From Micromonospora chersina (lineage in GTDB: Bacteria > Actinomycetota > Actinomycetes > Mycobacteriales > Micromonosporaceae), in assembly GCF_900091475.1 (NCBI RefSeq), contig NZ_FMIB01000002.1:2232001-2296000 (forward strand): a DNA stretch of 64,000 bases. The letters are read 5' to 3'. A model generated the notes under the pieces. That model searched no databases. It saw only the letters and a program-made list of their open reading frames with translations, and was not told the origin of the DNA. This document shows, piece after piece, positions 1 through 64,000 of this stretch; positions within the stretch are counted from its first letter, which is position 1; each line of letters begins with the position of its first letter. A program made the position numbers and the translations under genes.

Positions 1-391
1 CCAGCAGCTGGTCGAGCACCGGGTAGAGCTTCTCCTCCGGCGGGTGCCACGGCTTGAGCAGGTAGTGGTCGAGGTCGACCACGTTTATCGCGTTGATCGC
101 GGCGTCGGTGTCGGCGTACGCGGTCAGCAGGACCCGGCGCGCGGCGGGGAAGAGGTCCATGGCGGCCTCGAGGAACTCGATGCCGTTCATCTGCGGCATC
201 CGGTAGTCGGCGATCAGCACCGCCACCTGCTCGCCGCGCAGCTTCAGCTCGCGCAGCGCGTCCAGCGCCGCCTCGGCGGAGTCGGCCCGCACCACCCGGT
301 AGCGGTCGCCGTAGCGGCGCCGGATGTCGCGGGCGACCGCCCGGGAGACGGCCGGGTCGTCGTCGACGGTGAGGATCGCGGGGTTGGGCAT
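1..391 (-). CDS. Response-regulator receiver domain, N-terminal part of a fused protein (partial)
   Basis: Only the first 130 codons are in the window; the gene runs off the left edge. The translation is a complete receiver (CheY-like) domain. It has the acidic pair in ILTVDDDPAVSRA, the phospho-acceptor Asp in LIADYRMPQMNG, the Thr/Ala switch in LLTAYADTDAA and the conserved Lys in YLLKPW. The receiver is followed without a break by LYPVLDQLL, so it is an N-terminal module. From family knowledge, this receiver type with the NAINVVDLDHYLLKPW signature is found fused to a thioredoxin-reductase-like FAD oxidoreductase in actinomycetes. That partner would lie outside the window, so the fusion is an inference. 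The start is the ATG whose complement is at 389-391. Confidence 0.8.
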   Translation of the reverse strand, partial: MPNPAILTVDDDPAVSRAVARDIRRRYGDRYRVVRADSAEAALDALRELKLRGEQVAVLIADYRMPQMNGIEFLEAAMDLFPAARRVLLTAYADTDAAINAINVVDLDHYLLKPWHPPEEKLYPVLDQLL

Positions 392-449
392 GGCGTCTAC
401 TAAAGCACTCTCACCGCCCGGCACCCACCACGCGCCGTCCCCGGCCCAC

Positions 450-1226
450 TCAGCCGGACCGGCCGCCCTCGCGCGGCGGCACCGGATCGGCGTACGCCCC
501 GGGTGGTCCCGCGTACCGCCGGCCGTGCGGGTACGGCAGCGCGTTCGGGGTGCAGCCGTGCAGGCCCAGGGTCTGCTGCTGCATCACCGGCGCCGGCCGG
601 CCCCGCCCGGGGCACCGCTCGTGCCCGTGGCCGAGCCGGTGGCCGACCTCGTGGTTGACCATGTACCGGCGGTAGGTGGCGAGGCTCGCGCCGTAGCCCG
701 GCACGCCGTCGGCCCAGCGGGCGACGTTGAGCACCACCCGGTCGCCGCGGCGGCAGGAGGTGTAGCCGTCCGGCGCGTCCCCGCACAGCTCGTCGCGGGT
801 GCCGGGGGTGGCGAGGTAGACGGTGAAGTCGGCCGGCTGGTCCCGCCCGACCCGGCGCAGGGCGAGCGTCCCGCCCGCCGTCCATCCCTGCGGGTCGGTC
901 AGGGTGCGGGTGACCTCCGCGGCGAAGTCGGCAGGCGGCACCCCGTGGATGTCGCGCTCCACCGCGACCCGGTAGCGCAGCAGCCGGCCTGTACCCCTCG
1001 GGGCGGCCGGCCCGGCGGCGGCGAACCGCCACTGGTTGCCGCCGTCCGCCGGATAGCTGATCCGGACCGGGCGTGGCCGGACGGGCCCCGCGGCCGGCGC
1101 GGTGGCGACCGGGCCGGCGGCCGGGTTGGCGGGCCGGCCGGCCGCGGGCGGCGCGCAGCCGGCCAGCAGCGCGGCCAGCAGTAGCATCGTCCCGCCACCG
1201 CGAGCCCGGCCCCCGGTCGTCGTCAT
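450..1226 (-). CDS. DUF3152 lipoprotein with zinc-metalloprotease-like motif
   Basis: 258 residues. The chosen ATG is preceded by a GGGGAGA ribosome site. A lipoprotein signal ends in LLAALLAGC near residue 24, so the protein should be lipid-anchored outside the membrane. A Pro/Ala-rich linker follows, then a DUF3152 domain. HEVGHRLGHGH fits the metzincin-type HExxHxxGxxH zinc motif and lies in a context (MVNHEVGH) typical of the family. The C-terminal VMQQQTLGLHGC resembles the family's conserved MQ(Q)Q segment. The domain implies a zinc peptidase fold, but its substrate is unknown to me. The gene is divergent from the sigma-factor gene at 1364 and shares a short promoter region of about 140 bases with it. 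Confidence 0.85.
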   Translation of the reverse strand: MTTTGGRARGGGTMLLLAALLAGCAPPAAGRPANPAAGPVATAPAAGPVRPRPVRISYPADGGNQWRFAAAGPAAPRGTGRLLRYRVAVERDIHGVPPADFAAEVTRTLTDPQGWTAGGTLALRRVGRDQPADFTVYLATPGTRDELCGDAPDGYTSCRRGDRVVLNVARWADGVPGYGASLATYRRYMVNHEVGHRLGHGHERCPGRGRPAPVMQQQTLGLHGCTPNALPYPHGRRYAGPPGAYADPVPPREGGRSG

Positions 1227-1363
1227 CCCCGTCTCCCCTCGCCGCCTCCGGTCGTGCGCGGGGAGGAGGACGGGTGACCCGGTGCCGAAGTTGATCCGGC
1301 GGGGACTCAACCTTTTCCCCGCCTCACCCGTCCTGACCCCTGTGAGATGTGGAGAGGGCGGAC

Positions 1364-1867
1364 ATGGCCCGGGGTGACGCCGAGTTCGTCGAGTTCGCCA
1401 CGGCGGCGTCCGCGCGGCTGGTGCACGCCGCCTTCCTGATGACGGGCAACCACCACCAGGCCGAGGACGCGGCACAGACCGCGCTGGTCCGCACCTACGC
1501 GTCGTGGTCCCGGATCCGCAACGGCGACGCCTACGGCTACGCCCGGTCGGTGCTGGTGAACCACCTCGTGGACACGTGGCGGCGGCCGATCCGGGAGTAC
1601 CCCACGGAGGACCTCCCGGAGCAGCGTGGCGGGGACGTGGCCGACGAGGTGGCCACCCGGCGCTGGCTGCTCGCCATCCTCGGCACGCTCACCGCCCGCG
1701 AGCGGGCCGTCGTCGTCCTGCGCCACTACTTCGACCTTCCGGAGGCCCAGGTGGCCCGCGAACTCGACGTCTCGGTGGGGACCGTCAAGAGCACCGGTTC
1801 CCGCGCCCTGGAGAAGCTGCGCGCCGCGGGCCTCACCGCGCCGGAGCCGCAGGGGACGCGCCGATGA
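1364..1867 (+). CDS. SigE-family ECF RNA polymerase sigma factor
   Basis: 167 residues from the ATG at 1364, which has a GGAGAGGG site five bases upstream. An in-frame GTG at 1349 lacks such a site. Region 2 begins with FATAASARLVHAAFLMTGNHHQAEDAAQTAL and the tryptophan-rich TYASWSRI. Region 4 contains LTARERAVVVLRHYFDLPEAQVARELDVSVGTVKS, the helix-turn-helix that reads the -35 box. This layout matches the actinobacterial SigE-family (TIGR02983) group of short ECF factors. The stop overlaps the next start (ATGA at 1864), so the membrane protein that follows is translationally coupled and is its probable regulator. Confidence 0.92.
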   Translation: MARGDAEFVEFATAASARLVHAAFLMTGNHHQAEDAAQTALVRTYASWSRIRNGDAYGYARSVLVNHLVDTWRRPIREYPTEDLPEQRGGDVADEVATRRWLLAILGTLTARERAVVVLRHYFDLPEAQVARELDVSVGTVKSTGSRALEKLRAAGLTAPEPQGTRR

Positions 1868-2604
1868 ACGAGGTGGACGAGCTGCGCCGGGCCATGCGGG
1901 CGACCGAGCACGCCGACCGGACCGGCCTCGACCTGGCCGGGATCATGCGGGAGGGCCGGCGGGTGCGCCGCCGCCGGCGGGTCGCCGGGACCGGCGCGGT
2001 GGCGGCGGTGGTGGCCGTCGTGTTGATCGGCGTCGGCGGCGCCGTCGCACGGACGCGTCCCGCCGAGCCGCCCGGGCCGGGCGGCACCGCGCCCGCCGCC
2101 GCCTCGACGGCGACCGCCCGCCCCAGCCCCACCCCGACCCCCGGCCCGACCGGCCCCCCGGTCCGGCCGGTCGGCGCCGTGGTGGGCAGCGGCATCCGGT
2201 ACGGCGCCGACGAGCGGGTGTTCTACCTGGTTCCGGTCGACGTGCCCGAGCTACCGGGTGTGACGCTCGGCCTGGTCGCCGGCCGGCGCTCCCCCACCGG
2301 CGAGCTGACCACCGACTACCTGGTGAACGACGTCGAGGGCAGCGACCGCCGGCCGGGATTCCACCAGATCGGCTACGACCAGCAACGGGTGCCCACCGAC
2401 GCCCCCGTACCCACCTTCGGGTACTTCGTGGGGCCGGCCGCGCGGATCGTCGGCACCGTCGACGGCCGCCACGTCGAGGCCCGGCTGGCCCGCTGGAGCG
2501 AGGACCCCCGACTGGTGATCTTCTGGTTCGACCCGGGTGTGCTCGCCCCGGGGACACCGCTGGACGGGATCGTCGCCCGCGACGCCCGGGGCCGGAAGCT
2601 GTGA
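1864..2604 (+). CDS. Single-pass membrane protein, probable anti-sigma partner of the upstream ECF factor
   Basis: 246 residues. The N-terminal 40 residues are charged and cytoplasmic (MNEVDELRRAMRATEHADRTG) and end in an Arg cluster. One transmembrane helix follows (VAGTGAVAAVVAVVLIGVGG, about residues 40-60). Next come a Pro/Thr-rich linker and an extracytoplasmic domain of about 150 residues. Coupling to the sigma factor by ATGA overlap and the in/TM/out layout are what an anti-sigma factor would show. I do not see a zinc-binding ZAS motif (HxxxCxxC), so the call rests on context. The outer domain (YLVPVDVPELPGVTLGLVAG onward) is not one I recognise. Confidence 0.7.
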   Translation: MNEVDELRRAMRATEHADRTGLDLAGIMREGRRVRRRRRVAGTGAVAAVVAVVLIGVGGAVARTRPAEPPGPGGTAPAAASTATARPSPTPTPGPTGPPVRPVGAVVGSGIRYGADERVFYLVPVDVPELPGVTLGLVAGRRSPTGELTTDYLVNDVEGSDRRPGFHQIGYDQQRVPTDAPVPTFGYFVGPAARIVGTVDGRHVEARLARWSEDPRLVIFWFDPGVLAPGTPLDGIVARDARGRKL

Positions 2605-2680
2605 CCCACCCGCGGTGGTCGCCGCTCCGGGGCGCGGTTCTAGGCTGGGGTGGCAGGGTGTTGACCAGGGAGGAATCGCC

Positions 2681-3139
2681 ATGAGCCAGACCGAGCGGAC
2701 CGACTTCGACGAGTGGAACGTGGCCGAGGACGACGGCGTCCTGGACGCCTCGGACACCCTCGACGACGACCGGGTGGGCGACCCGCTCGACACCGGCATC
2801 GTCGCCGCGGACCACTGGACGGCGGCGAACCGGTTCGGCACCACCGCCGCCGAGGAGCGGGCCGGCGAGTCCCTCGCCCAGCTGCTCGCCCAGGAGGAGC
2901 CGGACCTCGACCCGTACGCCGAGGTGGCCGACGACGAGGACGAGCTGACCCGCCGGGGCTACGAGCGGGAGGCGCGGACGGGGCGGCTGGTAGCCGACGA
3001 CGCGGGCTTCGGTGAGGACGAGCAGGCGGACTCGGTCGCCTGGGACGCCGGCGTCGACGGCGGCGGGGCCAGCGCCGAGGAGGCCGCCATGCACCTGGTC
3101 GACGACCCGAACGGCCCGGGAGACGGCCCGCTGCGCTGA
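2681..3139 (+). CDS. DUF5709-type acidic actinobacterial protein
   Basis: 152 residues, strongly acidic, no signal peptide and no membrane segment. The start is the ATG at 2681, eight bases after AGGGAGGA. Recognisable blocks are DDGVLDASDTLDDDR, DPLDTGIVAADHW, ESLAQLLAQEEPD and, at the C-terminus, SAEEAAMHLVDD. These are the landmarks of DUF5709, a small family confined to actinobacteria with no assigned function. It stands alone between the sigma-factor pair and the phospholipase gene. Confidence 0.8.
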   Translation: MSQTERTDFDEWNVAEDDGVLDASDTLDDDRVGDPLDTGIVAADHWTAANRFGTTAAEERAGESLAQLLAQEEPDLDPYAEVADDEDELTRRGYEREARTGRLVADDAGFGEDEQADSVAWDAGVDGGGASAEEAAMHLVDDPNGPGDGPLR

Positions 3140-3348
3140 CACGCCGCCGTCCGCCGCGTCGCGGGTGGGCGTGAGCGCCGGTCCCGGGGAGAGCACCGGG
3201 ACCGGAGCGGCGCCCGCGATGGCGGCCGCACTGGTCGACGGCTCGACAGGCGTTGGCGCAACGCTCGCGTTCCCGACACGTCAGGTCCACCTGCCGCCCA
3301 TAGCGTGCATCCGCCAATCGTTCGGCGTCAGTCAGGTGGTGCTCTGTC

Positions 3349-5421
3349 ATGGCAAGTGTCGACCGTCGGAAATTCCTGAAGATGATGAGCGCTCCGGTGG
3401 CGGCAGCCGCCCTGCCGGTGGACTTCAGCAAGGCCCTCGCCATCCCGGCGAACAACCGGACCGGTTCCATCGAGGACGTCGAGCACGTCATCTTCCTCAT
3501 GCAGGAGAACCGTTCCTTCGACCACTTCTTCGGCACGATGCGTGGCGTCCGGGGCTTCGCCGACCCGCACCCGGTGACGCTGCCCTCCGGCCGGAGCGTC
3601 TGGCACCAGCCGAACGGCGCCGCCGACCTGCTGCCCTTCCGGCCCGAGGTGCCGGACCTCGGGCAGACCTTCCTGCCCGACCCGCCGCACGGCTGGGCCG
3701 ACACCCACGGCGCCTGGAACGGCGGCCGGTACGACCGGTGGGTGCCCAACAAGGGCGTGGTCACCATGACCCACCACACGCGCGGCGACCTGCCGTACCA
3801 CTTCGCCCTGGCCGACGCCTTCACCGTCTGCGACAACTACCACTGCTCGGTGCTGGCCTCGACCGACCCCAACCGCTACCACATGTGGACCGGCTGGGTC
3901 GGCAACGACGGCAGGGGCGGCGGCCCGGTCATCGACAACGCCGAGGCGGGCTACGACTGGTCGACGTACCCGGAGCGGCTGGAGCGCGCCGGCGTCTCCT
4001 GGAAGGTCTACCAGGACGTCGGCCTGGGGCTGACCGCCGAGGGCTACTGGGGTTGGACCGGTGACCCGTTCATCGGCAACTACGGGGACAACTCACTGCT
4101 CTACTTCCACCAGTACCAGAACGCCCGCCCCGGCACGCCGCTGGCGGACCGGGCGAAGACCGGCACCGAGATCGTGACGCGGGACCGCTCCCCGGAGGCG
4201 CTGCTGGCCGACTTCCGGCGGGACGTGGCGAACGGGACGCTGCCGCAGGTGTCCTGGATCGTCGCGCCGGAGGCCTACAGCGAGCACCCGAACTGGGGCC
4301 CCGACTACGGCGCCTGGTACATGTCGCAGGTCGTCGACATCCTGGCCGGCCACCCCGAGGTGTGGAGCAGGATGGCCCTCTTCATCACGTACGACGAGGA
4401 AGGCGGCTTCTTCGACCACCTGGTCCCGCCGACGCCGCCGCAGAGCCGCGCCGAGGGCCTGTCCACGGTGCCCACGACCAACGAGATCTTCCCCGGCGAC
4501 GGTCGGCGCGCCGCCGGGCCGTACGGCCTCGGCGTCCGGGTGCCGATGATCGTCGTCTCGCCGTGGACCCGGGGCGGCTGGGTCAACTCGCAGGTGTTCG
4601 ACCACACGTCGCTGATCCGCTTCCTGGAGGCCCGGTTCGCGAAGGGCAACCCCGACCTGGTCGAGTCCAACATCACGCCGTGGCGTCGGGCGGTGGTGGG
4701 CGACCTGACCAGCGCGTTCGACTTCCGCACCCCGAACGCCTCGCCGCGGGTGACGCTGCCGGACACCGCGGACCTCAAGCCGGTCGACCTCACCCGGCAG
4801 CCCGACGAGGCGCCGGTGCCGCCGGCCGACCCGCGCCTGCCCGGCCAGGAGCGCGGGGTACGGCCCGCGCGGCCCATCCCGTACACCCTGCACGTGGACG
4901 GGCGGGCCGCCGGCACGTCGTTCCACCTGGACTTCCGCAACACCGGGGGCGCCACCGGCGTCTTCCAGGTGCGTTCGGCCGATCCGGCGCAGCCGCCCCG
5001 CACGTACACCGTCGAGCCGGGCCGGCAGGTGAGCGACACCTGGGACGCCACGGCCGGCTACGACCTGGAGGTGCACGGCCCGAACGGCTTCTTCCGCCGC
5101 TTCACCGGTGGCGCGGGCGCCGGTGTCGACGTCCGGGCCCGGTACGACGAGCGCGACCACGAGGTCGGCCTGACCCTGGTGAACCGGGGCGCGAAGCGGG
5201 TCGAGGTGACCGTCGCCGACCGCTACACGTCGCGGCGGACCAGGCTGTCGCTCAAGCCGGGCGAGACGACCTCCCCGTCGTGGTCCGTGTCGCGGGCGCA
5301 CGGCTGGTACGACCTGACGGTCACGCTCTCCGCCGACGCCGCCTTCACGGCCCGGTACGCCGGTCACGTCGAGAACGGCAGGCCCAGCATCAGCGACCCG
5401 GCCATGGGCGGCCTGGTCTGA
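3349..5421 (+). CDS. Phosphocholine-specific phospholipase C, Tat-exported
   Basis: 690 residues, the usual length for this family. A twin-arginine signal (DRRKFLKMM) starts at residue 5, so the enzyme should be folded before export. The phosphoesterase domain (about residues 40-430) carries HVIFLMQENRSFDHFFGTMRGVRGF, whose Glu-Asn pair binds metal. It also has DPNRYHMWTGWVG and FITYDEEGGFFDHLVPP with further ligands, and VPMIVVSPWTRGGWV. Two C-terminal beta modules of the DUF756 type follow (about 500-590 and 600-690). The expected reaction is hydrolysis of phosphatidylcholine or sphingomyelin to diacylglycerol or ceramide. Phosphate regulation is common for such enzymes, but I see no PHO box I would stand on. 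A strong hairpin terminator follows directly. Confidence 0.9.
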   Translation: MASVDRRKFLKMMSAPVAAAALPVDFSKALAIPANNRTGSIEDVEHVIFLMQENRSFDHFFGTMRGVRGFADPHPVTLPSGRSVWHQPNGAADLLPFRPEVPDLGQTFLPDPPHGWADTHGAWNGGRYDRWVPNKGVVTMTHHTRGDLPYHFALADAFTVCDNYHCSVLASTDPNRYHMWTGWVGNDGRGGGPVIDNAEAGYDWSTYPERLERAGVSWKVYQDVGLGLTAEGYWGWTGDPFIGNYGDNSLLYFHQYQNARPGTPLADRAKTGTEIVTRDRSPEALLADFRRDVANGTLPQVSWIVAPEAYSEHPNWGPDYGAWYMSQVVDILAGHPEVWSRMALFITYDEEGGFFDHLVPPTPPQSRAEGLSTVPTTNEIFPGDGRRAAGPYGLGVRVPMIVVSPWTRGGWVNSQVFDHTSLIRFLEARFAKGNPDLVESNITPWRRAVVGDLTSAFDFRTPNASPRVTLPDTADLKPVDLTRQPDEAPVPPADPRLPGQERGVRPARPIPYTLHVDGRAAGTSFHLDFRNTGGATGVFQVRSADPAQPPRTYTVEPGRQVSDTWDATAGYDLEVHGPNGFFRRFTGGAGAGVDVRARYDERDHEVGLTLVNRGAKRVEVTVADRYTSRRTRLSLKPGETTSPSWSVSRAHGWYDLTVTLSADAAFTARYAGHVENGRPSISDPAMGGLV

Positions 5422-5433
5422 TCCCACCCCCGA

Positions 5434-5473
5434 GGTGACCGTCCCGTCCCCGGTCCGGGGCGGGACGGTCACC
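5434..5473 (+). terminator. Strong rho-independent-type hairpin after phospholipase C
   Basis: Twelve bases after the phospholipase stop, GGTGACCGTCCCG pairs perfectly with CGGGACGGTCACC (13 bp), extended inward by CCCC/GGGG with one bulged T. There is no T-run, as is usual for terminators in GC-rich actinomycetes. Confidence 0.8.
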
Positions 5474-5577
5474 CCGGGCGCCGGCGCGCTGCGTCGCCTT
5501 TCCGACGCCGGTGTTCCCCGCACGGCCGGCAGGTCGTTCACTGTCGCCACACCGAACCGGCGGAAGGGAACCCCGAC

Positions 5578-6333
5578 ATGACGATCAGCCACCTCAGCGT
5601 CGGTCACGGGCCGCACCGGGTGCTGGCCCTGCACGGCTGGTTCGGGTCGGCGCGGGGCTGGGGCTGGCTGCCGGAGCTGGTCGACGTCGAGCGCTTCACC
5701 TGGGCGTTCCTGGACTACCGGGGGTACGGGGCGCGTACCGGCGTCGCCGGCGAGCACACCATCGCCGAGATCTCCCGCGACGCCCTGGCGCTCGTCGACT
5801 CCCTCGGCTGGGACACCTTCTCGGTCGTCGGGCACTCGATGGGCGGCAGCGCCGCCCAGCGGGTCCTCGCCGACGCCCCGGGTCGGGTGGACCGCCTCGT
5901 CGGGATCAGCCCGGTCCCGGCCGGCGGCGTGCCGTTCGACCTGCAGGGCTGGACCCTGTTCGACGGCGCGGCCGGCAACCCGGCGAACCGGCGCGCGATC
6001 ATCGACCTCACCACCGGCAACCGGCTCTCCGGTCGCTGGCTGGACGAGATGGTCCGGTTCTCCCTGGCGCACTCCACCCCGGAGGCGTTCGGCGCGTACC
6101 TCACGGCGTGGGCGCGCACCGACTTCACCGACGAGGTGAAGGGCAACCCGGTGCCGGCGCTGGCAGTGGTCGGCGAGCACGACCCCGCGCTGGGCGCCGA
6201 CACGATGCGCGAGACGTGGCTGCGCCACTACCCCAACGCCCGGCTCGAGGTCCTCGCCAACGCGGGGCACTACGCCATGTACGAGACCCCGGTGCGGCTG
6301 GTCACGGTGGTCGAGGAGTTCCTCGGGCGGTGA
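5578..6333 (+). CDS. Alpha/beta-fold hydrolase
   Basis: 251 residues, cytoplasmic. The oxyanion motif is LALHGWFGSARGWG, the nucleophile elbow is VVGHSMGGSAAQR (Ser of GHSMG near residue 89), the acid lies in VVGEHDPALGADT and the catalytic His in LANAGHYAMYE. This is the canonical single-domain hydrolase of the AB-hydrolase-1 family. Substrate cannot be read from the sequence; esterase or ring-cleavage-product hydrolase are the usual roles. It is transcribed alone, starting after the phospholipase terminator, and is convergent with the methyltransferase gene 15 bases downstream. Confidence 0.85.
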   Translation: MTISHLSVGHGPHRVLALHGWFGSARGWGWLPELVDVERFTWAFLDYRGYGARTGVAGEHTIAEISRDALALVDSLGWDTFSVVGHSMGGSAAQRVLADAPGRVDRLVGISPVPAGGVPFDLQGWTLFDGAAGNPANRRAIIDLTTGNRLSGRWLDEMVRFSLAHSTPEAFGAYLTAWARTDFTDEVKGNPVPALAVVGEHDPALGADTMRETWLRHYPNARLEVLANAGHYAMYETPVRLVTVVEEFLGR

Positions 6334-6348
6334 CGCCGGGGCGGCCGC

Positions 6349-7155
6349 TCACCGCACCGGCCGCCGGCCGCGGGTCGACACGAACTGGTACGACATCACG
6401 GCGAACCCCGGATCCCGCAGCAGCCGGCGGAACGCCTCCAGCTGCCCCGGCGACAGCCCCGCGTCGAGCAGTTCCGGCTCCAGTTGCCGGGAGTTCGTCC
6501 CGTACAGCGACGCGCCGAGGGAGCCGCCGGGCCAGCTCCGCGCGTGCGTGACCGTGTCCACCTCGACCAGCCCGGCCGCCACCAGTTCCCCGTGCACGTC
6601 CTGCGCCCAGGCCAGGTCCGCGCCGTGGCTGTCCAGGATGCCGAGCATCGCGTCCGTGACCTGGGCGAAGAGCTTCGCCGCGTCGTCGCTCGGCGCGGTC
6701 AGCACCCGCAGCGGCGCCGTGCAGTCGAACTCCTCGACCACCAGCCACCCGCCGGGGGCCAGGGCGCCGGCCAGCGAGGCCAGCACGCGCCGCCGCTCCG
6801 GCAGGTGCAGCAGCACGAGCCGCGCGTGGATCAGGTCGAAGGAATCACCGGGCGGCGGCTCGGTACGCACGTCGTGCCGGCGTACGTCGAGGTTGTCGGC
6901 CGGGGTGAGATGCGCGGTGTCGAGGTCGGTCGCCACCACCCGGCCGCCCGGGCCGACCACGCGGGCCAGGCTGCGGGCGACCGAGCCGCCGCCGGCGCCG
7001 ACCTCCCAGCACGTGCCCCCCGGGGCGAGCACCGGCGGGGCGATCCGGCCCGCGGTGATCGGATCCAGGAAGGACTCCAGCGCCCGCAGCTGGGGCACGG
7101 CCTCCGGTGAGCCGTTGTCGAAGGCGTAGTCGGTGTCATGGACGTGGGTCGGCAT
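6349..7155 (-). CDS. Class I SAM-dependent methyltransferase
   Basis: 268 residues. The SAM-binding glycine-rich motif is CWEVGAGGGSVARSLA (about residue 50), with the acidic motif II in VVATDLDTAHL and post-motif segments in DLIHARLVLLHLPERRRVLASL and LAPGGWLVVEEFDC. The C-terminal part (ARSWPGGSLGASLYGTNSRQLEPELLDAGL) looks like a substrate lid. Its start overlaps the end of the upstream ABC ATPase gene by 20 bases, making it the last gene of the leftward sensor/transporter operon. The acceptor is unknown. Coupling to an amino-acid-type importer suggests it may act on the imported compound or its product, which is inference. Confidence 0.85.
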   Translation of the reverse strand: MPTHVHDTDYAFDNGSPEAVPQLRALESFLDPITAGRIAPPVLAPGGTCWEVGAGGGSVARSLARVVGPGGRVVATDLDTAHLTPADNLDVRRHDVRTEPPPGDSFDLIHARLVLLHLPERRRVLASLAGALAPGGWLVVEEFDCTAPLRVLTAPSDDAAKLFAQVTDAMLGILDSHGADLAWAQDVHGELVAAGLVEVDTVTHARSWPGGSLGASLYGTNSRQLEPELLDAGLSPGQLEAFRRLLRDPGFAVMSYQFVSTRGRRPVR

Positions 7156-7960
7156 CGTTCCTCATCCCTGTCGCGGCGGGTCGGGTCAGGTGCCCGGCGT
7201 CGGGCCAGAGCCCGGGCACCGGTCGGGGAGCCGGCGGCTCCGGGACCGCGGCGACGCTGAGCATCGCCGCCAGGACGTCCGGGTCGGCCCGGACCTCGTG
7301 CGCCGGCCGGTCGTAGACCACCCGGCCGTACTCCAGCACCGCGACCCGGTCGGCCACCTCGACGGCGTGCCGGAGCTGCTGCTCCACGAGGAGCACGGTC
7401 AGCCCCGCCCGGGCCAGCGTGCCGACGAGGTCCCGCACCCGGGCCGCCAGGTCGGGGGCCAGCCCCTCGCACGGCTCGTCGAGCAGCAGCAGCCGGGGCT
7501 GGCCGAGCAGGGCCCGGGCGATGGCCAGCATCTGCTGCTCGCCGCCGGACAGCTGGTCGCCGCGATGGCGCAGTCGGGCCCCCAGGCGGGGCAGCAGCTC
7601 CAGGACCCGGGTCACCGTCCAGCCCTCGCCGCCCGGTGTCGCGGCCCGCCACGGCGCGGCCGCCAGGACGAGGTGCTCGGCCACCGTCAACCGGGAGAAC
7701 ACCCGGCGGCCCTGCGGCACGAGGCCGACCCCGGACCGGGCGATCCGGTGCGGTTGCCGGCCGGCCACCTGCACGCCGGCGACCTCGATGGCGCCCGAGT
7801 AGGGCCGCACCAGGCCGGCCACGCTGTGCACCAGCGTGCTCTTGCCCGCGCCGTTGCGGCCCACCACCGCCTGGACGGTGCCGGTCCGCACGGCGAGGCT
7901 GACCTCGTGCAGCACGGTGCCGCCCGCGTAGCCGGCGCAGAGCCGGTCGACGCGCAGCAT
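7136..7960 (-). CDS. Branched-chain amino-acid-type ABC transporter ATP-binding protein (LivF-like)
   Basis: 274 residues. The Walker A is GRNGAGKSTLV, the Q-loop is GLVPQGRRVF, the signature is LSGGEQQML and the Walker B is RLLLLDEP, followed by the CEGLAP D-loop typical of LivF. This is the second of two ATPases of a HAAT-family importer. Its ATG overlaps the livG-like stop (TGATG). The C-terminal 30 residues beyond the usual LivF end are Pro-rich and overlap the methyltransferase start. The ligand is set by the binding protein encoded at 10597-11790. Confidence 0.9.
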   Translation of the reverse strand: MLRVDRLCAGYAGGTVLHEVSLAVRTGTVQAVVGRNGAGKSTLVHSVAGLVRPYSGAIEVAGVQVAGRQPHRIARSGVGLVPQGRRVFSRLTVAEHLVLAAAPWRAATPGGEGWTVTRVLELLPRLGARLRHRGDQLSGGEQQMLAIARALLGQPRLLLLDEPCEGLAPDLAARVRDLVGTLARAGLTVLLVEQQLRHAVEVADRVAVLEYGRVVYDRPAHEVRADPDVLAAMLSVAAVPEPPAPRPVPGLWPDAGHLTRPAATGMRNDADPRP

Positions 7961-8703
7961 CAGGCCACCCCCTCGGCGTACGCCTCGCGGACCGGGCCGG
8001 AGGCGCGGATGTGGGCCGGTGAGCCGGTGGCCAGCGTCCGGCCGTCACGCAGCACTGTCACCGTGTCGCAGAGCGCGTAGACCAGGTCCAGCCGGTGCTC
8101 GACAAGCAGCACCCCGACCGCGCGCGGCAGTGTCCGCAGGAACTCCCCGAGCCACGCGACCTCGACGGCGGACAGCCCGGCGGCCGGCTCGTCGAGCAGC
8201 AGCAGCCGGGGCCGGCCGGCCAGGCCCACGGCGATCTCCACCTGCCGGCGCTGGCCGTGGGCGAGCTGGCCGGCGGGGAGCGCGGCGATCTCCTCCAGGC
8301 CCACCCGGGCCAGCAGCGCGTCCGCCGTCCGCTCGGCCGCCCGCCGCCGCGCGGACGGGTGCCAGCGGCCCGGCCGCACCGCCCGCGGCAGGGCGGCGAC
8401 CAGCACGTTTTCCCGGACGGTCAGCGTCGACCAGACCGCGGGACGCTGGTGGATCCGGCCGATGCCCCGGCGGGACCGGGCCGCCGGGCCCAGCCGGGTG
8501 ACGTCCCGGCCGGCCAGCAGCACGCGGCCGTCGCCGGCCCGGGTGGACCCGGCGAGCACGTCCAGCAGCGTCGTCTTGCCCGCGCCGTTCGGCCCGATGA
8601 GCGCGTGCCGCTGGCCCGGTTCGATCCGCAGGTCCACGCCGTCCAGCGCGGCCAGCGACCCGTACCGGACGGTGATCCCGTGGGCGGACAGCAGCGGGGT
8701 CAT
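7960..8703 (-). CDS. Branched-chain amino-acid-type ABC transporter ATP-binding protein (LivG-like)
   Basis: 247 residues from the ATG at 8703, which overlaps the permease gene stop. The Walker A is GPNGAGKTTLLDVLAG, the Q-loop region is GIGRIHQRPAVWSTLTVRENVL, the signature is LAHGQRRQVEIA and the Walker B is RLLLLDEPAAGLS, the LivG-type D-loop. The signature AHGQ in place of SGGQ/SYGQ is a mild deviation seen in LivG proteins. It should form the ATPase heterodimer with the protein at 7136-7960. Confidence 0.9.
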   Translation of the reverse strand: MTPLLSAHGITVRYGSLAALDGVDLRIEPGQRHALIGPNGAGKTTLLDVLAGSTRAGDGRVLLAGRDVTRLGPAARSRRGIGRIHQRPAVWSTLTVRENVLVAALPRAVRPGRWHPSARRRAAERTADALLARVGLEEIAALPAGQLAHGQRRQVEIAVGLAGRPRLLLLDEPAAGLSAVEVAWLGEFLRTLPRAVGVLLVEHRLDLVYALCDTVTVLRDGRTLATGSPAHIRASGPVREAYAEGVA

Positions 8704-9710
8704 GCGCGTACTCCCGTCGGCGTCGGGCGGTCCGGTGCGGGCCGGCGGGCCGGGAGGGCCGGGAGCAGCCGGCCGCGTGCCGGCGGCCGGCGCCCACCGT
8801 CGGGCAGCAGGTAGACGGCGGCGACGAACGCCAACCCGAGCACCAGGGGCGCCTGACCGGGGAGCACGCCGAACAGCCAGTCCCGGGCGGCCACGACGAG
8901 CGCGGCCCCGACCAGCGCACCGCCGACCGAGGCGGTGCCGCCGACGACCACGCCGAGCAGCAGCAGGGCGGAGGTGTCGAAACCGAAGTCGGCCGGCGAG
9001 ACGAACTGCTGGGCCACCACGAGCAGCGAGCCCGCCGCGCCCGCGACGGCCCCGGCGGCCACGTGCACGCCGGCGACGTGGACCGGCACCGGGTGGCCGC
9101 TGGCCCGCAGCCGCGCCTCGTCGTCCCGGCCGGCCCGCAGCAGCAGCCCGACCCGGGTGCGCAGCACCAGCAGCACCACGCCGACCAGCACCGCGACGAC
9201 CACCAGGGTGTACAGGTAGCGCGCCCGGTCGGTGGCCAGCACCGGCAGCCCCCACAGCGGACGGGCCGCCGGGACGCCGGCCAGCCCGTCGGTGCCGCCG
9301 GTCACCGACCGCCAGCGCCCGACGGCCGTCACCGCGAGTTCGCCCACCGCCAGGGTGATCATCAGGAACACCACACCCCGCGCGCAGACCACCAGCGGCA
9401 CTGTCACGGCGGCCAGCGTCGCCCCGGCCGCCGCCGCGACGCCCAGGTGCACCAGGCCGACGTCGGAGAGGTGGCTGCCGACGACCGCGCTGGCGTAGGC
9501 GCCCGCCGCGTAGGGCGCGGTCTGGCCGAGGGTGGGCAGGCCGGCGACGCCGGTGAGCAGCGCGACGCTCACCGCCACCAAACCGAGCGCCAGGGTGCGG
9601 GCGAGCAGCGCGACGGTGTAGTCGTCGACCGTCCACGGCGCCAGCACCAGGGCGGCCACGACCGCCGCGGCGACACCGCGACGCAGCGCGCGGACGGCTT
9701 GTCGCCTCAC
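8700..9710 (-). CDS. Branched-chain amino-acid-type ABC transporter permease (LivM-like)
   Basis: 336 residues, mostly hydrophobic with about nine to ten helices. The start is a GTG at 9710 with GGAGGG four bases upstream, overlapping the upstream stop as GTGA. Family landmarks are LLTGVAGLPTLGQTAPYAAGAYASA (equivalent to the LivM LxxGxxGxxSLG segment) and the cytoplasmic ATPase-coupling loop LRTRVGLLLRAGRDDEARLRASGHP. It pairs with the LivH-like permease. Confidence 0.9.
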   Translation of the reverse strand: MRRQAVRALRRGVAAAVVAALVLAPWTVDDYTVALLARTLALGLVAVSVALLTGVAGLPTLGQTAPYAAGAYASAVVGSHLSDVGLVHLGVAAAAGATLAAVTVPLVVCARGVVFLMITLAVGELAVTAVGRWRSVTGGTDGLAGVPAARPLWGLPVLATDRARYLYTLVVVAVLVGVVLLVLRTRVGLLLRAGRDDEARLRASGHPVPVHVAGVHVAAGAVAGAAGSLLVVAQQFVSPADFGFDTSALLLLGVVVGGTASVGGALVGAALVVAARDWLFGVLPGQAPLVLGLAFVAAVYLLPDGGRRPPARGRLLPALPARRPAPDRPTPTGVRA

Positions 9711-10600
9711 GTCGCCCTCCGGGCCGTGGCGAGACCCCGCGCCCGTGCCGCGAGCACCACGGCCATGGCGGCGAAGAGCAGGAACGGGGCTGCGGACGGG
9801 GCGAGCGCGACGCCCAGGGTCTGGATCTGCCCGACGGCCAGGGCGGCGAGCAGGGTGCCGGTCATCGAGCCGAGGCCGCCGAGGACGACCACCACCAGGG
9901 ACAGCAGCAGCACGGCGTCGGCGGTGTCCGGCCCGGGGCCGATGATCGGCGCGCCGAGCACGCCCGCGGCGCCGGCCAGCGCCCCGGCCGCCGCGAGCAC
10001 GCCGACCCGGACGCGGGCCGGGCTCACCCCGAGGACGGCGACCATCTCGGCGTCGTCGACGGCCGCGCGGACCAGCATCCCGGCCCGGGTGCGCCGCACC
10101 ACGAGGTGGAGCAGACCCGCGAGCAGCGCGGCCACCACGATGAAGACCAGCCGGTACGCCGCGTAGCGGTGGCCGGCGACGACCACCGACCCGTCCAGCG
10201 CGGCGGGGACGCGCACCGGCGGATCGTCCGGCCCGAAGGCGCCCACGAGCAGGCTCCCGCCGGCCAGTGCCACCCCGAAGGTCAGCAGCGCCTGCGTGAG
10301 GTGGTTGCGCGCGGCGACCCGGGTGAGCAGCCCGGCGACCAGCGCGCCGGACGCCGTGGCGGCCACCACCCCGACGGCCAGCGCCAGCACCTGGCTCGGC
10401 CAGCCGCCGTCCAGCAGCGCGGCCGCCGTGTAGCCGCCGATCGCGTAGAGCGTGCCGTGCGCCAGGTTCAGGATGCCGGCGACGCCGAAGCAGAGCACCA
10501 GCCCCGCGGCGGCGACGAAGACCAGCAGCCCGTAGGCGACCCCGTCCAGGGCGGGGACGACGTACGGGTCGAACCGGATCCCGGCGGCCACCGCGGTCAC
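9707..10600 (-). CDS. Branched-chain amino-acid-type ABC transporter permease (LivH-like)
   Basis: 297 residues, about eight membrane helices. The start is a GTG at 10600 overlapping the binding-protein stop (GTGA). LivH landmarks are GLVLCFGVAGILNLAHGTLYAIGGYTAA near the N-terminus, the coupling loop RRTRAGMLVRAAVDDAEMVAVLGVSPARV, and GGLGSMTGTLLAALAVGQIQTLG near the C-terminus. It forms the membrane channel with the LivM-like protein. Confidence 0.9.
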   Translation of the reverse strand: MTAVAAGIRFDPYVVPALDGVAYGLLVFVAAAGLVLCFGVAGILNLAHGTLYAIGGYTAAALLDGGWPSQVLALAVGVVAATASGALVAGLLTRVAARNHLTQALLTFGVALAGGSLLVGAFGPDDPPVRVPAALDGSVVVAGHRYAAYRLVFIVVAALLAGLLHLVVRRTRAGMLVRAAVDDAEMVAVLGVSPARVRVGVLAAAGALAGAAGVLGAPIIGPGPDTADAVLLLSLVVVVLGGLGSMTGTLLAALAVGQIQTLGVALAPSAAPFLLFAAMAVVLAARARGLATARRAT

Positions 10601-11790
10601 CCGCCGACGGTGGCGAGGTCACCCACCACGGTGTTCGACAGCGCCCGGCCGTCCTGGCGCACCTGGCGCAGGTACCACTTCTGCACGGGCGCGTGCGTGG
10701 TGGGCGAGAACTGCCAGGTGCCGCGCGGGCTGGCGATCTGGCCGAGCTGGCCGATGGCCGCGTTGACACGTTCCGGCGTCGGGTCGCCCCCGGCCGCCGC
10801 GACGGCCCGGTCCAGCACGGCCGCCGCGTCGTAGGAGGCCATGGCGTACGTCGTCGGGGAGCCGTCGTGCTCGGCCTTCCAGGCGGCCACGAACTCGCGG
10901 TTCTCCGCGTTGTCGAGGTCGGGCGAGTAGTTGAGCACCGAGTAGATGTCCCGGGCGGCCTCGCCCTGCGCGTTGAGCACCCCGCCCTCGGTCAGGAAGC
11001 CGGCGGCGTACAGCGGCAGGTCCTTCACCTCGGACTGGGCGTACTGCTTCACGAAGTCGACGGCAGCGCTGCCGGCGTAGAACGTGTAGACGGCGTCGGC
11101 GCCGGAGGCCTTGATCCGCGCGAAGTACGGGGTGAAGTTGGTGGTCGTCGGGAACGGGGTGAAGGTGGTCTTCCCGTCCGGGTTGGCGAGCCGGCCGCCG
11201 GCCCTGACGAACGCCTCGGTGAAGCCGCGCAGCTCGTCCCAGCCGCCCTGGTAGTCCGGGCCGATGGCGTAGACGCTGCCCTTGACGTCGTCGCGGACGT
11301 GCTGGGCGATCGCCTCCCCCGGCTCGTCGGACAGGTAGGACGTGTGCCAGACCCGGGACACGTCCTTCAGCTCGGGCCGGCCGTTGGAGCCGACGAACGG
11401 CACCTTCGCCTCGTTGAGCAGCGGGTAGACCGCCGCCACCGAGCCGCCGCCGACGATGCCGGTGAGCGCGACCACCCGGTCCTGCTTCAGCAGTTTCGTG
11501 GCGGCCGGCACGGCGGTCGCGGCGCCGTTGCCCTCGTCGGCGACCACGAGCTCCACCGTCCGGCCGCCGAGCTTGCCGTCGTGCTGGGAGAGGTAGAGCT
11601 GGAAGCCGTCGCGGATGTCCTTGCCGACCGCCTGGTACGTGCCGGATAGCGACGCCAGCAGGCCGATCTTGACGGATCCGCCGGAGCCGGCGCCGCCCCC
11701 GTCGTCGGCGCACGCGGGCGCGGCGAGCAGGACGAGGGCGAGCAGCGCCGCGGTGCGGGCACGGCTGCGCCGGGGCATGGTCAGGGACAT
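10597..11790 (-). CDS. ABC transporter substrate-binding lipoprotein (LivK-like)
   Basis: 397 residues. A lipoprotein signal (ALLALVLLAAPAC) places it on the outer membrane face. The mature part is a type I periplasmic-binding fold beginning VKIGLLASLSGTYQAVGKDIRDGFQLYL. It has the ligand-site region VALTGIVGGGSVAAVYPLLNEAKVPFVGSNG and the second-lobe start VYAIGPDYQGGWDELRGF. A GGAGG site lies seven bases before the ATG. The HAAT/NMT1-like family binds amino acids, amides or urea; the specific ligand is not readable here. It lies 49 bases after the Roadblock gene, and a small hairpin sits in that gap. Confidence 0.88.
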   Translation of the reverse strand: MSLTMPRRSRARTAALLALVLLAAPACADDGGGAGSGGSVKIGLLASLSGTYQAVGKDIRDGFQLYLSQHDGKLGGRTVELVVADEGNGAATAVPAATKLLKQDRVVALTGIVGGGSVAAVYPLLNEAKVPFVGSNGRPELKDVSRVWHTSYLSDEPGEAIAQHVRDDVKGSVYAIGPDYQGGWDELRGFTEAFVRAGGRLANPDGKTTFTPFPTTTNFTPYFARIKASGADAVYTFYAGSAAVDFVKQYAQSEVKDLPLYAAGFLTEGGVLNAQGEAARDIYSVLNYSPDLDNAENREFVAAWKAEHDGSPTTYAMASYDAAAVLDRAVAAAGGDPTPERVNAAIGQLGQIASPRGTWQFSPTTHAPVQKWYLRQVRQDGRALSNTVVGDLATVGG

Positions 11791-11817
11791 TGTCGTTCCT
11801 CCGTGAGGGGTGGGGTG

Positions 11818-11837
11818 TCCGGCGTGGGGGCGCCGGA
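11818..11837 (-). terminator. Small hairpin between the Roadblock and binding-protein genes (possible attenuator)
   Basis: TCCGGCG and CGCCGGA form a perfect 7 bp stem with a 6-base loop, right after the Roadblock stop and before the binding-protein ribosome site. It could reduce read-through from the sensor pair into the transporter genes. The stem is short, so the call is tentative. Confidence 0.35.
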
Positions 11838-11839
11838 GG

Positions 11840-12244
11840 TCAGCGGCTGCGGCTCAGGGCCGCCCGCGCCGCCGGGGTCAGGGCGTCGCCGATGCGGTTC
11901 GCCAGCTCGGTCATCTCGTAGGAGACCTTGCCGACGTCGCACTGCGGGTCGGCGAGCACGAGCAGCGAGGCGCCGTCGTTGAAGGCCATGGAGAACATGA
12001 AGCCGCCCTCGAGCTGGGTGACGTTCGAGATCACCGCACCGGCGTCGAAGAAGGCCGCGGCGCCGCGGAGCAGGCTCACCAGCCCGCTGCCGGTGGCCGC
12101 CAGCTGGTCGGCCCGGTCGGGCGGCAGCCCCCGGGTGGCGGCCACCATCAGGCCGTCGCTGGAGATGGCGATCGCGTGGCTGACCTCGGTGGCGCGCGAG
12201 GCGAAGGCGTCCAGCAGCCAGCCGAGATCCTGATGGTCGGTCAC
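11840..12244 (-). CDS. Roadblock/LC7-domain protein (conservon CvnB type)
   Basis: 134 residues from a GTG at 12244, with GGGAG five bases upstream. The whole protein is one Roadblock/LC7 domain: LDAFASRATEVSHAIAISSDGLMVAATRGLP, then SLLRGAAAFFDAGAVISNVTQLEGGFMFSMAFNDGASLLVLAD. In Streptomyces conservons this protein (CvnB) sits between the sensor kinase (CvnA) and a DUF742 protein and a small GTPase (CvnC, CvnD), and modulates the GTPase. Here CvnC and CvnD are absent and an ABC importer follows instead. The gap to the kinase stop is 17 bases. Confidence 0.88.
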   Translation of the reverse strand: MTDHQDLGWLLDAFASRATEVSHAIAISSDGLMVAATRGLPPDRADQLAATGSGLVSLLRGAAAFFDAGAVISNVTQLEGGFMFSMAFNDGASLLVLADPQCDVGKVSYEMTELANRIGDALTPAARAALSRSR

Positions 12245-12261
12245 GTGCACTCCCTGTCGGA

Positions 12262-14706
12262 TCAGTTGTTGACCAGGTTGGGCCGGCGACCCGCGACGCC
12301 CCGGGCGTACGCGGCCATCGCGGTGGCCACCCGGGCCGGGTCGCGGTGCTCGGAGCGCTGCCGTGGGACGGTGACGCCGCCCGGCACCAGGTGCTGCTGC
12401 GGCTGCCGCTTGGGCAGCCCGGAGGTGGTGGTGCCGGCGACCTCGGGCGAGTCGGCCCGTGCCGCCGTACGCCAGGCGTCGTCGGCGGGGGTGGCCCACG
12501 ACGTGCCGTTCCCGTCGGCCGGACGGTCGGCCTGGAACCAGTGGTTGACCTGGTGGAAGATGACGAGTTCCTCGGTGGGCGCGGCGCCGCGGTCCGGGGC
12601 GGGCGCGGGCCGGAAGACCGGCGCCACCGGCAGCACCGGCTCGGCCGGCGGGCTGCCGGCCCACGGCTCGGGCGCGGCCCGGTACGCCGGCGCGACGGCG
12701 GTCCGCGCGGCCCGGCGGGACGGCCGCGCGGGCGTGAGCAGGAACTCCTCCGGGGGCAGCGGCCGGATGATCGTGCCCGGCAGCGCCACCTCGGCGATGG
12801 TGCCGCGGCGCGGGCCGGGCCGGAGCTGCACGGCCACGCCGAGCCGCGCGGCAAGCTGCCCCACCACGACCAGCCCCATGGCCCGCACGGCGGCGACGTC
12901 GATGGCGGGCGGGCGGGCGAGCAGGTCGTTGAGCTGTTGCCGCCGTTGCGGGGACAGTCCCACGCCCTCGTCGCTGATCTGGACGATCACCCGGTCGCCC
13001 AGGCCGCGGCCGGTCACCCAGGTCTCGGTCTCCGGCGGCGCGTAGCCGGTGGCGTTCTCCATGAGCTCGGCGAGCAGGTGGACGACCTCGTCGACGGACT
13101 CGGCGGCGACGGCGACGTCCCCGTCGACCAGGCCGAGGCGGATCCGGGCGTAGTGCTCGATCTGGCTCTGCGCGGCCTGGAGCACCTGTTGCAACGGCAC
13201 GTCGTGGTGGCGGACGCGGCCGACGCCGACCCCGCCGAGCACCAGGAGGCTCGCGTTGATGCGCCCCATGCGGGTGGCCAGGTTGTCCAGCGTGTAGAGC
13301 TGGTGCAGCCGGTCGGGGTCGGTCTCGTTCTGCTCGACCTTGTCGACCTGGGCCAGCACCGCGTCGACGAGGCGCTGCTCCCGCCGGCTGAGGTGGATGA
13401 AGATCTCGGCGGTGTTGGCCCGCATCACGGCCTGCTCGGCCGCGGTCCGCACGGCGGCCCGGTGGACCGCGGTGAAGGCCTGCCCCACCTCGCCGATCTC
13501 GTCGTCGCTGGACGGCTCCAGCGCGTCGGCCGCCTGCCGCCGGGCCAGTTCGTCGGGGTCCACTGTGGAGCTGTCCGGGTGCTGGAGCCGGGCCACCACC
13601 TGCGGCAGCCGCTCGAACGCCACCGCGTTCGCCGCGTCCCGCAGCCGGCGCAGCCGTCGGGTGATCTGCCGGGCGACCGCCCAGGTGACAAGCGTGGTGA
13701 GCAGCAGGGCGACCAGGGTTGCGGCCGCCTCCACCGCGGTGCGCCGCCGCTGGTCCGCGTGTGCGGCGCGGACGTCGTCGAGGACCGCCGCGTCGACCCG
13801 CTGGCGCACCTCGGCCAGGCGCACGGACCACTGCCGGGTGGCGGTCACCCAGGTGTCCAGGTCCAGCTCCAGGCGGCCGCCCGCGACGGTCCGGGACACC
13901 TGGTCCTGCATCCGTTGCAGCAGCAGGGCGCTCTCGCCGCTGCCGGCCTGCTCCCACCAGCCCCGCCAGGCGGGCCGGGCGAGGGCCAGGAAGGCGAGGC
14001 TGGACTCGGTGATGCCCGTGCGGGCGGCGGTGATGTCCTGCTGCATGGCGGGGGTCAGCTGGTCGGCCGCGACCGCGCGCAGGACGGCGACCTGCTGCTG
14101 GCCCACGGCCTCGGCCACCTCGGACAGCGCCGCGGAGGCCCGGATGCCGTCGGCGATCCGGGCGTTGACCACGCCGAGGGTGATGTGCTCGCGGAGGCTC
14201 AGCAGGTCGGCGATGACGATCCGGTAGCTGAAGGTCATCGCCGACACCGAGGCGCGCTCGGCGGTGCGTACCTGGGCGCGCAGCGGCGGCAGGCCGGCCA
14301 GCGCGGCGTCGATCCGGGGCAGGACGGCCTGGTCGGCGGCGGCGCCGGCGGGCAGCTCGGCCCGCTGGCGGCGGTAGTGGGCCACGGCGGCGTCGGTGGC
14401 GGTGGCGGCGTCGGCGAAGGCGTCCTGCTGCGGCGGCGCGCCCCGGGTCAGCAGGTCGGCGGCGACGATGCGCTCGTGTTGCAGCCGGTGGGCGAGGTCA
14501 CCCGCCTCGGCCCCGAGCTGTGCCAGGAGGCCGAGATCGCTGGCGCGGGTGGTCTGGCGGGCGCTCTCGGTCAGCGCCAGGCCGGCGAAGCCCAGCACGG
14601 CGACCAGCGGGGCCGCGACGATGAGGCGCATCCGGGCGGCGATCTTCCAGCCGCGGCGGCGGGTCGGGTAGGGTCGGGCCGCGTGGGACCTCGTGCTCGA
14701 CGCCAA
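12262..14706 (-). CDS. Nitrate/nitrite-sensor-domain histidine kinase (conservon CvnA type), phospho-His replaced
   Basis: 814 residues from a TTG start with GGGGAG six bases upstream. The first membrane helix is at residues 28-50. An extracellular nitrate- and nitrite-sensing-type helical domain ([15 protein letters not shown]) spans about 55-310, followed by a second helix at 328-348, HAMP, a dimerisation region and HATPase. The ATP site looks intact ([29 protein letters not shown]). In most relatives the dimerisation helix reads LDHLATRM with the putative phospho-acceptor His. Here it reads LDNLATRM, with Asn475 (codon AAC at 13282-13284). A long disordered Pro-rich tail follows from about 640. 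It leads the operon with a Roadblock protein and an importer. Confidence 0.88.
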
Positions 14707-14888
14707 GGCTGACTCCCCGCACTCATCGACAAAGTTCTATCTGCATTTGCGGATTGCACGTCTCATTGCGCCGGAAGCCGTGCGCCCAGACCAGACCTCA
14801 CCGTGGTACAAACAGCCCGTACCAGCATCTGTACCCAGAGCTGGCGATGCCGAGGGCGCGCGCCGCCCCGGTGCGGGTCTCGGCGGCG

Positions 14889-15335
14889 TCAGCGCCCGCC
14901 GGGCGACGGCGGTCCGCCGGGCTCCGGCTGGCTGAGCACCTGGCCGATCAGCTCCCGCAACTCGTCGATGGCCGCCACCACCGCCTCCGGGTCGCGCGCG
15001 TCGCGCCGCACGGCCGGGGCCGGTTCGAGCTGTGCCACCTCGCCGAACCGGGGCCCACGCCGGCCGTCCGCGGCCAACTGCTCCGCCGCGACCTGGGGCC
15101 ACAGCGCGGCCAGCCGGCCACCGGTCCCGAGGACCTCGTCGCAGCGGACCGCGAACTCCTGGCTGCCGAACCGGCGACCGGACTCGACCGCGGCGACCGT
15201 CTCCCGGCTGAACCGCACGCGCTCCGCGAGCGCCCGCTGGGTCAGCCCCTGCCGGGTCCGCCAGCGGCGCAGCTCCGCGCGGAACCGGTGGCTGGCAACG
15301 CAGTGAGCGGCGCTCGACGGGGGCGTGCGATCCAT
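14889..15335 (-). CDS. XRE-family helix-turn-helix regulator
   Basis: 148 residues from the ATG at 15335, with AAGGTGAG upstream; an in-frame start further out lacks a site. The HTH is FRAELRRWRTRQGLTQRALAERVRFSRETVAAVESGRRFGSQEFAVRCDEVL (residues about 19-70). Actinomycete XRE proteins usually carry a DUF5753 ligand domain after this. Here the C-terminus is only a short Ala/Glu-rich tail ending in Pro/Gly, so it is a short variant. It lies about 180 bases upstream of the sensor kinase on the same strand and may control it, which is inference from position. Confidence 0.8.
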   Translation of the reverse strand: MDRTPPSSAAHCVASHRFRAELRRWRTRQGLTQRALAERVRFSRETVAAVESGRRFGSQEFAVRCDEVLGTGGRLAALWPQVAAEQLAADGRRGPRFGEVAQLEPAPAVRRDARDPEAVVAAIDELRELIGQVLSQPEPGGPPSPGGR

Positions 15336-15500
15336 GTGCTCACCTTCGCGACGCCGGCTCGGCATCGGCGTCAGATCGGGGTGGGGTGATGACTGGGCAT
15401 TCGCAGGGGACAATTCTTAACCCATCGGCGGACGGGTGTGAAGACGTGACTCCGCTCCGTGACCGCGTCCGCAGGTCAGCGCCCGGCACGGCGGTGCGGG

Positions 15501-16784
15501 TCACGCCGCCGGACGCTCGACGGCGGGCGCCGCCCGGCCGCCGGACGGCACGGCCGGCTCGATGACCACCGGCAGGCTTCGGTGCGCCCGGAACGCCACG
15601 TTGGGGTGGTACGACCGGCGGTGCCCGGGGGCCAGCCGCAGCCCGGGCACGGCCGCGGCGAGCCGCGTGAGCGCGATTCCTGCTTCCAGCCGCGCCAGCG
15701 CCGCGCCGATGCAGAAGTGCGGCCCGTGCCCGAAGGAGAGGTGGTCGTTCGCGTCGGGCCGCGCCGGGTCGAACCGGTCCGGGTGGGCGAACACCGCCGG
15801 GTCCCGGTTCGCGGCGCCGATGAGCAGCAGGCAGCGCGCCCCGGCCGGGATGGTGACACCACCCAGTGTGACCGGCCGCCTGGTCACCCGCAGCCAGCCG
15901 TCGATGGCGGGCGCGAACCGCAGGGTCTCGGTGAGGAAGGCGGGGACCCGGTGCGGCTCGGCGGCGATCCCGCGCCACCGGTCCGGTGTGGAGAGCGCCT
16001 GGTCCAGCGCGTGGGCGAGCAGGCCGGCAGTGGTCTCGTGCCCGGCGACCAGGAGGTTGAACACGATGCTCGACACCTCGGCGACGGTGAGGACCTCGTC
16101 GTCGCCGTCCCGGTACGCGAGCAACCGGTCCACGTACCCGTCACCGGGCCGGTCGCTGTCGAGCCGGTCGCGCACGAGCGCCTGGCAGTAGCGCCAGAAC
16201 TCCAGCAGACCCCGGGCGAGCCGCACCTGTTCCGCCGGATCCGGGCGCCCCCACACCAGGGCGATCTGGCCGTCCGCCCAGGCCCGGACCCGGGCGACGT
16301 CCCGCTCCGGCACGCCGAGCAGGTCGAGCAGGACCAGCAGGGGCAGCTCGGTGGTGAACTCCCGGACGAGGTCGACCCGCTGGCCCGCGTGGGCGACGAG
16401 GCGGGACACCAGTTCGTCGACCCGGCGCCGGACGATCGCGCCGTACCGCTGCTCGACCCGGTCGGCGGTGTTGGCGAAGGTGGCCCGCAGCGCCCGGCGG
16501 GTCCGCGGGTGCACCGGAGGGTCGGCGGCGGCCGTGGTGGGCGGGGCGTCGATGCGCATGATGACGGCCAGGGCCTCCGGGCAGACGTCGTAGACCGGCG
16601 CGAGGGTGAGGGTGTTGCCGAAGCTGTCGGTGTCGCCGAGCGCCCGCCGTACGTCGGCGTGGCGGGTGATCAGCCACAGCCCGAGGTCCTCGTCGTGGTG
16701 CACCCCGCCCGGGGCGTCGAGCAGCCGCCCCCACACCTGCGCCGGGTCGGCGAGATACGCGCCGGCGAACGGATTCCACCGCAT
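15501..16784 (-). CDS. Cytochrome P450 monooxygenase
   Basis: 427 residues from the ATG at 16784, which has a perfect AGGAGG five bases upstream. An in-frame GTG at 16838 would add 18 residues but has a weaker site. Motifs are complete: oxygen-binding I-helix LLVAGHETTAG, K-helix ETLR, and the haem loop FGHGPHFCIGAALAR with the axial Cys. It is a soluble class I bacterial P450 that needs ferredoxin and reductase from elsewhere. Conservons often carry a P450 (CvnE), but this gene is separated from the kinase by the XRE gene and keeps a normal ExxR, so I do not assign that role. Substrate unknown. Confidence 0.9.
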   Translation of the reverse strand: MRWNPFAGAYLADPAQVWGRLLDAPGGVHHDEDLGLWLITRHADVRRALGDTDSFGNTLTLAPVYDVCPEALAVIMRIDAPPTTAAADPPVHPRTRRALRATFANTADRVEQRYGAIVRRRVDELVSRLVAHAGQRVDLVREFTTELPLLVLLDLLGVPERDVARVRAWADGQIALVWGRPDPAEQVRLARGLLEFWRYCQALVRDRLDSDRPGDGYVDRLLAYRDGDDEVLTVAEVSSIVFNLLVAGHETTAGLLAHALDQALSTPDRWRGIAAEPHRVPAFLTETLRFAPAIDGWLRVTRRPVTLGGVTIPAGARCLLLIGAANRDPAVFAHPDRFDPARPDANDHLSFGHGPHFCIGAALARLEAGIALTRLAAAVPGLRLAPGHRRSYHPNVAFRAHRSLPVVIEPAVPSGGRAAPAVERPAA

Positions 16785-17045
16785 GACCGCCTCCTGGATC
16801 GCGACCCGGCGACCCGTCGGGGTGCCGGCGCTTTTCACGGTGCGCCCCCTCGGCCAATCAAGTCAAGATTTGCGGATGTCAATGGGATCGCTTTGGAAAA
16901 TGCGTTCAGCCGTGCGCGCCGATTCCTTGCCGGGCTGCAATTTGCCGCCTGCCCGTTGCGCCGTGGCACCCGCCCTGAGCAGCCCTGACGACCATGGGTG
17001 GAGCAGCGCGAATGAGCGCCTCACCATGGGAACAGAATGCGGTAT

Positions 17046-17939
17046 TCACAGCAGCCGGCGCAGTAACGCGACAAGCGCCGCCGCGTGAACACCGTCCGGA
17101 TCCAGGTCGGGCCGGAAATCGGCGATGCTCAGGCCGAGCAGCCGCGGCGAGGCGAGGAGCGGCGCCAGCAGGTCGCCCAACTGCCCCAGGCCCGGCCCGC
17201 CCGGTTCCGGGTAGGTGACGGCCGGCATGGCCGCCGGATCGAGGACGTCGCAGTCGACGTGCAGCCACACTCCCCCGTCGACACCGGCGAGCAACGCGGC
17301 GGCGCGCTCGCCGCACGCCCGTGGCGCGTCGAGGACCGCCGGGGCGTCGATGCGGCGGACGGTGTCGGGCACCCGGGCCACCTCGGCGGCGGCCTCCGGG
17401 TCGAGGTCCCGGGTACGGTGGCCGACCAGCACCACGTCGCCGGGCGCCACGAGCGGCGCGGACACCCCGGCCGGCGCGGTGAGCTGCTCGGGGCCGGAGC
17501 CCGTGAGCAGGGCCAGGTCCATGTCGGCCGTCTCCCCCGTCGGCGAGGCGGCGCCGTCGAGGAAGTCGGGGTGCCCGTCGACGAACCACAGGCCGACCCG
17601 GTCGCGGCTGCGGCGCAGCCACGGCAGCACGCCGAGCAGCAGGCTGCAGTCACCGCCGACCACCAGCGGCCGTCGGCCGGGCCGGCGCCCGGCGGCGTCG
17701 TCGAGCCCGTCGGCCAGCACCCGCGCCGCCCGGGCGGTCTGCCGCAGCGCGAGTACGCCGGTGGCCTCGTCCCGCCGGGCGTCGTCGATGACGACCGGCA
17801 CGTCCCCGGCGTCGTCGGGGACGAGTTCGGACAGCCCGGCCGCGCGCAGGGCAGCCGGCGCGAGCCGCTCACCCCGGCCGAGCGCCGAGCAGTCCCACGG
17901 CGCCCCCACCAGATACCAGCCCGGCGCTGTCACGCTCAC
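17046..17939 (-). CDS. Arginase/agmatinase-family hydrolase
   Basis: 297 residues from a GTG at 17939 that overlaps the membrane-protein stop (GTGA). Ureohydrolase motifs are present: VVGGDCSLLLG, VDGHPDFLDGA and VDCDVLDPAAMPAV, giving the Asp and His ligands of the binuclear Mn site. The first ligand His of the classical GGDHS motif is Cys here (GGDCS). Related actinobacterial arginase-like proteins, as far as I recall, also carry GGDCS, so it is likely a subfamily trait that alters metal binding. The substrate could be arginine, agmatine, guanidinobutyrate or a formimino compound. It is co-transcribed with the membrane protein from the MerR-type promoter near 18440. Confidence 0.82.
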   Translation of the reverse strand: MSVTAPGWYLVGAPWDCSALGRGERLAPAALRAAGLSELVPDDAGDVPVVIDDARRDEATGVLALRQTARAARVLADGLDDAAGRRPGRRPLVVGGDCSLLLGVLPWLRRSRDRVGLWFVDGHPDFLDGAASPTGETADMDLALLTGSGPEQLTAPAGVSAPLVAPGDVVLVGHRTRDLDPEAAAEVARVPDTVRRIDAPAVLDAPRACGERAAALLAGVDGGVWLHVDCDVLDPAAMPAVTYPEPGGPGLGQLGDLLAPLLASPRLLGLSIADFRPDLDPDGVHAAALVALLRRLL

Positions 17940-18316
17940 ATCGTGGCACCCGTCGCGTGCGGAAGCGGCGGTACGCGCCGGCCCGCCCACCAGGGCAGGA
18001 TCTGGGCGAGGCCGAACGCCACCTCGACGACGAGGAACAGCCACAGCAGCCGGGTGGCCCCGTGGGCCAGCGCGTACGCCTGCCAGGCCGCGAAGAGGGC
18101 GCGCGCGACGGCGTCGTACCGGCCGTGCGCGGGCTGCGGCCGGACCAGGCGCAGCAGCGCCCACACCACCACGACCGAGCCCATGAGGTTCGCGTAGAGG
18201 ATCTGGATCGGTTCGGGGGCGGGCAGGCCGCCCAGTCCGAGCGCGCCGCCCAGCCGGGACAGCGCGCCGTGCAGCAGCGCGTACGTCCACGGCGTCGCGA
18301 AGCCGGCCGTGACCAC
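17936..18316 (-). CDS. Small membrane protein, start uncertain, possible 5' frameshift
   Basis: From the first in-frame start codon (GTG at 18316) it is 126 residues with about three hydrophobic segments (ILYANLMGSVVVVWALL, LLWLFLVVEVAFGLAQILPWW). No family is recognised. That GTG has no ribosome site. Reading the same frame upstream gives a sensible membrane-protein N-terminus (AYLRLVRASAGYDLV) but no start codon. A GTG at 18387 with AGGAG seven bases upstream, 31-38 bases after the MerR-type promoter, is in another frame. One missing base in the C-rich run near 18350-18380 would join them. So this is either a frameshifted gene, a sequencing error or an unusual start. Confidence 0.6.
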   Translation of the reverse strand: MVTAGFATPWTYALLHGALSRLGGALGLGGLPAPEPIQILYANLMGSVVVVWALLRLVRPQPAHGRYDAVARALFAAWQAYALAHGATRLLWLFLVVEVAFGLAQILPWWAGRRVPPLPHATGATM

Positions 18317-18424
18317 GAGGTCGTATCCGGCACTCGCGCGGACGAGGCGCAGGTAGGCGGGGCGGGAGGGGCGGGAAGACGGATCACGACGGGACTCCTG
18401 CCGTTCTGACTGCGGGACGCCCGA

Positions 18425-18455
18425 CGCTAAACCCTGGAGTACGCTCCAAGGTCAA
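18425..18455 (-). promoter_or_regulatory. MerR-type promoter with long spacer and central dyad
   Basis: On the minus strand a -35 TTGACC (18450-18455) and a -10-like TTAGCG or TTTAGC (18425-18431) are 18-19 bases apart. Between them is the dyad CCTTGGAG-CGTA-CTCCAGG (18433-18451). A lengthened spacer with a dyad between -35 and -10 is the hallmark of promoters untwisted by MerR-family activators, and a MerR gene starts 30 bases away on the other strand. The promoter points into the membrane protein and arginase genes. Confidence 0.7.
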
Positions 18456-18477
18456 GTCCATGAGCCGGCGAGGTGAC

Positions 18478-18861
18478 ATGCGTATCGGGGAGCTGGCCGC
18501 GCAGGCGGGGATCAGCACGGACACCGTCCGGTACTACGAGAAGGTCGGCCTGGTCACCGGCCGGCGGCTGCCCAACGGTTACCGCGACTTCCCCGCCGAG
18601 GCCGTGGCGTGGCTGCACTACGTCCGCACCGCGCAGGCGCTCGGCTTCTCGCTGGCGGAGATCTCGCGCAACTGCGCGAAGCTGCGCGCCGCGCCCGACA
18701 CCGCGACGGCGCTGTCGGCGCTGTTCCAGGAGAAGATCGCCGTCATCGACGCCCGGATGGTCCAACTCGCCGCCCTCCGGGCCGACCTCGCCGCCCGCGT
18801 CGGCACGGGATGCCCGTTGCGGACGGCAGGCCAGGCTCCGGAGCCGACCCCGCGCATGTGA
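18478..18861 (+). CDS. MerR-family transcriptional regulator
   Basis: 127 residues from the ATG at 18478, preceded by GAGGTG; an in-frame ATG at 18460 is possible. The winged helix is MRIGELAAQAGISTDTVRYYEKVGLV, then GRRLPNGYRDFPAEAV and the wing YVRTAQALGFSLAEI. A coiled dimerisation helix follows (LFQEKIAVIDARMVQLAALRADL), then a short effector tail with one Cys (VGTGCPLR). A single tail Cys and no His cluster make the classic mercury or zinc pocket unlikely. It probably controls the divergent promoter at 18425-18455, and possibly itself from the same dyad. Confidence 0.9.
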   Translation: MRIGELAAQAGISTDTVRYYEKVGLVTGRRLPNGYRDFPAEAVAWLHYVRTAQALGFSLAEISRNCAKLRAAPDTATALSALFQEKIAVIDARMVQLAALRADLAARVGTGCPLRTAGQAPEPTPRM

Positions 18862-18871
18862 GGATGCGGGC

Positions 18872-19921
18872 ATGCGCGCGGTGATCTTCGACGAGTTCGG
18901 CGCCCGGCCCGAGGTCCGCGACGTCCCGGATCCGGTGGCGCCTGCCGACGGCGCCGTCATCCGGGTGGAGGCGACCGGGTTGTGCCGCAGCGACTGGCAC
19001 GGTTGGCAGGGGCACGACCCGGACATCCGCCCGCCGCACGTCCCCGGCCACGAGTTCGCCGGTGTCGTGGCGGCGGTCGGCGCGGGCGTCCGCGGCTGGC
19101 GGCCCGGCGACCGGGTCACCGCGCCCTTCGTCTGCGCCTGCGGGCGGTGCCCCGCCTGCCTGGCCGGCGACCAGCAGGTCTGCGAGCGGCAGACGCAGCC
19201 CGGCTTCACCCACTGGGGCTCGTTCGCCGAGTACGTGGTGGTGCGCCAGGCCGACGTCAACCTCATCGGGCTCCCCGACGAGCTGGACTTCCCGACCGCG
19301 GCGGCGCTGGGCTGCCGCTTCGCCACGGCGTTCCGGGCCGTGGTGAGCCAGGGACGGGTGGCCGCCGGCGAGTGGGTGGCGGTGCACGGCTGCGGCGGCG
19401 TGGGCCTGTCGGCCGTCATGATCGCGGCGGCCTGCGGCGCGCGGGTGGTGGCCGTCGACATCTCCCCCGGCGCGCTGGACCTCGCCCGGCGCGCCGGGGC
19501 GGCGGTCTGCGTGGACGGCGGCGCGCTCACCGGCCCCGGGGCGGTGGCCGCGGCCGTCCGGGAGGCGACCGGCGGCGGCGCCCACCTGTCCCTCGACGCG
19601 CTGGGCAGTCACGCCACCTGCGTGGCGTCCGTCGAGAGCCTGCGGCGACGCGGCCGGCACGTGCAGGTCGGCCTCCTCCCGGCCGCGCAGGGCCGTCCGG
19701 CGCTGCCCATGGACCTGGTGATCGCGTACGAGCTGGAGCTGCGCGGCAGCCACGGCATGGCCGCCCACGCCTACCCCGAGCTGCTCCGGCTGGTCACCGC
19801 CGGAGTGCTGCGCCCCGGCGAGCTGATCACCCGCACCATCGGCCTCGACGAGGTGCCGGACGCGCTGACCACGATGGACCGGCCCACGACCGGCGGCATG
19901 TGCCTCATCGAGCCCCGCTGA
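18872..19921 (+). CDS. Zinc-dependent alcohol dehydrogenase (MDR family)
   Basis: 349 residues. The catalytic zinc is held by Cys in GLCRSDWHGWQ and by the His-Glu pair of VPGHEFAGVV. The structural zinc has four Cys in CACGRCPACLAGDQQVC. The Rossmann nucleotide site is VHGCGGVGLSAVMIA, followed by the acidic residue of VVAVDISPGAL, which favours NAD(H). It starts 11 bases after the MerR stop, so the two form an operon. MerR-ADH pairs are often aldehyde-responsive, a reasonable but untested guess. A long hairpin terminator follows. Confidence 0.9.
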   Translation: MRAVIFDEFGARPEVRDVPDPVAPADGAVIRVEATGLCRSDWHGWQGHDPDIRPPHVPGHEFAGVVAAVGAGVRGWRPGDRVTAPFVCACGRCPACLAGDQQVCERQTQPGFTHWGSFAEYVVVRQADVNLIGLPDELDFPTAAALGCRFATAFRAVVSQGRVAAGEWVAVHGCGGVGLSAVMIAAACGARVVAVDISPGALDLARRAGAAVCVDGGALTGPGAVAAAVREATGGGAHLSLDALGSHATCVASVESLRRRGRHVQVGLLPAAQGRPALPMDLVIAYELELRGSHGMAAHAYPELLRLVTAGVLRPGELITRTIGLDEVPDALTTMDRPTTGGMCLIEPR

Positions 19922-19934
19922 GCATGCCCCGAAC

Positions 19935-19978
19935 GGCCGCGGACCGGTCCGCCACGAGGGCGGGACCGGTCCGCGGCC
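19935..19978. terminator. Bidirectional hairpin terminator between convergent genes
   Basis: GGCCGCGGACCGGTCC (19935-19950) and its perfect reverse complement (19963-19978) give a 16 bp stem with a 12-base loop. It lies between the dehydrogenase stop and the convergent secreted-protein stop, and should terminate both. Confidence 0.85.
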
Positions 19979-19985
19979 GGGCGGC

Positions 19986-22900
19986 TCAGCTGACGGTCAC
20001 CGAGACGGTCCGCGGCGGCTGCTGGAGCTGCCCGTAGTTGTCCACCCCGCGGATCGTCACGGTGTACGTGCCCGCCGGGATCACCGGCGAGGTGTACGCG
20101 AAGTTCGACCCCGGGGAGCCCGGGCTGGTCAGGAACGACGCGATCCACGGGAAGTTGCCCGGCGTGCTCGGCGTGCTGAAGGTGCCGGCGGCGTTCATCC
20201 CCTGGCCCGCGGCGTTGGAGATCTGGATGTCCACCCGGAGCATCCCGACATCGTCGACGGCCCGGCCGGTGACCACGATCCGGCCGCCGGTGTAGACCTC
20301 GCCCTCGACCGGGGTGATGCTCGGCTCCAGCCGCGGGTCGAGGTCACCCGGGTAGACCAGGTACCGGGCGGTGGCGCCGGAGGTCGAGCCGTCCTGCTGG
20401 CCCGCCGTGTCGACGGCCCACGCCTCGACGCTGTACTCGCCCTTGGTCGGCAGGTCGATCGACAGGGTGAAGGCGGTGCTCGTCGCGCCCGGCGCGGCCA
20501 GCGTGGCGTTCACTGTGGCGAAGGCGGCGGCCATGGTGCCGTTCGGCTGCACGTACCGGCCGGTGTCCAGGTCGCGCAGCGCCACCCGGACGCTCTGCAC
20601 GCCCTTGTCGTCGGTCGCCGTGCCGGCGAGGTTCAGGTGCAGCTGGTCGACGTTCTGGTCCACCCCGGTGAAGCTCAGCCGGCCGTCCGGGAACGCGTCG
20701 CCGGGCACCTGGGCCGTCACGCTGAGCCGGCCCGAGTTGGTGCTCGACGTGGTGAGGCCCAGGCTGTCGGTGGCCCGTACCCGGAAGTCGTAGACACCCG
20801 GGGTGAGCGGCACCGTGGTGTAGGACCAGTTGTACGACGCGGCGCTCAGGTTGGTCGGCGAGATCCGGTAGTAGGCCGCGACCGAGTCGGCGCCCCACGT
20901 GCCGTCGGCGGCCAGCGACTCCCGCGTGGTGGTGTTGCGCAGGTAGATCTCGACCGACCGCACCGCGTCGTCGTCGTTGGCGGTGCCGGCGAAGGTGATC
21001 GCGGCGCCGGGCGCGACGGTGACGGGTGCGGCCGCGGTGGGCGGGGTCATCGGCACGGGCGCGCTGATGGCCACCGTCGGCGGGACGCCTGTCGACGAGA
21101 CGGTCCAGTCCCGGGTGTCGCCGCGCAGGTCGCTCTGGCCGGTGGTGTCGACCGCGGTGGCGGTCATCTTCCACTGGCCCTCGATGGGCAGGGCCACCTC
21201 GACCTGCCAGGTGGTCGACAGCGCGCCGATCACGTCCGGCTCGCCGCGGAAGGTGTTGTAGACCGCGGCGACCGTCCCGTCGTCCTGGAGGTAGCGGTTG
21301 TCGGGCGTGCGGAACGAGTAGATCAGCGAGCTGACGCCCTTGTCGTCGCTGGCGGTGCCGGTGGCCACGAAGCTCTTCGTGGCGAGCAGCCCGGCGGTCG
21401 GGGAGTCGATCCGGGTCGACGGCGGCAGGTCGTCGAAGCGGAACGCCTCGATCTTCTTGACGGCCTTCGTGGCGTCGCCGACGCCGTCGCGGCCGAACGT
21501 CTTCGCCTGGATCTGGTAGACGCCCGACGGCAGCGACACCGGGAGCGTCCACGTGGTCGACGCGGTGTTCGGGGCGGCGACCGTGGCGTTGATGCTGTTG
21601 GCGGCACCCCACGTCGTCAGGTCGTCCTGGAGGAACTGGCTGGTGTTGCGGTTCTGGATCTCGATCTGGACCCGGCTGACCCCGGCCGGCGTCAGCGCCT
21701 GGCCGCCGAGCGTGAACGACTCGTTGGCCGGCTTCACGGCGCCCTCGATGGGCGTGGCGATGGTGGTGTCGACCGCGGACGGCGCCGGCGCCCTGGACTG
21801 GTCGAAGAAGCCGACGCGGCCGACGGTCTTGCCGCCCTTGACGTTGCCGTCGCCGCCGACGAGGAGGCCGCGCGAGGTGGCCAGCATGGCCTTCTCGCCC
21901 TCGTACGAGTTGGAGCCGGGGTTCCACTCCAGCGCGGTGCCCGTCTTCGGGTCGAGCGCGCCGAGGTGGTCGCGGCGGACCACCTGGTCGCCGAGGCCGT
22001 AGCCGCTCAGGCCCTGCCCGGTGCCGTACCCGACGTTGTCCAGGCCCGGCCACGGGACGTTGGAGGTCGGCGACTCCTGCCAGCTGAAGTGCCCGCCGAC
22101 GTACACGGCGGTGGCGGTGATGGCGACCGAGTAGACGCTGTCGAAGTGCCGGGACACCCAGAGCGGCTGGACGTTGTCGGCGCCGGTGAGCGGGTACGCG
22201 ATCGCGGTGTCGTTGATCGGCGGCCGGTCACCGCCCGAGCCGCTGGTGACGACGAAGTAGGAGTCGTCCGGCGCGATGTCACCGGCGAACACCCGCTGGA
22301 TGCCGCCGACGAAGGAGAGGTTGTCCTCCCACAGCCGGGTACGCCACGGCAGCAGGGCCTTCGTGGCGGTGTCGATCAGCGCGACGCCGTACCGGTCCTG
22401 GCCGGCGATCTGCCGGCCGGTGTGGACGACGAGCAGCTTGCTCCGGTCGTGGGTCAGCTTGAGCTGCTGCACGGTGAGCATGCCGCCGACGCCGATGCCG
22501 CCGGTGAGCGGCAGGTTGAAGCCGGCGTCCACGGCGCCCGTGGTCGGGTTGAGCGCGACCAGGCCGGGGCGGCTCACCCCGTTGACGGTGCTGAACTGGC
22601 CGCCCACGTAGACCGCCGTGCTGCTCACGGCCAGCGCGGTCGCGCGGGCGTTCGCGGTCGCCGTGAACGCCGCGATCGGCGCGCCGGTGGTCGGGTTGAG
22701 CTTCACGATCTTCCGCTTCGTGACGCCGCCGACCGTGTTGAACGAGCCCGCCACGTACAGCGACAACCCGTCGGGCGACGCCTCGACGGCCTCGACCGAC
22801 CCGTCGAAGGTCGGCTTGAAGCCGGTGTCGACCTTCCCGGTGTCCAGGTTGTACGAGGCCAGCGACTTCTGCGCGATGGTGGTCCCGCCGACGTTGGCGA

Positions 22901-23225
22901 TCGAGGTGAAGGTGCCGGCGATGAAGACCCGGTTGCCGATCACCTCCAGGTCCTTGATCTCGCCGTTGGTGATCCGCGGCGTGTCGGTGCGCGGCACGCT
23001 CGGCACCAGCCGGGTGTCCCCCGGCACCACCTGCGCGGCGGTGGCCACCGTACGCGCCGCGCCGAGCGCGCTGCCGCTGCTCATCGCCTCGGCGCCGGTC
23101 CGCACGGTGGCGCCGGCGTCCGTGGCGGTGAGCGTGGTCGCCACGGTGCCCGCGACCGCCGGTACGCCCATCACCACGACGGCCCCGGCGACCAGACCCG
23201 CGACGGTGCGACTCCAGACCTGCAT
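19986..23225 (-). CDS. Large secreted protein: beta-propeller-like head and tandem Ig-like repeats
   Basis: 1,079 residues. The ATG at 23225 has AGGGAG upstream and starts a Sec signal peptide (TVAGLVAGAVVVMGVPAVAG). Residues about 85-500 contain repeats such as NRVFIAGTFTSIANV, LSLYVAGSFNTVGGV and TAVYVGGQFSTVNGVSRPGLVALNPTTGAV. The pattern, xVYVGGxFxxVxG then xxLNPxTG, resembles delta-60-type propeller repeats. Residues about 540-1079 hold about five Ig-like modules marked by ATDDKGV, VEIYLRNT or VALRDLDTGRYVQ, and an LPxxGxYxVxAxAVDxxGQ strand. It is probably a cell-surface or matrix adhesion protein. No catalytic motif or sortase signal was seen. Confidence 0.8.
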   Translation of the reverse strand: MQVWSRTVAGLVAGAVVVMGVPAVAGTVATTLTATDAGATVRTGAEAMSSGSALGAARTVATAAQVVPGDTRLVPSVPRTDTPRITNGEIKDLEVIGNRVFIAGTFTSIANVGGTTIAQKSLASYNLDTGKVDTGFKPTFDGSVEAVEASPDGLSLYVAGSFNTVGGVTKRKIVKLNPTTGAPIAAFTATANARATALAVSSTAVYVGGQFSTVNGVSRPGLVALNPTTGAVDAGFNLPLTGGIGVGGMLTVQQLKLTHDRSKLLVVHTGRQIAGQDRYGVALIDTATKALLPWRTRLWEDNLSFVGGIQRVFAGDIAPDDSYFVVTSGSGGDRPPINDTAIAYPLTGADNVQPLWVSRHFDSVYSVAITATAVYVGGHFSWQESPTSNVPWPGLDNVGYGTGQGLSGYGLGDQVVRRDHLGALDPKTGTALEWNPGSNSYEGEKAMLATSRGLLVGGDGNVKGGKTVGRVGFFDQSRAPAPSAVDTTIATPIEGAVKPANESFTLGGQALTPAGVSRVQIEIQNRNTSQFLQDDLTTWGAANSINATVAAPNTASTTWTLPVSLPSGVYQIQAKTFGRDGVGDATKAVKKIEAFRFDDLPPSTRIDSPTAGLLATKSFVATGTASDDKGVSSLIYSFRTPDNRYLQDDGTVAAVYNTFRGEPDVIGALSTTWQVEVALPIEGQWKMTATAVDTTGQSDLRGDTRDWTVSSTGVPPTVAISAPVPMTPPTAAAPVTVAPGAAITFAGTANDDDAVRSVEIYLRNTTTRESLAADGTWGADSVAAYYRISPTNLSAASYNWSYTTVPLTPGVYDFRVRATDSLGLTTSSTNSGRLSVTAQVPGDAFPDGRLSFTGVDQNVDQLHLNLAGTATDDKGVQSVRVALRDLDTGRYVQPNGTMAAAFATVNATLAAPGATSTAFTLSIDLPTKGEYSVEAWAVDTAGQQDGSTSGATARYLVYPGDLDPRLEPSITPVEGEVYTGGRIVVTGRAVDDVGMLRVDIQISNAAGQGMNAAGTFSTPSTPGNFPWIASFLTSPGSPGSNFAYTSPVIPAGTYTVTIRGVDNYGQLQQPPRTVSVTVS

Positions 23226-23421
23226 CCAGTCAACTCCCTGTGAACGCCCGAGACGGCACCACCGGGTCGGTCCCCGGCAACGTCCACCCGCCCGCGTGCC
23301 GGACGTCACCGTAGAAGGCAAGGTCTTTTCGCGGTACCGCGCCGCACCGGGATTCCACCGCACGGCATCAATTCCGGCCGCACCGGCGGGCGGCGCCACC
23401 GTCGGATCCAGACCCGCTCCC

Positions 23422-23471
23422 CCGATCGGATGGCGGGGCCCTGCTCAGCGGAGCCCCGCGCGCCCGATCGG
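23422..23471 (-). terminator. Hairpin terminator after the epimerase gene
   Basis: Nested inverted repeats directly downstream of the epimerase stop on the minus strand: outer CCGATCGG copies (23422-23429, 23464-23471) and inner GCGGGGC/GCCCCGC (23433-23439, 23453-23459) with a 13-base loop. Confidence 0.65.
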
Positions 23472-23475
23472 CGGA

Positions 23476-24381
23476 TCAACCGGCGGGGTCGACGTGGTCG
23501 CGCCAGGAGTGCCGCGGCTCGTAGCCCAGCACCCGGCGGGCCTTGTCGATGCTGAGCAGGGTCTCGTGCTCGCCGAGTTCGCCGCGGACCTCGACGCCCG
23601 GGTAGACCTCGGCCATCAGCTCGGCGCTGGACCTGTTCATGACCGTGTCGGCGTTGGCGATGATGAAGACGTCGGCGCCGGGCCGGTCGTGGGCGAGCGC
23701 CCGCTCGACGGCCTGGGCGCCGTCCCGGGCGTCGATGTAGCCCCAGAGGTTCCAGCGGCGCAGCCGCGGGTCGGCCTGGAAGGAGGGGAACGCCGCGTAG
23801 TCCTCGACGTCCATCACGTTGGAGAAGCGCAGGCCGACCATGACCAGTTCCGGGTCCCAGCGGCAGAAGTGCCGCGCCATCTCCTCCTCGAGGGCCTTGT
23901 TGAGCGAGTAGGTCGACTCGGGCCGCGGCGGGTACTCCTCGTCGACGGGCGCGTACGGCGGCGGGGTGTCGAACGGCAGCCCCAGCACCGTCTCGCTGGA
24001 CGCCCAGACCACCCGCCTGATGCCGGCCGCCCGGGCCGCCGCGAAGACGTTGTACGTCGCGGCCGAGTTGTTCGCGAAGGTCACGGCGTTGGGCAGCAGC
24101 CCGGGCGCCGGCACCGCGGCCAGGTGCACCACCGCCTCGACGCCGCCGGCGTGCTCGTCCGCGCCGCCGGTGAACGCCTCCACCACCTGCCCGTAGTCGG
24201 TCAGGTCGACCAGGAGGAACTCGCCGTCGACGTCGCGCGGGTCGCGCCCGCCGGCGCGGTCCACCGCGAGCACGTCGACGCCCACCGCGCGCAGGTGCGC
24301 GACCACGGCGCGGCCGAGCTTTCCGGCGGCGCCCGTGACGACGACGCGCGTGGGCAGGGTGGACGGCACAGGGTCGGTCAT
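23476..24381 (-). CDS. NAD(P)-dependent epimerase/dehydratase (extended SDR)
   Basis: 301 residues from the ATG at 24381; a purine-rich GGAAAGGA lies upstream. The Rossmann motif is VVVTGAAGKLGRAVV (TGxxGxxG). The active-site features are SSETVLG and the YSLNKALEE stretch containing the YxxxK pair, with RFSNVM downstream. This profile fits the extended SDR group of sugar-nucleotide epimerases, uronate dehydrogenases and lactone reductases. The exact substrate is not readable. It is divergent from the biosynthetic operon at 25017 but shows no link to it beyond the shared intergenic region. Confidence 0.85.
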   Translation of the reverse strand: MTDPVPSTLPTRVVVTGAAGKLGRAVVAHLRAVGVDVLAVDRAGGRDPRDVDGEFLLVDLTDYGQVVEAFTGGADEHAGGVEAVVHLAAVPAPGLLPNAVTFANNSAATYNVFAAARAAGIRRVVWASSETVLGLPFDTPPPYAPVDEEYPPRPESTYSLNKALEEEMARHFCRWDPELVMVGLRFSNVMDVEDYAAFPSFQADPRLRRWNLWGYIDARDGAQAVERALAHDRPGADVFIIANADTVMNRSSAELMAEVYPGVEVRGELGEHETLLSIDKARRVLGYEPRHSWRDHVDPAG

Positions 24382-25016
24382 GGCCCCATCCTTTCCTGCC
24401 GCGCCGGGCGCCGCACGCGCGGCCCGGCACGTCACGCGTCCGGTCGGGTGGAAACGGGCCATGCGCACCTATCAGCGCCCAATACAAAACCGCCTCCGAA
24501 ATGGAGACAGGGGTGCCGGAGGTCGCATAGAAGAGGTGATCAGCCATCGATCGGGCCAATAGTCCGCCTACCGGACATCAACCGGGCCAAGCCGCCTTCC
24601 GGCCAACGGGACAACTGACCCTCGAACCCCCGGAGATCCAGTGAACGCGCAGGTCGCGGGCGGTGCGGTGGCGTCCGGGCGCACGCGGGGACGCGTTGCG
24701 CTGTCAGAAAAGTTGCCGCCGATCGAGAAATAGACGAACGTGCGACCGCGCTGGCCGAACGCATCGACGGCCGGCACGATCCGGGGATCCCGCCGAAGAT
24801 CACCAGTGCCATCATGTGGACAGGCAATTCCTATCGAGGGATCTACACCTGTCGCATGAATGAGCTGATCACGAGGCCGCCGCCGGCAATTCCCGGCCCG
24901 CGGATCCGATCCGCCGACGACAGGTGTCCGGTACCCGATCACGAGCAACTGGTGGGCCGGGGCGGCGCGTGGGCGGCGCTCCCCGGGCCGGCGCGGGAGC
25001 AGAGGAGGCGGACGCC
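24382..25016. other. 635-base intergenic control region upstream of the biosynthetic operon
   Basis: It is less GC-rich than its surroundings, particularly at 24480-24560 and 24700-24860. It lies between divergent genes, so it should hold both promoters. Only short open frames are present, without convincing ribosome sites. I found no confident -35/-10 pair. The clearest structure is a 10 bp inverted repeat at 24845-24854 and 24918-24927. The operon's ribosome site AGGAGG is at 25003-25008. Confidence 0.6.
24845..24927. repeat. Spaced 10 bp inverted repeat upstream of the megasynthase gene
   Basis: ACACCTGTCG at 24845-24854 is perfectly inverted as CGACAGGTGT at 24918-24927, 63 bases apart and about 90 bases before the start codon. 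A partial copy of the core (GACAGG) is at 24819-24824. It could be a pair of regulator half-sites or a leader stem; the sequence alone does not decide. Confidence 0.45.
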
Positions 25017-28000
25017 ATGACCGACGTCCTGAGGTCCCGGCGGTCGGCGCCGGACACACCGCTCGGGGACGGTCCGGGAGGCGCCGCGTCGGCTCCGGCC
25101 TCGGCCGCGCAACACCAGATGTGGCAGCTCAGCCGCCTCGACCCCGGGTCGGCCGGCTACCTGGTGCCGCTGGCGTACCGGCTGCACGGCCCGCTGGACG
25201 TGGCGGCCCTGTCGGCGGCGCTCGACGGGCTGGTGGCCCGGCACACCGCCCTGCGTACCACCCTGGCCCCGGACGGGCCGGCCGGATCGCTCGACGCCGC
25301 GCGGCTGGTCCAGGTGGTCCACGAGCCGCGCCCGGGCCTCCTGCGGGTGCACGACCTGAGCGGGCTGCCCACCTGGCAGCGCGACCAGGAGCTGCGGGCC
25401 CGGATGCACACCGAGGCGGGCACCCCCGTCGACCTGGAACGCGGCCCGGTGCTGCGCGCCCTCCTGCTGCGCTGCGCGCCCGAGGAGCACGTCCTCCTGC
25501 TGACCTTCCACCACGTCGCTGTCGACGAGTGGTCGCTCGGCATCCTGCACGACGAGTGGGAACGGCTCTACGCCGCACACCGCGCGGGGCGGCCGGCGGA
25601 CCTCGACCCGGTGGACGTCGACTACGGCGACCACGCGCTCCGGCAGCGGGCCTGGCTCGACGGTCCGGAGGCGGCGGCTCAGCTCGACAAGTGGCGGGCG
25701 GAGCTGGCGGGCGCGCCCGCCGTGCTGGAACTGCCCACCCGCGGCCCCCGCCCCGACGTGCCGTCCAGCGCGGGGGCCACAGTGTCGGTGCCGCTGGACG
25801 TCCCCGCCGAGGCGCTGGCGGCGCTGTGCCACCGGATGCGGGTCTCGCCGTACATGGTCATGCTGGCCACGCTGCACGTGCTGCTGGCCCGCTGGACGGG
25901 GCAGCGCGACATCGTGGTGGGCACGCCGGTGGCCAACCGGCGGCGGCCCGACACGCAGCGGCTCGTCGGGCTGCTGCTGAACACCGTCGCGGTCCGGGCC
26001 CGGCTGGACGACAACCCGTCGTTCGAGACGCTGCTCGGGCGGGTACGGGCCGCCGCCCTGGCGGGCCTGAGCCGGGAGGAGCTGCCCTTCACGACGGTGG
26101 TCGAGGCGCTGCGCCCGGCCCGCCGGCCCGGCTTCACCCCGCTGTTCCAGGTGATGTTCGTGTACGGCCGCGAGGCGGCGCCCCCGCGCCTGGACGACCT
26201 GGAGGTCGCCCCGGTCGAGGTGCCCGTCGACACGGCCAAGTTCGACCTCACCGTCTCGGTCCGGGAGAACGCCGGCGGCCTGCGGACCGCGCTGGAGTAC
26301 CGCACCGACCTGTTCGACCCCGACGCGATGGCCCGTCTCGCCGGGCACTTCCAGACGCTGCTGCGGTCGCTGGTGGCCGAGCCGGGCGCACCGGTCGGCT
26401 CGGCCGCGATGCTCGCCCCCGACGAGCACCGGCAGCTCGTCGGCGAGTGGAACCGCACCGCCACCCCCGCCGAGCCGGACGACCTGGTCCACCTGCTGAT
26501 CGAGCGGCAGGCGCGGGAGACCCCGGCCGGCGTGGCGGTGACCGACGGCGACACCGCGCTGAGCTACCACGAGCTGCACCTGCGGGCCGAGGCGCTGGCG
26601 GAGACGCTGCGCGGGCGGGGCGTCGGCATCGGCAGCCTCGTGGGGGTGCTCCTGCCGCGCGCGGTCCCGTTCGCCGTGGCGGTGCTCGCCGTGCTGCGGA
26701 CCGGCGCGGCCTACGTACCCCTGGATCCGGCCAACCCGCCGGCCCGGCTGCGGTACCTGATCGCGGACACCGCCGCGCCGGTCGTGCTCACCTGCGCCGA
26801 GCTGGCCCACCTGGCGCCCGACGGCACGGCGCTGCTGGTGCCCGGCGCGGACGCGCCGGTCCCGGCCGCCGAACCGACCCGGGGTGGCGGACCGCGGCGG
26901 CGCGCCCGCCGCCGCCCGCAGCCGTCGGCGGACGACCTGGCGTACGTCATCCACACCTCCGGCTCCACGGGCCGCCCCAAGGGCGTCATGGTGACCCACC
27001 GGGGCGTGTGCAACTACGTGCGCTGGGCGGCCCAGGCCTACCGCCTGCGGCCCGGCGACACCGTGCCCCTGCACTCGTCGGTCGGGTTCGACCTGACCGT
27101 CACGAGCCTGCTGGTGCCGCTGGTCAGCGGGGCCACGGTGCGGATGCTCGGGGAACATCTCGGCCCCGAGGCGCTGGGCGAGGCGCTGCGCGCGCAGCGG
27201 ACCCCGTTCGGCCTCGTCAAGATCACCCCGGCCCAGCTCGACCTGGTCCGCCACCAGCTCCGCCCCGCCGAGCTGGCCGGCCGCACCCGCTGCTTCGTGA
27301 TCGGCGGCGAGAACCTGCGCGCCGACCAGGTCGCGCCGTGGCGGGCCCACGCGCCCGGCACCGCCCTGGTCAACGAGTACGGGCCGACGGAGACCGTGGT
27401 CGGCTGCGCCGCCTACGAGGTCGACGCGAGCGCACCGGCCGACGGTTCCGTCCCGATCGGACGGCCGATCGCCAACACCCGGCTGTACGTGCTGGACGGG
27501 TGGCAGAACCCCGTCCCGGCGGGCGTGGTCGGCGAGCTGTACGTGGGCGGGGCCGGCGTGGCGCGCGGCTACCTGGGCCAGCCGGCGTTGACGGCCGAGC
27601 GGTTCGTGCCGGACCCGTTCTCGGGCGTCCCCGGCGCGCGGCTGTACCGCACCGGCGACCTCGTCCGGCTGCGCCCCGACGGGCACCTCGAATACCTGGG
27701 GCGCACCGACCACCAGGTCAAGCTGCGCGGCTACCGGGTGGAACCCGGCGAGGTCGAGGCGGCCGTCCGGCGCCGCCTGCCGGACGCCGACGTGGCGGTG
27801 CGGCTGCGCCGGGACGACCCCGACGACCCGCGACTCGTCGCCTACCTGGCGGGCGGGGCGGAGACCGACCTCGCCGCCCTGCGGTCGGCGCTCGCCGCCG
27901 ACCTCCCGTCCTATCTGGTCCCCGCCGCCTTCGTCCGGCTGGACGCGCTGCCGCTGACCGGCAACGGGAAGGTCGACGACGCCGCGCTGCCCGCCCCCGG

Positions 28001-31000
28001 ACGCGCGGCCGACGTGCCGCGGCAGCGGCCCGCGCCCGCACCAGAGGCGCCGGTCACGACGCCCGCTCCGGCCCGGTGGGACGCCACCCGGGTACGCCTG
28101 GAACGCCTGGTCGTGGACGTGTGGCGCGAGGTGCTGGGCGTCGACGGGGTGGGCGTACGGGACAACTTCTTCGACCTCGGCGGCCACTCGATGCGGCTGC
28201 TGGCCGTCCTCGAACGGCTGCGCGACCGGCTCGGCGACGTGGTCACCGTCACCGACCTGTTCCGCCACCCCACTGTCGACGCCCTGGCCACGTTCCTCAC
28301 CACCGCCACCACCGGGTCGGCCCCGCCCGCCGCCGCGCCGGCCCCGACCGCCCGGCCCCGCGCCGGCGCTCACGACGGCACCGGCCAGCCGGGCGGCCTG
28401 ATCGCCGTCGTCGGCATGGCCTGCCGCTTCCCGGGAGCGCGGACCGTCGACGAGTACTGGCACAACATCCGCTCCGGGGTGGAGTCGGTCCGGGAGTTCA
28501 GCGTCGAGGAGATGCTCGCCGACGGCGCCGACCCCGCCCGGCTCGACGACCCGGCGTACGTCCGGGCCGGCACCTGGCTGCCCGGCATCGACGAGTTCGA
28601 CGCGGCCTTCTTCGGGATCACGCCCCGCGAGGCGCAGACCCTGGACCCGCAGCACCGGCTGCTGCTGGAGTGCGCGTGGCACGCCCTGGAGCACGCCGGC
28701 CACGACCCGTCCCGGTATCCCGGCCGGATCGGCCTGTTCGCCGGGTCGGGCCGCAGCAGCTACCTGCTCGACCACCTGAGCGGCCACCCCGAGCTGACCG
28801 GCTCCCTCGGCGAGCACCAGCTCTCGATCGGCAACGACAAGGACTTCCTGCTCAGCCGGGTCGCCTACAAGCTCGACCTCACCGGCCCCGCGGTCACCGT
28901 CGCCACCGCCTGCTCGACCTCGCTGGTGGCCGTGCACCTCGGCCGGCAGAGCCTGCTGACCGGCGAGTCCGACCTGGTCCTGGCCGGCGGGGTCAGCATC
29001 TTCCCGGCGCAGCGGCGCGGCTACCTCTACCACGACGGCGGGATCTACTCCCCCGACGGGCACTGCCGACCGTTCAGCGCGGACGCGCGCGGCAGCATCG
29101 AGTCCAGCGGCGTCGGCATCGTGGCGCTCAAGCGGCTGGAGGACGCGGTCGCGGACGGCGACACCGTCTACGCGGTGATCCGCGGTTCCGCCGTCAACAA
29201 CGACGGGGCACGCCGCACCGGCTACACGGCCCCGGGCGTCGCGGGTCAGGTCGAGGTGGTCAGCAGCGCGCTGGCCACGGCCGGCGTGGACCCCCGCTCG
29301 GTGGGCTACGTGGAGGCGCACGGGACGGGCACCAGCCTCGGCGACCCCATCGAGGTGGCCGCGCTCACCGAGGCGTTCCGGCGCGGCACCGGCGACCGCG
29401 GCTTCTGCGCCCTCGGCTCGGTGAAGGCCAACATCGGGCACACCGACGCCGCCGCCGGGGTGGCCGGTCTCATCAAGACGGTGCTGGCGCTGCACCGCCG
29501 CACGTTGCCGCCGACCATCAACGTGAGCCGGCCCAACCCGGCCATCGACTTCGCGGGCAGCCCGTTCTACCTCAACGACAGCGCCCGCCCGTGGACCGCC
29601 GACGGCCCGCGCCGGGCCGGGGTCAGCTCGTTCGGGATGGGCGGGACCAACGCGCACGTGGTGCTGGAGGAGCCGCCGGCCACGCCGGACCGGCCGACGG
29701 CACCGCCGGCCACCGGACCGCACCTGCTGGTCGTGTCGGCCCGTACCGCCGCATCGCTGGAGCAGCAGACGCGCCAGCTCCGCGACTGGCTCGACGCGCG
29801 GCCCGAGGTGCAGCTCGGGGACGTCGCGGCCGGCCTGGGCCGGCGCCAGTCGATGCCCCACCGGCGGTTCCTCGTCGTGGCGGACCGGGCCGACGCGCTC
29901 GCCGCCCTCGACGCGCCGCAGCGCCAGTTCACCGCCGCCCACCCCGGCGGCCGGCGACCGCTGGTGTTCGCGTTCCCCGGGCACGGCGCCCAGCACGTGG
30001 CGATGGGCGCCGGCCTCTACCGCGCGGAGCCGACCTACCGGGCCGTGGTGGACGAGTGCGCCGAGCTGGTCCGCGACGACCTGGGGCTCGACCTGCGTAC
30101 CCTGCTCTGTCCCGCGCCCGACGGGCACGCGGAGGCCGAGCGGCTGCTCGCGGAGCCCCGGCTGGTGCAGCCCGCGCTCTTCGTCACCGAGTACGCCCTC
30201 GCCCGGTCGCTGCTCGCCCGGGGCGTGACCCCGGACCTGATGGTGGGGCACAGCCTCGGCGAGTACGTGGCCGCCTGCCTGGCCCGGGTCTTCTCGCCGG
30301 CCGACGCGCTGCGCCTGGTCTGCGCCCGGGGCGCACTGGTCGGGCGGACCCCGGCCGGGGCGATGCTCGCCGTGGGCCTGCCCGAGACGGCGGTGGCCGG
30401 GCTGCTGGACGAGCGGGTGTCGCTGGCCGCCGTCAATGCCCCGGAGCTGTGCGTTCTCTCCGGCGATCCGGACTCGATCGGGGCGCTGCGGGAGCGACTG
30501 ACCGGCGAGGGCGTCGACTGCCGGCCGCTGCGGGTCGTCCGCGGCTACCACTCCGCCCTGCTCGACCCGGTGCTCGACGAGTTCGCCGCGCACGCCGGCC
30601 GGGTCACGTACCACGAGCCCGAGCGCCCCTACCTGAGCAACCTGACCGGCGGCCCGGTCGTCCCGGGGCAGGTCACCGACCCGGCGTACTGGGTGCGGCA
30701 CATGCGCGAGCCGGTCCGGTTCGCCGACCCGGCCGCGCTCCTGGCCGAGCAGGACGCGGTCCTCGTGGAGGTCGGTCCCGGGCACGCCCTCGGCGGCCTG
30801 GCCCGGCTGGCCGGCCTGGCCCCGGGTCAGGCCGTGGCGGCCATGCGGCACCCGCGCGCCGACGTCGACGACCTCGCCACGCTGCTCGACGCCGCCGGCC
30901 GGCTCTGGCTGGCCGGTGCGCCTGTCGACTGGACCCGGTTCCACGGCAACGGGCGCCCCCGGCCGGCCCTGCCCGGCTACCCGTTCGAGCGGCACCGCTA

Positions 31001-34000
31001 CTGGGTGGACGCCGCACCGAAGGCCGGCCCGGCGGCCGTCGCCGCGCCCGCCGCACCGGAGGCGCCGGCCGCCCCCGAGCCCGTCGACACCGGCAACCGG
31101 CCGGCCCTGAGCACGGCCTACGTCGCCCCGGGCAGCCCCGCCCAGGAGTGCGTGGCGGAGATCTGGGCCGAGCTGCTCGGCATCCGGCCGATCGGCGCGC
31201 ACGACAACTTCTTCGAGCTGGGCGGGCACTCGCTGCTCGCCACCCAGGTCGTGGTCCGGCTGCGGTCCCGGCTCGGCGTGGCGCTCCCGCTGGAGACGGT
31301 CTTCGCGCAGCCGACCGTCGCCGGCCTCGCCGCCGCGCTGCCGGCCACCGCACCCGCACCCGCCGCGCCCGCCGCTGTCGAGCCGGCCCCCGCACCGGCG
31401 GCCGAGCCCGCCATCCCCCGCGCCGACCCCGACACCGGACCCGCGCCGCTCTCGTCCGGCCAGCACCGGCTCTGGTTCCTCGACCAGGCGTACGCGCAGA
31501 ACGCGTACACCGTCAGCACGGCGCTGCTGCTGGACGGCGCCCTCGACGTCGGCGCGCTGCGCGAGGCCCTGGCCGGGCTGGTCCGGCGGCACGAGTCGCT
31601 GCGTACCGTGTTCCCGCTCGGTCCCGACGGCGACCCGGTCCAGGAGGTGCGGCCGGCCGGCCCGGTCGACCTGCCGGTCCTCACCGCGCCGGCCGGCGCG
31701 GACGGCCCGGCGGTGGCGCCGCGGACCATCGTGGAGCCGGCGGTCGCTGACGCGCTGCCCGGCTGGGTGCACGCGGCCCTCGCCGCCGACGTCCGGCGCC
31801 CGTTCGACCTGGCCACCGGGCCGCTGTTCCGGGCCCTGCTGCTGCGGGTCGCCGAGGACCGGCACGTGCTCTCGCTGACCATGCACCACAACGTCTCCGA
31901 CGGGTGGTCCCTCGGCCTCATCGCCGGGGAACTCGCCACCCGGTACGACGCCGCCCGTGAGGGCCGACCCGCGCCGCTGCCCGACCTGGCCGTCCAGTAC
32001 GGCGACTACGCGCGCTGGCAGCGCGGCCGGCTGGCCGACCCGGACAGCGACGACCTGCGCTGGTGGCGCCGGCAGCTCGACGGGGTCGCGAGCGTGCTGG
32101 AGGTGCCCACCGACCGACCCCGGCCGCCGGTGCAGACCTTCGACGGCGCCGTCAGCACCCGGGTCCTGCCGCCGGCGGCCGCCGACGAGCTGCGCCGGTT
32201 CAGCCAGGCCCGCGGCGCCACCCTCGCCATGACCGTGCTGGCCGCGCTGAAGGCCCTGCTCTGGCGCTACACCGGCCAGCGCGACATCTGCGTCGGCACG
32301 CCGGTCGCCGGGCGGGTCCGCGCCGAACTCGAGCCGATGGTCGGCTTCTTCGTCAACATGCTGCCGCTGCGCACCGTGCTGGACGGCGACTGGACCTTCG
32401 CGGAACTGCTCGGCGAGGTGCGGCGCACGGCGCTGGGCGCGTACGACCACCAGGAGGTGCCGTTCGAGCGGCTCGTGGACCTCGTCGACGCACCCCGGGA
32501 CCTCAGCCGCAACCCGCTGTTCCAGGTGATGTTCAACCTGCTCAACGTGCCCGAGCAGCGGGACCTGGGCACGGAGGGGCTGCGGATCGTCCCGTTCGCC
32601 GTCGAGCCGGGCATCGCCCAGCAGGACCTGGCCCTGTACGCGTACGAGGTCGACGAAGGGCTGCGGTTCCGGCTGGAGTACAACACGGCGCTGTTCGACG
32701 CGGAGACCGCCGAGCGGATGATGGGGCACCTGGAGACGCTGCTCGCCGCGGCCGTCGCGGACCCCGGCGTCCGGCTGGCGGACCTGGCCGTGCTCACCCC
32801 CGCGGAGCGGGACCGGATGGCCGGGTGGAACGACACCGCCGCCGAGCCGGGCTGGGCGGTGCCGGGCCGGCCCACCCTGGTCGACCTGATCGCGCAGCAG
32901 GTCGCGACGCGCCCCGACCGGCCCGCCGTCACCTTCGGCGCCACCACGCTCCGCTACGCCGAGTTGAACGTCCGGGCCAACCGGCTCGCGCACCGGCTCC
33001 GCCGCGCCGGCGTCGGCCCCGACGTCACGGTCGCCGTCTGCCTGCACCGCTCCGAGGAGCTGCCGGTCACCCTGCTCGGCGTGCTCAAGGCCGGCGGCGC
33101 GTACGTGCCCGTGGATCCCGACTACCCGGCCGAGCGGCAGCGGTACGTGCTGGCGCACAGCGCCGCCCGGGTCCTGGTCACCGCGGCGGACCTGGCCGAC
33201 CGGTTCGCCGACTTCGCCGGCGAGGTGGTGCGGGGCGGCGCGGCCCTGGACGGGGAGCCGGAGACCGACCCCGAGCCGTCGGCCGGGCCGGACGACCTCG
33301 CGTACGTCATCTACACCTCCGGCTCGACGGGCCGCCCCAAGGGCGTCCGGGTGACCCACGGGGCCGTGGTGAACACCCTCGCCACCATGCGCGAGCGGCC
33401 GGGCCTCACCGGCGACGGGACCATGCTCGCGATGGCGAGCTTCGCCTTCGACATGTCGGTGCCGGAACTGTTCCTGCCCCTGGTGGTCGGCGCCCGGATG
33501 CTGCTGGTGGGCCGCGACGTCGCCTACGACGCGCCCCGGCTGGCCGACCTGCTGGCCACCGAGCGGGTCACCCTGGCCCAGGGCACCCCGGCGACGTGGC
33601 GGCTGCTCGTCGAGTCCGGCTGGACCGGGACACCGGGCCTGACCGCCGTGTGCGGCGGCGAGGCGGTGTCCGCCCCGCTGGCCCGGCAACTCGCCGAGCG
33701 GGTGGACGCGCTGTGGAACCTCTACGGCCCGACCGAGGCGGCCGTGTGGTCCACCATGGACCGGATCGAGCCCGGCTTCACCCACCTCACCGTCGGCCGC
33801 CCCATCGGCAACATGCGCGTCCACGTGCTCGACGCGCAACTGTCCCCCGTCCCGGTCGGGGTGCTGGGCGAGCTGTACCTCGGCGGCGCCGGGCTGGCCC
33901 GCGACTACCACGGCGACGCGGCGCTGACCGCGCAGCGGTTCGTGCCGGACCCGGACGGCGGCGGCCGGCTGTACCGCACCGGCGACCTCGGCCGGCGCCT

Positions 34001-36851
34001 CGCCGACGGCCGCATCGAGTTCGCCGGCCGCGCCGACTCCCAGGTCAAGGTGCGCGGGTTCCGCATCGAACTCGGCGAGATCGAGGCGGTGCTGCGCCGC
34101 CACGGGTCGGTCCGCGACGCCGCCGTCGTGGTCCGCGAGGACGGCGACGAGAAGTCGATAGTGGCGTACCTGACGCTTGCCGGGACCGGTGGCGACGCCG
34201 GACCGGAGGGGCCGGAGATCACCGCCGACTTCGACGCCGACCCGGCGCCGTGGCGGGCCTTCGCCCGCACCTGGCTGCCGGACTACATGGTGCCGTCCGC
34301 GTTCGTGGTGCTCGACCGGATGCCGCTCAACGCCAACCGCAAGGTCGACCGCGCGGCCCTGCCCGCACCCCGGCGCGGCGGCGCCGCCGTCGGCGCGACC
34401 CCGCCGGACACCCCGCTGCGCCGGGCCCTCGCCGAACGGTGGGCGGCGGTGCTCGGGTACGACAGCGTCGGCATCGACGACGACTTCTTCGACCTCGGCG
34501 GCGACTCCTTCAAGGCCATCAAGGCGCTCGCCGGCAGCGAGCCGGCGATCAGCGTCCTCGACCTGTTCCGCCACCCGACGATCCGGGGGTTGACCGACCA
34601 CCTGGCGACGACCGGCGGCTCGGTCGGGCGCCTGCTGCACGAGCTGACCCCGGCCCGGCCGGACACGCCCACGACCCTGACCCTGGTCTGCGTACCGTTC
34701 GGCGGCGGCAGCGCGATCACCTTCCAGCCTCTCGCCGACGCCCTCCCGCCGGGCGTCTCGCTGTACGCCCTGGAGCGCCCCGGCCACGACGTGAACCGCC
34801 CGGACGAACCCCTGCTCGGCCTGGACGAGCTGGTGGACCGCTGCGTGGCCGAGGTGGTCGACGGGATCACCGGCCCCGTGGCGGTGTACGGGCACTGCGT
34901 GGGCGGCGCCGAGGCGGTCGAGCTGGCCCGCCGGCTGGAGGCGGCCGGCGTCGAGGTGACCGGCGTGGCCATCGGCGCGCACTTCCCCGCGCCGCGACTG
35001 CCCGGCCGGTTGTTCGGCTGGCTGCGCCGGTGGTTCCCGGTGGAACGCTGGACGTCGAAGCGGCGGACGCTGGAGGCGCTGCGCGCCATGGGCTTCTTCA
35101 CCGAGGTCTTCGACGCCGACGAGAAGGACTTCGTGATGCGCGTGGTCCTGGCCGACTCGGCGAAGGGCGAGGACTACTACACCGACGTCTACGCCGAGGG
35201 CCTGCCCCGGAAGCTGGCCGCGCCGCTCGTCAGCATCGTCGGCAGCGGCGACCGCGCAACGGAGTTGTACCAGGAGCGGTACCTGGAGTGGGAGTTCTTC
35301 GCCGACCGGGTCTCGCTGGAGGTCATCGAGGGCGCCGGCCACTACTTCGCCAAGCACCAGCCCGCCGAGCTGGCCCGCGTCATCCTGGCGCACTGCGACC
35401 CCTCGACGGCGGCGCGACCTGCCGAGCCCGCCCGCCCCGAGCCCGAACCCGCCCCTGCGCCGAGGCGCGAGGCGCCTGCCGCCGCGCGCCGGGCCATGCC
35501 GAGCCTGGCCGTGTTCTACCTGGTCGCGATCGGCCAGCTCGTCTCGCTCATCGGCAGCGGGCTGACCGGCTTCGGCATGGGCCTCTGGGTCTACCAGCGC
35601 ACCGGGTCGGTGTCGCTGTTCGCCACGGCCACCGTGCTGGCGCTGCTGCCCGCCGTGGTCCTCTCCCCCGTCGCCGGCGCGCTCGCCGACCGGTGGGACC
35701 GAAGACGCCTGATGATCTTCGCGGACTGCCTGGCCGCCACCGGCACGGTGAGCCTCGCCCTGCTGCTCTGGCTCGGCCAGCTCCAGCTCTGGCACGTGTT
35801 CACCGCGATCACCGTCACCGCGGTGGCGACCGCCTTCCAGCAACCCGCCTACCTGGCGGCCGTCACGCAACTGGTGCCCAAGCGGTACTACGGGCGCGCC
35901 AACGGCATCGTCGCCCTCGGCACGGCGACGAGCACGGTGCTGGCGCCGCTTGTCGGCGGCGCGCTGGTGATCGCGGTCGGCCTGCGCGGCATCGTCGTCA
36001 TCGACCTGCTCACCTTCGCCTTCGCGGTGCTCGTCACCCTGTCGGTCCGCTTCCCGGACACCCTGTTCGTCCGGCGGGAGGAGCCGTTCCGGCGGGAGGT
36101 CCTGGGCGGCTGGCGGTTCATCGTGCGCCGGCACGGCCTGGTCGCCCTCGTGGTGCTCGTCGCGTCGCTGAACTACTTCTTCGCCATGGTGGAGGTCCTG
36201 GTCACGCCGCTGACCCTGTCCTTCGGCGACCCGGCGGTGCTCGGCCGGGTGCTCGCCGCCAGCGGCGTCGGCATGCTTGTCGGCTCGGTGCTCATGGGCG
36301 TCTGGGGCGGCACGGCCCGGCGTACCACGGGGATCCTGGCCAGCGTCCTGCTGCTGGGCGTCTCGCTGCTCACCGTCGGCCTGCGCCCGAGCCCGCTGTT
36401 CCCGGCGCTCGGCCTGTTCGGGATGGGCCTGGCCACCGCGCTGGTGAACACCCACTGGCTGGCCATCGTGCAGGCCAAGGTGGGCCTCGAACTCCAGGGC
36501 CGGGTGCTGTCCATGGGCCAGATGCTGTCCTGGCTCATGGTGCCGGCCGGCTTCCTCACCGCCGGCCCGCTCGCCGAGCACGTCTTCGCCCCGCTGGCCG
36601 CCCCCGGCGGGCCGCTGGCCGGCGTCGTCGGCACCGGGCCGGGGCGCGGCATGGCCCTCGCCGCGATCACGGCCGGGCTCTGCGCGCTCGCGCTGGCCGC
36701 CGCCGGCATCGCGTACCGGCCGATCCGCGACGTCGAGGACGAACTGCCGGACAACGATCCGGGCAGCGTCATCCTCGCCGACAAGGACCGCCTCCAGGAG
36801 GAGGCCGACCGGCAGCTCGCCCTGCACCGGAGCGGAGGGGCACGCCGGTGA
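25017..36851 (+). CDS. Hybrid NRPS-PKS megasynthase with Cys-type thioesterase fused to an MFS transporter
   Basis: 3,944 residues; ATG at 25017 with AGGAGG upstream. Domains: C 31-460 (HHVAVDEWS); A1 490-995; T1 (Ser1058); KS 1127-1560 (Cys1299, then VEAHGTG and NIGHTD); AT 1645-1950 (Ser1746 in GHSLGEY); T2 (Ser2072); C 2140-2595 (HHNVSDGWS); A2 2620-3120; T3 (Ser3164); TE 3220-3460; MFS 3494-3900. Hand-aligned codes: A1 D-L-T-K-V-G-E-V-G, Asn-like; A2 D-M-P-Q-V-G-L-V-W, nearest to Gly (weak). The PKS module has no KR, so the beta-keto group should stay. The TE elbow is GHCVGG, with Cys3294 in place of Ser. The MFS part has about 12 helices and the LADRWDRRR loop. The N-terminal C domain needs an upstream donor, probably from the coupled downstream genes. 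Confidence 0.9.
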
Positions 36852-39800
36852 GCGCCCCCGCCCGCCCCGCCGGCCCGACCCGCCGCACCGCCGGCCGGCG
36901 CCCGTCCGGCGACGTGCCCGCCGTGGACTGCCTGCACCGGATGGTGGCCGCGCAGGCCGCCCGCACCCCGGAGGCGGAGGCCGTCCGGCACGGCGACCGG
37001 ACGCTCTCCTACCGGCAGCTCGACGAGGCGGCGAACCGGCTCGCCCGGGTGCTGCTGCACCGCGGCGTGACCCGGGAGGACCGGGTCGGCGTCTGCCTGC
37101 CGCGGACGCCCGAGCTGGTGGTCGCCCTGCTCGCCGTGCTCAGGGCCGGCGCCGCCTACGTGCCGCTGGACCCCGCGTACCCGCCGGCCCGGGTGGCGTT
37201 CATGGCCGCCGACTCCGGGGTGCGACTGGTGCTGACCCGCGCCGACCTGGCCGGCCGGTTCCCCGACACCGCGGTCGCGGTCGACCGGCTCGACCCGGTC
37301 GAGGACGCGACCGACCCGGCGGCGCCGTCCACTCCCGAGGATCTGGCGTACGTCATCTACACCTCCGGCTCGACCGGGCGGCCCAAGGGCGTGGCCATCG
37401 AGCACCGCTCGGCGTCGGTGCTCATGCACTGGGTGCGGCAGACCTTCGACGACGGTGAACTGGGCGGCCTGCTCGCCGCCACCTCGGTCTGCTTCGACCT
37501 GTCCGTCTTCGAGATCTTCGGCCCGCTCTGCTGGGGCGGCCGGGTACTGCTCGTCGACGACGTGCTGGCCCTCGCCGCACCGGGGGCCGACCGGCTGCCC
37601 GTCACCCTGGTCAACACGGTGCCCTCCGCCATGGGGGAACTGCTCACCGCGTCGGCCCTGCCAGCCAGCGTGCGCACCGTCTGCCTGGCCGGCGAGCCGC
37701 TGACCGCCGCGCTCGCCGCCCGGGTCTGGTCCCGGCCGCACGTACGCCGGCTCTGCAACCTCTACGGCCCGTCGGAGGACACCACCTACTCCACCTGGGC
37801 CGAGGTGCCGCCGGACAGCGGCGACCCGCCGATCGGCCGGCCGCTGCCGCGGACCCGCGCGTACGTCCTCGACCCGGACGGGCAGCCCGTCCCGCCCGGC
37901 GAGCCCGGCGAGTTGCACCTGGCCGGGGCGGGCCTGGCCCGGGGCTACCTCGACCGGCCGGACGAGACCCGCGCCCGGTTCCTGCCCGACCCGTTCCGGC
38001 CCGGCGAGCGGATGTACCGCACCGGCGACCGGGTGCGGCTGCGGCCGGACGGGCAGCTCGCCTACCTGGGCCGGCTCGACGACCAGGTGAAGCTGCGGGG
38101 CTACCGGATCGAACTGGGCGAGGTGGCCGCCCGCCTGGCCGCCCTCCCCGGCGTACGCGAGGCCACCGCCGCCGTGCGGCCGGGCCCGAGCGGAGACCCG
38201 CTGCTGGTCGGCTATCTGGTGGGCGAACGGCGCGACGACGTGCGGGCCCGGCTGGCCGAGGTGCTGCCCGCGCCACTGGTCCCCGCCACCCTGGTGTGGC
38301 TGGACCGGCTGCCCACCCTGCCCAACGGCAAGGTGGACCGGGGCGCGCTGCCCGCGCCCACCCTCGGCGACGGCACCGGGACCGGCGCGGCGCTCGACGG
38401 CACCGCCGGCACGGTGGCCGCCGTCTGGCGGGAGCTGCTCGGGGTGCCGGTCACCGGCGCGGACAGCGACTTCCTCGCCCTCGGCGGCGACTCCCTGCTG
38501 GCCGTCCGCTGCGCCACCCGGCTGGCCGCCGCCACCGGCCGGCCCGTCGGGCCGGGCGACCTCTTCGCCCACCCCACCGTCGCCGCGCTGGCCGCCCGCC
38601 TCGACGGGCTGGCCCCGGACCCGGCCGCCATCACCGCAGCCGCCGACCTCGACGGACCGGACGGCGACCCGGAGCCGGCCGCCGTACCGGCCGCGGAGAG
38701 ATCTTGGAAGGAAAGCGCCCCGGGACGGGCCGATCGCTTCCAAGATCTCTCCCGAAACCGGCCCTGCGGGGGCGGGGCCGGTCCGGCGCCGGCCGGTCCC
38801 GCCCCGCTCTCCGCGGCGCAGGCCAGGCTGTGGTTCCTGCACCGGCTCGACCCGGCCGACACCTCCTACCTGCTGGCCTTCGCGGTCCGGTTCGCCGCGC
38901 CGCTGGACGCCGACCGGCTGGCCCGGGCGCTGCGCCGGGTGGTCGACCGGCACCCGGCCCTGCGCACGGTCTTCCCCGACGGGCCGGACGGGCCGGTGCA
39001 GCACGTCCAACCCACCGCCGACGCGACGCCGGTCGTCGTGCCGCTCGCCCCGGGCACGCCGCTCGACCCGGGGACGCGACCCGGCGCGGGCACGCCGACC
39101 GACGCACAGCTGCGCCGGCTCGCCGCCGAGGCCACCCGGGTGCCTGTGGACCTGGCGGCGGGCCCGCTGCTCCGCGTCCGCCTCGTGCCGGACGGCGCCG
39201 GCCGCGCGCTCGCGCTGCTGCTGGTCGTGCACCACATCGTCTTCGACGACTGGTCGTTCGGCGTGCTCGTGCGGGACCTGGCCCAGGCATACGACCGCGA
39301 GGGCGACCTCGCGACGGCGCCCGAGCAGCCGGCGGTCGGTCCGGCGGCGTTCGCCCGTTCCCAGCGGGACTGGCTGGCCGGGCCGACGGGACGGCGGGCG
39401 GCGGCCGACGTGCTGGACGAGCTGCGCGGCGCCCCCGACCTGCTCGACCTGCCCGCCGCCCCACCTCGGCGAGCCTGGGTCGCTACGGCCGCCGCACCGA
39501 CCGGGCCGAACCCACACCTCACCCACGGCCCGCTCCACGCCGCCCCGCCGACGACACCGAACGCCGGCGACGGCTCGACGTCCAGCGCCGTACGACGCAC
39601 CGCACTGGACGCGCGCGATCCCCAAGCGTCGGGCGCCGCGCTGCGGACGACCCTCGACGCCGCCACCGCCTGCGCGGCGCGGGAGCTGGCCCGGGCCGAG
39701 CGGGTCAGCCTGCACATGGTGGGACTGGCCGCGTTCGCCACAGTGCTCGGCGCCGCCACCGGCCGGCGCGACCTGCTCGTCGGCGTCGCCTTCGCCGGCC

Positions 39801-40306
39801 GGACCAGCGTCGCCGCCGAGCAGAGCGTCGGCTGCCACGTCAACACGCTGCCGCTCCGGCTGCGCCCGGCCCCCGACCGGAGCTTCGCCGACCTGCTCGC
39901 CGAGGCCCGCCGGGTCACCCTGTTCGCCGCCGCCCACCAGGACGTCCCCTTCGACCTGCTGGTGGAGCGGCTGCGGCCGACCCGCCGGCCCCGGCGCAAC
40001 CCGCTCGTCCAGGTGGCCTTCGGGGTGCAGAACGCCCCGCCGGCCCGGCACCGCGGCGCGGCCGGGATCGAGTTCACCGGCGTGGAACTGACCCCGGACA
40101 CCGCCCGCCTCGACCTGACCCTCTGGCTCGACGAGCGGCGGGACGGGCCGGCGGCGCTCTGGACCTGGCGCACCGACCTGTTCGACCACGACGGGGTGGC
40201 CGCGTGGCACCGCCGGTTCTGCGCGGTGCTGCGTACCGCCGCCGCCGACCCCCGGCGCAGTCTCGCCGACTGCGCCGACACCGCTGGGAGTGAGAGAGAT
40301 GAGTGA
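36848..40306 (+). CDS. NRPS A-T-C protein, AmbB-like, predicted to load alanine
   Basis: 1,152 residues from a GTG overlapping the previous stop (GTGA). Domains: adenylation about 23-500 ([47 protein letters not shown]); carrier with Ser549 in LGGDSLLA; condensation about 650-1130 with HHIVFDDWS. The hand-aligned code is D-L-F-N-C-A-L-T-Y, one change from the known Ala code D-L-F-N-N-A-L-T-Y. An A-T-C protein loading Ala, followed by two 2-oxoglutarate oxygenases and a C*-A-MT-T-C-T protein, is the architecture of AmbB and its cluster in P. aeruginosa. The T-C linker (about 610-650) contains a 16 bp palindrome read through in frame. Confidence 0.9.
38695..38752. repeat. 16 bp perfect palindromic repeat inside the NRPS T-C linker
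   Basis: GGAGAGATCTTGGAAG (38695-38710) is perfectly inverted at 38737-38752 with a 26-base loop. It encodes SWKES...FQDLS in the linker between carrier and condensation domain. It is much less GC-rich than the flanking gene and has atypical codons, suggesting insertion of a small palindromic element kept in frame. Similar sequences may be dispersed in related genomes, but that needs a search. Confidence 0.7.
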
Positions 40307-41354
40307 GCAGAACCGGGTCGCGCGGACCATCCCCCGTCGCGGCCGCGAGCGGAACCTGGTGGACGTCCGACCGGACTGGCCCGGTGGCCCGCTGCCGGCG
40401 CTCGTGCGGGCAAACGTGCCCGACGTCGACCTGGCCGGCTGGCTGGCCGGCCACCGCGACGAGGTCGACGACCTGGCCCGCCGCGCCGGCGCGGTGCTGT
40501 TCCGCGGCTTCGCCGTGGCCGGCGCCGACGACTTCCGCACCGTGATGGCGGCCCTATCCGATGACGTCCTCTCCTACGGCGAACGCTCCTCACCGCGCAG
40601 CCAGGTCACCGAGGGGGTGTACACCTCCACGGAACACCCCGCGGACCAGCCGATCGTGCTGCACAACGAGCAGTCGTACACGGTGAACTGGCCGTTGCGC
40701 ATCGTCTTCCACTGCGAGGTCGAGCCGGGCGCCGGCGGGCGTACGCCCCTCGCCGACAGCCGCCGGGTGCTGGCCCGGCTCCGCCCGGAGACCGTCGCCG
40801 GGTTCGAGCGGCGCGGGGTGCTCTACCGGCGCAACTACCTGCCCGGCATCAGCCTCTCCTGGCAGACCGCGTTCCAGACCGGGCGGCGCGAGGACGTCGA
40901 GGCGTACTGCGCCCGGGCCCTGATCGACGTGGAGTGGGTGGGCGACCGGCAGTTGCGTACCCGGCAGGTGCGCCCGGCGGTGCGCCGCCACCCGGTCACC
41001 GGGGAGCGGACGTGGTTCAACCACGCGCTGTTCTTCCACGTCACCTCCCTGCCCGACGACGTCAGCACCGGCCTGCGGGCCGCCCTCGGGGAGGAGGACC
41101 TGCCCTACCAGACCGCGTACGGCGACGGCACGCCCATCCCCGACGAGGTGCTGGCCGAGCTGCGCGCCGCGTACGCGGCGGAGACCCGCTCCTTCGCCTG
41201 GCGGCGCGGCGACGTGCTGCTGGTGGAGAACATGCTCGCCGCGCACGCCCGGGAGCCGTTCACCCCGCCCCGCCGGATCCTCACCGCGATGTCCGACCCG
41301 GTCGCCGCGCCGGAGCTGACCGAGTCGCTCGGTGCGACGGGAGGCCGGGCATGA
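40299..41354 (+). CDS. Fe(II)/2-oxoglutarate-dependent oxygenase (TauD/TfdA family), AmbC/AmbD-like
   Basis: 351 residues from the ATG at 40299, overlapping the NRPS stop by eight bases; a GGGAG-type site precedes it. The iron ligands are His122 and Glu124 in LHNEQSY and His316 in AAHAREPF, with Arg318 as the 2-oxoglutarate anchor. The acidic ligand is Glu rather than Asp (HxE), as in the clavaminate synthase-like branch that often acts on amino acids or carrier-bound substrates. In AMB biosynthesis two such enzymes act on the carrier-bound glutamyl unit. Position and coupling suggest the same here. Sequence similarity to the next gene indicates an old duplication. Confidence 0.88.
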
Positions 41355-42367
41355 GCGGGCCGGGGCCGCGACGGCGGGCCACCGGCACGGTCAGCTCGCC
41401 GGTGACCCGGCGGGTGCTCGTGGACGAGGAGTTCGTGCTGCTCGTCGAGGCCGCCGTGCCCGACCTCGACCTGGCGGGCTGGCTCGCCGGGCGCCGCGAC
41501 GAGCTGATGGCCGACCTGGACCGCCACGGCGCGGTGTTCTTCCGCGGCTTCGAGGTGCGCACCCCCGACGACTTCAGCCAGGCGGCCCGGGCGGTCAGCC
41601 CGGACCTGCTCGGCTACCTGGAGCGGGCCGCACCCCGGCACGAGGTCGCCGACCGGGTGTTCACCTCCACCGAGTTCAACGCCGAGCAGTGGATCCCGCT
41701 GCACCACGAGATGTCGTACTCGCACAACTGGCCCACCCACCTCTACTTCTGGTGCGCGCAGCCGGCCACCGGCAGCGGCGGGGCCACCCCGCTGGCCAGC
41801 GAGCGGGTCATCACCCCGCTGATCCCCGCCGACGTGCGGGAGCGGTTCCTCCGCGCCGGCGTCAGCTACGTGCGCAACTACGGCCCGCACCTGGACCTGC
41901 CCTGGCAGGAGGCGTTCCAGACCACGGACCGGGCGGAGGTGGAGGCGTACTGCGCCGCCTCGGCGACCGAGTTCACCTGGCTGGGCGGGGACGGGCTGCG
42001 CACCCGCGCCCGGCGGCAGGCGGTCGCCACGCACCCGCGTACCGGGGAGACGGTGTGGTTCAACCACGCCCACCTGTTCCACGTGTCGAACATGCCGACC
42101 GAGGTGGCCGGCGCGCTGCTGCGCGAGTACGGCCCGGAGGGGCTGCCCCGCAACGCCTACTACGGCGACGGCAAGCCGATCCCCGACGAGGTGGTCACCG
42201 GCATCCGCGAGCTGTACCGGCGGCACGCCGTCTCGGTGCCCTGGCAGCGCGGCGACGTGCTGGTGGTGGACAACTTCCTGGCCACCCACGGCCGGGAACC
42301 CTTCAGCGGCGACCGGCAGATCCTGGTCGCCATGTCCGACCTCTACGTCAACCGGAGTGTGCTGTGA
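41351..42367 (+). CDS. Second Fe(II)/2-oxoglutarate-dependent oxygenase (TauD/TfdA family), AmbC/AmbD-like
   Basis: 338 residues, with the ATG overlapping the previous stop (ATGA). It is a paralogue of the preceding oxygenase: both share [14 protein letters not shown], the GAVxFRGF segment, a VEAYCA segment and the C-terminal [14 protein letters not shown]. The iron site is His118, Glu120 (LHHEMSY) and His313. Retention of full catalytic triads in both copies argues for two separate oxidations. In the AMB precedent these convert glutamate toward the 4-methoxy-3-butenoic skeleton, with loss of the side-chain carboxyl. Which enzyme does what here cannot be read from sequence. Confidence 0.88.
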   Translation: MSGPGPRRRATGTVSSPVTRRVLVDEEFVLLVEAAVPDLDLAGWLAGRRDELMADLDRHGAVFFRGFEVRTPDDFSQAARAVSPDLLGYLERAAPRHEVADRVFTSTEFNAEQWIPLHHEMSYSHNWPTHLYFWCAQPATGSGGATPLASERVITPLIPADVRERFLRAGVSYVRNYGPHLDLPWQEAFQTTDRAEVEAYCAASATEFTWLGGDGLRTRARRQAVATHPRTGETVWFNHAHLFHVSNMPTEVAGALLREYGPEGLPRNAYYGDGKPIPDEVVTGIRELYRRHAVSVPWQRGDVLVVDNFLATHGREPFSGDRQILVAMSDLYVNRSVL

Positions 42368-45300
42368 ACGGATACCGTCTCTCGCCGGTCCAGCGCCTGG
42401 CCTGGTCCGGGAAGCAGGACCTGGTCCGGGCGCGGGTGCGGCTCGACCGGCCGCTGGACCGGGCGCGGTTGCAGGCCGCCGTCGACACGGTGGTGGCCCG
42501 GCACGAGGCGCTGCGGCTGACCCTGGTGCACCACCCCGGGCTGCGGGTGCCGCTGCAGGACGTGGACGACGCCCGGGCCGTGACGGTCGGCGCGCAGGGC
42601 GACCTGTCGGTCACGCTCACCGACGACGCGCTGGAGGTGGCCGCCACCCCGCTCATCGCCGACCCGGCCAGCCTGCGCCTGGTCCTCGCCGACCTGGCCC
42701 GGGCGTACGCCGGCGAGGCGCTGCCGGAGGACCCGGAGGCGTTGCAGTTCCTCGACGTGGCCGAGTGGCAGTGGGAGGAGCGGGAGCAGGCCCCGAAGGC
42801 GGAGCCCGGCGCGCCGCCCGCACGGCTGGTCACCCCGCACGGGGACGACCCGACCGCCGTGGTCACCGCGACGGTGCCCGCCGCCACGCTGGCCGACGCC
42901 GCCCGGGCCGCGGACGTCGAGCCGGCAACCGTGCTGCTCGCCGCCTGGGCCCTCGCGGTGTCCCGCCGCGCCGAGGCGCCCGACGGGACCGACGAGGCGG
43001 ACCTGGTGCTGGCCCGGTGGAGCGACGGCCGGCAGGCCGACGGCACCGCCGAGGTGGTGGGCCCGCTGGGCGGCTACGGCCCGCTGCGGCTGGCCCTGCC
43101 GCTGCCGGACGCCCCCGCCGACCTGCTGGCCGGGGTCCGTGCCGCGGAGGTCGCCGCCGACGAGACGTTCCACCTGGTCGACCCGGTGGACGAGCAGTCC
43201 GGGGCGGTAGCCGGCTTCGCGCTGCTGCCCACCGTGGACCCGGCCACCGTGGCCGGCTTCGGCGGCGCCACGGCGACGGTCGCCGACCCGCCGGCCACCG
43301 CCGGTCCGCAGCTCACGGCGCTGACCGACGGCGACCTGGTCACCCTGCGGGTGATCGGCGGGCAGTGGCTGCTCGACTCGCTGCTGGCGATCCTGCGCAC
43401 CCTGCCGGCCGCGCTCGCCGGGGACGCGGCGCTCGCCGTGCTCGGGGACGGGGAGGCCGGCTGGCTGGCCGACGCGGCCGGAACCCCGTCGGCGGCGCCG
43501 GTGCGTACCCTCGTGGACCTGCTCGACGCGGGCCTGGCCGGAATGGACCAGGAGGCCCCGGCGGTGGTCGCGGCGGACGGCGCGTACACCGCCGGTGAGC
43601 TGCGGGAGCGGGCCGCGCGGGTGGCCGGCGCCCTCGCGGCGCGCGGCCTGGCCGGCGCCCCGGTCGGGGTGCTGGCCGCGCGGTCCCGGGACACTGTCGT
43701 GGCCTTCCTCGGCGTGCTGCGGGCCGGCGCGGTGTTCGTGCCGCTGGACCCGGACGCCCCGGCGCCGCGCCTCGCCGCCCAGCTCCGCGCGGTCGGCGCG
43801 GAGGTCGTGGTCGGCGCCGGCGGCCCGGCCACCGTCACCGTGGCCGACCTGGTGGCGGCCGGCGGGCCGCCGCCGGCCGCGCCCGCCCCGGCCGACCCCG
43901 CGTACGTCATCTTCACCTCGGGTTCCACCGGCACGCCGCGGGCCGTGCGGGTGTCGCAGGGCGCCGCCGCGCACCTCGCCGCGGCGTTGGAGCAGACCGT
44001 GTACGCGGGCAGCCGCCCGGGGCTGCGGGTCGCGGTGAACGCCCCGCTCACCTTCGACGCCTCGGTGAAGCAGCTCGTGCAGCTCGGCCACGGCCGCTCC
44101 CTCTACCTGGTGCCCGAGGAGGTCCGCCGGGACGGGGTGGCGCTCGCCGCCGCGCTGGCCGACCACGACGTGGACGTGCTCGACCTGACCCCTTCCCAGC
44201 TGCGCATCCTGCTCGCCGGCGCCGGGGACACCCGGCTGCCCGGCCTGCTGCTGCTCGGCGGCGAGGCCGTCGGGCCGGACCTGTGGGAGACGGTGGCGGC
44301 GCTGCCCGGCGTCCGCGCCGTCAACCTGTACGGTCCCACCGAGTGCACGGTGGACACCACGGCCGCGGAGATCCGCGCCGGTGACCCGCCGACCATCGGC
44401 CGGCCGCTGCCCGGCGTCGCGGTCCGGGTGCTCGACGAGCGGCTGCGGCCCGTGCCGCCGGGCGTGGCCGGGGAACTCTGCGTCAGCGGCCCGCAGCTCG
44501 CCGACGGCTACCTGGGCGACCCGGAGACCACGGCGCGGCGCTTCGTGGCGGTGACCCTCCCCTCCGGTGGCACGGAACGGGTCTACCGGACCGGCGACCG
44601 GGTCCGCTTCGACGCCGACCGGCGGCTGCGCTACCTGGGCCGGCTGGACGACCAGGTGAAGATCCACGGTTTCCGGGTGGAGCCGGGCGAGGTCGCCGCC
44701 GTTCTGCGCGGCCACCCCGAGGTCGCCGACGCCGCCGTGGTCGCCCGCGACGACGACGGGTACGGCGACCGGCTCGTCGCCTACGTCCGGCCCGGCCGGC
44801 CCGCCGCGACCGTCGACGTGGACCGGATCGCGGGGGTGAACCCGCACGAGACCCGCTACCTGTACGACGAGATCTTCGTCCAGCAGGTCTACCTGCGCGA
44901 CGGCATCGTGCTGCGGCCCGGGGCGACGGTGCTCGACGTGGGCGCGAACATCGGCATGTTCTCGCTGTTCGTCCACAGCGTCTGCCCGGACGCCACCATC
45001 CACGCGTTCGAGCCGGTGCCGTCGGTGGTCGACCTGCTGCGGCGCAACGTCGCGGAGTTCGGCGTGCCGGCCACGGTGCACGGGTTCGGGCTGTCCCGGG
45101 CGGCCGGGGAGGTGTCCTTCACCTACTACCCGGGCTACTCGATGATGTCCGGCCACGCCGCGTACGCCGACCCGGACGCCGAGGTGGCGGTCATCAAGCG
45201 GTACCTGGCCAACGAGCGGGACGCCGGCGCGGACGAGCGGGACGTCCTGCTCGACCGGGTCGACGAACTGCTCGCCGAACGCTTCGCCGGCCGGCGGCTC

Positions 45301-47646
45301 ACCGTGCCGGTCCGGCCGCTCTCGGCCGTCCTGGACGAGCTCGCCCCGGAGCGGGTCGACCTGCTGAAGATCGACGTGCAGCGGGCCGAGGCGGACGTGC
45401 TGGCCGGCGTCGACGACCGGCACTGGCCGCTCGTCGCGCAGGTCGCCATGGAGGTGCACGACGCGCCCGGCACCGAGACGGCCGGCCGGCTGGCCGAGCT
45501 TGTCGCGTTCCTCGAGGCCCGCGGCTTCACCGTGGTCACCCGCCAGGACGACCTGCTCGCCGGCACCGACCGGCACACCCTGCACGCCGTACGCCCCGGG
45601 TACGCCGCCGACCCCCGCCCGGCGGTGGCCGCACCGGCCGCGCCGGCGGCCGGCCCGCTGCCGGAGCGGCTGGCCGGCTGGCTCGCCGAGCGGCTGCCCG
45701 CCCACCTGCTCCCGGCCGCCGTGGTGCTCCTCGACGAGCTGCCGCTGACCCGCAACGGCAAGCTCGACCGGGCGGCGCTGCCGGCACCCCGGCTCGACCG
45801 GCCGGGCGCCGGCACGGCGGTGACACCGGCCAACCGCGCCGAGGAGATCCTGGTCGAGGCGTGGCGCGAGGTGCTCGGAGTGGCCGACTTCGGGGTGACG
45901 GACAGCTTCTTCGCCCTCGGCGGCGACTCCATCCGGAGCATCCAGATGCAGGTGGCGGCGCAGAAGCGCGGGCTGTCCTTCCAGCTCAACGACATCTTCA
46001 CGTACCAGACGATCCGGGAGCTGGTCGAGCACGGGCAGCTCACCGTCGACGGCGTGGAAACCCGGCCCGCCGCGACCGGGACCGGGCGGTTCGCCCTGGT
46101 GGCCGACGCCGACCGGGAGCGGCTGCCGGACGGGCTCGCCGACGCGTACCCGATGACCGCCCTCCAGCAGGGCATGGTCTACCACGGCGAGCTGACCGGG
46201 GACCCGGCCATGTACCACAACGTCACGGCGCACCGGGTCGCCGCGCCGCTGGACGCGGGTGCGCTGCGCCGCGCGCTGGCCGGGCTGGTGGCCGCCCATC
46301 CGGTGCTGCGGACCGGGTTCGCGCTGGGCGCGTACTCCGAGCCGTTGCAGCTCGTCCACGCGGAGGCGCCGGTCGAGGTGCCGGTGACCGACCTGGCCGC
46401 CGCCGACCCGCAGGCCCGCCGGGAGCGGATCGACGAGCTCGTCGCCCAGGAACGGGTACGCCCCTTCGACTGGGCCCGCCCGCCGCTGCTGCGGCTGCAC
46501 GCCGTCCGGGAGGACGCCGACGCGTTCACCCTTATCGTCGCCGAGTACCACGGCATCCTCGACGGCTGGAGCCTGCACCGCTTCCTCACCGACCTGCTCG
46601 CCGCGTACGACGGGGAGCGGGCCGGCCGGGCCCACCCGGTCGACCCCGGCCTGCCGTTCCGCGAGTACGTGGCGGCCGAGCGGGAAGCCCTGGCCGACCC
46701 GGCCACCCGCCGGTTCTGGCTGGACGGCGCCGGAGCCGTGCCGCCGCTCCTGCTCGGCGGGGCCCAGCCACGGACCACCACCACCCAGCGGGTGCCGCTG
46801 CGGGCCGACACGACCGACCGGGTGACCGAGGCGGCCCGGGCCGCCGGGGTGCCGGTCAAGTCCTGGCTGCTCGCCGCGCACCTGCGGCTGGTCGGCGAAC
46901 TCGCCGGGCGGGACGACGTGGTCAGCGGCCTGGTGGTCGGCGGCCGGCCGGAGGGCGAGGGCAGCGACGCCACCCTCGGGCTGTTCCTCAACACCGTGCC
47001 CGTGAGCGTCACGCTGGGCACCCGGTCCCCGGCAGAGTTGGCCGCCGAGGTGTGGCGGGTCGAGCGGGAGCTGATGGGGCACCACCGCTTGCCGCTGGCC
47101 GAGATCGTCCGCGCCGGCGGGGCCGGCCCCCGCTTCGACCACTTCTTCAACTGGACCCACTTCCCGAATGACCCGGCCGGCGGCGGCAGCCGCATCGTGG
47201 ACAGCCGGGGCATCACCGTCGACGTGGCGTTCAGCCTCGCCGTCGACGCCGAACTGGCCGTGGACACCGGCCGGCTCGCGCTCACCGTCCAGTACGACCA
47301 CCGGCACGTCCCCGCGGAGCGGGTGGACGCCCTCGCCGACGGCTTCCGCCGGCTGCTGGCCGCCGACCCGACCGCGCCGCTGCCGCCCGTCGCCACCCCC
47401 GGGCCGGCGGCCGGCGGCGACGCGCGCAGCGAGTGGGCGGCCCGGGTGGCGGGGGCCTGGCAGGAGGTGCTCGGGGCCGCGCCGCGCGATCCGGCGACCG
47501 ACTTCCTGGCCGCCGGCGGGGACTCGCTGCGCGCCCTGCGGCTGGTCACCGTGCTGCGGCAGCGCCACGGCAGCGACCTGACGCTGCCCGAGTTCGCGGC
47601 GCTGGGCAGCTACGGCGCCCTGGTGGACCGGGTGGCGCGCCCGTGA
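42364..47646 (+). CDS. NRPS C*-A(MT)-T-C-T, AmbE-like, predicted to load glutamate, lacking a thioesterase
   Basis: 1,760 residues from a GTG overlapping the oxygenase stop (GTGA). Domains: a degenerate condensation-like domain (1-380) in which the HHxxxD position reads PLIADPASL, so it is probably inactive; adenylation 385-810; a FkbM-type methyltransferase inserted at about 815-1085 (VLDVGANIGMFSLF; LKIDVQRAEADVL); the rest of the A domain (LPLTRNGKLDRA); carrier Ser1189; condensation 1260-1680 with YHGILDGWS; carrier Ser1721. The code D-A-K-D-L-G-L-V-D is one change from the Glu code of surfactin synthetase. This equals AmbE (C*-A-MT-T-C-T-TE) without its TE. The methyltransferase would make the methoxy group. 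Release must occur elsewhere, probably through the megasynthase at 25017. Confidence 0.9.
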   Translation: MNGYRLSPVQRLAWSGKQDLVRARVRLDRPLDRARLQAAVDTVVARHEALRLTLVHHPGLRVPLQDVDDARAVTVGAQGDLSVTLTDDALEVAATPLIADPASLRLVLADLARAYAGEALPEDPEALQFLDVAEWQWEEREQAPKAEPGAPPARLVTPHGDDPTAVVTATVPAATLADAARAADVEPATVLLAAWALAVSRRAEAPDGTDEADLVLARWSDGRQADGTAEVVGPLGGYGPLRLALPLPDAPADLLAGVRAAEVAADETFHLVDPVDEQSGAVAGFALLPTVDPATVAGFGGATATVADPPATAGPQLTALTDGDLVTLRVIGGQWLLDSLLAILRTLPAALAGDAALAVLGDGEAGWLADAAGTPSAAPVRTLVDLLDAGLAGMDQEAPAVVAADGAYTAGELRERAARVAGALAARGLAGAPVGVLAARSRDTVVAFLGVLRAGAVFVPLDPDAPAPRLAAQLRAVGAEVVVGAGGPATVTVADLVAAGGPPPAAPAPADPAYVIFTSGSTGTPRAVRVSQGAAAHLAAALEQTVYAGSRPGLRVAVNAPLTFDASVKQLVQLGHGRSLYLVPEEVRRDGVALAAALADHDVDVLDLTPSQLRILLAGAGDTRLPGLLLLGGEAVGPDLWETVAALPGVRAVNLYGPTECTVDTTAAEIRAGDPPTIGRPLPGVAVRVLDERLRPVPPGVAGELCVSGPQLADGYLGDPETTARRFVAVTLPSGGTERVYRTGDRVRFDADRRLRYLGRLDDQVKIHGFRVEPGEVAAVLRGHPEVADAAVVARDDDGYGDRLVAYVRPGRPAATVDVDRIAGVNPHETRYLYDEIFVQQVYLRDGIVLRPGATVLDVGANIGMFSLFVHSVCPDATIHAFEPVPSVVDLLRRNVAEFGVPATVHGFGLSRAAGEVSFTYYPGYSMMSGHAAYADPDAEVAVIKRYLANERDAGADERDVLLDRVDELLAERFAGRRLTVPVRPLSAVLDELAPERVDLLKIDVQRAEADVLAGVDDRHWPLVAQVAMEVHDAPGTETAGRLAELVAFLEARGFTVVTRQDDLLAGTDRHTLHAVRPGYAADPRPAVAAPAAPAAGPLPERLAGWLAERLPAHLLPAAVVLLDELPLTRNGKLDRAALPAPRLDRPGAGTAVTPANRAEEILVEAWREVLGVADFGVTDSFFALGGDSIRSIQMQVAAQKRGLSFQLNDIFTYQTIRELVEHGQLTVDGVETRPAATGTGRFALVADADRERLPDGLADAYPMTALQQGMVYHGELTGDPAMYHNVTAHRVAAPLDAGALRRALAGLVAAHPVLRTGFALGAYSEPLQLVHAEAPVEVPVTDLAAADPQARRERIDELVAQERVRPFDWARPPLLRLHAVREDADAFTLIVAEYHGILDGWSLHRFLTDLLAAYDGERAGRAHPVDPGLPFREYVAAEREALADPATRRFWLDGAGAVPPLLLGGAQPRTTTTQRVPLRADTTDRVTEAARAAGVPVKSWLLAAHLRLVGELAGRDDVVSGLVVGGRPEGEGSDATLGLFLNTVPVSVTLGTRSPAELAAEVWRVERELMGHHRLPLAEIVRAGGAGPRFDHFFNWTHFPNDPAGGGSRIVDSRGITVDVAFSLAVDAELAVDTGRLALTVQYDHRHVPAERVDALADGFRRLLAADPTAPLPPVATPGPAAGGDARSEWAARVAGAWQEVLGAAPRDPATDFLAAGGDSLRALRLVTVLRQRHGSDLTLPEFAALGSYGALVDRVARP

Positions 47647-48815
47647 CCGGCTTCGGCACGGCCGCCGTGCACGGCGACGACGGCCTGGTCCCCGGTGGGG
47701 CGGTGGCGCCGCCGATCGTGCAGAGCGCGACCTTCAGCGCCGAGTCCGACGAGCGGTTCACCGAGATCGCCACCGAGCCCCGGGGCAGCGCCTTCTACAC
47801 CCGCTACGGCAACCCCAACCACGCTCAGGTGGCCGCCGTGGTGGCCGGGCTGGAGGGCGCGGAGACGGGCCTGGTGACCGCCTCGGGCATGGGCGCGATC
47901 AGCACTCTCGCCCTGGCCCTGCTCTCGGCCGGCGACCACGTGGTGGTGCAGCGCAGCACGTACGGCGGCACCACCTCGCTCGCCACCGGCCTGCTGCCCC
48001 GCTTCGGGGTCGCCTGCACCCAGGTCGACCAGACCGACACCGGGGCGTTCGAGCGGGCGCTGCGCCCGGAGACCCGCCTGGTGCTGGTGGAGACGCCGAG
48101 CAACCCGCTGCTGGAGCTGACCGACCTGGCGGCCGTGGTCGCGTCGGCCCACGCGGCGGGCGCGCTCGTGGTGGTCGACAACACCTTCGCCACGCCGGTC
48201 AACCAGCGTCCGCTGAGCGCCGGCGCGGACCTGGTCTGGCACAGCGGCACCAAGTTCCTCGGCGGCCACTCCGACGTGTCGGCCGGGGTGGTCGTCGGTC
48301 CCGCCGGGCTCGTCGAGCGGGTGTGGCAGACGGCGATCGTCACGGGCAGCACGCTCGGCCCGGTGGACGCCTGGCTGCTGCTGCGCGGCATCCGCACGCT
48401 GCCGCTGCGGGTGGAGCGGCACAACGCCAACGCCCTGGCCCTGGCCCGTGCCCTGGAGCGGCATCCGGCGGTCGCCCGGGTCCGCTACCCGGGGCTGCCC
48501 TCGCACCCCCAGCACGCCCTCGCGCGCCGGCAGATGACCGGCTTCGGCGGGGTGCTGGGCGTGGAACTCACGGCCGGCCGGGCCGGGGCCGCCGCGCTGC
48601 TGGCCGGGCTGAAGCTGGCCAAGCGGGCGGCCAGCCTGGGCAGCGTCAGCACCCTTGTGGTGCATCCCCGGTCGATGTGGGCGGGGATCGTGGACGCGGC
48701 GCAGCTGGCCGCCGCCGGCATCGGGGACGGCCTGGTCCGCGTCTCCACCGGCATCGAGGACACCGCCGACCTGGTCGACGACTTCCTGGCGGCGCTGGAC
48801 GCGGCGCCGGCCTGA
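47643..48815 (+). CDS. Cystathionine gamma-synthase/lyase-family PLP enzyme
   Basis: 390 residues from a GTG overlapping the NRPS stop (GTGA), so it is part of the operon. Family motifs: FYTRYGNPNHAQV (phosphate-binding Tyr-Arg), GLVTASGMGAIST, the catalytic Tyr segment STYGGTT, VDNTFATPV, and the PLP lysine Lys204 in HSGTKFLGGHSDV. The C-terminal part (SLGSVSTLVVHPRSM, VRVSTGIED) is also typical. The family catalyses gamma-replacement or gamma/beta-elimination on cysteine, methionine or activated homoserine. No matching gene is known to me in the P. aeruginosa amb operon. Two readings fit: it builds or modifies a monomer, or it is a resistant copy of the enzyme that methoxyvinylglycines inactivate. 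Confidence 0.88.
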   Translation: MTGFGTAAVHGDDGLVPGGAVAPPIVQSATFSAESDERFTEIATEPRGSAFYTRYGNPNHAQVAAVVAGLEGAETGLVTASGMGAISTLALALLSAGDHVVVQRSTYGGTTSLATGLLPRFGVACTQVDQTDTGAFERALRPETRLVLVETPSNPLLELTDLAAVVASAHAAGALVVVDNTFATPVNQRPLSAGADLVWHSGTKFLGGHSDVSAGVVVGPAGLVERVWQTAIVTGSTLGPVDAWLLLRGIRTLPLRVERHNANALALARALERHPAVARVRYPGLPSHPQHALARRQMTGFGGVLGVELTAGRAGAAALLAGLKLAKRAASLGSVSTLVVHPRSMWAGIVDAAQLAAAGIGDGLVRVSTGIEDTADLVDDFLAALDAAPA

Positions 48816-48900
48816 CGCGCGGGGGCCGTCGGCGCATGGTCCCGGCCGCAGCGGGAATCGGAGTGCCGCCAGCAGGACCGACGGAGGCAGGAGCCGAGCC

Positions 48901-49626
48901 ATGACGGACCTCTCGCCCACGGGATCGCCGCCGCAGGCGGGCGACGGCGGCTTCGCCGTCGTGGAGATGTTCACCTCGCAGGGCTGCGAGAGCTGCCCGC
49001 CCGCCGAGGAGGTGCTGACCGAGATCGAGCGGGACGCCCGGAAGCGGGGCGAGCCGGTGTTCGCCCTCGGCTTCCACGTCGACTACTGGGACCACCTGGG
49101 CTGGCCCGACCCGTACGCCGCCGCCGCGTACACGGCGCGGCAGGAGGCGTACGCGCGGGCCTTCGGCACCGGGCACCTCTACACGCCGCAGATGGTCGTC
49201 AACGGGACCGCCGAGTTCGTCGGCTCCGACCGGCGGCGGGCGGCCGACGCCATCTCCTCCGCGCTGTCGGCGCCGGCCGTCACGCCGCTCGCCCTGTCGG
49301 TGGGTGACGCGGGCGGTGGGCACGTGACGGTGAACTACCGGGCGCAACATCCGCCGGCGCGGGGCATGTTGCACGTGGCCGTCGTGGAACGCGGCCTGGA
49401 GAACGACGTCCCCCGGGGCGAGAACGCGGGGCGCCGGCTGCGGCAGGACAACGTGGTGCGGGCCTTCACCTCGGTGGGCCTCGACGCCATCGACGCCGAC
49501 GAGGGGCGGGTGGACCTCACGGTGCCGCCCGACCTGGATCCCCGGCAGGCGTCGGTGGTCGGCTACGTGCAGGAGGAGGGCGAACGGGCCGTGGTGGGCG
49601 CCGCGGCCGTCGACCTGTCCGGCTGA
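48901..49626 (+). CDS. DUF1223 thioredoxin-fold protein
   Basis: 241 residues from the ATG at 48901 after AGGCAGGAG. DUF1223 landmarks are VVEMFTSQGCESCPPAEEVL with a CxxC pair near residues 30-33, FHVDYWDHLGWPDPYAAAAYTARQEAYARAF, and YTPQMVVNGTAEFVGSD. The C-terminal half (about 120-241) is the accompanying beta domain. The family is predicted to be thioredoxin-like and its function is unknown. No signal peptide is seen here, unlike many Gram-negative members. It starts 85 bases after the PLP gene on the same strand. Codon use and lack of overlap suggest it is outside the biosynthetic operon. Confidence 0.85.
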   Translation: MTDLSPTGSPPQAGDGGFAVVEMFTSQGCESCPPAEEVLTEIERDARKRGEPVFALGFHVDYWDHLGWPDPYAAAAYTARQEAYARAFGTGHLYTPQMVVNGTAEFVGSDRRRAADAISSALSAPAVTPLALSVGDAGGGHVTVNYRAQHPPARGMLHVAVVERGLENDVPRGENAGRRLRQDNVVRAFTSVGLDAIDADEGRVDLTVPPDLDPRQASVVGYVQEEGERAVVGAAAVDLSG

Positions 49627-49633
49627 GACCCCG

Positions 49634-50521
49634 TCACGGCCCGAACGTGAAGACGTACGCGCGGAAGCCGGGCTGGTCGGTGACCAGGGTGAGCAGGTGG
49701 TCGTCGCGGGACGCGCCGGCGACCAGCCGGATCATGGCGGCCCGGTCGACAGGCGCCACCGAGTCCGGGCCCACCGCGGCGCCCCGCTCCGCGCCGATCG
49801 GCTCCCCGTCGAGCAGCACCCGGAGCGCGGCCTGCCCGGCGGGTCCCGGATGGACCACCAGGTTCACCTCGCCGGCGTTGAAGGGCAGCGCCAGCTCGCC
49901 GATGCCGGAGTTCAGCTCCACGTACTCGCCGCCGCTGACCCAGTCGCCGGCCACGCTGAAGGAGCCCGGCACCCCCCGGTCGGCGCCGAGGTAGGTCTCC
50001 GGCGTGATGCCGACGTAGCTGGGCTCCCCCGTGGTGGCGAACGCCGACACCTCGGGGCTGACCGGCGGCAGCCGGGTGCCCGGCGCCCGCATCTCCAGCA
50101 GCCGCCGGATCTCCGACTCGACCCGCTCGTAGTCGCCCTCCCCGACCCACCGCTCCACGAACCGCCCGTCCGCGTCGAAGAGGTACTTCGCCGGCCAGGC
50201 GTCGTTGCCGAGGGCCCGCCAGAAGGTGAAGTCGTTGTCGAGCGCGATGGGATAGGTGAGCCCGTGGTCACGGATCGCCCGGTCGATGTTCTCGGCGTGC
50301 CGGCCGAACTCGAACTCGGGCGCGTGCACCCCGACGACGGTGAGGCCGAGGTCGGCGTAGTCCCGGTGCCACGCCTTGACGTAGGGCGCGGTGCGGATCC
50401 AGTTGACGCAGGTGTACTCCCAGATGTCCACCAGGACCACCCTGCCGTGCAGGGCGTCGGGGGTCAGCGGGGGCGAGTTCACCCACCGCTGGACGTCGAT
50501 CGGGGGGATCTGCCGCGCCAT
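49634..50521 (-). CDS. Thioredoxin-like protein of the DipZ C-terminal type, second active-site Cys missing
   Basis: 295 residues from the ATG at 50521. An in-frame GTG at 50575 would add 18 residues; neither has a clear ribosome site, so a leaderless start is possible. Residues about 20-150 are a TlpA/AhpC-like thioredoxin fold: VVLVDIWEYTCVNWIRTAPYVKAWH, then FTFWRALGNDAWPAKYLFDADGRFV. The C-terminal 130 residues are a carbohydrate-binding-like beta domain, as in the end of mycobacterial DipZ. The active site should be CxxC but reads CVNW, leaving one Cys, so it may bind or reduce peroxide rather than act as a dithiol oxidoreductase. Confidence 0.78.
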   Translation of the reverse strand: MARQIPPIDVQRWVNSPPLTPDALHGRVVLVDIWEYTCVNWIRTAPYVKAWHRDYADLGLTVVGVHAPEFEFGRHAENIDRAIRDHGLTYPIALDNDFTFWRALGNDAWPAKYLFDADGRFVERWVGEGDYERVESEIRRLLEMRAPGTRLPPVSPEVSAFATTGEPSYVGITPETYLGADRGVPGSFSVAGDWVSGGEYVELNSGIGELALPFNAGEVNLVVHPGPAGQAALRVLLDGEPIGAERGAAVGPDSVAPVDRAAMIRLVAGASRDDHLLTLVTDQPGFRAYVFTFGP

Positions 50522-50682
50522 GCCAAGGAGGCTAGCCGCGCGCCGGGGCGGGGCGAGGCGGAACGGCGACTTCACGCCGCCGGGGCCGTGCCGCGTGCCT
50601 CGGGCCGGACGGGGTACTCCGCTGCGCCGGTCGACCGGAGGGCGGCCGGGTCGTCCCGCGCGCTCACCGAGGAGCAGGTCTG

Positions 50683-51882
50683 ATGAGCAACGTCCCGTCG
50701 CGGCGCCTCACGCCGAACGTCGCCCTGCTCCTGCTCGCCTCGATCATCGTGTCCTTCGTCGCCGCCTCCACCGCGCCCAGCCCCCTCTACGGGATCTACC
50801 AGGCGCGCTGGCACTTCTCGCCGATCACCACCACCGTGGTGTTCGCCGTCTACTCCGCCGCGGTGCTGGCCACCCTGCTCACGGTCGGCAAGCTCTCCGA
50901 CCATGTCGGCCGGCGGCCGGTCCTGCTCGCCGCCATCGCGGTCCAGATGATCTCGCTGGTCATCTTCGTCCTCGCCGGTGGCGTGCCCACGCTGCTGGCC
51001 GCCCGCGTCGTGCAGGGCGTCGCGGCGGGCGCCGCCACGGGCGCGGCGGCCGCCGCCATGCTCGACATCGACAGGTCCCGCGGCACGCTCGCCAACTCGA
51101 TCTCCCCGGGCATCGGCACCGGGGTCGGCGCCCTGCTCTCCGCGCTGCTCGTCCAGTACCTGCCCGCGCCGACGCGGTTGGTGTACCTCGTCCTGCTCGT
51201 CGTCCTGCTGGTGCAGGGTGTCGGGGTCGTGCTCATGGCGGAGACTGTCACGCCGATGGCGGGGGCGCTGCGGAGCCTGCGGCCCGAGATCCGGCTGCCC
51301 CGCGCCGTACGCGGCCCGATGCTCGTGGTCGCCCCGGTCGTCTTCGCCGTCTGGGCCCTGGCCGGGTTCTTCGGCGCGCTCGGCCCGGCGCTCGTCCGCG
51401 CCCTCATGAACTCCTCGATCGTGGCCGGGGGCCTGAGCATCTTCATCTTCGCCGTCTTCGGGTCCGCCGCCATCCTCGTGCTGCGCGACCGGCCCGCGCG
51501 GACCGTCATGCTCACCGGCATCACCGCGCTCGTGATCGGCATGATCATCACGCTGGTGTCGGTCTCTGCCGACTCCATCGCCGGCTTCTTCGTCGGCCTC
51601 GCGTTCGGCGGCGTCGGCTTCGGCGGCGGCTTCCAGGGGAGCCTCAAGACCGTCACGCCACTGGTCGAGGCGCACGAGCGGGCCAGCGTGCTCTCCCTGC
51701 TCTACATCGTCTCCTACGTCGGCTTCGGCCTGCCCACCGTCATCGCGGGCTTCCTCGTGGTGCACGGCGGCGGCCTCCGCCGGACCGCCGAGGAGTACGC
51801 CGTCGCCGTCATCGTGCTCGCCGCGGTCGCGCTGCTCGGGCTGCGGGGGACGGCGCGGCCTACCCGGGCGAGCCCGCGATAG
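50683..51882 (+). CDS. MFS transporter
   Basis: 399 residues with about 12 membrane helices. The ATG is preceded by GAGGAG. The A-motif between helices 2 and 3 reads GKLSDHVGRRPVLL, and helix 4 has LLAARVVQGVAAGAATGAAAAAMLD, a drug/H+ antiporter-like pattern. It resembles the actinobacterial MFS group without an assigned substrate. It lies 1.9 kb downstream of the biosynthetic operon and is not coupled to it. The operon already carries a fused MFS domain, so a role in product export is possible but unsupported. Confidence 0.88.
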   Translation: MSNVPSRRLTPNVALLLLASIIVSFVAASTAPSPLYGIYQARWHFSPITTTVVFAVYSAAVLATLLTVGKLSDHVGRRPVLLAAIAVQMISLVIFVLAGGVPTLLAARVVQGVAAGAATGAAAAAMLDIDRSRGTLANSISPGIGTGVGALLSALLVQYLPAPTRLVYLVLLVVLLVQGVGVVLMAETVTPMAGALRSLRPEIRLPRAVRGPMLVVAPVVFAVWALAGFFGALGPALVRALMNSSIVAGGLSIFIFAVFGSAAILVLRDRPARTVMLTGITALVIGMIITLVSVSADSIAGFFVGLAFGGVGFGGGFQGSLKTVTPLVEAHERASVLSLLYIVSYVGFGLPTVIAGFLVVHGGGLRRTAEEYAVAVIVLAAVALLGLRGTARPTRASPR

Positions 51883-51889
51883 CGTCCAG

Positions 51890-52822
51890 ATGATGCACAA
51901 CCCGCCCGGACCAGCCGCCCTGACCACGGCCGAACGCGCCATCGACGCCCGCTTCCGCGCGGTCCTCGCCCGGCTGCCCCGGCACGGGCCGGCCGGCTGG
52001 CTGACCGAGTTCGCGGTGTTCGGGCTGAAACAGGCGTGGGCGTGCGTCTTCGGCGGGGCGATGCTGGCGGTCATCTTCGCGGCGCATCTCTGGTATCCGA
52101 CGGGTTCGGCGTTCGCCCGCAACGACGTCCTGACGCTCGCCGCGGTCGCCATCCAGATCGCCATGGTGGCCGGGCGCCTGGAGACCCTGCGCGAACTGCG
52201 GGTGGTGGTGCTGTTCCACCTCGTCGGCACGGCCATGGAGTTGTTCAAGACACAGGTCGGCTCCTGGTCCTACGCCTCCGACGGCCTGCTGAGGATCGGT
52301 GCGGTGCCGCTGTTCAGCGGCTTCATGTACGCCGCGGTGGGCTCCTACCTGGTCCGGGTGAACCGGCTGTTCGACCTGCGTTTCACCCGCTACCCGAGGC
52401 GCTGGCTGACGGCCGTGCTGGCCGCCGCGATCTACGCCAACTTCTTCACCAACCACTACGTGTACGACATGCGGTGGCTGCTCATCGCCGCCGTGGGGCT
52501 CGTGTTCGGGCGCTGCGTCATGCAGTTCCGCATCTTCCGGCTCCGGTGGCGCATGCCGCTGCTGCTGGCCTTCCTCCTCGTCGCCTTCTTCATCTGGCTC
52601 GCCGAGAACATCGCCACCTGGTCGAACGCCTGGCTCTACCCCAGCCAGCTGGGCGGCTGGCACCTGGTCTCGCCGGCGAAGCTCGCCTCCTGGTTCCTCC
52701 TCATGATCATCTCGGTGGTGCTGGTCACCTGGATCTCGCCGCCCCAGCCGCCCGACGACGAACAGCCGCCCACCCTGCGTCCGGACGCCGCTACCCGGCG
52801 GCGACGGACACCGGTGCGCTGA
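51890..52822 (+). CDS. DUF817-family integral membrane protein
   Basis: 310 residues, eight or so hydrophobic segments. It starts seven bases after the MFS stop, so the two are probably co-transcribed. Characteristic blocks are ELFKTQVGSWSYASDGLLRIGAVPLFSGFMYAAVGSY and IYANFFTNHYVYDMRWLLIA, with WLAENIATWSNAWLYPSQLGGW near the end. These fit DUF817, a family of about 280 residues of unknown function. Its C-terminus overlaps the convergent glycosidase gene by 32 bases. Confidence 0.85.
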   Translation: MMHNPPGPAALTTAERAIDARFRAVLARLPRHGPAGWLTEFAVFGLKQAWACVFGGAMLAVIFAAHLWYPTGSAFARNDVLTLAAVAIQIAMVAGRLETLRELRVVVLFHLVGTAMELFKTQVGSWSYASDGLLRIGAVPLFSGFMYAAVGSYLVRVNRLFDLRFTRYPRRWLTAVLAAAIYANFFTNHYVYDMRWLLIAAVGLVFGRCVMQFRIFRLRWRMPLLLAFLLVAFFIWLAENIATWSNAWLYPSQLGGWHLVSPAKLASWFLLMIISVVLVTWISPPQPPDDEQPPTLRPDAATRRRRTPVR

Positions 52823-54443
52823 GCCGGCCCTCGTTCGCGCTGCGGTCCAGGCCGGCGACGCAGTAGGTGAGCGGCCCGCCGGCCGGGGCGGCGCGGTCCA
52901 CCCAGTCGCCACCACGGGTGGTGCCGACGAGCCGGGCCGCGTCGCCATCCACCCGGTAGACGGCGAAGCTCACGGCGTCGTCGCCGCGCCAGGTGACCGT
53001 CACCCCGCCGGTGTCCCTACGCGCCCCGGTGATCGCGGGCGCCGGTGGCGGGGCCGCCGGGAGCTGCGCCATCGTGGGCGGCAGCGCGGGCGCGGCGTAG
53101 TGCGCGTCGCTGTACCGGCTGACCGCACCGAGCTTGTCGGCGCGCACCTGCCGGGCGCTGAAGTGGACGCTCCCGCTGACCCCGTGGCGCCGGTTGAGGG
53201 CGAGCTGGCGGTCCAGCTCGGCCGGGTCGCGCCAGGCTCCGCGCTCCCCCACCCGGTAGTCGGCCTGGCCGATGTAGAGCTGCACCCGGGTGCCGCGCAC
53301 CGTGGCCGCCCACCAGGGCAGCAGCTTGGCGTAGTCGGCCTTCCCGAATCCGATGTGCCAGTAGAGCTGCGGCACGACGTAGTCCAGCCACTGCTGCCGT
53401 ACCCAGAGCCGGGTGTCGGCGTAGATGTCGTCGTAGCTCTGCAGGCCCGCGCTGGCCGAGCCGGCGGGATCGGTGCGCTTGTTGCGCCAGATGCCGAACG
53501 GGCTGATGCCGAACTTCACCCACGGCTTGATCGCCTTGATCCGCTCGCTCATCTCGCGGACCAGGGTGTTCACGTTGTCCCGGCGCCAGGCGTGCTTGTC
53601 GGTGAACCCCCGGCCGTGGCGGGCGAACGCGGCGCCGTCCGGGAAGTCCTGTCCGGCCTCCGGGTACGGGTAGAAGAAGTCGTCGAAGTGGACGCCGTCG
53701 ACGTCGTACCGCTGGACCGCCTCCAGCATGGCGTCCTCGACGAACCGGCGTGCCTCCGGGATGCCGGGGTTGAAGTAGAGGCGGCTGCCGGGGCGGTCGG
53801 CGCTGGGATAGGTCACCAACCAGTCGGGATGTTGCCGCAGCGGGTGGTTCGGCGCGAGCTGGTCGACGCGCGGTCCCGGCCCGCCCACGGTGGCCGGTTG
53901 GCCGCCCCGGTACGGGTTGAACCAGGCGTGGAACTCCAGGTTGCGGGCGTGCGCCTCGGCGACCATGAACTCCATCGGGTCCCAGCCCGGGTCACGGCCG
54001 TCGCGGCTGCCGGTCAGCCACTCCGACCAGGGCGCGTAGTTCGACGGCCAGAGGGCGTCGCCGCTCGGCCGGACGTGCACGAAGACCGCGTTGTGGCGGC
54101 GCCGCACCGCCAGGTCCAGCCAGCCCCGGAACTCGGCCTTCGCCGCCTCGGCCGGCAGCCCGCGGCGGCTCGGCCAGTCGATGTTGTTCACCGTCGTGAT
54201 CCACATGCCGCGCAACTCGCGGGTCGCCCGGGCCGGCCGGCCGGCGCAGTCCGTGCCACCGGCCGCCGCGTCGGCGGCCGGGGCGGTGCCGCCCGAGGAC
54301 GGCGTACCGCCGTCGATGACGACCCGGTCCCGCAGCGACCAGGCGCCGAGCGCGGCGGCCATCGCGAGCGCGACGACCACCGCGACGAGCGCCCGGGTGC
54401 GGCGGCGGGGAACGGGCGGGGCGGACGCGTGGGCGGGGGGCAT
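52791..54443 (-). CDS. GHL10-type (DUF187) family 10-like glycosyl hydrolase with C-terminal beta module
   Basis: 550 residues from the ATG at 54443. An uncleaved or cleaved signal helix follows an Arg cluster (ALVAVVVALAMAAALGAW, about 18-36), so it is exported or membrane-anchored. The catalytic domain (about 75-450) has RELRGMWITTVNNIDWPS, NAVFVHVRPSGDALWPS, FHAWFNPYR, VDGVHFDDFFYPYP and FGISPFGIWRNK. The Asp-Asp of HFDDFFYP is a likely catalytic feature. A fibronectin-like module ends the protein. Relatives include a divisome-associated peptidoglycan glycosidase (DigH), so a cell-wall role is likely. The 3' end overlaps the DUF817 gene. Confidence 0.87.
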   Translation of the reverse strand: MPPAHASAPPVPRRRTRALVAVVVALAMAAALGAWSLRDRVVIDGGTPSSGGTAPAADAAAGGTDCAGRPARATRELRGMWITTVNNIDWPSRRGLPAEAAKAEFRGWLDLAVRRRHNAVFVHVRPSGDALWPSNYAPWSEWLTGSRDGRDPGWDPMEFMVAEAHARNLEFHAWFNPYRGGQPATVGGPGPRVDQLAPNHPLRQHPDWLVTYPSADRPGSRLYFNPGIPEARRFVEDAMLEAVQRYDVDGVHFDDFFYPYPEAGQDFPDGAAFARHGRGFTDKHAWRRDNVNTLVREMSERIKAIKPWVKFGISPFGIWRNKRTDPAGSASAGLQSYDDIYADTRLWVRQQWLDYVVPQLYWHIGFGKADYAKLLPWWAATVRGTRVQLYIGQADYRVGERGAWRDPAELDRQLALNRRHGVSGSVHFSARQVRADKLGAVSRYSDAHYAAPALPPTMAQLPAAPPPAPAITGARRDTGGVTVTWRGDDAVSFAVYRVDGDAARLVGTTRGGDWVDRAAPAGGPLTYCVAGLDRSANEGRLSAPVSVAAG

Positions 54444-54521
54444 CGCCCCAGTCTGCCAGCGCCCCCCGCCGCGTGACCCGGCCGGAACCGCTTCGCCACG
54501 GTCAGCCCACACCGGACGGCG

Positions 54522-54555
54522 GCGTGGGCCGGTCCCGTGTCGGACCGGCCCACGC
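54522..54555 (-). terminator. Hairpin terminator after the serine protease gene
   Basis: GCGTGGGCCGGTCC (54522-54535) pairs perfectly with 54542-54555, a 14 bp stem with a 6-base loop. It lies 20 bases past the protease stop and upstream of the glycosidase start. Confidence 0.85.
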
Positions 54556-54575
54556 TGCTCGGAGCCGCGGTGGCG

Positions 54576-55817
54576 TCAGCCCTGGATGAGCGAGGCCCCG
54601 TAGTAGGTCAGGGACCCGATCTGCGCGTCACCGACCGGTCGCAGGAGCGGGGCGTACCAGACGGTGCTGGACCCGTTGGGGCTCACGCCGGGGCAGACCG
54701 CCGTGCCGGTCACCCCGGCGGAGACGGTGCCGCGGGCGTCGACCCGCCCGTCCGAACGGTACGAGTACACCGGCCCGCCGCTGTCGCCCGGCGCGGCCGC
54801 GCAGCTCCCGGCGACGATGTGGTTGGCCTGCGTCACCGGTCCGATCACGTAGCCGACGTTGACGAACTGGTTCACGACGCTGACCCGCAGGCTGCAGTGC
54901 TCACCGCTGGAGGACCCGCCGGTGCAGACGTAGTTGCCGACGTAGTCCGAGGCGGCGCCGCCCACCCCGATGCTGGTGGCGGAGTTGTAGGCCCCGGTGT
55001 AGATCCGGCCGCCGGCCGAGACCCGGATCATCAGGGTGTCCCGCGGGTTGTTGTCGTTGATGATCGGGCCCATGGTGTTGGTGGGGCCGCCGCCGTCGTA
55101 GGCGACCTGGCCGTTCGCCCCGCAGTGCCCGGCGCTGAGGATCTGGCGGGCGTCGTTCCAGTACACCCCGAAGCCGGTGGTGCACCCGCCGCCGGCGTAG
55201 TAGCGCGCCCCACCCCAGTACGGGGCGAAGTCGTTCTGGCGGTCGAGCAGCGTCGGGCTCGACGCGGTGCTCACGTCGAGCGGCAGCCGCGCGGTGCCCA
55301 GGACGTCCCGCTTGCCCGACGCCAGGGCCTTGCCGGTGACGGTCACCGCGAGCCCGCTGCCGTCGACCTTGGCGGCCACCGAGACGGCCCGGGGGTCGGC
55401 GGCGAGCCGCTGCGCCTCGGCGACCATCTCGCGCTGGTGGAAGCGGGCCGGCTTGAACGTCACCGGCACGGAGAGCTGCCGGGCCAGGTCGCGCATCGAC
55501 CCGGGGACCCGCCCCTTCCAGTAGACGGTGAGCCTGCGGGCCTCCGGCGCGGCGACCACGCCGGCGAAGCCCGCGCCGCGGGCGGCCGTGATCTCGCCGG
55601 CGGCCGCGTTGAGCCGGTCCTGGACCGAGAACAGCTCGCGCCAGCTGGCGAACCCGCCCGGCACGGCCTCGGCCGGCTGGGTCGACGGCGTGACGGGTTT
55701 TTCGTCGGCCACCGCCGGGGTGCCGACCGCGCCGGTGGCGACGATCGCGGCGGCCAACGCGAAAAGGGTACGGCGCATGACCGTGCCCCCGCGTCCGCCC
55801 GGTGTCATTCGACTCAT
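54576..55817 (-). CDS. Secreted trypsin-like (S1 family) serine protease with propeptide
   Basis: 413 residues from the ATG at 55817, eight bases after AGGAGGT; an ATG at 55779 is an alternative. The signal peptide is RRTLFALAAAIVATGAVGTPAVA. A propeptide (about 45-210) precedes the catalytic domain, as in streptogrisin- and alpha-lytic-type enzymes. The triad is His in ILSAGHCGAN, Asp in NPRDTLMIRV and Ser in APGDSGGPVYSY. Pairs of Cys (GGCTTGF/AGHC, NYVC/EHC, GSC/AVC) suggest three disulfides. It acts outside the cell on proteins. A strong hairpin terminates it. Confidence 0.9.
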   Translation of the reverse strand: MSRMTPGGRGGTVMRRTLFALAAAIVATGAVGTPAVADEKPVTPSTQPAEAVPGGFASWRELFSVQDRLNAAAGEITAARGAGFAGVVAAPEARRLTVYWKGRVPGSMRDLARQLSVPVTFKPARFHQREMVAEAQRLAADPRAVSVAAKVDGSGLAVTVTGKALASGKRDVLGTARLPLDVSTASSPTLLDRQNDFAPYWGGARYYAGGGCTTGFGVYWNDARQILSAGHCGANGQVAYDGGGPTNTMGPIINDNNPRDTLMIRVSAGGRIYTGAYNSATSIGVGGAASDYVGNYVCTGGSSSGEHCSLRVSVVNQFVNVGYVIGPVTQANHIVAGSCAAAPGDSGGPVYSYRSDGRVDARGTVSAGVTGTAVCPGVSPNGSSTVWYAPLLRPVGDAQIGSLTYYGASLIQG

Positions 55818-56306
55818 GGGGATGTACCTCCTGAGAGTGAGAGCCGCCGGGGCGACAGTTTCCCCGGTCGAATTCGAATTCTGCGGCGGTGAATTTCGTT
55901 CACCAGGCTCCTGCTGCCAAACGGACTCAGCCATTTACCGAACGGGTGCCGCTGTGCGACCATTGCCGGTTCGACCCGGTCCTGACCAGGCAATACGCTT
56001 TACAGTGAACGCTTTCCGCGATTCCGTTCCACTGTCGGGAAATTGCAGACGATCGAACGTCCTTTCGCATTTCCCGGCGTGCCGCCTCGCAGTTTCCGCG
56101 ACCTCGCCACAAAGAAGACCTGCCACGCCTTCCCGACTGCCGCGATTGCCGGCCGCGCCGTGTCGTATGGCCGACATCCGGGTCGGTCCGGAGCGGCGGC
56201 CGGTCGTGCCGCGGAGACCGCCGGGGCCGCCGACGGCCCGCGGCAGGCCCGCGCCCCCCGACACCGCCCGCCGCGGAAATCAGGAACGCAGGTAGCCTCT
56301 TTATCC
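55818..56306. other. 489-base intergenic region, AT-richer, between divergent protease and ATPase genes
   Basis: This is among the least GC-rich DNA in the window (around 55850-56110). It includes the tandem GAATTCGAATTC at about 55869-55881. Both flanking genes start here and point outward, so it should contain two promoters. No -35/-10 pair is convincing and no gene with a ribosome site was seen. Confidence 0.5.
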
Positions 56307-56747
56307 ATGGGCGGGGCCGAACCGCCGGCCGAGATCAGCTCGACGGGGGCCGGGTACACGCGACAGGAGTGGCCGTCGCTGCTGTCCCGGCGGTTCACCG
56401 CGGCCACCATCACCGAGCTGCGGCACGCCGTCGCCGCCCGCGTCGAGGCGGCGGGGCTGACCGGCGAACCGGCCGAGGGCTTCGTCCTGGCCATCCACGA
56501 ACTCGCCACCAACGCGGTACGCCACGGCGGCGGCGCGGGCCACCTGCACCTCCGGCGACAGGGCGACGCACTGCGCTGCGACGTCGTCGACCACGGCCCG
56601 GGCGCCGACCCGCCGTCGATCCAGCGGGCCGGCGGGACCGAGGCCGGCGGCCGGGGCCTCTGGCTGGCGGACCACCTGGCCGACTCACTCGTCCTGCGCC
56701 GCCGTCCCGACGGCCTGACCGCCACGGTCACCATCGCGCTGCCCTGA
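56307..56747 (+). CDS. Anti-sigma-type HATPase_c ATP-binding protein (RsbW-like)
   Basis: 146 residues from the ATG at 56307. It is a single ATPase domain of the RsbW/SpoIIAB type: N-box FVLAIHELATNAVRHGGGAG, G1 box CDVVDHGPGADPP and G2-like GGTEAGGRGLWLADHLAD. Such proteins phosphorylate anti-anti-sigma factors or bind sigma factors. Actinomycetes have many orphan copies used in light, stress or developmental switches. No sigma or antagonist gene is adjacent, so the partner is unknown. Confidence 0.87.
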   Translation: MGGAEPPAEISSTGAGYTRQEWPSLLSRRFTAATITELRHAVAARVEAAGLTGEPAEGFVLAIHELATNAVRHGGGAGHLHLRRQGDALRCDVVDHGPGADPPSIQRAGGTEAGGRGLWLADHLADSLVLRRRPDGLTATVTIALP

Positions 56748-56918
56748 CGGCGCGCTCCCCCACCGTCAGCCGCGGTCAGCCCGCCGGCCCGGCCTCCCCC
56801 GGCTCAGGGCTCCCGGCGCGAAAGTGCGCGCTCAATCGGTCGGCAGAAGCGGACGCATGAAGGTTCGCTCGTACCGCAGGACGCAACCCGACTCGTCACG
56901 GATGCGGTCGGCCGCCGG

Positions 56919-58763
56919 TCAGGCGGGGCGCAGGTGGGTGTGCCGGCTCTTGCGCCCCGTCTCGTACGCGGCCCGGGCGGCCCGCCCCTCGGCGGTGCCG
57001 GCGACCTCGGCGACCGGTACGTCCCACCACGCGCCCGCGTCCGGGCCGGCCTGGAACCGGTCGGTCCGCACGTGCACCACGGTGGTCCGGGTGGCCGCCG
57101 TCGCCGTCGCCAGCGCCGCCCGTAGCTGTGCCATGGTCGACACCCGGATCAGGTCGGCGCCGAGGCTGGCCGCGTTGGCGCCGAGGTCCACGGGCAGGGG
57201 CGCCCCGGCCCGGTCGGTGTAGGCGGTGCCGAGCCGGTGCGCGCCGACGCTCTCCGACAGCCGGCCGATGGAGGCGAAGCCGGAGTTGTCGACAAGCACC
57301 ACGACCAGCTTGACGCCCTCGGCGACAGCGGTGGCCAGTTCGCTCGGCAGCATCAGGTAGGACCCGTCGCCGACCAGCACGAACACCTCGCGCTCGGGCG
57401 CGGCCAGCTTCACCCCGATCCCGCCGGCGATCTCGTAGCCCATGCAGGAGTAGCCGTACTCCACGTGGTAGCTCTTGGGGTCGCGGCTGCGCCACAGCCG
57501 GTGCAGGTCACCCGGCATGGACCCGGCGGCGCACACCACCACGCCCTGGGCGCCGGCGGCGTCGTTGACCGCGCCGATCACCGCGGTCTGGGTGGGGGGC
57601 GCGTCCGGGTCGGCGTGCCGGGCGGCGTCCGCGACGGCCGTCCACCTCTCGCGCAGCCGGGCCACCGACTCCCGGTACGCGGTTCCGGTGGCCCAGCCGG
57701 CGCAGGCCGCGTCGAGGGCGGCGAGGCTCTCCCGCGCGTCGCCGACGACCTGCGTGCCGGACAGTTTCGCCGCGTCGAAGCCTGTGACGTTGAGGTTCAC
57801 GAAGCGCGCCCCGTCGCCGAAGAGGGTGCCGGAGGCGGTGGTGAAGTCGCTGTAGCGGGTGCCCACCCCGATCACCACGTCCGCCCCGGCCGCGATCTCG
57901 TTGGCCGCGGTGGTGCCGGTGACGCCGACCGCGCCGAGCGCGAGCGGGTGGTCGTGCGGCAGCGCGCCGGTGCCGGCCTGGGATTCGGCCACCGGCACCC
58001 CGTGCTCCTCGGCGAACCGGCGCAGCGCCCCGGTGGCCCCGCTGTAGATCACCCCGCCGCCGGCCACCACGAGCGGCCGGCGGGCCGTCCGCACGATCGC
58101 GGCCGCCCGGGCCAACGCCGCCTCGTCGGCGCGGGGGCGCGGCACGTGCCAGACCCGTTCGGCGAACAGCTCGTCGGGCCAGTCGCACGCCTCGGCCTGC
58201 ACGTCCTGCGGCAGCGCGAGGGTGACCGCGCCGGTCTCGGCCGGGTCGGTGAGCACCCGCATGGCGGCCAGCAGCGCGGCCGGCAGCTGTTCCGGGCGGT
58301 TGATCCGGTCCCAGTAGCGGGAGACCGGCCGCAGGGCGTCGGTGACGCTGACGTCGTAGGAGCGGGGGTCCTCCAGTTCCTGGAGCACCGGGTTGGCCAC
58401 CCGGGTGGCGAAGATGTCGCCGGGCAGCAGCAGCACCGGCAGCCGGTTGATGGTGGCACCGGCGGCGCCGGTGACCAGGTTCGTCGCGCCGGGGCCGATC
58501 GAGGTGGTGCAGGCCAGGGTGCTGAGCCGGTCGGTCATGCGGGCGTACGCGGCCGCCGTGTGCACCATGCCCTGCTCGGTGCGGCAGAGGTGGTACGGCA
58601 GGTCGGCGCCGGCGCCCGCCAGGGCCTCGCCGAGCCCGGCGACGTTGCCGTGGCCGAAGATGCCGAAGCAGGCGGGGATGAGTCGTTGCCGCCGCCCGTC
58701 GCGTTCGGAGAACTGCCGGGACAGGAACGTCACCAGCGCCTGGGCCACCGTCAACCTGGGCAT
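56919..58763 (-). CDS. iolD: 3D-(3,5/4)-trihydroxycyclohexane-1,2-dione hydrolase
   Basis: 614 residues from the ATG at 58763, overlapping the iolB stop (TGATG). It is a thiamine-diphosphate enzyme with N-terminal Pyr domain (ACFGIFGHGNVAGLGEAL; LCRTEQGMVHTAAAYAR, with the catalytic Glu), a central domain and a C-terminal PP domain with VLVGDGSYLMLPSELATAVAEGVKLVVVLVDNSGFASI. It hydrolyses the C-C bond of the cyclic diketone to give 5-deoxy-glucuronate, the ring-opening step of myo-inositol catabolism. Length and context with iolB and iolC make the assignment firm. Confidence 0.93.
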   Translation of the reverse strand: MPRLTVAQALVTFLSRQFSERDGRRQRLIPACFGIFGHGNVAGLGEALAGAGADLPYHLCRTEQGMVHTAAAYARMTDRLSTLACTTSIGPGATNLVTGAAGATINRLPVLLLPGDIFATRVANPVLQELEDPRSYDVSVTDALRPVSRYWDRINRPEQLPAALLAAMRVLTDPAETGAVTLALPQDVQAEACDWPDELFAERVWHVPRPRADEAALARAAAIVRTARRPLVVAGGGVIYSGATGALRRFAEEHGVPVAESQAGTGALPHDHPLALGAVGVTGTTAANEIAAGADVVIGVGTRYSDFTTASGTLFGDGARFVNLNVTGFDAAKLSGTQVVGDARESLAALDAACAGWATGTAYRESVARLRERWTAVADAARHADPDAPPTQTAVIGAVNDAAGAQGVVVCAAGSMPGDLHRLWRSRDPKSYHVEYGYSCMGYEIAGGIGVKLAAPEREVFVLVGDGSYLMLPSELATAVAEGVKLVVVLVDNSGFASIGRLSESVGAHRLGTAYTDRAGAPLPVDLGANAASLGADLIRVSTMAQLRAALATATAATRTTVVHVRTDRFQAGPDAGAWWDVPVAEVAGTAEGRAARAAYETGRKSRHTHLRPA

Positions 58764-59659
58764 CACGCCTCTTTCCGTACGGGCCGGGTCAGCGGCAGCC
58801 GCGGGTCCACCGGCTGGCCGGCCCAGCTGCCCCGGATCCAGCCGTGCCGGGGGTCGTCCACACAGGCCATGGTCCGGGTGGCGCCGGGCCCGGCCAGCAC
58901 GTTCAGGTAGTACAGGTCGTAGCCGGGGGCGGCCATCGACGGCCCGTGGTAGCCGTACGGGACGAGCACCACGTCGCCGGTGCGCACCTCGGCGAGCACG
59001 TCGATCGGCCGCTCAGCGGTGCCGTAGACCCGCTGGTAGCCGACCGGACCCGCGCCGGGCTCACCGCCGGCCACCTCGAAGTAGTAGACCTCCTCCAGCG
59101 CGGCCTCCACCCGCCCGTCGTCGTACGTGCGGGCCTGCTCGTGCTTGTGCGGCGGGTACGACGACCAGTTCCCGCCGGGCGTGACCACCTCCACGGCGAC
59201 GAGCCGGTCGCAGTCGAAGGCGTCGGGTGCGCAGAAGTTGTTGACCTGCCGGCTGGCCGGCCCCGCGCCGCGCAGTTCCACCGGCACGTCCCGGGCCGCG
59301 CCGTAGCGGGGCGACAGCCGGCGGGTGGCCCGCGCAGACGGCAGCGCGAAGCGTCCCGCGCCGCGGATCGTCACGTCGGCGTCCCGGGGCAGGTAGGCGA
59401 AGTCGGTGACCGCGGCGAACACCGACTCGCGCCCGGCCAGCGCGAGCCGCAGCCCGTCGCAGTGGACGGTGGCGGCGCCGGCCAGCGGCAGGACCAGCAT
59501 CTCCTCGTCGCCGGTGGCGAAGCTGACCTCACCGCCGTCGGGCAGGGTGAGCACCCGCAGGCCGGCGTAGGTCCAGCCGGCCCGCTCGGGCGTGACCTCC
59601 AGCGACCACGGCCCGCGGGCCGTGCCGCCCCAGGGCAGGAGGGCGTCGACGGTCCTCAC
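58763..59659 (-). CDS. iolB: 5-deoxy-glucuronate isomerase
   Basis: 298 residues from a GTG at 59659 that overlaps the aldolase-gene stop (GTGA). It is a bicupin with landmarks REVNNF-like SRQVNNFCAPDAFDCDRLVAVEVVTPGGNWSSYPPHKH, EEVYYFEV and VLVPYGYHGPSMAAPGYDLYYLNVLAG. The His and Glu residues in PPHKH and EEVYYF bind metal. It converts 5-deoxy-glucuronate to 2-deoxy-5-keto-gluconate. It sits directly upstream of iolD in a tightly overlapping operon. Confidence 0.93.
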   Translation of the reverse strand: MRTVDALLPWGGTARGPWSLEVTPERAGWTYAGLRVLTLPDGGEVSFATGDEEMLVLPLAGAATVHCDGLRLALAGRESVFAAVTDFAYLPRDADVTIRGAGRFALPSARATRRLSPRYGAARDVPVELRGAGPASRQVNNFCAPDAFDCDRLVAVEVVTPGGNWSSYPPHKHEQARTYDDGRVEAALEEVYYFEVAGGEPGAGPVGYQRVYGTAERPIDVLAEVRTGDVVLVPYGYHGPSMAAPGYDLYYLNVLAGPGATRTMACVDDPRHGWIRGSWAGQPVDPRLPLTRPVRKEA

Positions 59660-60543
59660 GCGTCCTGCCCGGTGGGCAGCAGCGAGCCGGCCAGGTCGAC
59701 GGCGGCGGCCACGTCGTCGTCGGGCGGGTAGAGCAGCGCCCGACCGACCACCAGGCCCCGCACGCCGGGCAGCCGCAGCGCCCGCGCCCACCGGGCGTAG
59801 ACCACGTCGGGCGCCTCCACCGGGTCGCCACCGAGCAGCAGGACCGGCAGCGTGGTCGCGGCCATGACCTGCTCCATCTCGTCGACGGCCGGCAGCTTCA
59901 ACCAGGTGTACGCGCTTGTCGCGCCGAGCGCCTGCCCGACGCTCACGCCGCGGATGACCGCCTCGGGGCGCAGGTCGGCGCTGACCCGGCGGCCGTCGCG
60001 GGCCACCCAGAGCGGCTCGACCAGAGCCACGGTGCGGTGCGCGGCGAGGGCGGTGACCGCCTGGGCGCAGGCCTGGAGGGTGGAGGCGGTGCCCGGGTCG
60101 TCCGGGTCGATCCGGCAGAGCATCTTGCCGCCGTCGTAGCGCATGGCGGCGATGCTGTCGGCGTCGTAGGCGGTGAACCGGTCGTCGAGTTCGAAGGTGG
60201 CGCCGGAGAGGCCGCCGCGGTTCATCGAGCCGATGGCCAGGCGGTTCTCCAGCGCGCCGAGCAGCAGCAGGTCCTCCAGGATGTCCGGGGTGCCGAGCAC
60301 GCCGTCGACGCCGGGCCGGGACAGCGCCACCCGCAGCCGGTCGAGCAGGTCGGCCCGCCCGGCCATGGCCATCGGCCGGTCCCGCACCCCGAGGGCGCCG
60401 CGGGCCGGGTGGTCGGCGGCGATGACGAACAGCGGCCGGCCGGGTTCGGGCCAGGGCCGGCGGGTACGGCGGGCGGCGGCTTCGGCGATCGCCTGCGGCC
60501 GGTGCGCGCGGGTGCGGGTCAGCGCCTCGTACTCGGTGCTCAC
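59656..60543 (-). CDS. Cgl0159-family (beta/alpha)8 aldolase-like protein of the inositol operon
   Basis: 295 residues from a GTG at 60543 that overlaps the iolC stop (GTGA). Landmarks are FVIAADHPARGALGV, GVLGTPDILEDLLLLGAL, GSMNRGGLSGATFELDDRF, MRYDGGKMLCRIDPDDPGT and TWLKLPAVDEM. The last two Lys-bearing strands are where a class I aldolase would form its Schiff base. This family is encoded in actinobacterial iol operons between iolC and iolB. It probably acts as the 2-deoxy-5-keto-gluconate-6-phosphate aldolase, replacing IolJ; that role is inferred from context. Confidence 0.8.
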   Translation of the reverse strand: MSTEYEALTRTRAHRPQAIAEAAARRTRRPWPEPGRPLFVIAADHPARGALGVRDRPMAMAGRADLLDRLRVALSRPGVDGVLGTPDILEDLLLLGALENRLAIGSMNRGGLSGATFELDDRFTAYDADSIAAMRYDGGKMLCRIDPDDPGTASTLQACAQAVTALAAHRTVALVEPLWVARDGRRVSADLRPEAVIRGVSVGQALGATSAYTWLKLPAVDEMEQVMAATTLPVLLLGGDPVEAPDVVYARWARALRLPGVRGLVVGRALLYPPDDDVAAAVDLAGSLLPTGQDA

Positions 60544-61523
60544 CGGTCTTCTCCTGTCAGGACGGCGGTCGACGGCGCCGGCCCCGGCGCGGCGTCCCCG
60601 GCCAGCGCCTCGGTCTCGGCGTAGTCGGGCATGGCGGCGGAGCAGGCCAGGCGGGAGGCCACGATCGCGCCGGCGGCGTTGGCGAAGCGCAGGGTCCGCT
60701 CCAGCGGCCAGCCGCGCAGCAGCCCGAGGCAGAGCGCGCCGCCGAACGCGTCGCCGGCGCCGAGCCCGTTGACCACGTCGACCGGCACGGGCGGCACCCG
60801 TACGCTCCGCTCGGCGGTGCGGGCGAGCACGCCCGCCGGCCCGAGCTTGACCACGGCGAGCCGGGGCCCGCGTTCGAGCAGCAGGTCGGCGGCCCGGTCC
60901 GGGTCGCGGGTGCCGACGGCGATCTCCACCTCGTCGAGGTTGCCGACGGCGACGGTGACCCGGGGCAGCGCCTCGGCGACGGCCGCGGTCGCGTCCGCCG
61001 GGTCGGGCCAGAACATCGGCCGGTAGTCCAGGTCCAGCACGGTGTGCGGGCGACCGGCCCGCGCGGCGAGCGCGGCCGTGTGCGCGTCGCGGCTGGGTTG
61101 CTGGCACAGGCCGGTGCCGGTGAGCCAGAAGACGCGGGCCGCGACGATCGCGTCGAGGTCCAGTTCGTCGGGGCGGATCTGGAGGTCCGGGGCGGTGGGG
61201 GTGCGGTAGAACCACAGCGGGAAGTGGTCCGGCGGGAAGATCTCGCAGAAGGTGATCGGAGTGAGCAGCCCGTCGACCGGGCGGACGTGGCTGTCGTCCA
61301 CTCCGAACTCGCGCAGGGCGCGGTGCACGTAGTCGGCGAACGCGTCGGCGCCGGTGCGGGTGATAACGCCGGCGCGCAGTCCCTGGCGGCTGGCCGCGAC
61401 CGCCACGTTCGTGGGGCTGCCGCCGAGGAACCTGCCGAACGTCTCGACCTCGGCCAGCGGCGTGGCGACCTGCAACGGATAGATGTCCACCCCGACCCGG
61501 CCGATGGTGAGCACATCGAGCAT
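60540..61523 (-). CDS. iolC: 5-dehydro-2-deoxygluconokinase
   Basis: 327 residues from the ATG at 61523 with GGAGGG upstream. It is a PfkB/ribokinase-family protein: DVLTIGRVGVDIYP at the N-terminus, FLGGSPTNVAVAASRQGLRAGVITRTGADAF (PfkB signature 1) and VDVVNGLGAGDAFGGALCLGLL (signature 2, catalytic Asp in GAGDAF). It phosphorylates 2-deoxy-5-keto-gluconate. It is the first gene of the four-gene leftward iol operon and faces the GntR regulator. A -35 TTGACA and the TGTCATGACA operator lie just upstream. Confidence 0.92.
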   Translation of the reverse strand: MLDVLTIGRVGVDIYPLQVATPLAEVETFGRFLGGSPTNVAVAASRQGLRAGVITRTGADAFADYVHRALREFGVDDSHVRPVDGLLTPITFCEIFPPDHFPLWFYRTPTAPDLQIRPDELDLDAIVAARVFWLTGTGLCQQPSRDAHTAALAARAGRPHTVLDLDYRPMFWPDPADATAAVAEALPRVTVAVGNLDEVEIAVGTRDPDRAADLLLERGPRLAVVKLGPAGVLARTAERSVRVPPVPVDVVNGLGAGDAFGGALCLGLLRGWPLERTLRFANAAGAIVASRLACSAAMPDYAETEALAGDAAPGPAPSTAVLTGEDR

Positions 61524-61581
61524 GGGGCGCCCTCCGTCCCGGCCGGCGTCGGCGTTCCGCCGGCTCGATCCCGTCCCTGAT

Positions 61582-61625
61582 TGGTAACAGTGCTTCATGA
61601 GTTGTGTCAATGTGTTGTCATGACA
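61582..61625 (-). promoter_or_regulatory. iolC promoter with palindromic operator TGTCATGACA
   Basis: On the minus strand a perfect -35 TTGACA (61605-61610) is followed after 17 bases by TTACCA (61582-61587), a weak -10. The palindrome TGTCATGACA lies at 61616-61625, five bases upstream of the -35. A second TCATGA core (within TTCATGAG, about 61594-61601) lies inside the spacer. A repressor bound to both would cover the promoter. Confidence 0.65.
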
Positions 61626-61710
61626 TCTACCCTCTGCGCTGGGTGATCGCTTCGGTACAGTGACGCCCGTCAGCACGCCCGATCCCCGCAGCCGCAGCGA
61701 GGAGGTTTCC

Positions 61711-62448
61711 GTGACCGGCCCCGAGATCGCGGTCGACCGCAGCAGCCCGGTCCCGCTCTACTTCCAGGTCGCGGAGCAGTTCGCCGCGGCGATCCAGCGT
61801 GGTGACCTGGCCCCGGGTGACCGCCTGGACAGCGAGTTGCAACTGGCCGACCGGCTCGGGTTGTCCCGGCCCACCGTGCGCCAGGCGATCCAGCACCTGG
61901 TCGACAAGGGACTGATCGTGCGCCGGCGCGGCGTGGGCACCCAGGTGGTCCGGGGTGAGGTGCGCCGCGCCGTCGAGCTGACCAGCCTGCACGACGACCT
62001 GGTCCGCGCCGGCCAGCGGCCGTCCACGTCGGTGCTGGAACTGGCGACGGTGGCCTGCCCGCCGGCGGTCGCCGAGGCGCTCGGCCTGCCGCCCGGCGGC
62101 GAGGTGCAGCACCTGCGCCGGCTGCGCTTCTCCGACGGGGAGCCCCTCGCGCTCATGGAGAACTGGCTCCCGGTCGACCTGCCACGGCTCACCATGGCGG
62201 CCCTCCAGTCCGACGGCCTCTACGCGATCCTGCGCGCCGGCGGGCGACGGATCCGCGGCGCCCACCAGCGGATCGGGGCGCGGGCCGCCACCGCCGCCGA
62301 GGCGCAGATGCTCGGCGAGCGGCGCGGCGCGCCGCTGCTCACCATGACCCGCACCGCGTACGACGACCAGGGCCGCTACGTCGAGCACGGCGCGCACATC
62401 TACCGGGCCAGCCGCTACTCCCTCGAGGTGACCGTCGCCGAGCGGTGA
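61711..62448 (+). CDS. GntR-family regulator (HutC/UTRA type), probable inositol-operon repressor
   Basis: 245 residues from the GTG at 61711, five bases after AGGAGG; an upstream in-frame GTG at 61660 lacks a site. The N-terminal winged helix is PVPLYFQVAEQFAAAIQRGDLAPGDRLDSELQLADRLGLSRPTVRQAIQHLVDKGLIVRRRGVGTQV. The UTRA effector domain (about 85-245) has VQHLRRLRFSDGEPLALMENWLP and LLTMTRTAYDDQGRYVEHGAHIYRASRYSLEV. It is divergent from iolC and precedes the binding-protein gene. Matching palindromes in both control regions suggest it represses both, with an inositol derivative as likely inducer. Confidence 0.9.
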   Translation: MTGPEIAVDRSSPVPLYFQVAEQFAAAIQRGDLAPGDRLDSELQLADRLGLSRPTVRQAIQHLVDKGLIVRRRGVGTQVVRGEVRRAVELTSLHDDLVRAGQRPSTSVLELATVACPPAVAEALGLPPGGEVQHLRRLRFSDGEPLALMENWLPVDLPRLTMAALQSDGLYAILRAGGRRIRGAHQRIGARAATAAEAQMLGERRGAPLLTMTRTAYDDQGRYVEHGAHIYRASRYSLEVTVAER

Positions 62449-62498
62449 CGGTGGATGTTTCGCGCTCATTTCAGTGACAGGTATTTACGTCGTCAAGC

Positions 62499-62508
62499 TG
62501 TCATGACA
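62499..62508 (+). promoter_or_regulatory. Second copy of the operator palindrome TGTCATGACA
   Basis: A perfect 10 bp palindrome identical to that upstream of iolC lies 94 bases before the sugar-binding lipoprotein gene. A TATTTA (about 62482-62487) just upstream could be a -10, placing the operator near the transcription start. Confidence 0.65.
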
Positions 62509-62602
62509 TTGTGGCCGCAAGCACCGCCGGCGGCGGACGTGCGGCCGGTGGGGCGACCCCGCGAGTCTCTTCGAAGTCACTCCTTGCGAAGGGAAACAGC
62601 CC

Positions 62603-64000
62603 ATGTCAGCCAAGCCGAGACGCGCGACGGGCGCGCTCGCCGCGCTCACCGCCGTCGCCCTCGCCGCCACGGCCTGCGGCGGCTCCGACGAGCCCGCCGG
62701 TAAGGACGCCAAGAACATCACCCTCACCATCTCCGCGAACTCCATCGTCGGCGGCAAGAACTCCGCCGGCGCCGAGTGGATCGAGAAGTGGGTCATCCCC
62801 AAGTTCGTCGAGGCGCAGAAGGCCAAGGGCGTCACCGCCAAGGTGACGTTCGTGCCCAGCGGCGTCGACGACGAGCAGTACAAGACCAAGCTGGCCCTGG
62901 ACCTGCGCTCCAAGGGCGGCGCCGACGTGATCGCCGTGGACGGCATCTGGGTCGGCGAGTTCGTCCAGGCCGGTTACCTCAAGCCGCTGTCCGAGGTGGC
63001 CGGGAAGCAGGCCGACTCCTGGGAGGGCTGGTCCCAGATCCCGGAGACCGTGCAGGGCCTCGGCTCGTTCGAGGACAAGCGCTACGGCATCCCGCTCGGC
63101 ACCGACGGCCGGGTCCTCTACTACAACAAGAAGCTCTTCGCCCAGGCCGGCCTGCCGGCCGACTGGCAGCCGAAGAGCTGGCAGGAGATCCTCGACGCCG
63201 GCGCCAAGCTCAAGGCGCTGCCCGGGGTGACTCCGATCCAGATCAACGCCGGCACCGCGATGGGCGAGGCCACCTCCATGCAGGGCGCGCTGCCGCTGCT
63301 GGTCGGCGCGGGCGGCGAGATCTACAAGGACGGCAAGTGGGCCGGCGCCACCCAGCCGGTCAAGGACATGCTCGACTTCTACACCAAGGTCTACGGCGGC
63401 GGCCTGGGCGACCCGAAGCTCCAGCAGGAGGCCAAGGGGCGCGACAAGTCGTTCGCGGAGTTCGCCGCCGGCAAGATCGGCATCCTGGCCGAGGGCGACT
63501 ACTTCTGGCGCAGCGTCATCAACCCGAAGAGCGGCATCGCCAAGATGGCCGACCGGGACACCACGGTCGGGTACGCCATGATCCCCGCCAAGCAGCCCGG
63601 CGCGGGCATCCGCGGCCAGGACTTCGTCAGCATGTCCGGTGGCGGCGTCCGGGTGCTCAACCCCAACTCCAAGTTCCCCTCGCAGGCGTGGGAACTGCTG
63701 TCGTTCATGCACTCCGCCGAGGCGGTCAAGGCCGAACTCGCCGGTGAGGCGCGCATCACCGCCCGGCAGGACGTCAACAAGGAGGTCCTCGCGGGCGACC
63801 CGATGCTCAGCTTCGTCACCGAGAAGGTGCTGCCGCTGACCGCGTACCGGCCGCCGCTGGCGGTGTACCCGCAGGTGTCCGTGGCGCTCCAGGAGGCGAC
63901 CGCCGCGGCCGCCTCGGGCAAGAGCGCCGACGAGGCGGCCGCCGCGTACCAGAAGAAGGTCGAAGGGTTCGTCGGTGGTCCAGGTAACGTCACCTCCTGA
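62603..64000 (+). CDS. Sugar ABC transporter substrate-binding lipoprotein, probable inositol uptake
   Basis: 465 residues; the stop codon is the last three bases of the window. A lipoprotein signal (ALAALTAVALAATACGG) anchors it outside the cell. It is a CUT1-type (family 1) extracellular sugar-binding protein: VTFVPSGVDDEQYKTKLALDLRSKGGADVIAVDGIWVGEFVQAGYLKPL, YGIPLGTDGRVLYYNKKLFAQAGL, and WELLSFMHSAEAVKAEL. Permease genes should follow beyond the window. The shared operator with iolC and the adjacent regulator suggest that the ligand is myo-inositol or a related polyol. That is context inference; the fold alone does not show the ligand. Confidence 0.88.
   Translation: MSAKPRRATGALAALTAVALAATACGGSDEPAGKDAKNITLTISANSIVGGKNSAGAEWIEKWVIPKFVEAQKAKGVTAKVTFVPSGVDDEQYKTKLALDLRSKGGADVIAVDGIWVGEFVQAGYLKPLSEVAGKQADSWEGWSQIPETVQGLGSFEDKRYGIPLGTDGRVLYYNKKLFAQAGLPADWQPKSWQEILDAGAKLKALPGVTPIQINAGTAMGEATSMQGALPLLVGAGGEIYKDGKWAGATQPVKDMLDFYTKVYGGGLGDPKLQQEAKGRDKSFAEFAAGKIGILAEGDYFWRSVINPKSGIAKMADRDTTVGYAMIPAKQPGAGIRGQDFVSMSGGGVRVLNPNSKFPSQAWELLSFMHSAEAVKAELAGEARITARQDVNKEVLAGDPMLSFVTEKVLPLTAYRPPLAVYPQVSVALQEATAAAASGKSADEAAAAYQKKVEGFVGGPGNVTS

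Follow-up and report, generated by a model that had tools for sequence, protein, structure and literature searches.

The closest described system is that of Pseudomonas aeruginosa, in which two oxygenases hydroxylate T1-bound glutamate at C3 and C4, the methyltransferase (MT) methylates the 4-hydroxyl group, AmbB adds alanine, and the second condensation domain of AmbE (AmbE-C2) performs a dehydration that is followed by decarboxylation and a double-bond shift, as given in parts of two reports (PMC10880069, PMC8968710). In the same parts, AmbE-C2 is stated to need H1497, R1605, D1726, D1734 and Q1747, residues unconserved in other dehydrating C domains, and the Ala-Glu-Ala tripeptide, which an earlier note on the DNA studied here had taken as the thiotemplate intermediate of the pathway, is revised to a dipeptide of alanine and methoxyvinylglycine (Ala-AMB). 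The N-terminal C domain of McyA has been grouped with the AmbE C domain, and oxyvinylglycines inhibit PLP enzymes, according to a portion of PMC4357302. Among the matches listed in the literature searched, judged by title and start of abstract, no actinomycete AMB cassette was described, and no paper contained both "methoxy-trans-3-butenoic" and "Micromonospora"; in the part of PMC11212132 considered, which deals with an actinomycete NRPS-PKS, "methoxyvinylglycine" appeared in the reference list only.

The window, that is, the whole stretch of 64,000 nucleotides analysed (G000:C2:2232001-2296000), belongs to a genome of 6.68 Mb. At 36848-47646 Pfam searches showed an A-T-C synthetase, two TauD oxygenases and an A-FkbM MT-T-C-T synthetase encoded by overlapping genes, the last synthetase having its nearest named relatives in Micromonospora. 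The four-gene order A-T-C, oxygenase, oxygenase and C*-A(MT)-T-C-T of the earlier note was confirmed. All genes lie on the plus strand: the AmbB-like gene at 36848-40306, oxygenase 1, in the AmbC-like position, at 40299-41354 (ATG 40299 is the preferred start and GTG 40290 the alternative), oxygenase 2, in the AmbD-like position, at 41351-42367, and the AmbE-like gene at 42364-47646. Since start and stop codons overlap throughout (36848/36851, 40299/40306, 41351/41354, 42364/42367 and 47643/47646), an NRPS-PKS gene (24924-36851) and the gene of a Cys/Met-metabolism PLP enzyme (PF01053; 47643-48815, with a GTGA overlap at the AmbE-like stop) belong to the same run. The gene run is wider than first described, comprising six genes from the NRPS-PKS/MFS upstream to the PLP enzyme downstream. 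Chance resemblance to an AMB cassette was ruled out by the equal order in several genera and by the kept AmbE-C2 residues. Two further gene sets were observed: a separate multi-module NRPS set on the minus strand (G000:C2:2198642-2217209), about 15-33 kb ahead of the window, and, at 56922-62448, TPP enzyme, KduI/IolB, Cgl0159-like and PfkB domains with a GntR regulator, which resemble an inositol catabolism set and are unrelated to the cassette.

The adenylation specificity codes were read by hand from the motifs, with the final K assumed. The predicted code of the AmbB-like A domain, DLFNVLLTYK, was two residues off the Ala code, and that of the AmbE-like A domain, DAKDLLLVDK, was likewise two residues off the Glu code, which points to predicted activities of the kind proposed in the earlier note, Ala for the first and Glu for the last synthetase; the hand reading indicated no other residue for either. 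The AmbB code residues were identical in the 17 other actinobacterial loci of an alignment that omits L001, L012, L020 and L022, and differed in part in L021. The AmbE-like proteins were compared in 32 rows (actinobacterial proteins, with that of the window, make up 19 and TE-bearing ones 13; L018, L020, L021 and L022 were left out and L023 yielded no AmbE-type frame). Code positions D235, K239, D278 and V330 were identical in all of them, and position 331 was D in the 19 actinobacterial and N in the 13 TE-bearing rows.

The AmbE-like synthetase showed the core order of AmbE, N-domain-A-MT-T1-C2-T2. The N-terminal domain (C*, 42364-43548) was predicted to have a condensation fold by a structural model and its fold matches and lacks the HHxxxDG motif, in agreement with the inactive first C domain that had been proposed; the model offers a fold for the N-terminal domain of AmbE-type synthetases, which previously lacked an assignment. 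The MT domain, like that of AmbE-type homologues, was assigned to the FkbM family (PF05050/TIGR01444), whose members are mostly O-methyltransferases. At the family level, at which the methyltransferase of the earlier proposal was examined, an unrelated methyltransferase type was ruled out. The identity to the Pseudomonas AmbE-type protein P0203 was 43% for A, 44% for MT and 41% for C2, and the C2 domain of P0203 itself matches 7r9x within a 546-bit match. No C-terminal TE was found on the AmbE-like protein, which ends 39 residues past the T2 serine.

The C2 domain (46084-47430, approximate borders) had AmbE-C2 (7r9x) as its best PDB match (E 3.7e-83, 283 bits), followed by McyA (8jbr, 1.2e-71), all remaining matches being at 5e-30 or weaker. 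With residues counted from H1496 on the 7r9x alignment, the equivalents of H1497, R1605, D1726, D1734 and Q1747 were H, K, D, D and Q; thus the domain is of the dehydrating type with four of the AmbE-C2 residues identical and Lys in place of R1605, and the first His of HHxxxDG (H1496) is replaced by Tyr. The equivalents of H1497, D1726, D1734 and Q1747 were kept in 32/32 rows, and in a smaller comparison the set H, K/R, D, D, Q was kept in all 13 AmbE-type rows. Three ordinary C domains of the gene run, used as controls, lack K/R1605, D1734 and Q1747; the second His is retained in them, and D is found in the D1726 column for two of these controls.

The C domain of the AmbB-like synthetase carries an HHIVFDD motif and has AmbB (7x0e, 9.8e-40) fifth among its PDB matches, behind 5u89 (3.2e-49) and others. 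Both oxygenases carry HxE...H. In a tree of 41 rows, built without the P. aeruginosa AmbC and AmbD sequences, the actinobacterial oxygenase 1 set clustered with its counterparts from L022 (Azospirillum) and L021 (Alkalilimnicola; a fragment) with a support of 92/99, and the oxygenase 2 set was placed outside the proteobacterial AmbD-like clade on a weak backbone (69/94). The latter placement would count against simple orthology with AmbD or may reflect a lack of signal. With respect to the grouping with AmbC and AmbD, the first oxygenase goes with the proteobacterial first oxygenases of AmbE-type clusters, and the second was not placed with their second oxygenases. The assignment to an AMB-type route as a whole is partly supported, by the domain order, the codes, the FkbM MT and above all the AmbE-C2-type C domain, the placement of oxygenase 2 being a point that does not fit.

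The NRPS-PKS (3975 aa) has the Pfam order C-A(Asn-like)-T-KS-AT-T-C-A-T-TE-MFS, the MFS exporter being fused at the C-terminus. The code for Asn is DLTKVGEVGK, and the first A domain, with DLTKFIEVGK, is two residues off it; the second, DMPQACLVWK, is left unassigned with some likeness to Gly, and both codes matched those of G038, one other full copy read. The TE has Cys at the nucleophile place (GHCVGG), and GHCxGG was found in the TE of 12/12 relatives. TE and MFS share one frame in 11 of these 12; in L018 they are in different frames, and in L010 frame shifts occur between T and TE. No match to a LysE-type exporter (AmbA) was found in the 32 window proteins scanned.

The PLP gene directly follows the AmbE-like gene in 12 of the 23 related loci (L001, L002, L003, L005, L006, L007, L009-L013 and L018); 11 of these 12 Micromonospora loci have the NRPS-PKS upstream, L001 being cut before that point. 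The cassette is followed by other NRPS genes in L004 and L008, and L014-L017 have further NRPS genes (L017 by similarity only). In L016:16669-27376 and L017:16663-27376 NRPS genes come after the cassette, with an ornithine/lysine N-monooxygenase in L016, the annotated one; a siderophore conjugate with a vinylglycine unit is possibly made there. In the Saccharothrix locus L019, oxygenase 2 and the AmbE-like gene are followed by a TE encoded separately, by AzlC, by a small ORF and by a homologue of the PLP enzyme (57%), and no further NRPS module showed in the 25 kb covered; its AmbB-like synthetase and oxygenase 1 are in one continuous frame (L019:4441-8976). In Streptomyces caatingaensis (L020:7978-13849) both oxygenases are present with a C*-A-MT-T protein that ends after T1, no C2 match being found, and the product is perhaps a methoxylated hydroxy-Glu made without the vinyl step. 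L021 and L022 are proteobacterial, and L023 is an A-domain match only. Oxygenase 1 was matched at 1e-110 in 15/250 genomes of the family sample (3/44 genera). In the plasmid collection no AmbE relative was found at E 1e-100; a class-level search for the Pseudomonas amb locus gave 2/369 genomes, including the centre genome itself, and in the phylum sample of 396 genomes only the window's own MT domain was found among the 6 candidates scored per genome listed.

Enzymes of the PF01053 family handle vinylglycine-type intermediates. In the member encoded by the cassette the PLP-site Lys and the surrounding motifs are intact in the alignment, and methionine gamma-lyase is its closest relative of solved structure; it fell below the cut-off for all NCBIfam matches listed (25 of 60 families), and three more proteins of the genome match PF01053 strongly, at about 42% identity to it. 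Oxygenase 2 was matched at 1e-80 in 37/101 Micromonospora genomes, and at an identity of at least 87% with an adjacent oxygenase 1 match in 22/101, a count that rests on the oxygenase pair and not on AmbE. A PLP orthologue (at least 80%) was present in 25/101 genomes: it accompanied the pair on the same contig in 22/22 genomes and occurred in 3/79 without the pair (Fisher 2.5e-19, the species not being independent). The distance from the pair was about 5.3 kb in 18 genomes and about 19 kb in four (G011, G025, G071 and G094), G025 also showing two discrete TEs, an SDR, NRPS genes, AzlC and a CN-hydrolase. The three genomes with the PLP gene and no oxygenase pair were G006, G070 and G086. In G006 (L035:361-18093), a genome whose search gave no close match to the oxygenase pair, the PLP enzyme (about 80%) is beside a CN-hydrolase and a different NRPS-PKS with a luciferase-like monooxygenase domain; G070 is 87% complete with the PLP match near a contig start; in G086 the one annotated neighbour of the PLP gene is a ricin-type lectin. 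No PLP orthologue was found in the genomes of L014, L015, L016, L017 and L020 (best matches 40-46%). A housekeeping neighbour was ruled out as the nature of the PLP gene, 76/101 Micromonospora genomes being without a match at E 1e-100.

From these data the operon is proposed, with a probability of about 0.6, to make an Ala-methoxyvinylglycine thioester that is extended by the NRPS-PKS, with the PLP enzyme as self-protection. By analogy with the P. aeruginosa route, the AmbB-like A-T-C protein would load L-Ala and the AmbE-like A domain L-Glu on T1, the two oxygenases would hydroxylate Glu at C3 and C4, and the FkbM domain would O-methylate the C4 hydroxyl. The C domain of the AmbB-like protein would then join Ala and C2 would dehydrate, and decarboxylation with a double-bond shift, as in the reconstituted P. 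aeruginosa route, would give Ala-methoxyvinylglycine, moved to T2. Because the AmbE-like protein is without a TE, the dipeptide would be passed to the NRPS-PKS, a putative hand-over proposed from the missing TE and the gene layout; the suggestion of the earlier note that the vinylglycine would be part of a larger molecule fits these two features and is retained as a probable outcome. The NRPS-PKS would extend the chain by an Asn-like residue, by a C2 unit and by another residue, the Cys-type TE would presumably release the product and the fused MFS may export it. The PLP enzyme, a divergent methionine-gamma-lyase/cystathionine-type paralogue, would tolerate or consume released vinylglycine and so protect the producer.

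An earlier stop of the cassette, at a hydroxylated, O-methylated or dehydrated Glu for the peptide and without decarboxylation and double-bond shift, would agree with Lys at R1605 and Tyr at H1496 in C2, and with L020, where the lack of C2 means that the first half of the pathway can exist without the vinyl-forming step. It is nevertheless improbable, since the window C2 retains H1497, D1726, D1734 and Q1747, K at 1605 is also found in 3/5 TE-bearing AmbE-type rows, and McyA, the next related domain, is without D1726, D1734 and Q1747. Somewhat less improbable, while still unlikely, is that Ala-methoxyvinylglycine is released alone as in P. aeruginosa and that the gene run yields a second, separate peptide from the NRPS-PKS, which has a C domain of its own at its start as well as a TE; the discrete TE of the Saccharothrix cassette is in line with such a release. 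Against it, the scan of window genes next to the cassette showed no discrete TE, T2 is the last domain of the AmbE-like protein, neighbouring genes overlap, and the NRPS-PKS is found in the flank covered for 11 of the 12 Micromonospora loci with cassette and PLP gene.

Self-protection is the candidate role of the PLP enzyme, and a biosynthetic one, supplying or altering a building block, is a real possibility to which we give distinctly less than even odds. The intact PLP site would suit catalysis in biosynthesis, as would the pairing in G006 with another NRPS-PKS and a CN-hydrolase; yet the PLP gene goes with the cassette in three settings. One of these is L019, where no NRPS module beyond the cassette was seen in the sequence covered and the enzyme therefore has no other building block to serve. 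A protective role is thus preferred for the PLP enzyme within the proposed pathway. On a broader scale, it can be suggested tentatively, at a little under even odds, that actinobacteria use AmbBCDE as a portable start cassette by which assembly lines of different kinds receive Ala-methoxyvinylglycine at the N-terminus of the product (the NRPS-PKS, and the NRPS sets of L004/L008 and L014-L017), one branch having a methionine-gamma-lyase-like self-protection. If this were true, a family of peptide-borne PLP-enzyme inhibitors would be expected, none of which has been isolated among the literature searched. The proposed pathway would extend AMB chemistry from Pseudomonas to a genus that is a major source of drugs, 22/101 Micromonospora genomes carrying the closely related oxygenase pair, and would suggest unrecognised inhibitors of this kind, the candidate self-protection enzyme pointing at the target class.

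Compared with the known systems, the cassette shares with that of P. aeruginosa the A-T-C protein, two Fe/2OG oxygenases, the N-domain-A-MT-T-C-T protein, Ala-like and Glu-like codes, and a dehydrating C domain with AmbE-C2 residues. It differs in that the AmbE-like protein has no TE, no LysE exporter was found in the window proteins scanned, the cassette is joined to an NRPS-PKS with an MFS exporter, and a PLP enzyme is present; moreover, oxygenase 2 was not placed with the proteobacterial AmbD-like enzymes of AMB-type clusters, and the C domain of the AmbB-like protein is closer to PDB entries other than AmbB (7x0e). The TE-bearing AmbE-type synthetases of Pseudomonas, Alkalilimnicola, Azospirillum and Spartinivicinus (P0203, P0121, P0123 and P0125) have the same A-MT-T-C core and equal catalytic C2 positions, with 26-51% identity across these four domains (A, MT, T1 and C2), but carry the TE that the window protein lacks. 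The N-terminal C domain of McyA (8jbr) is second to AmbE-C2 among the PDB matches of the window C2, but is without the equivalents of D1726, D1734 and Q1747. Since a TE on AmbE and, in the window proteins scanned, a LysE exporter were sought and not found, the cassette is a variant rather than a member of the AMB system, and one that, by analogy, would work in the same manner.
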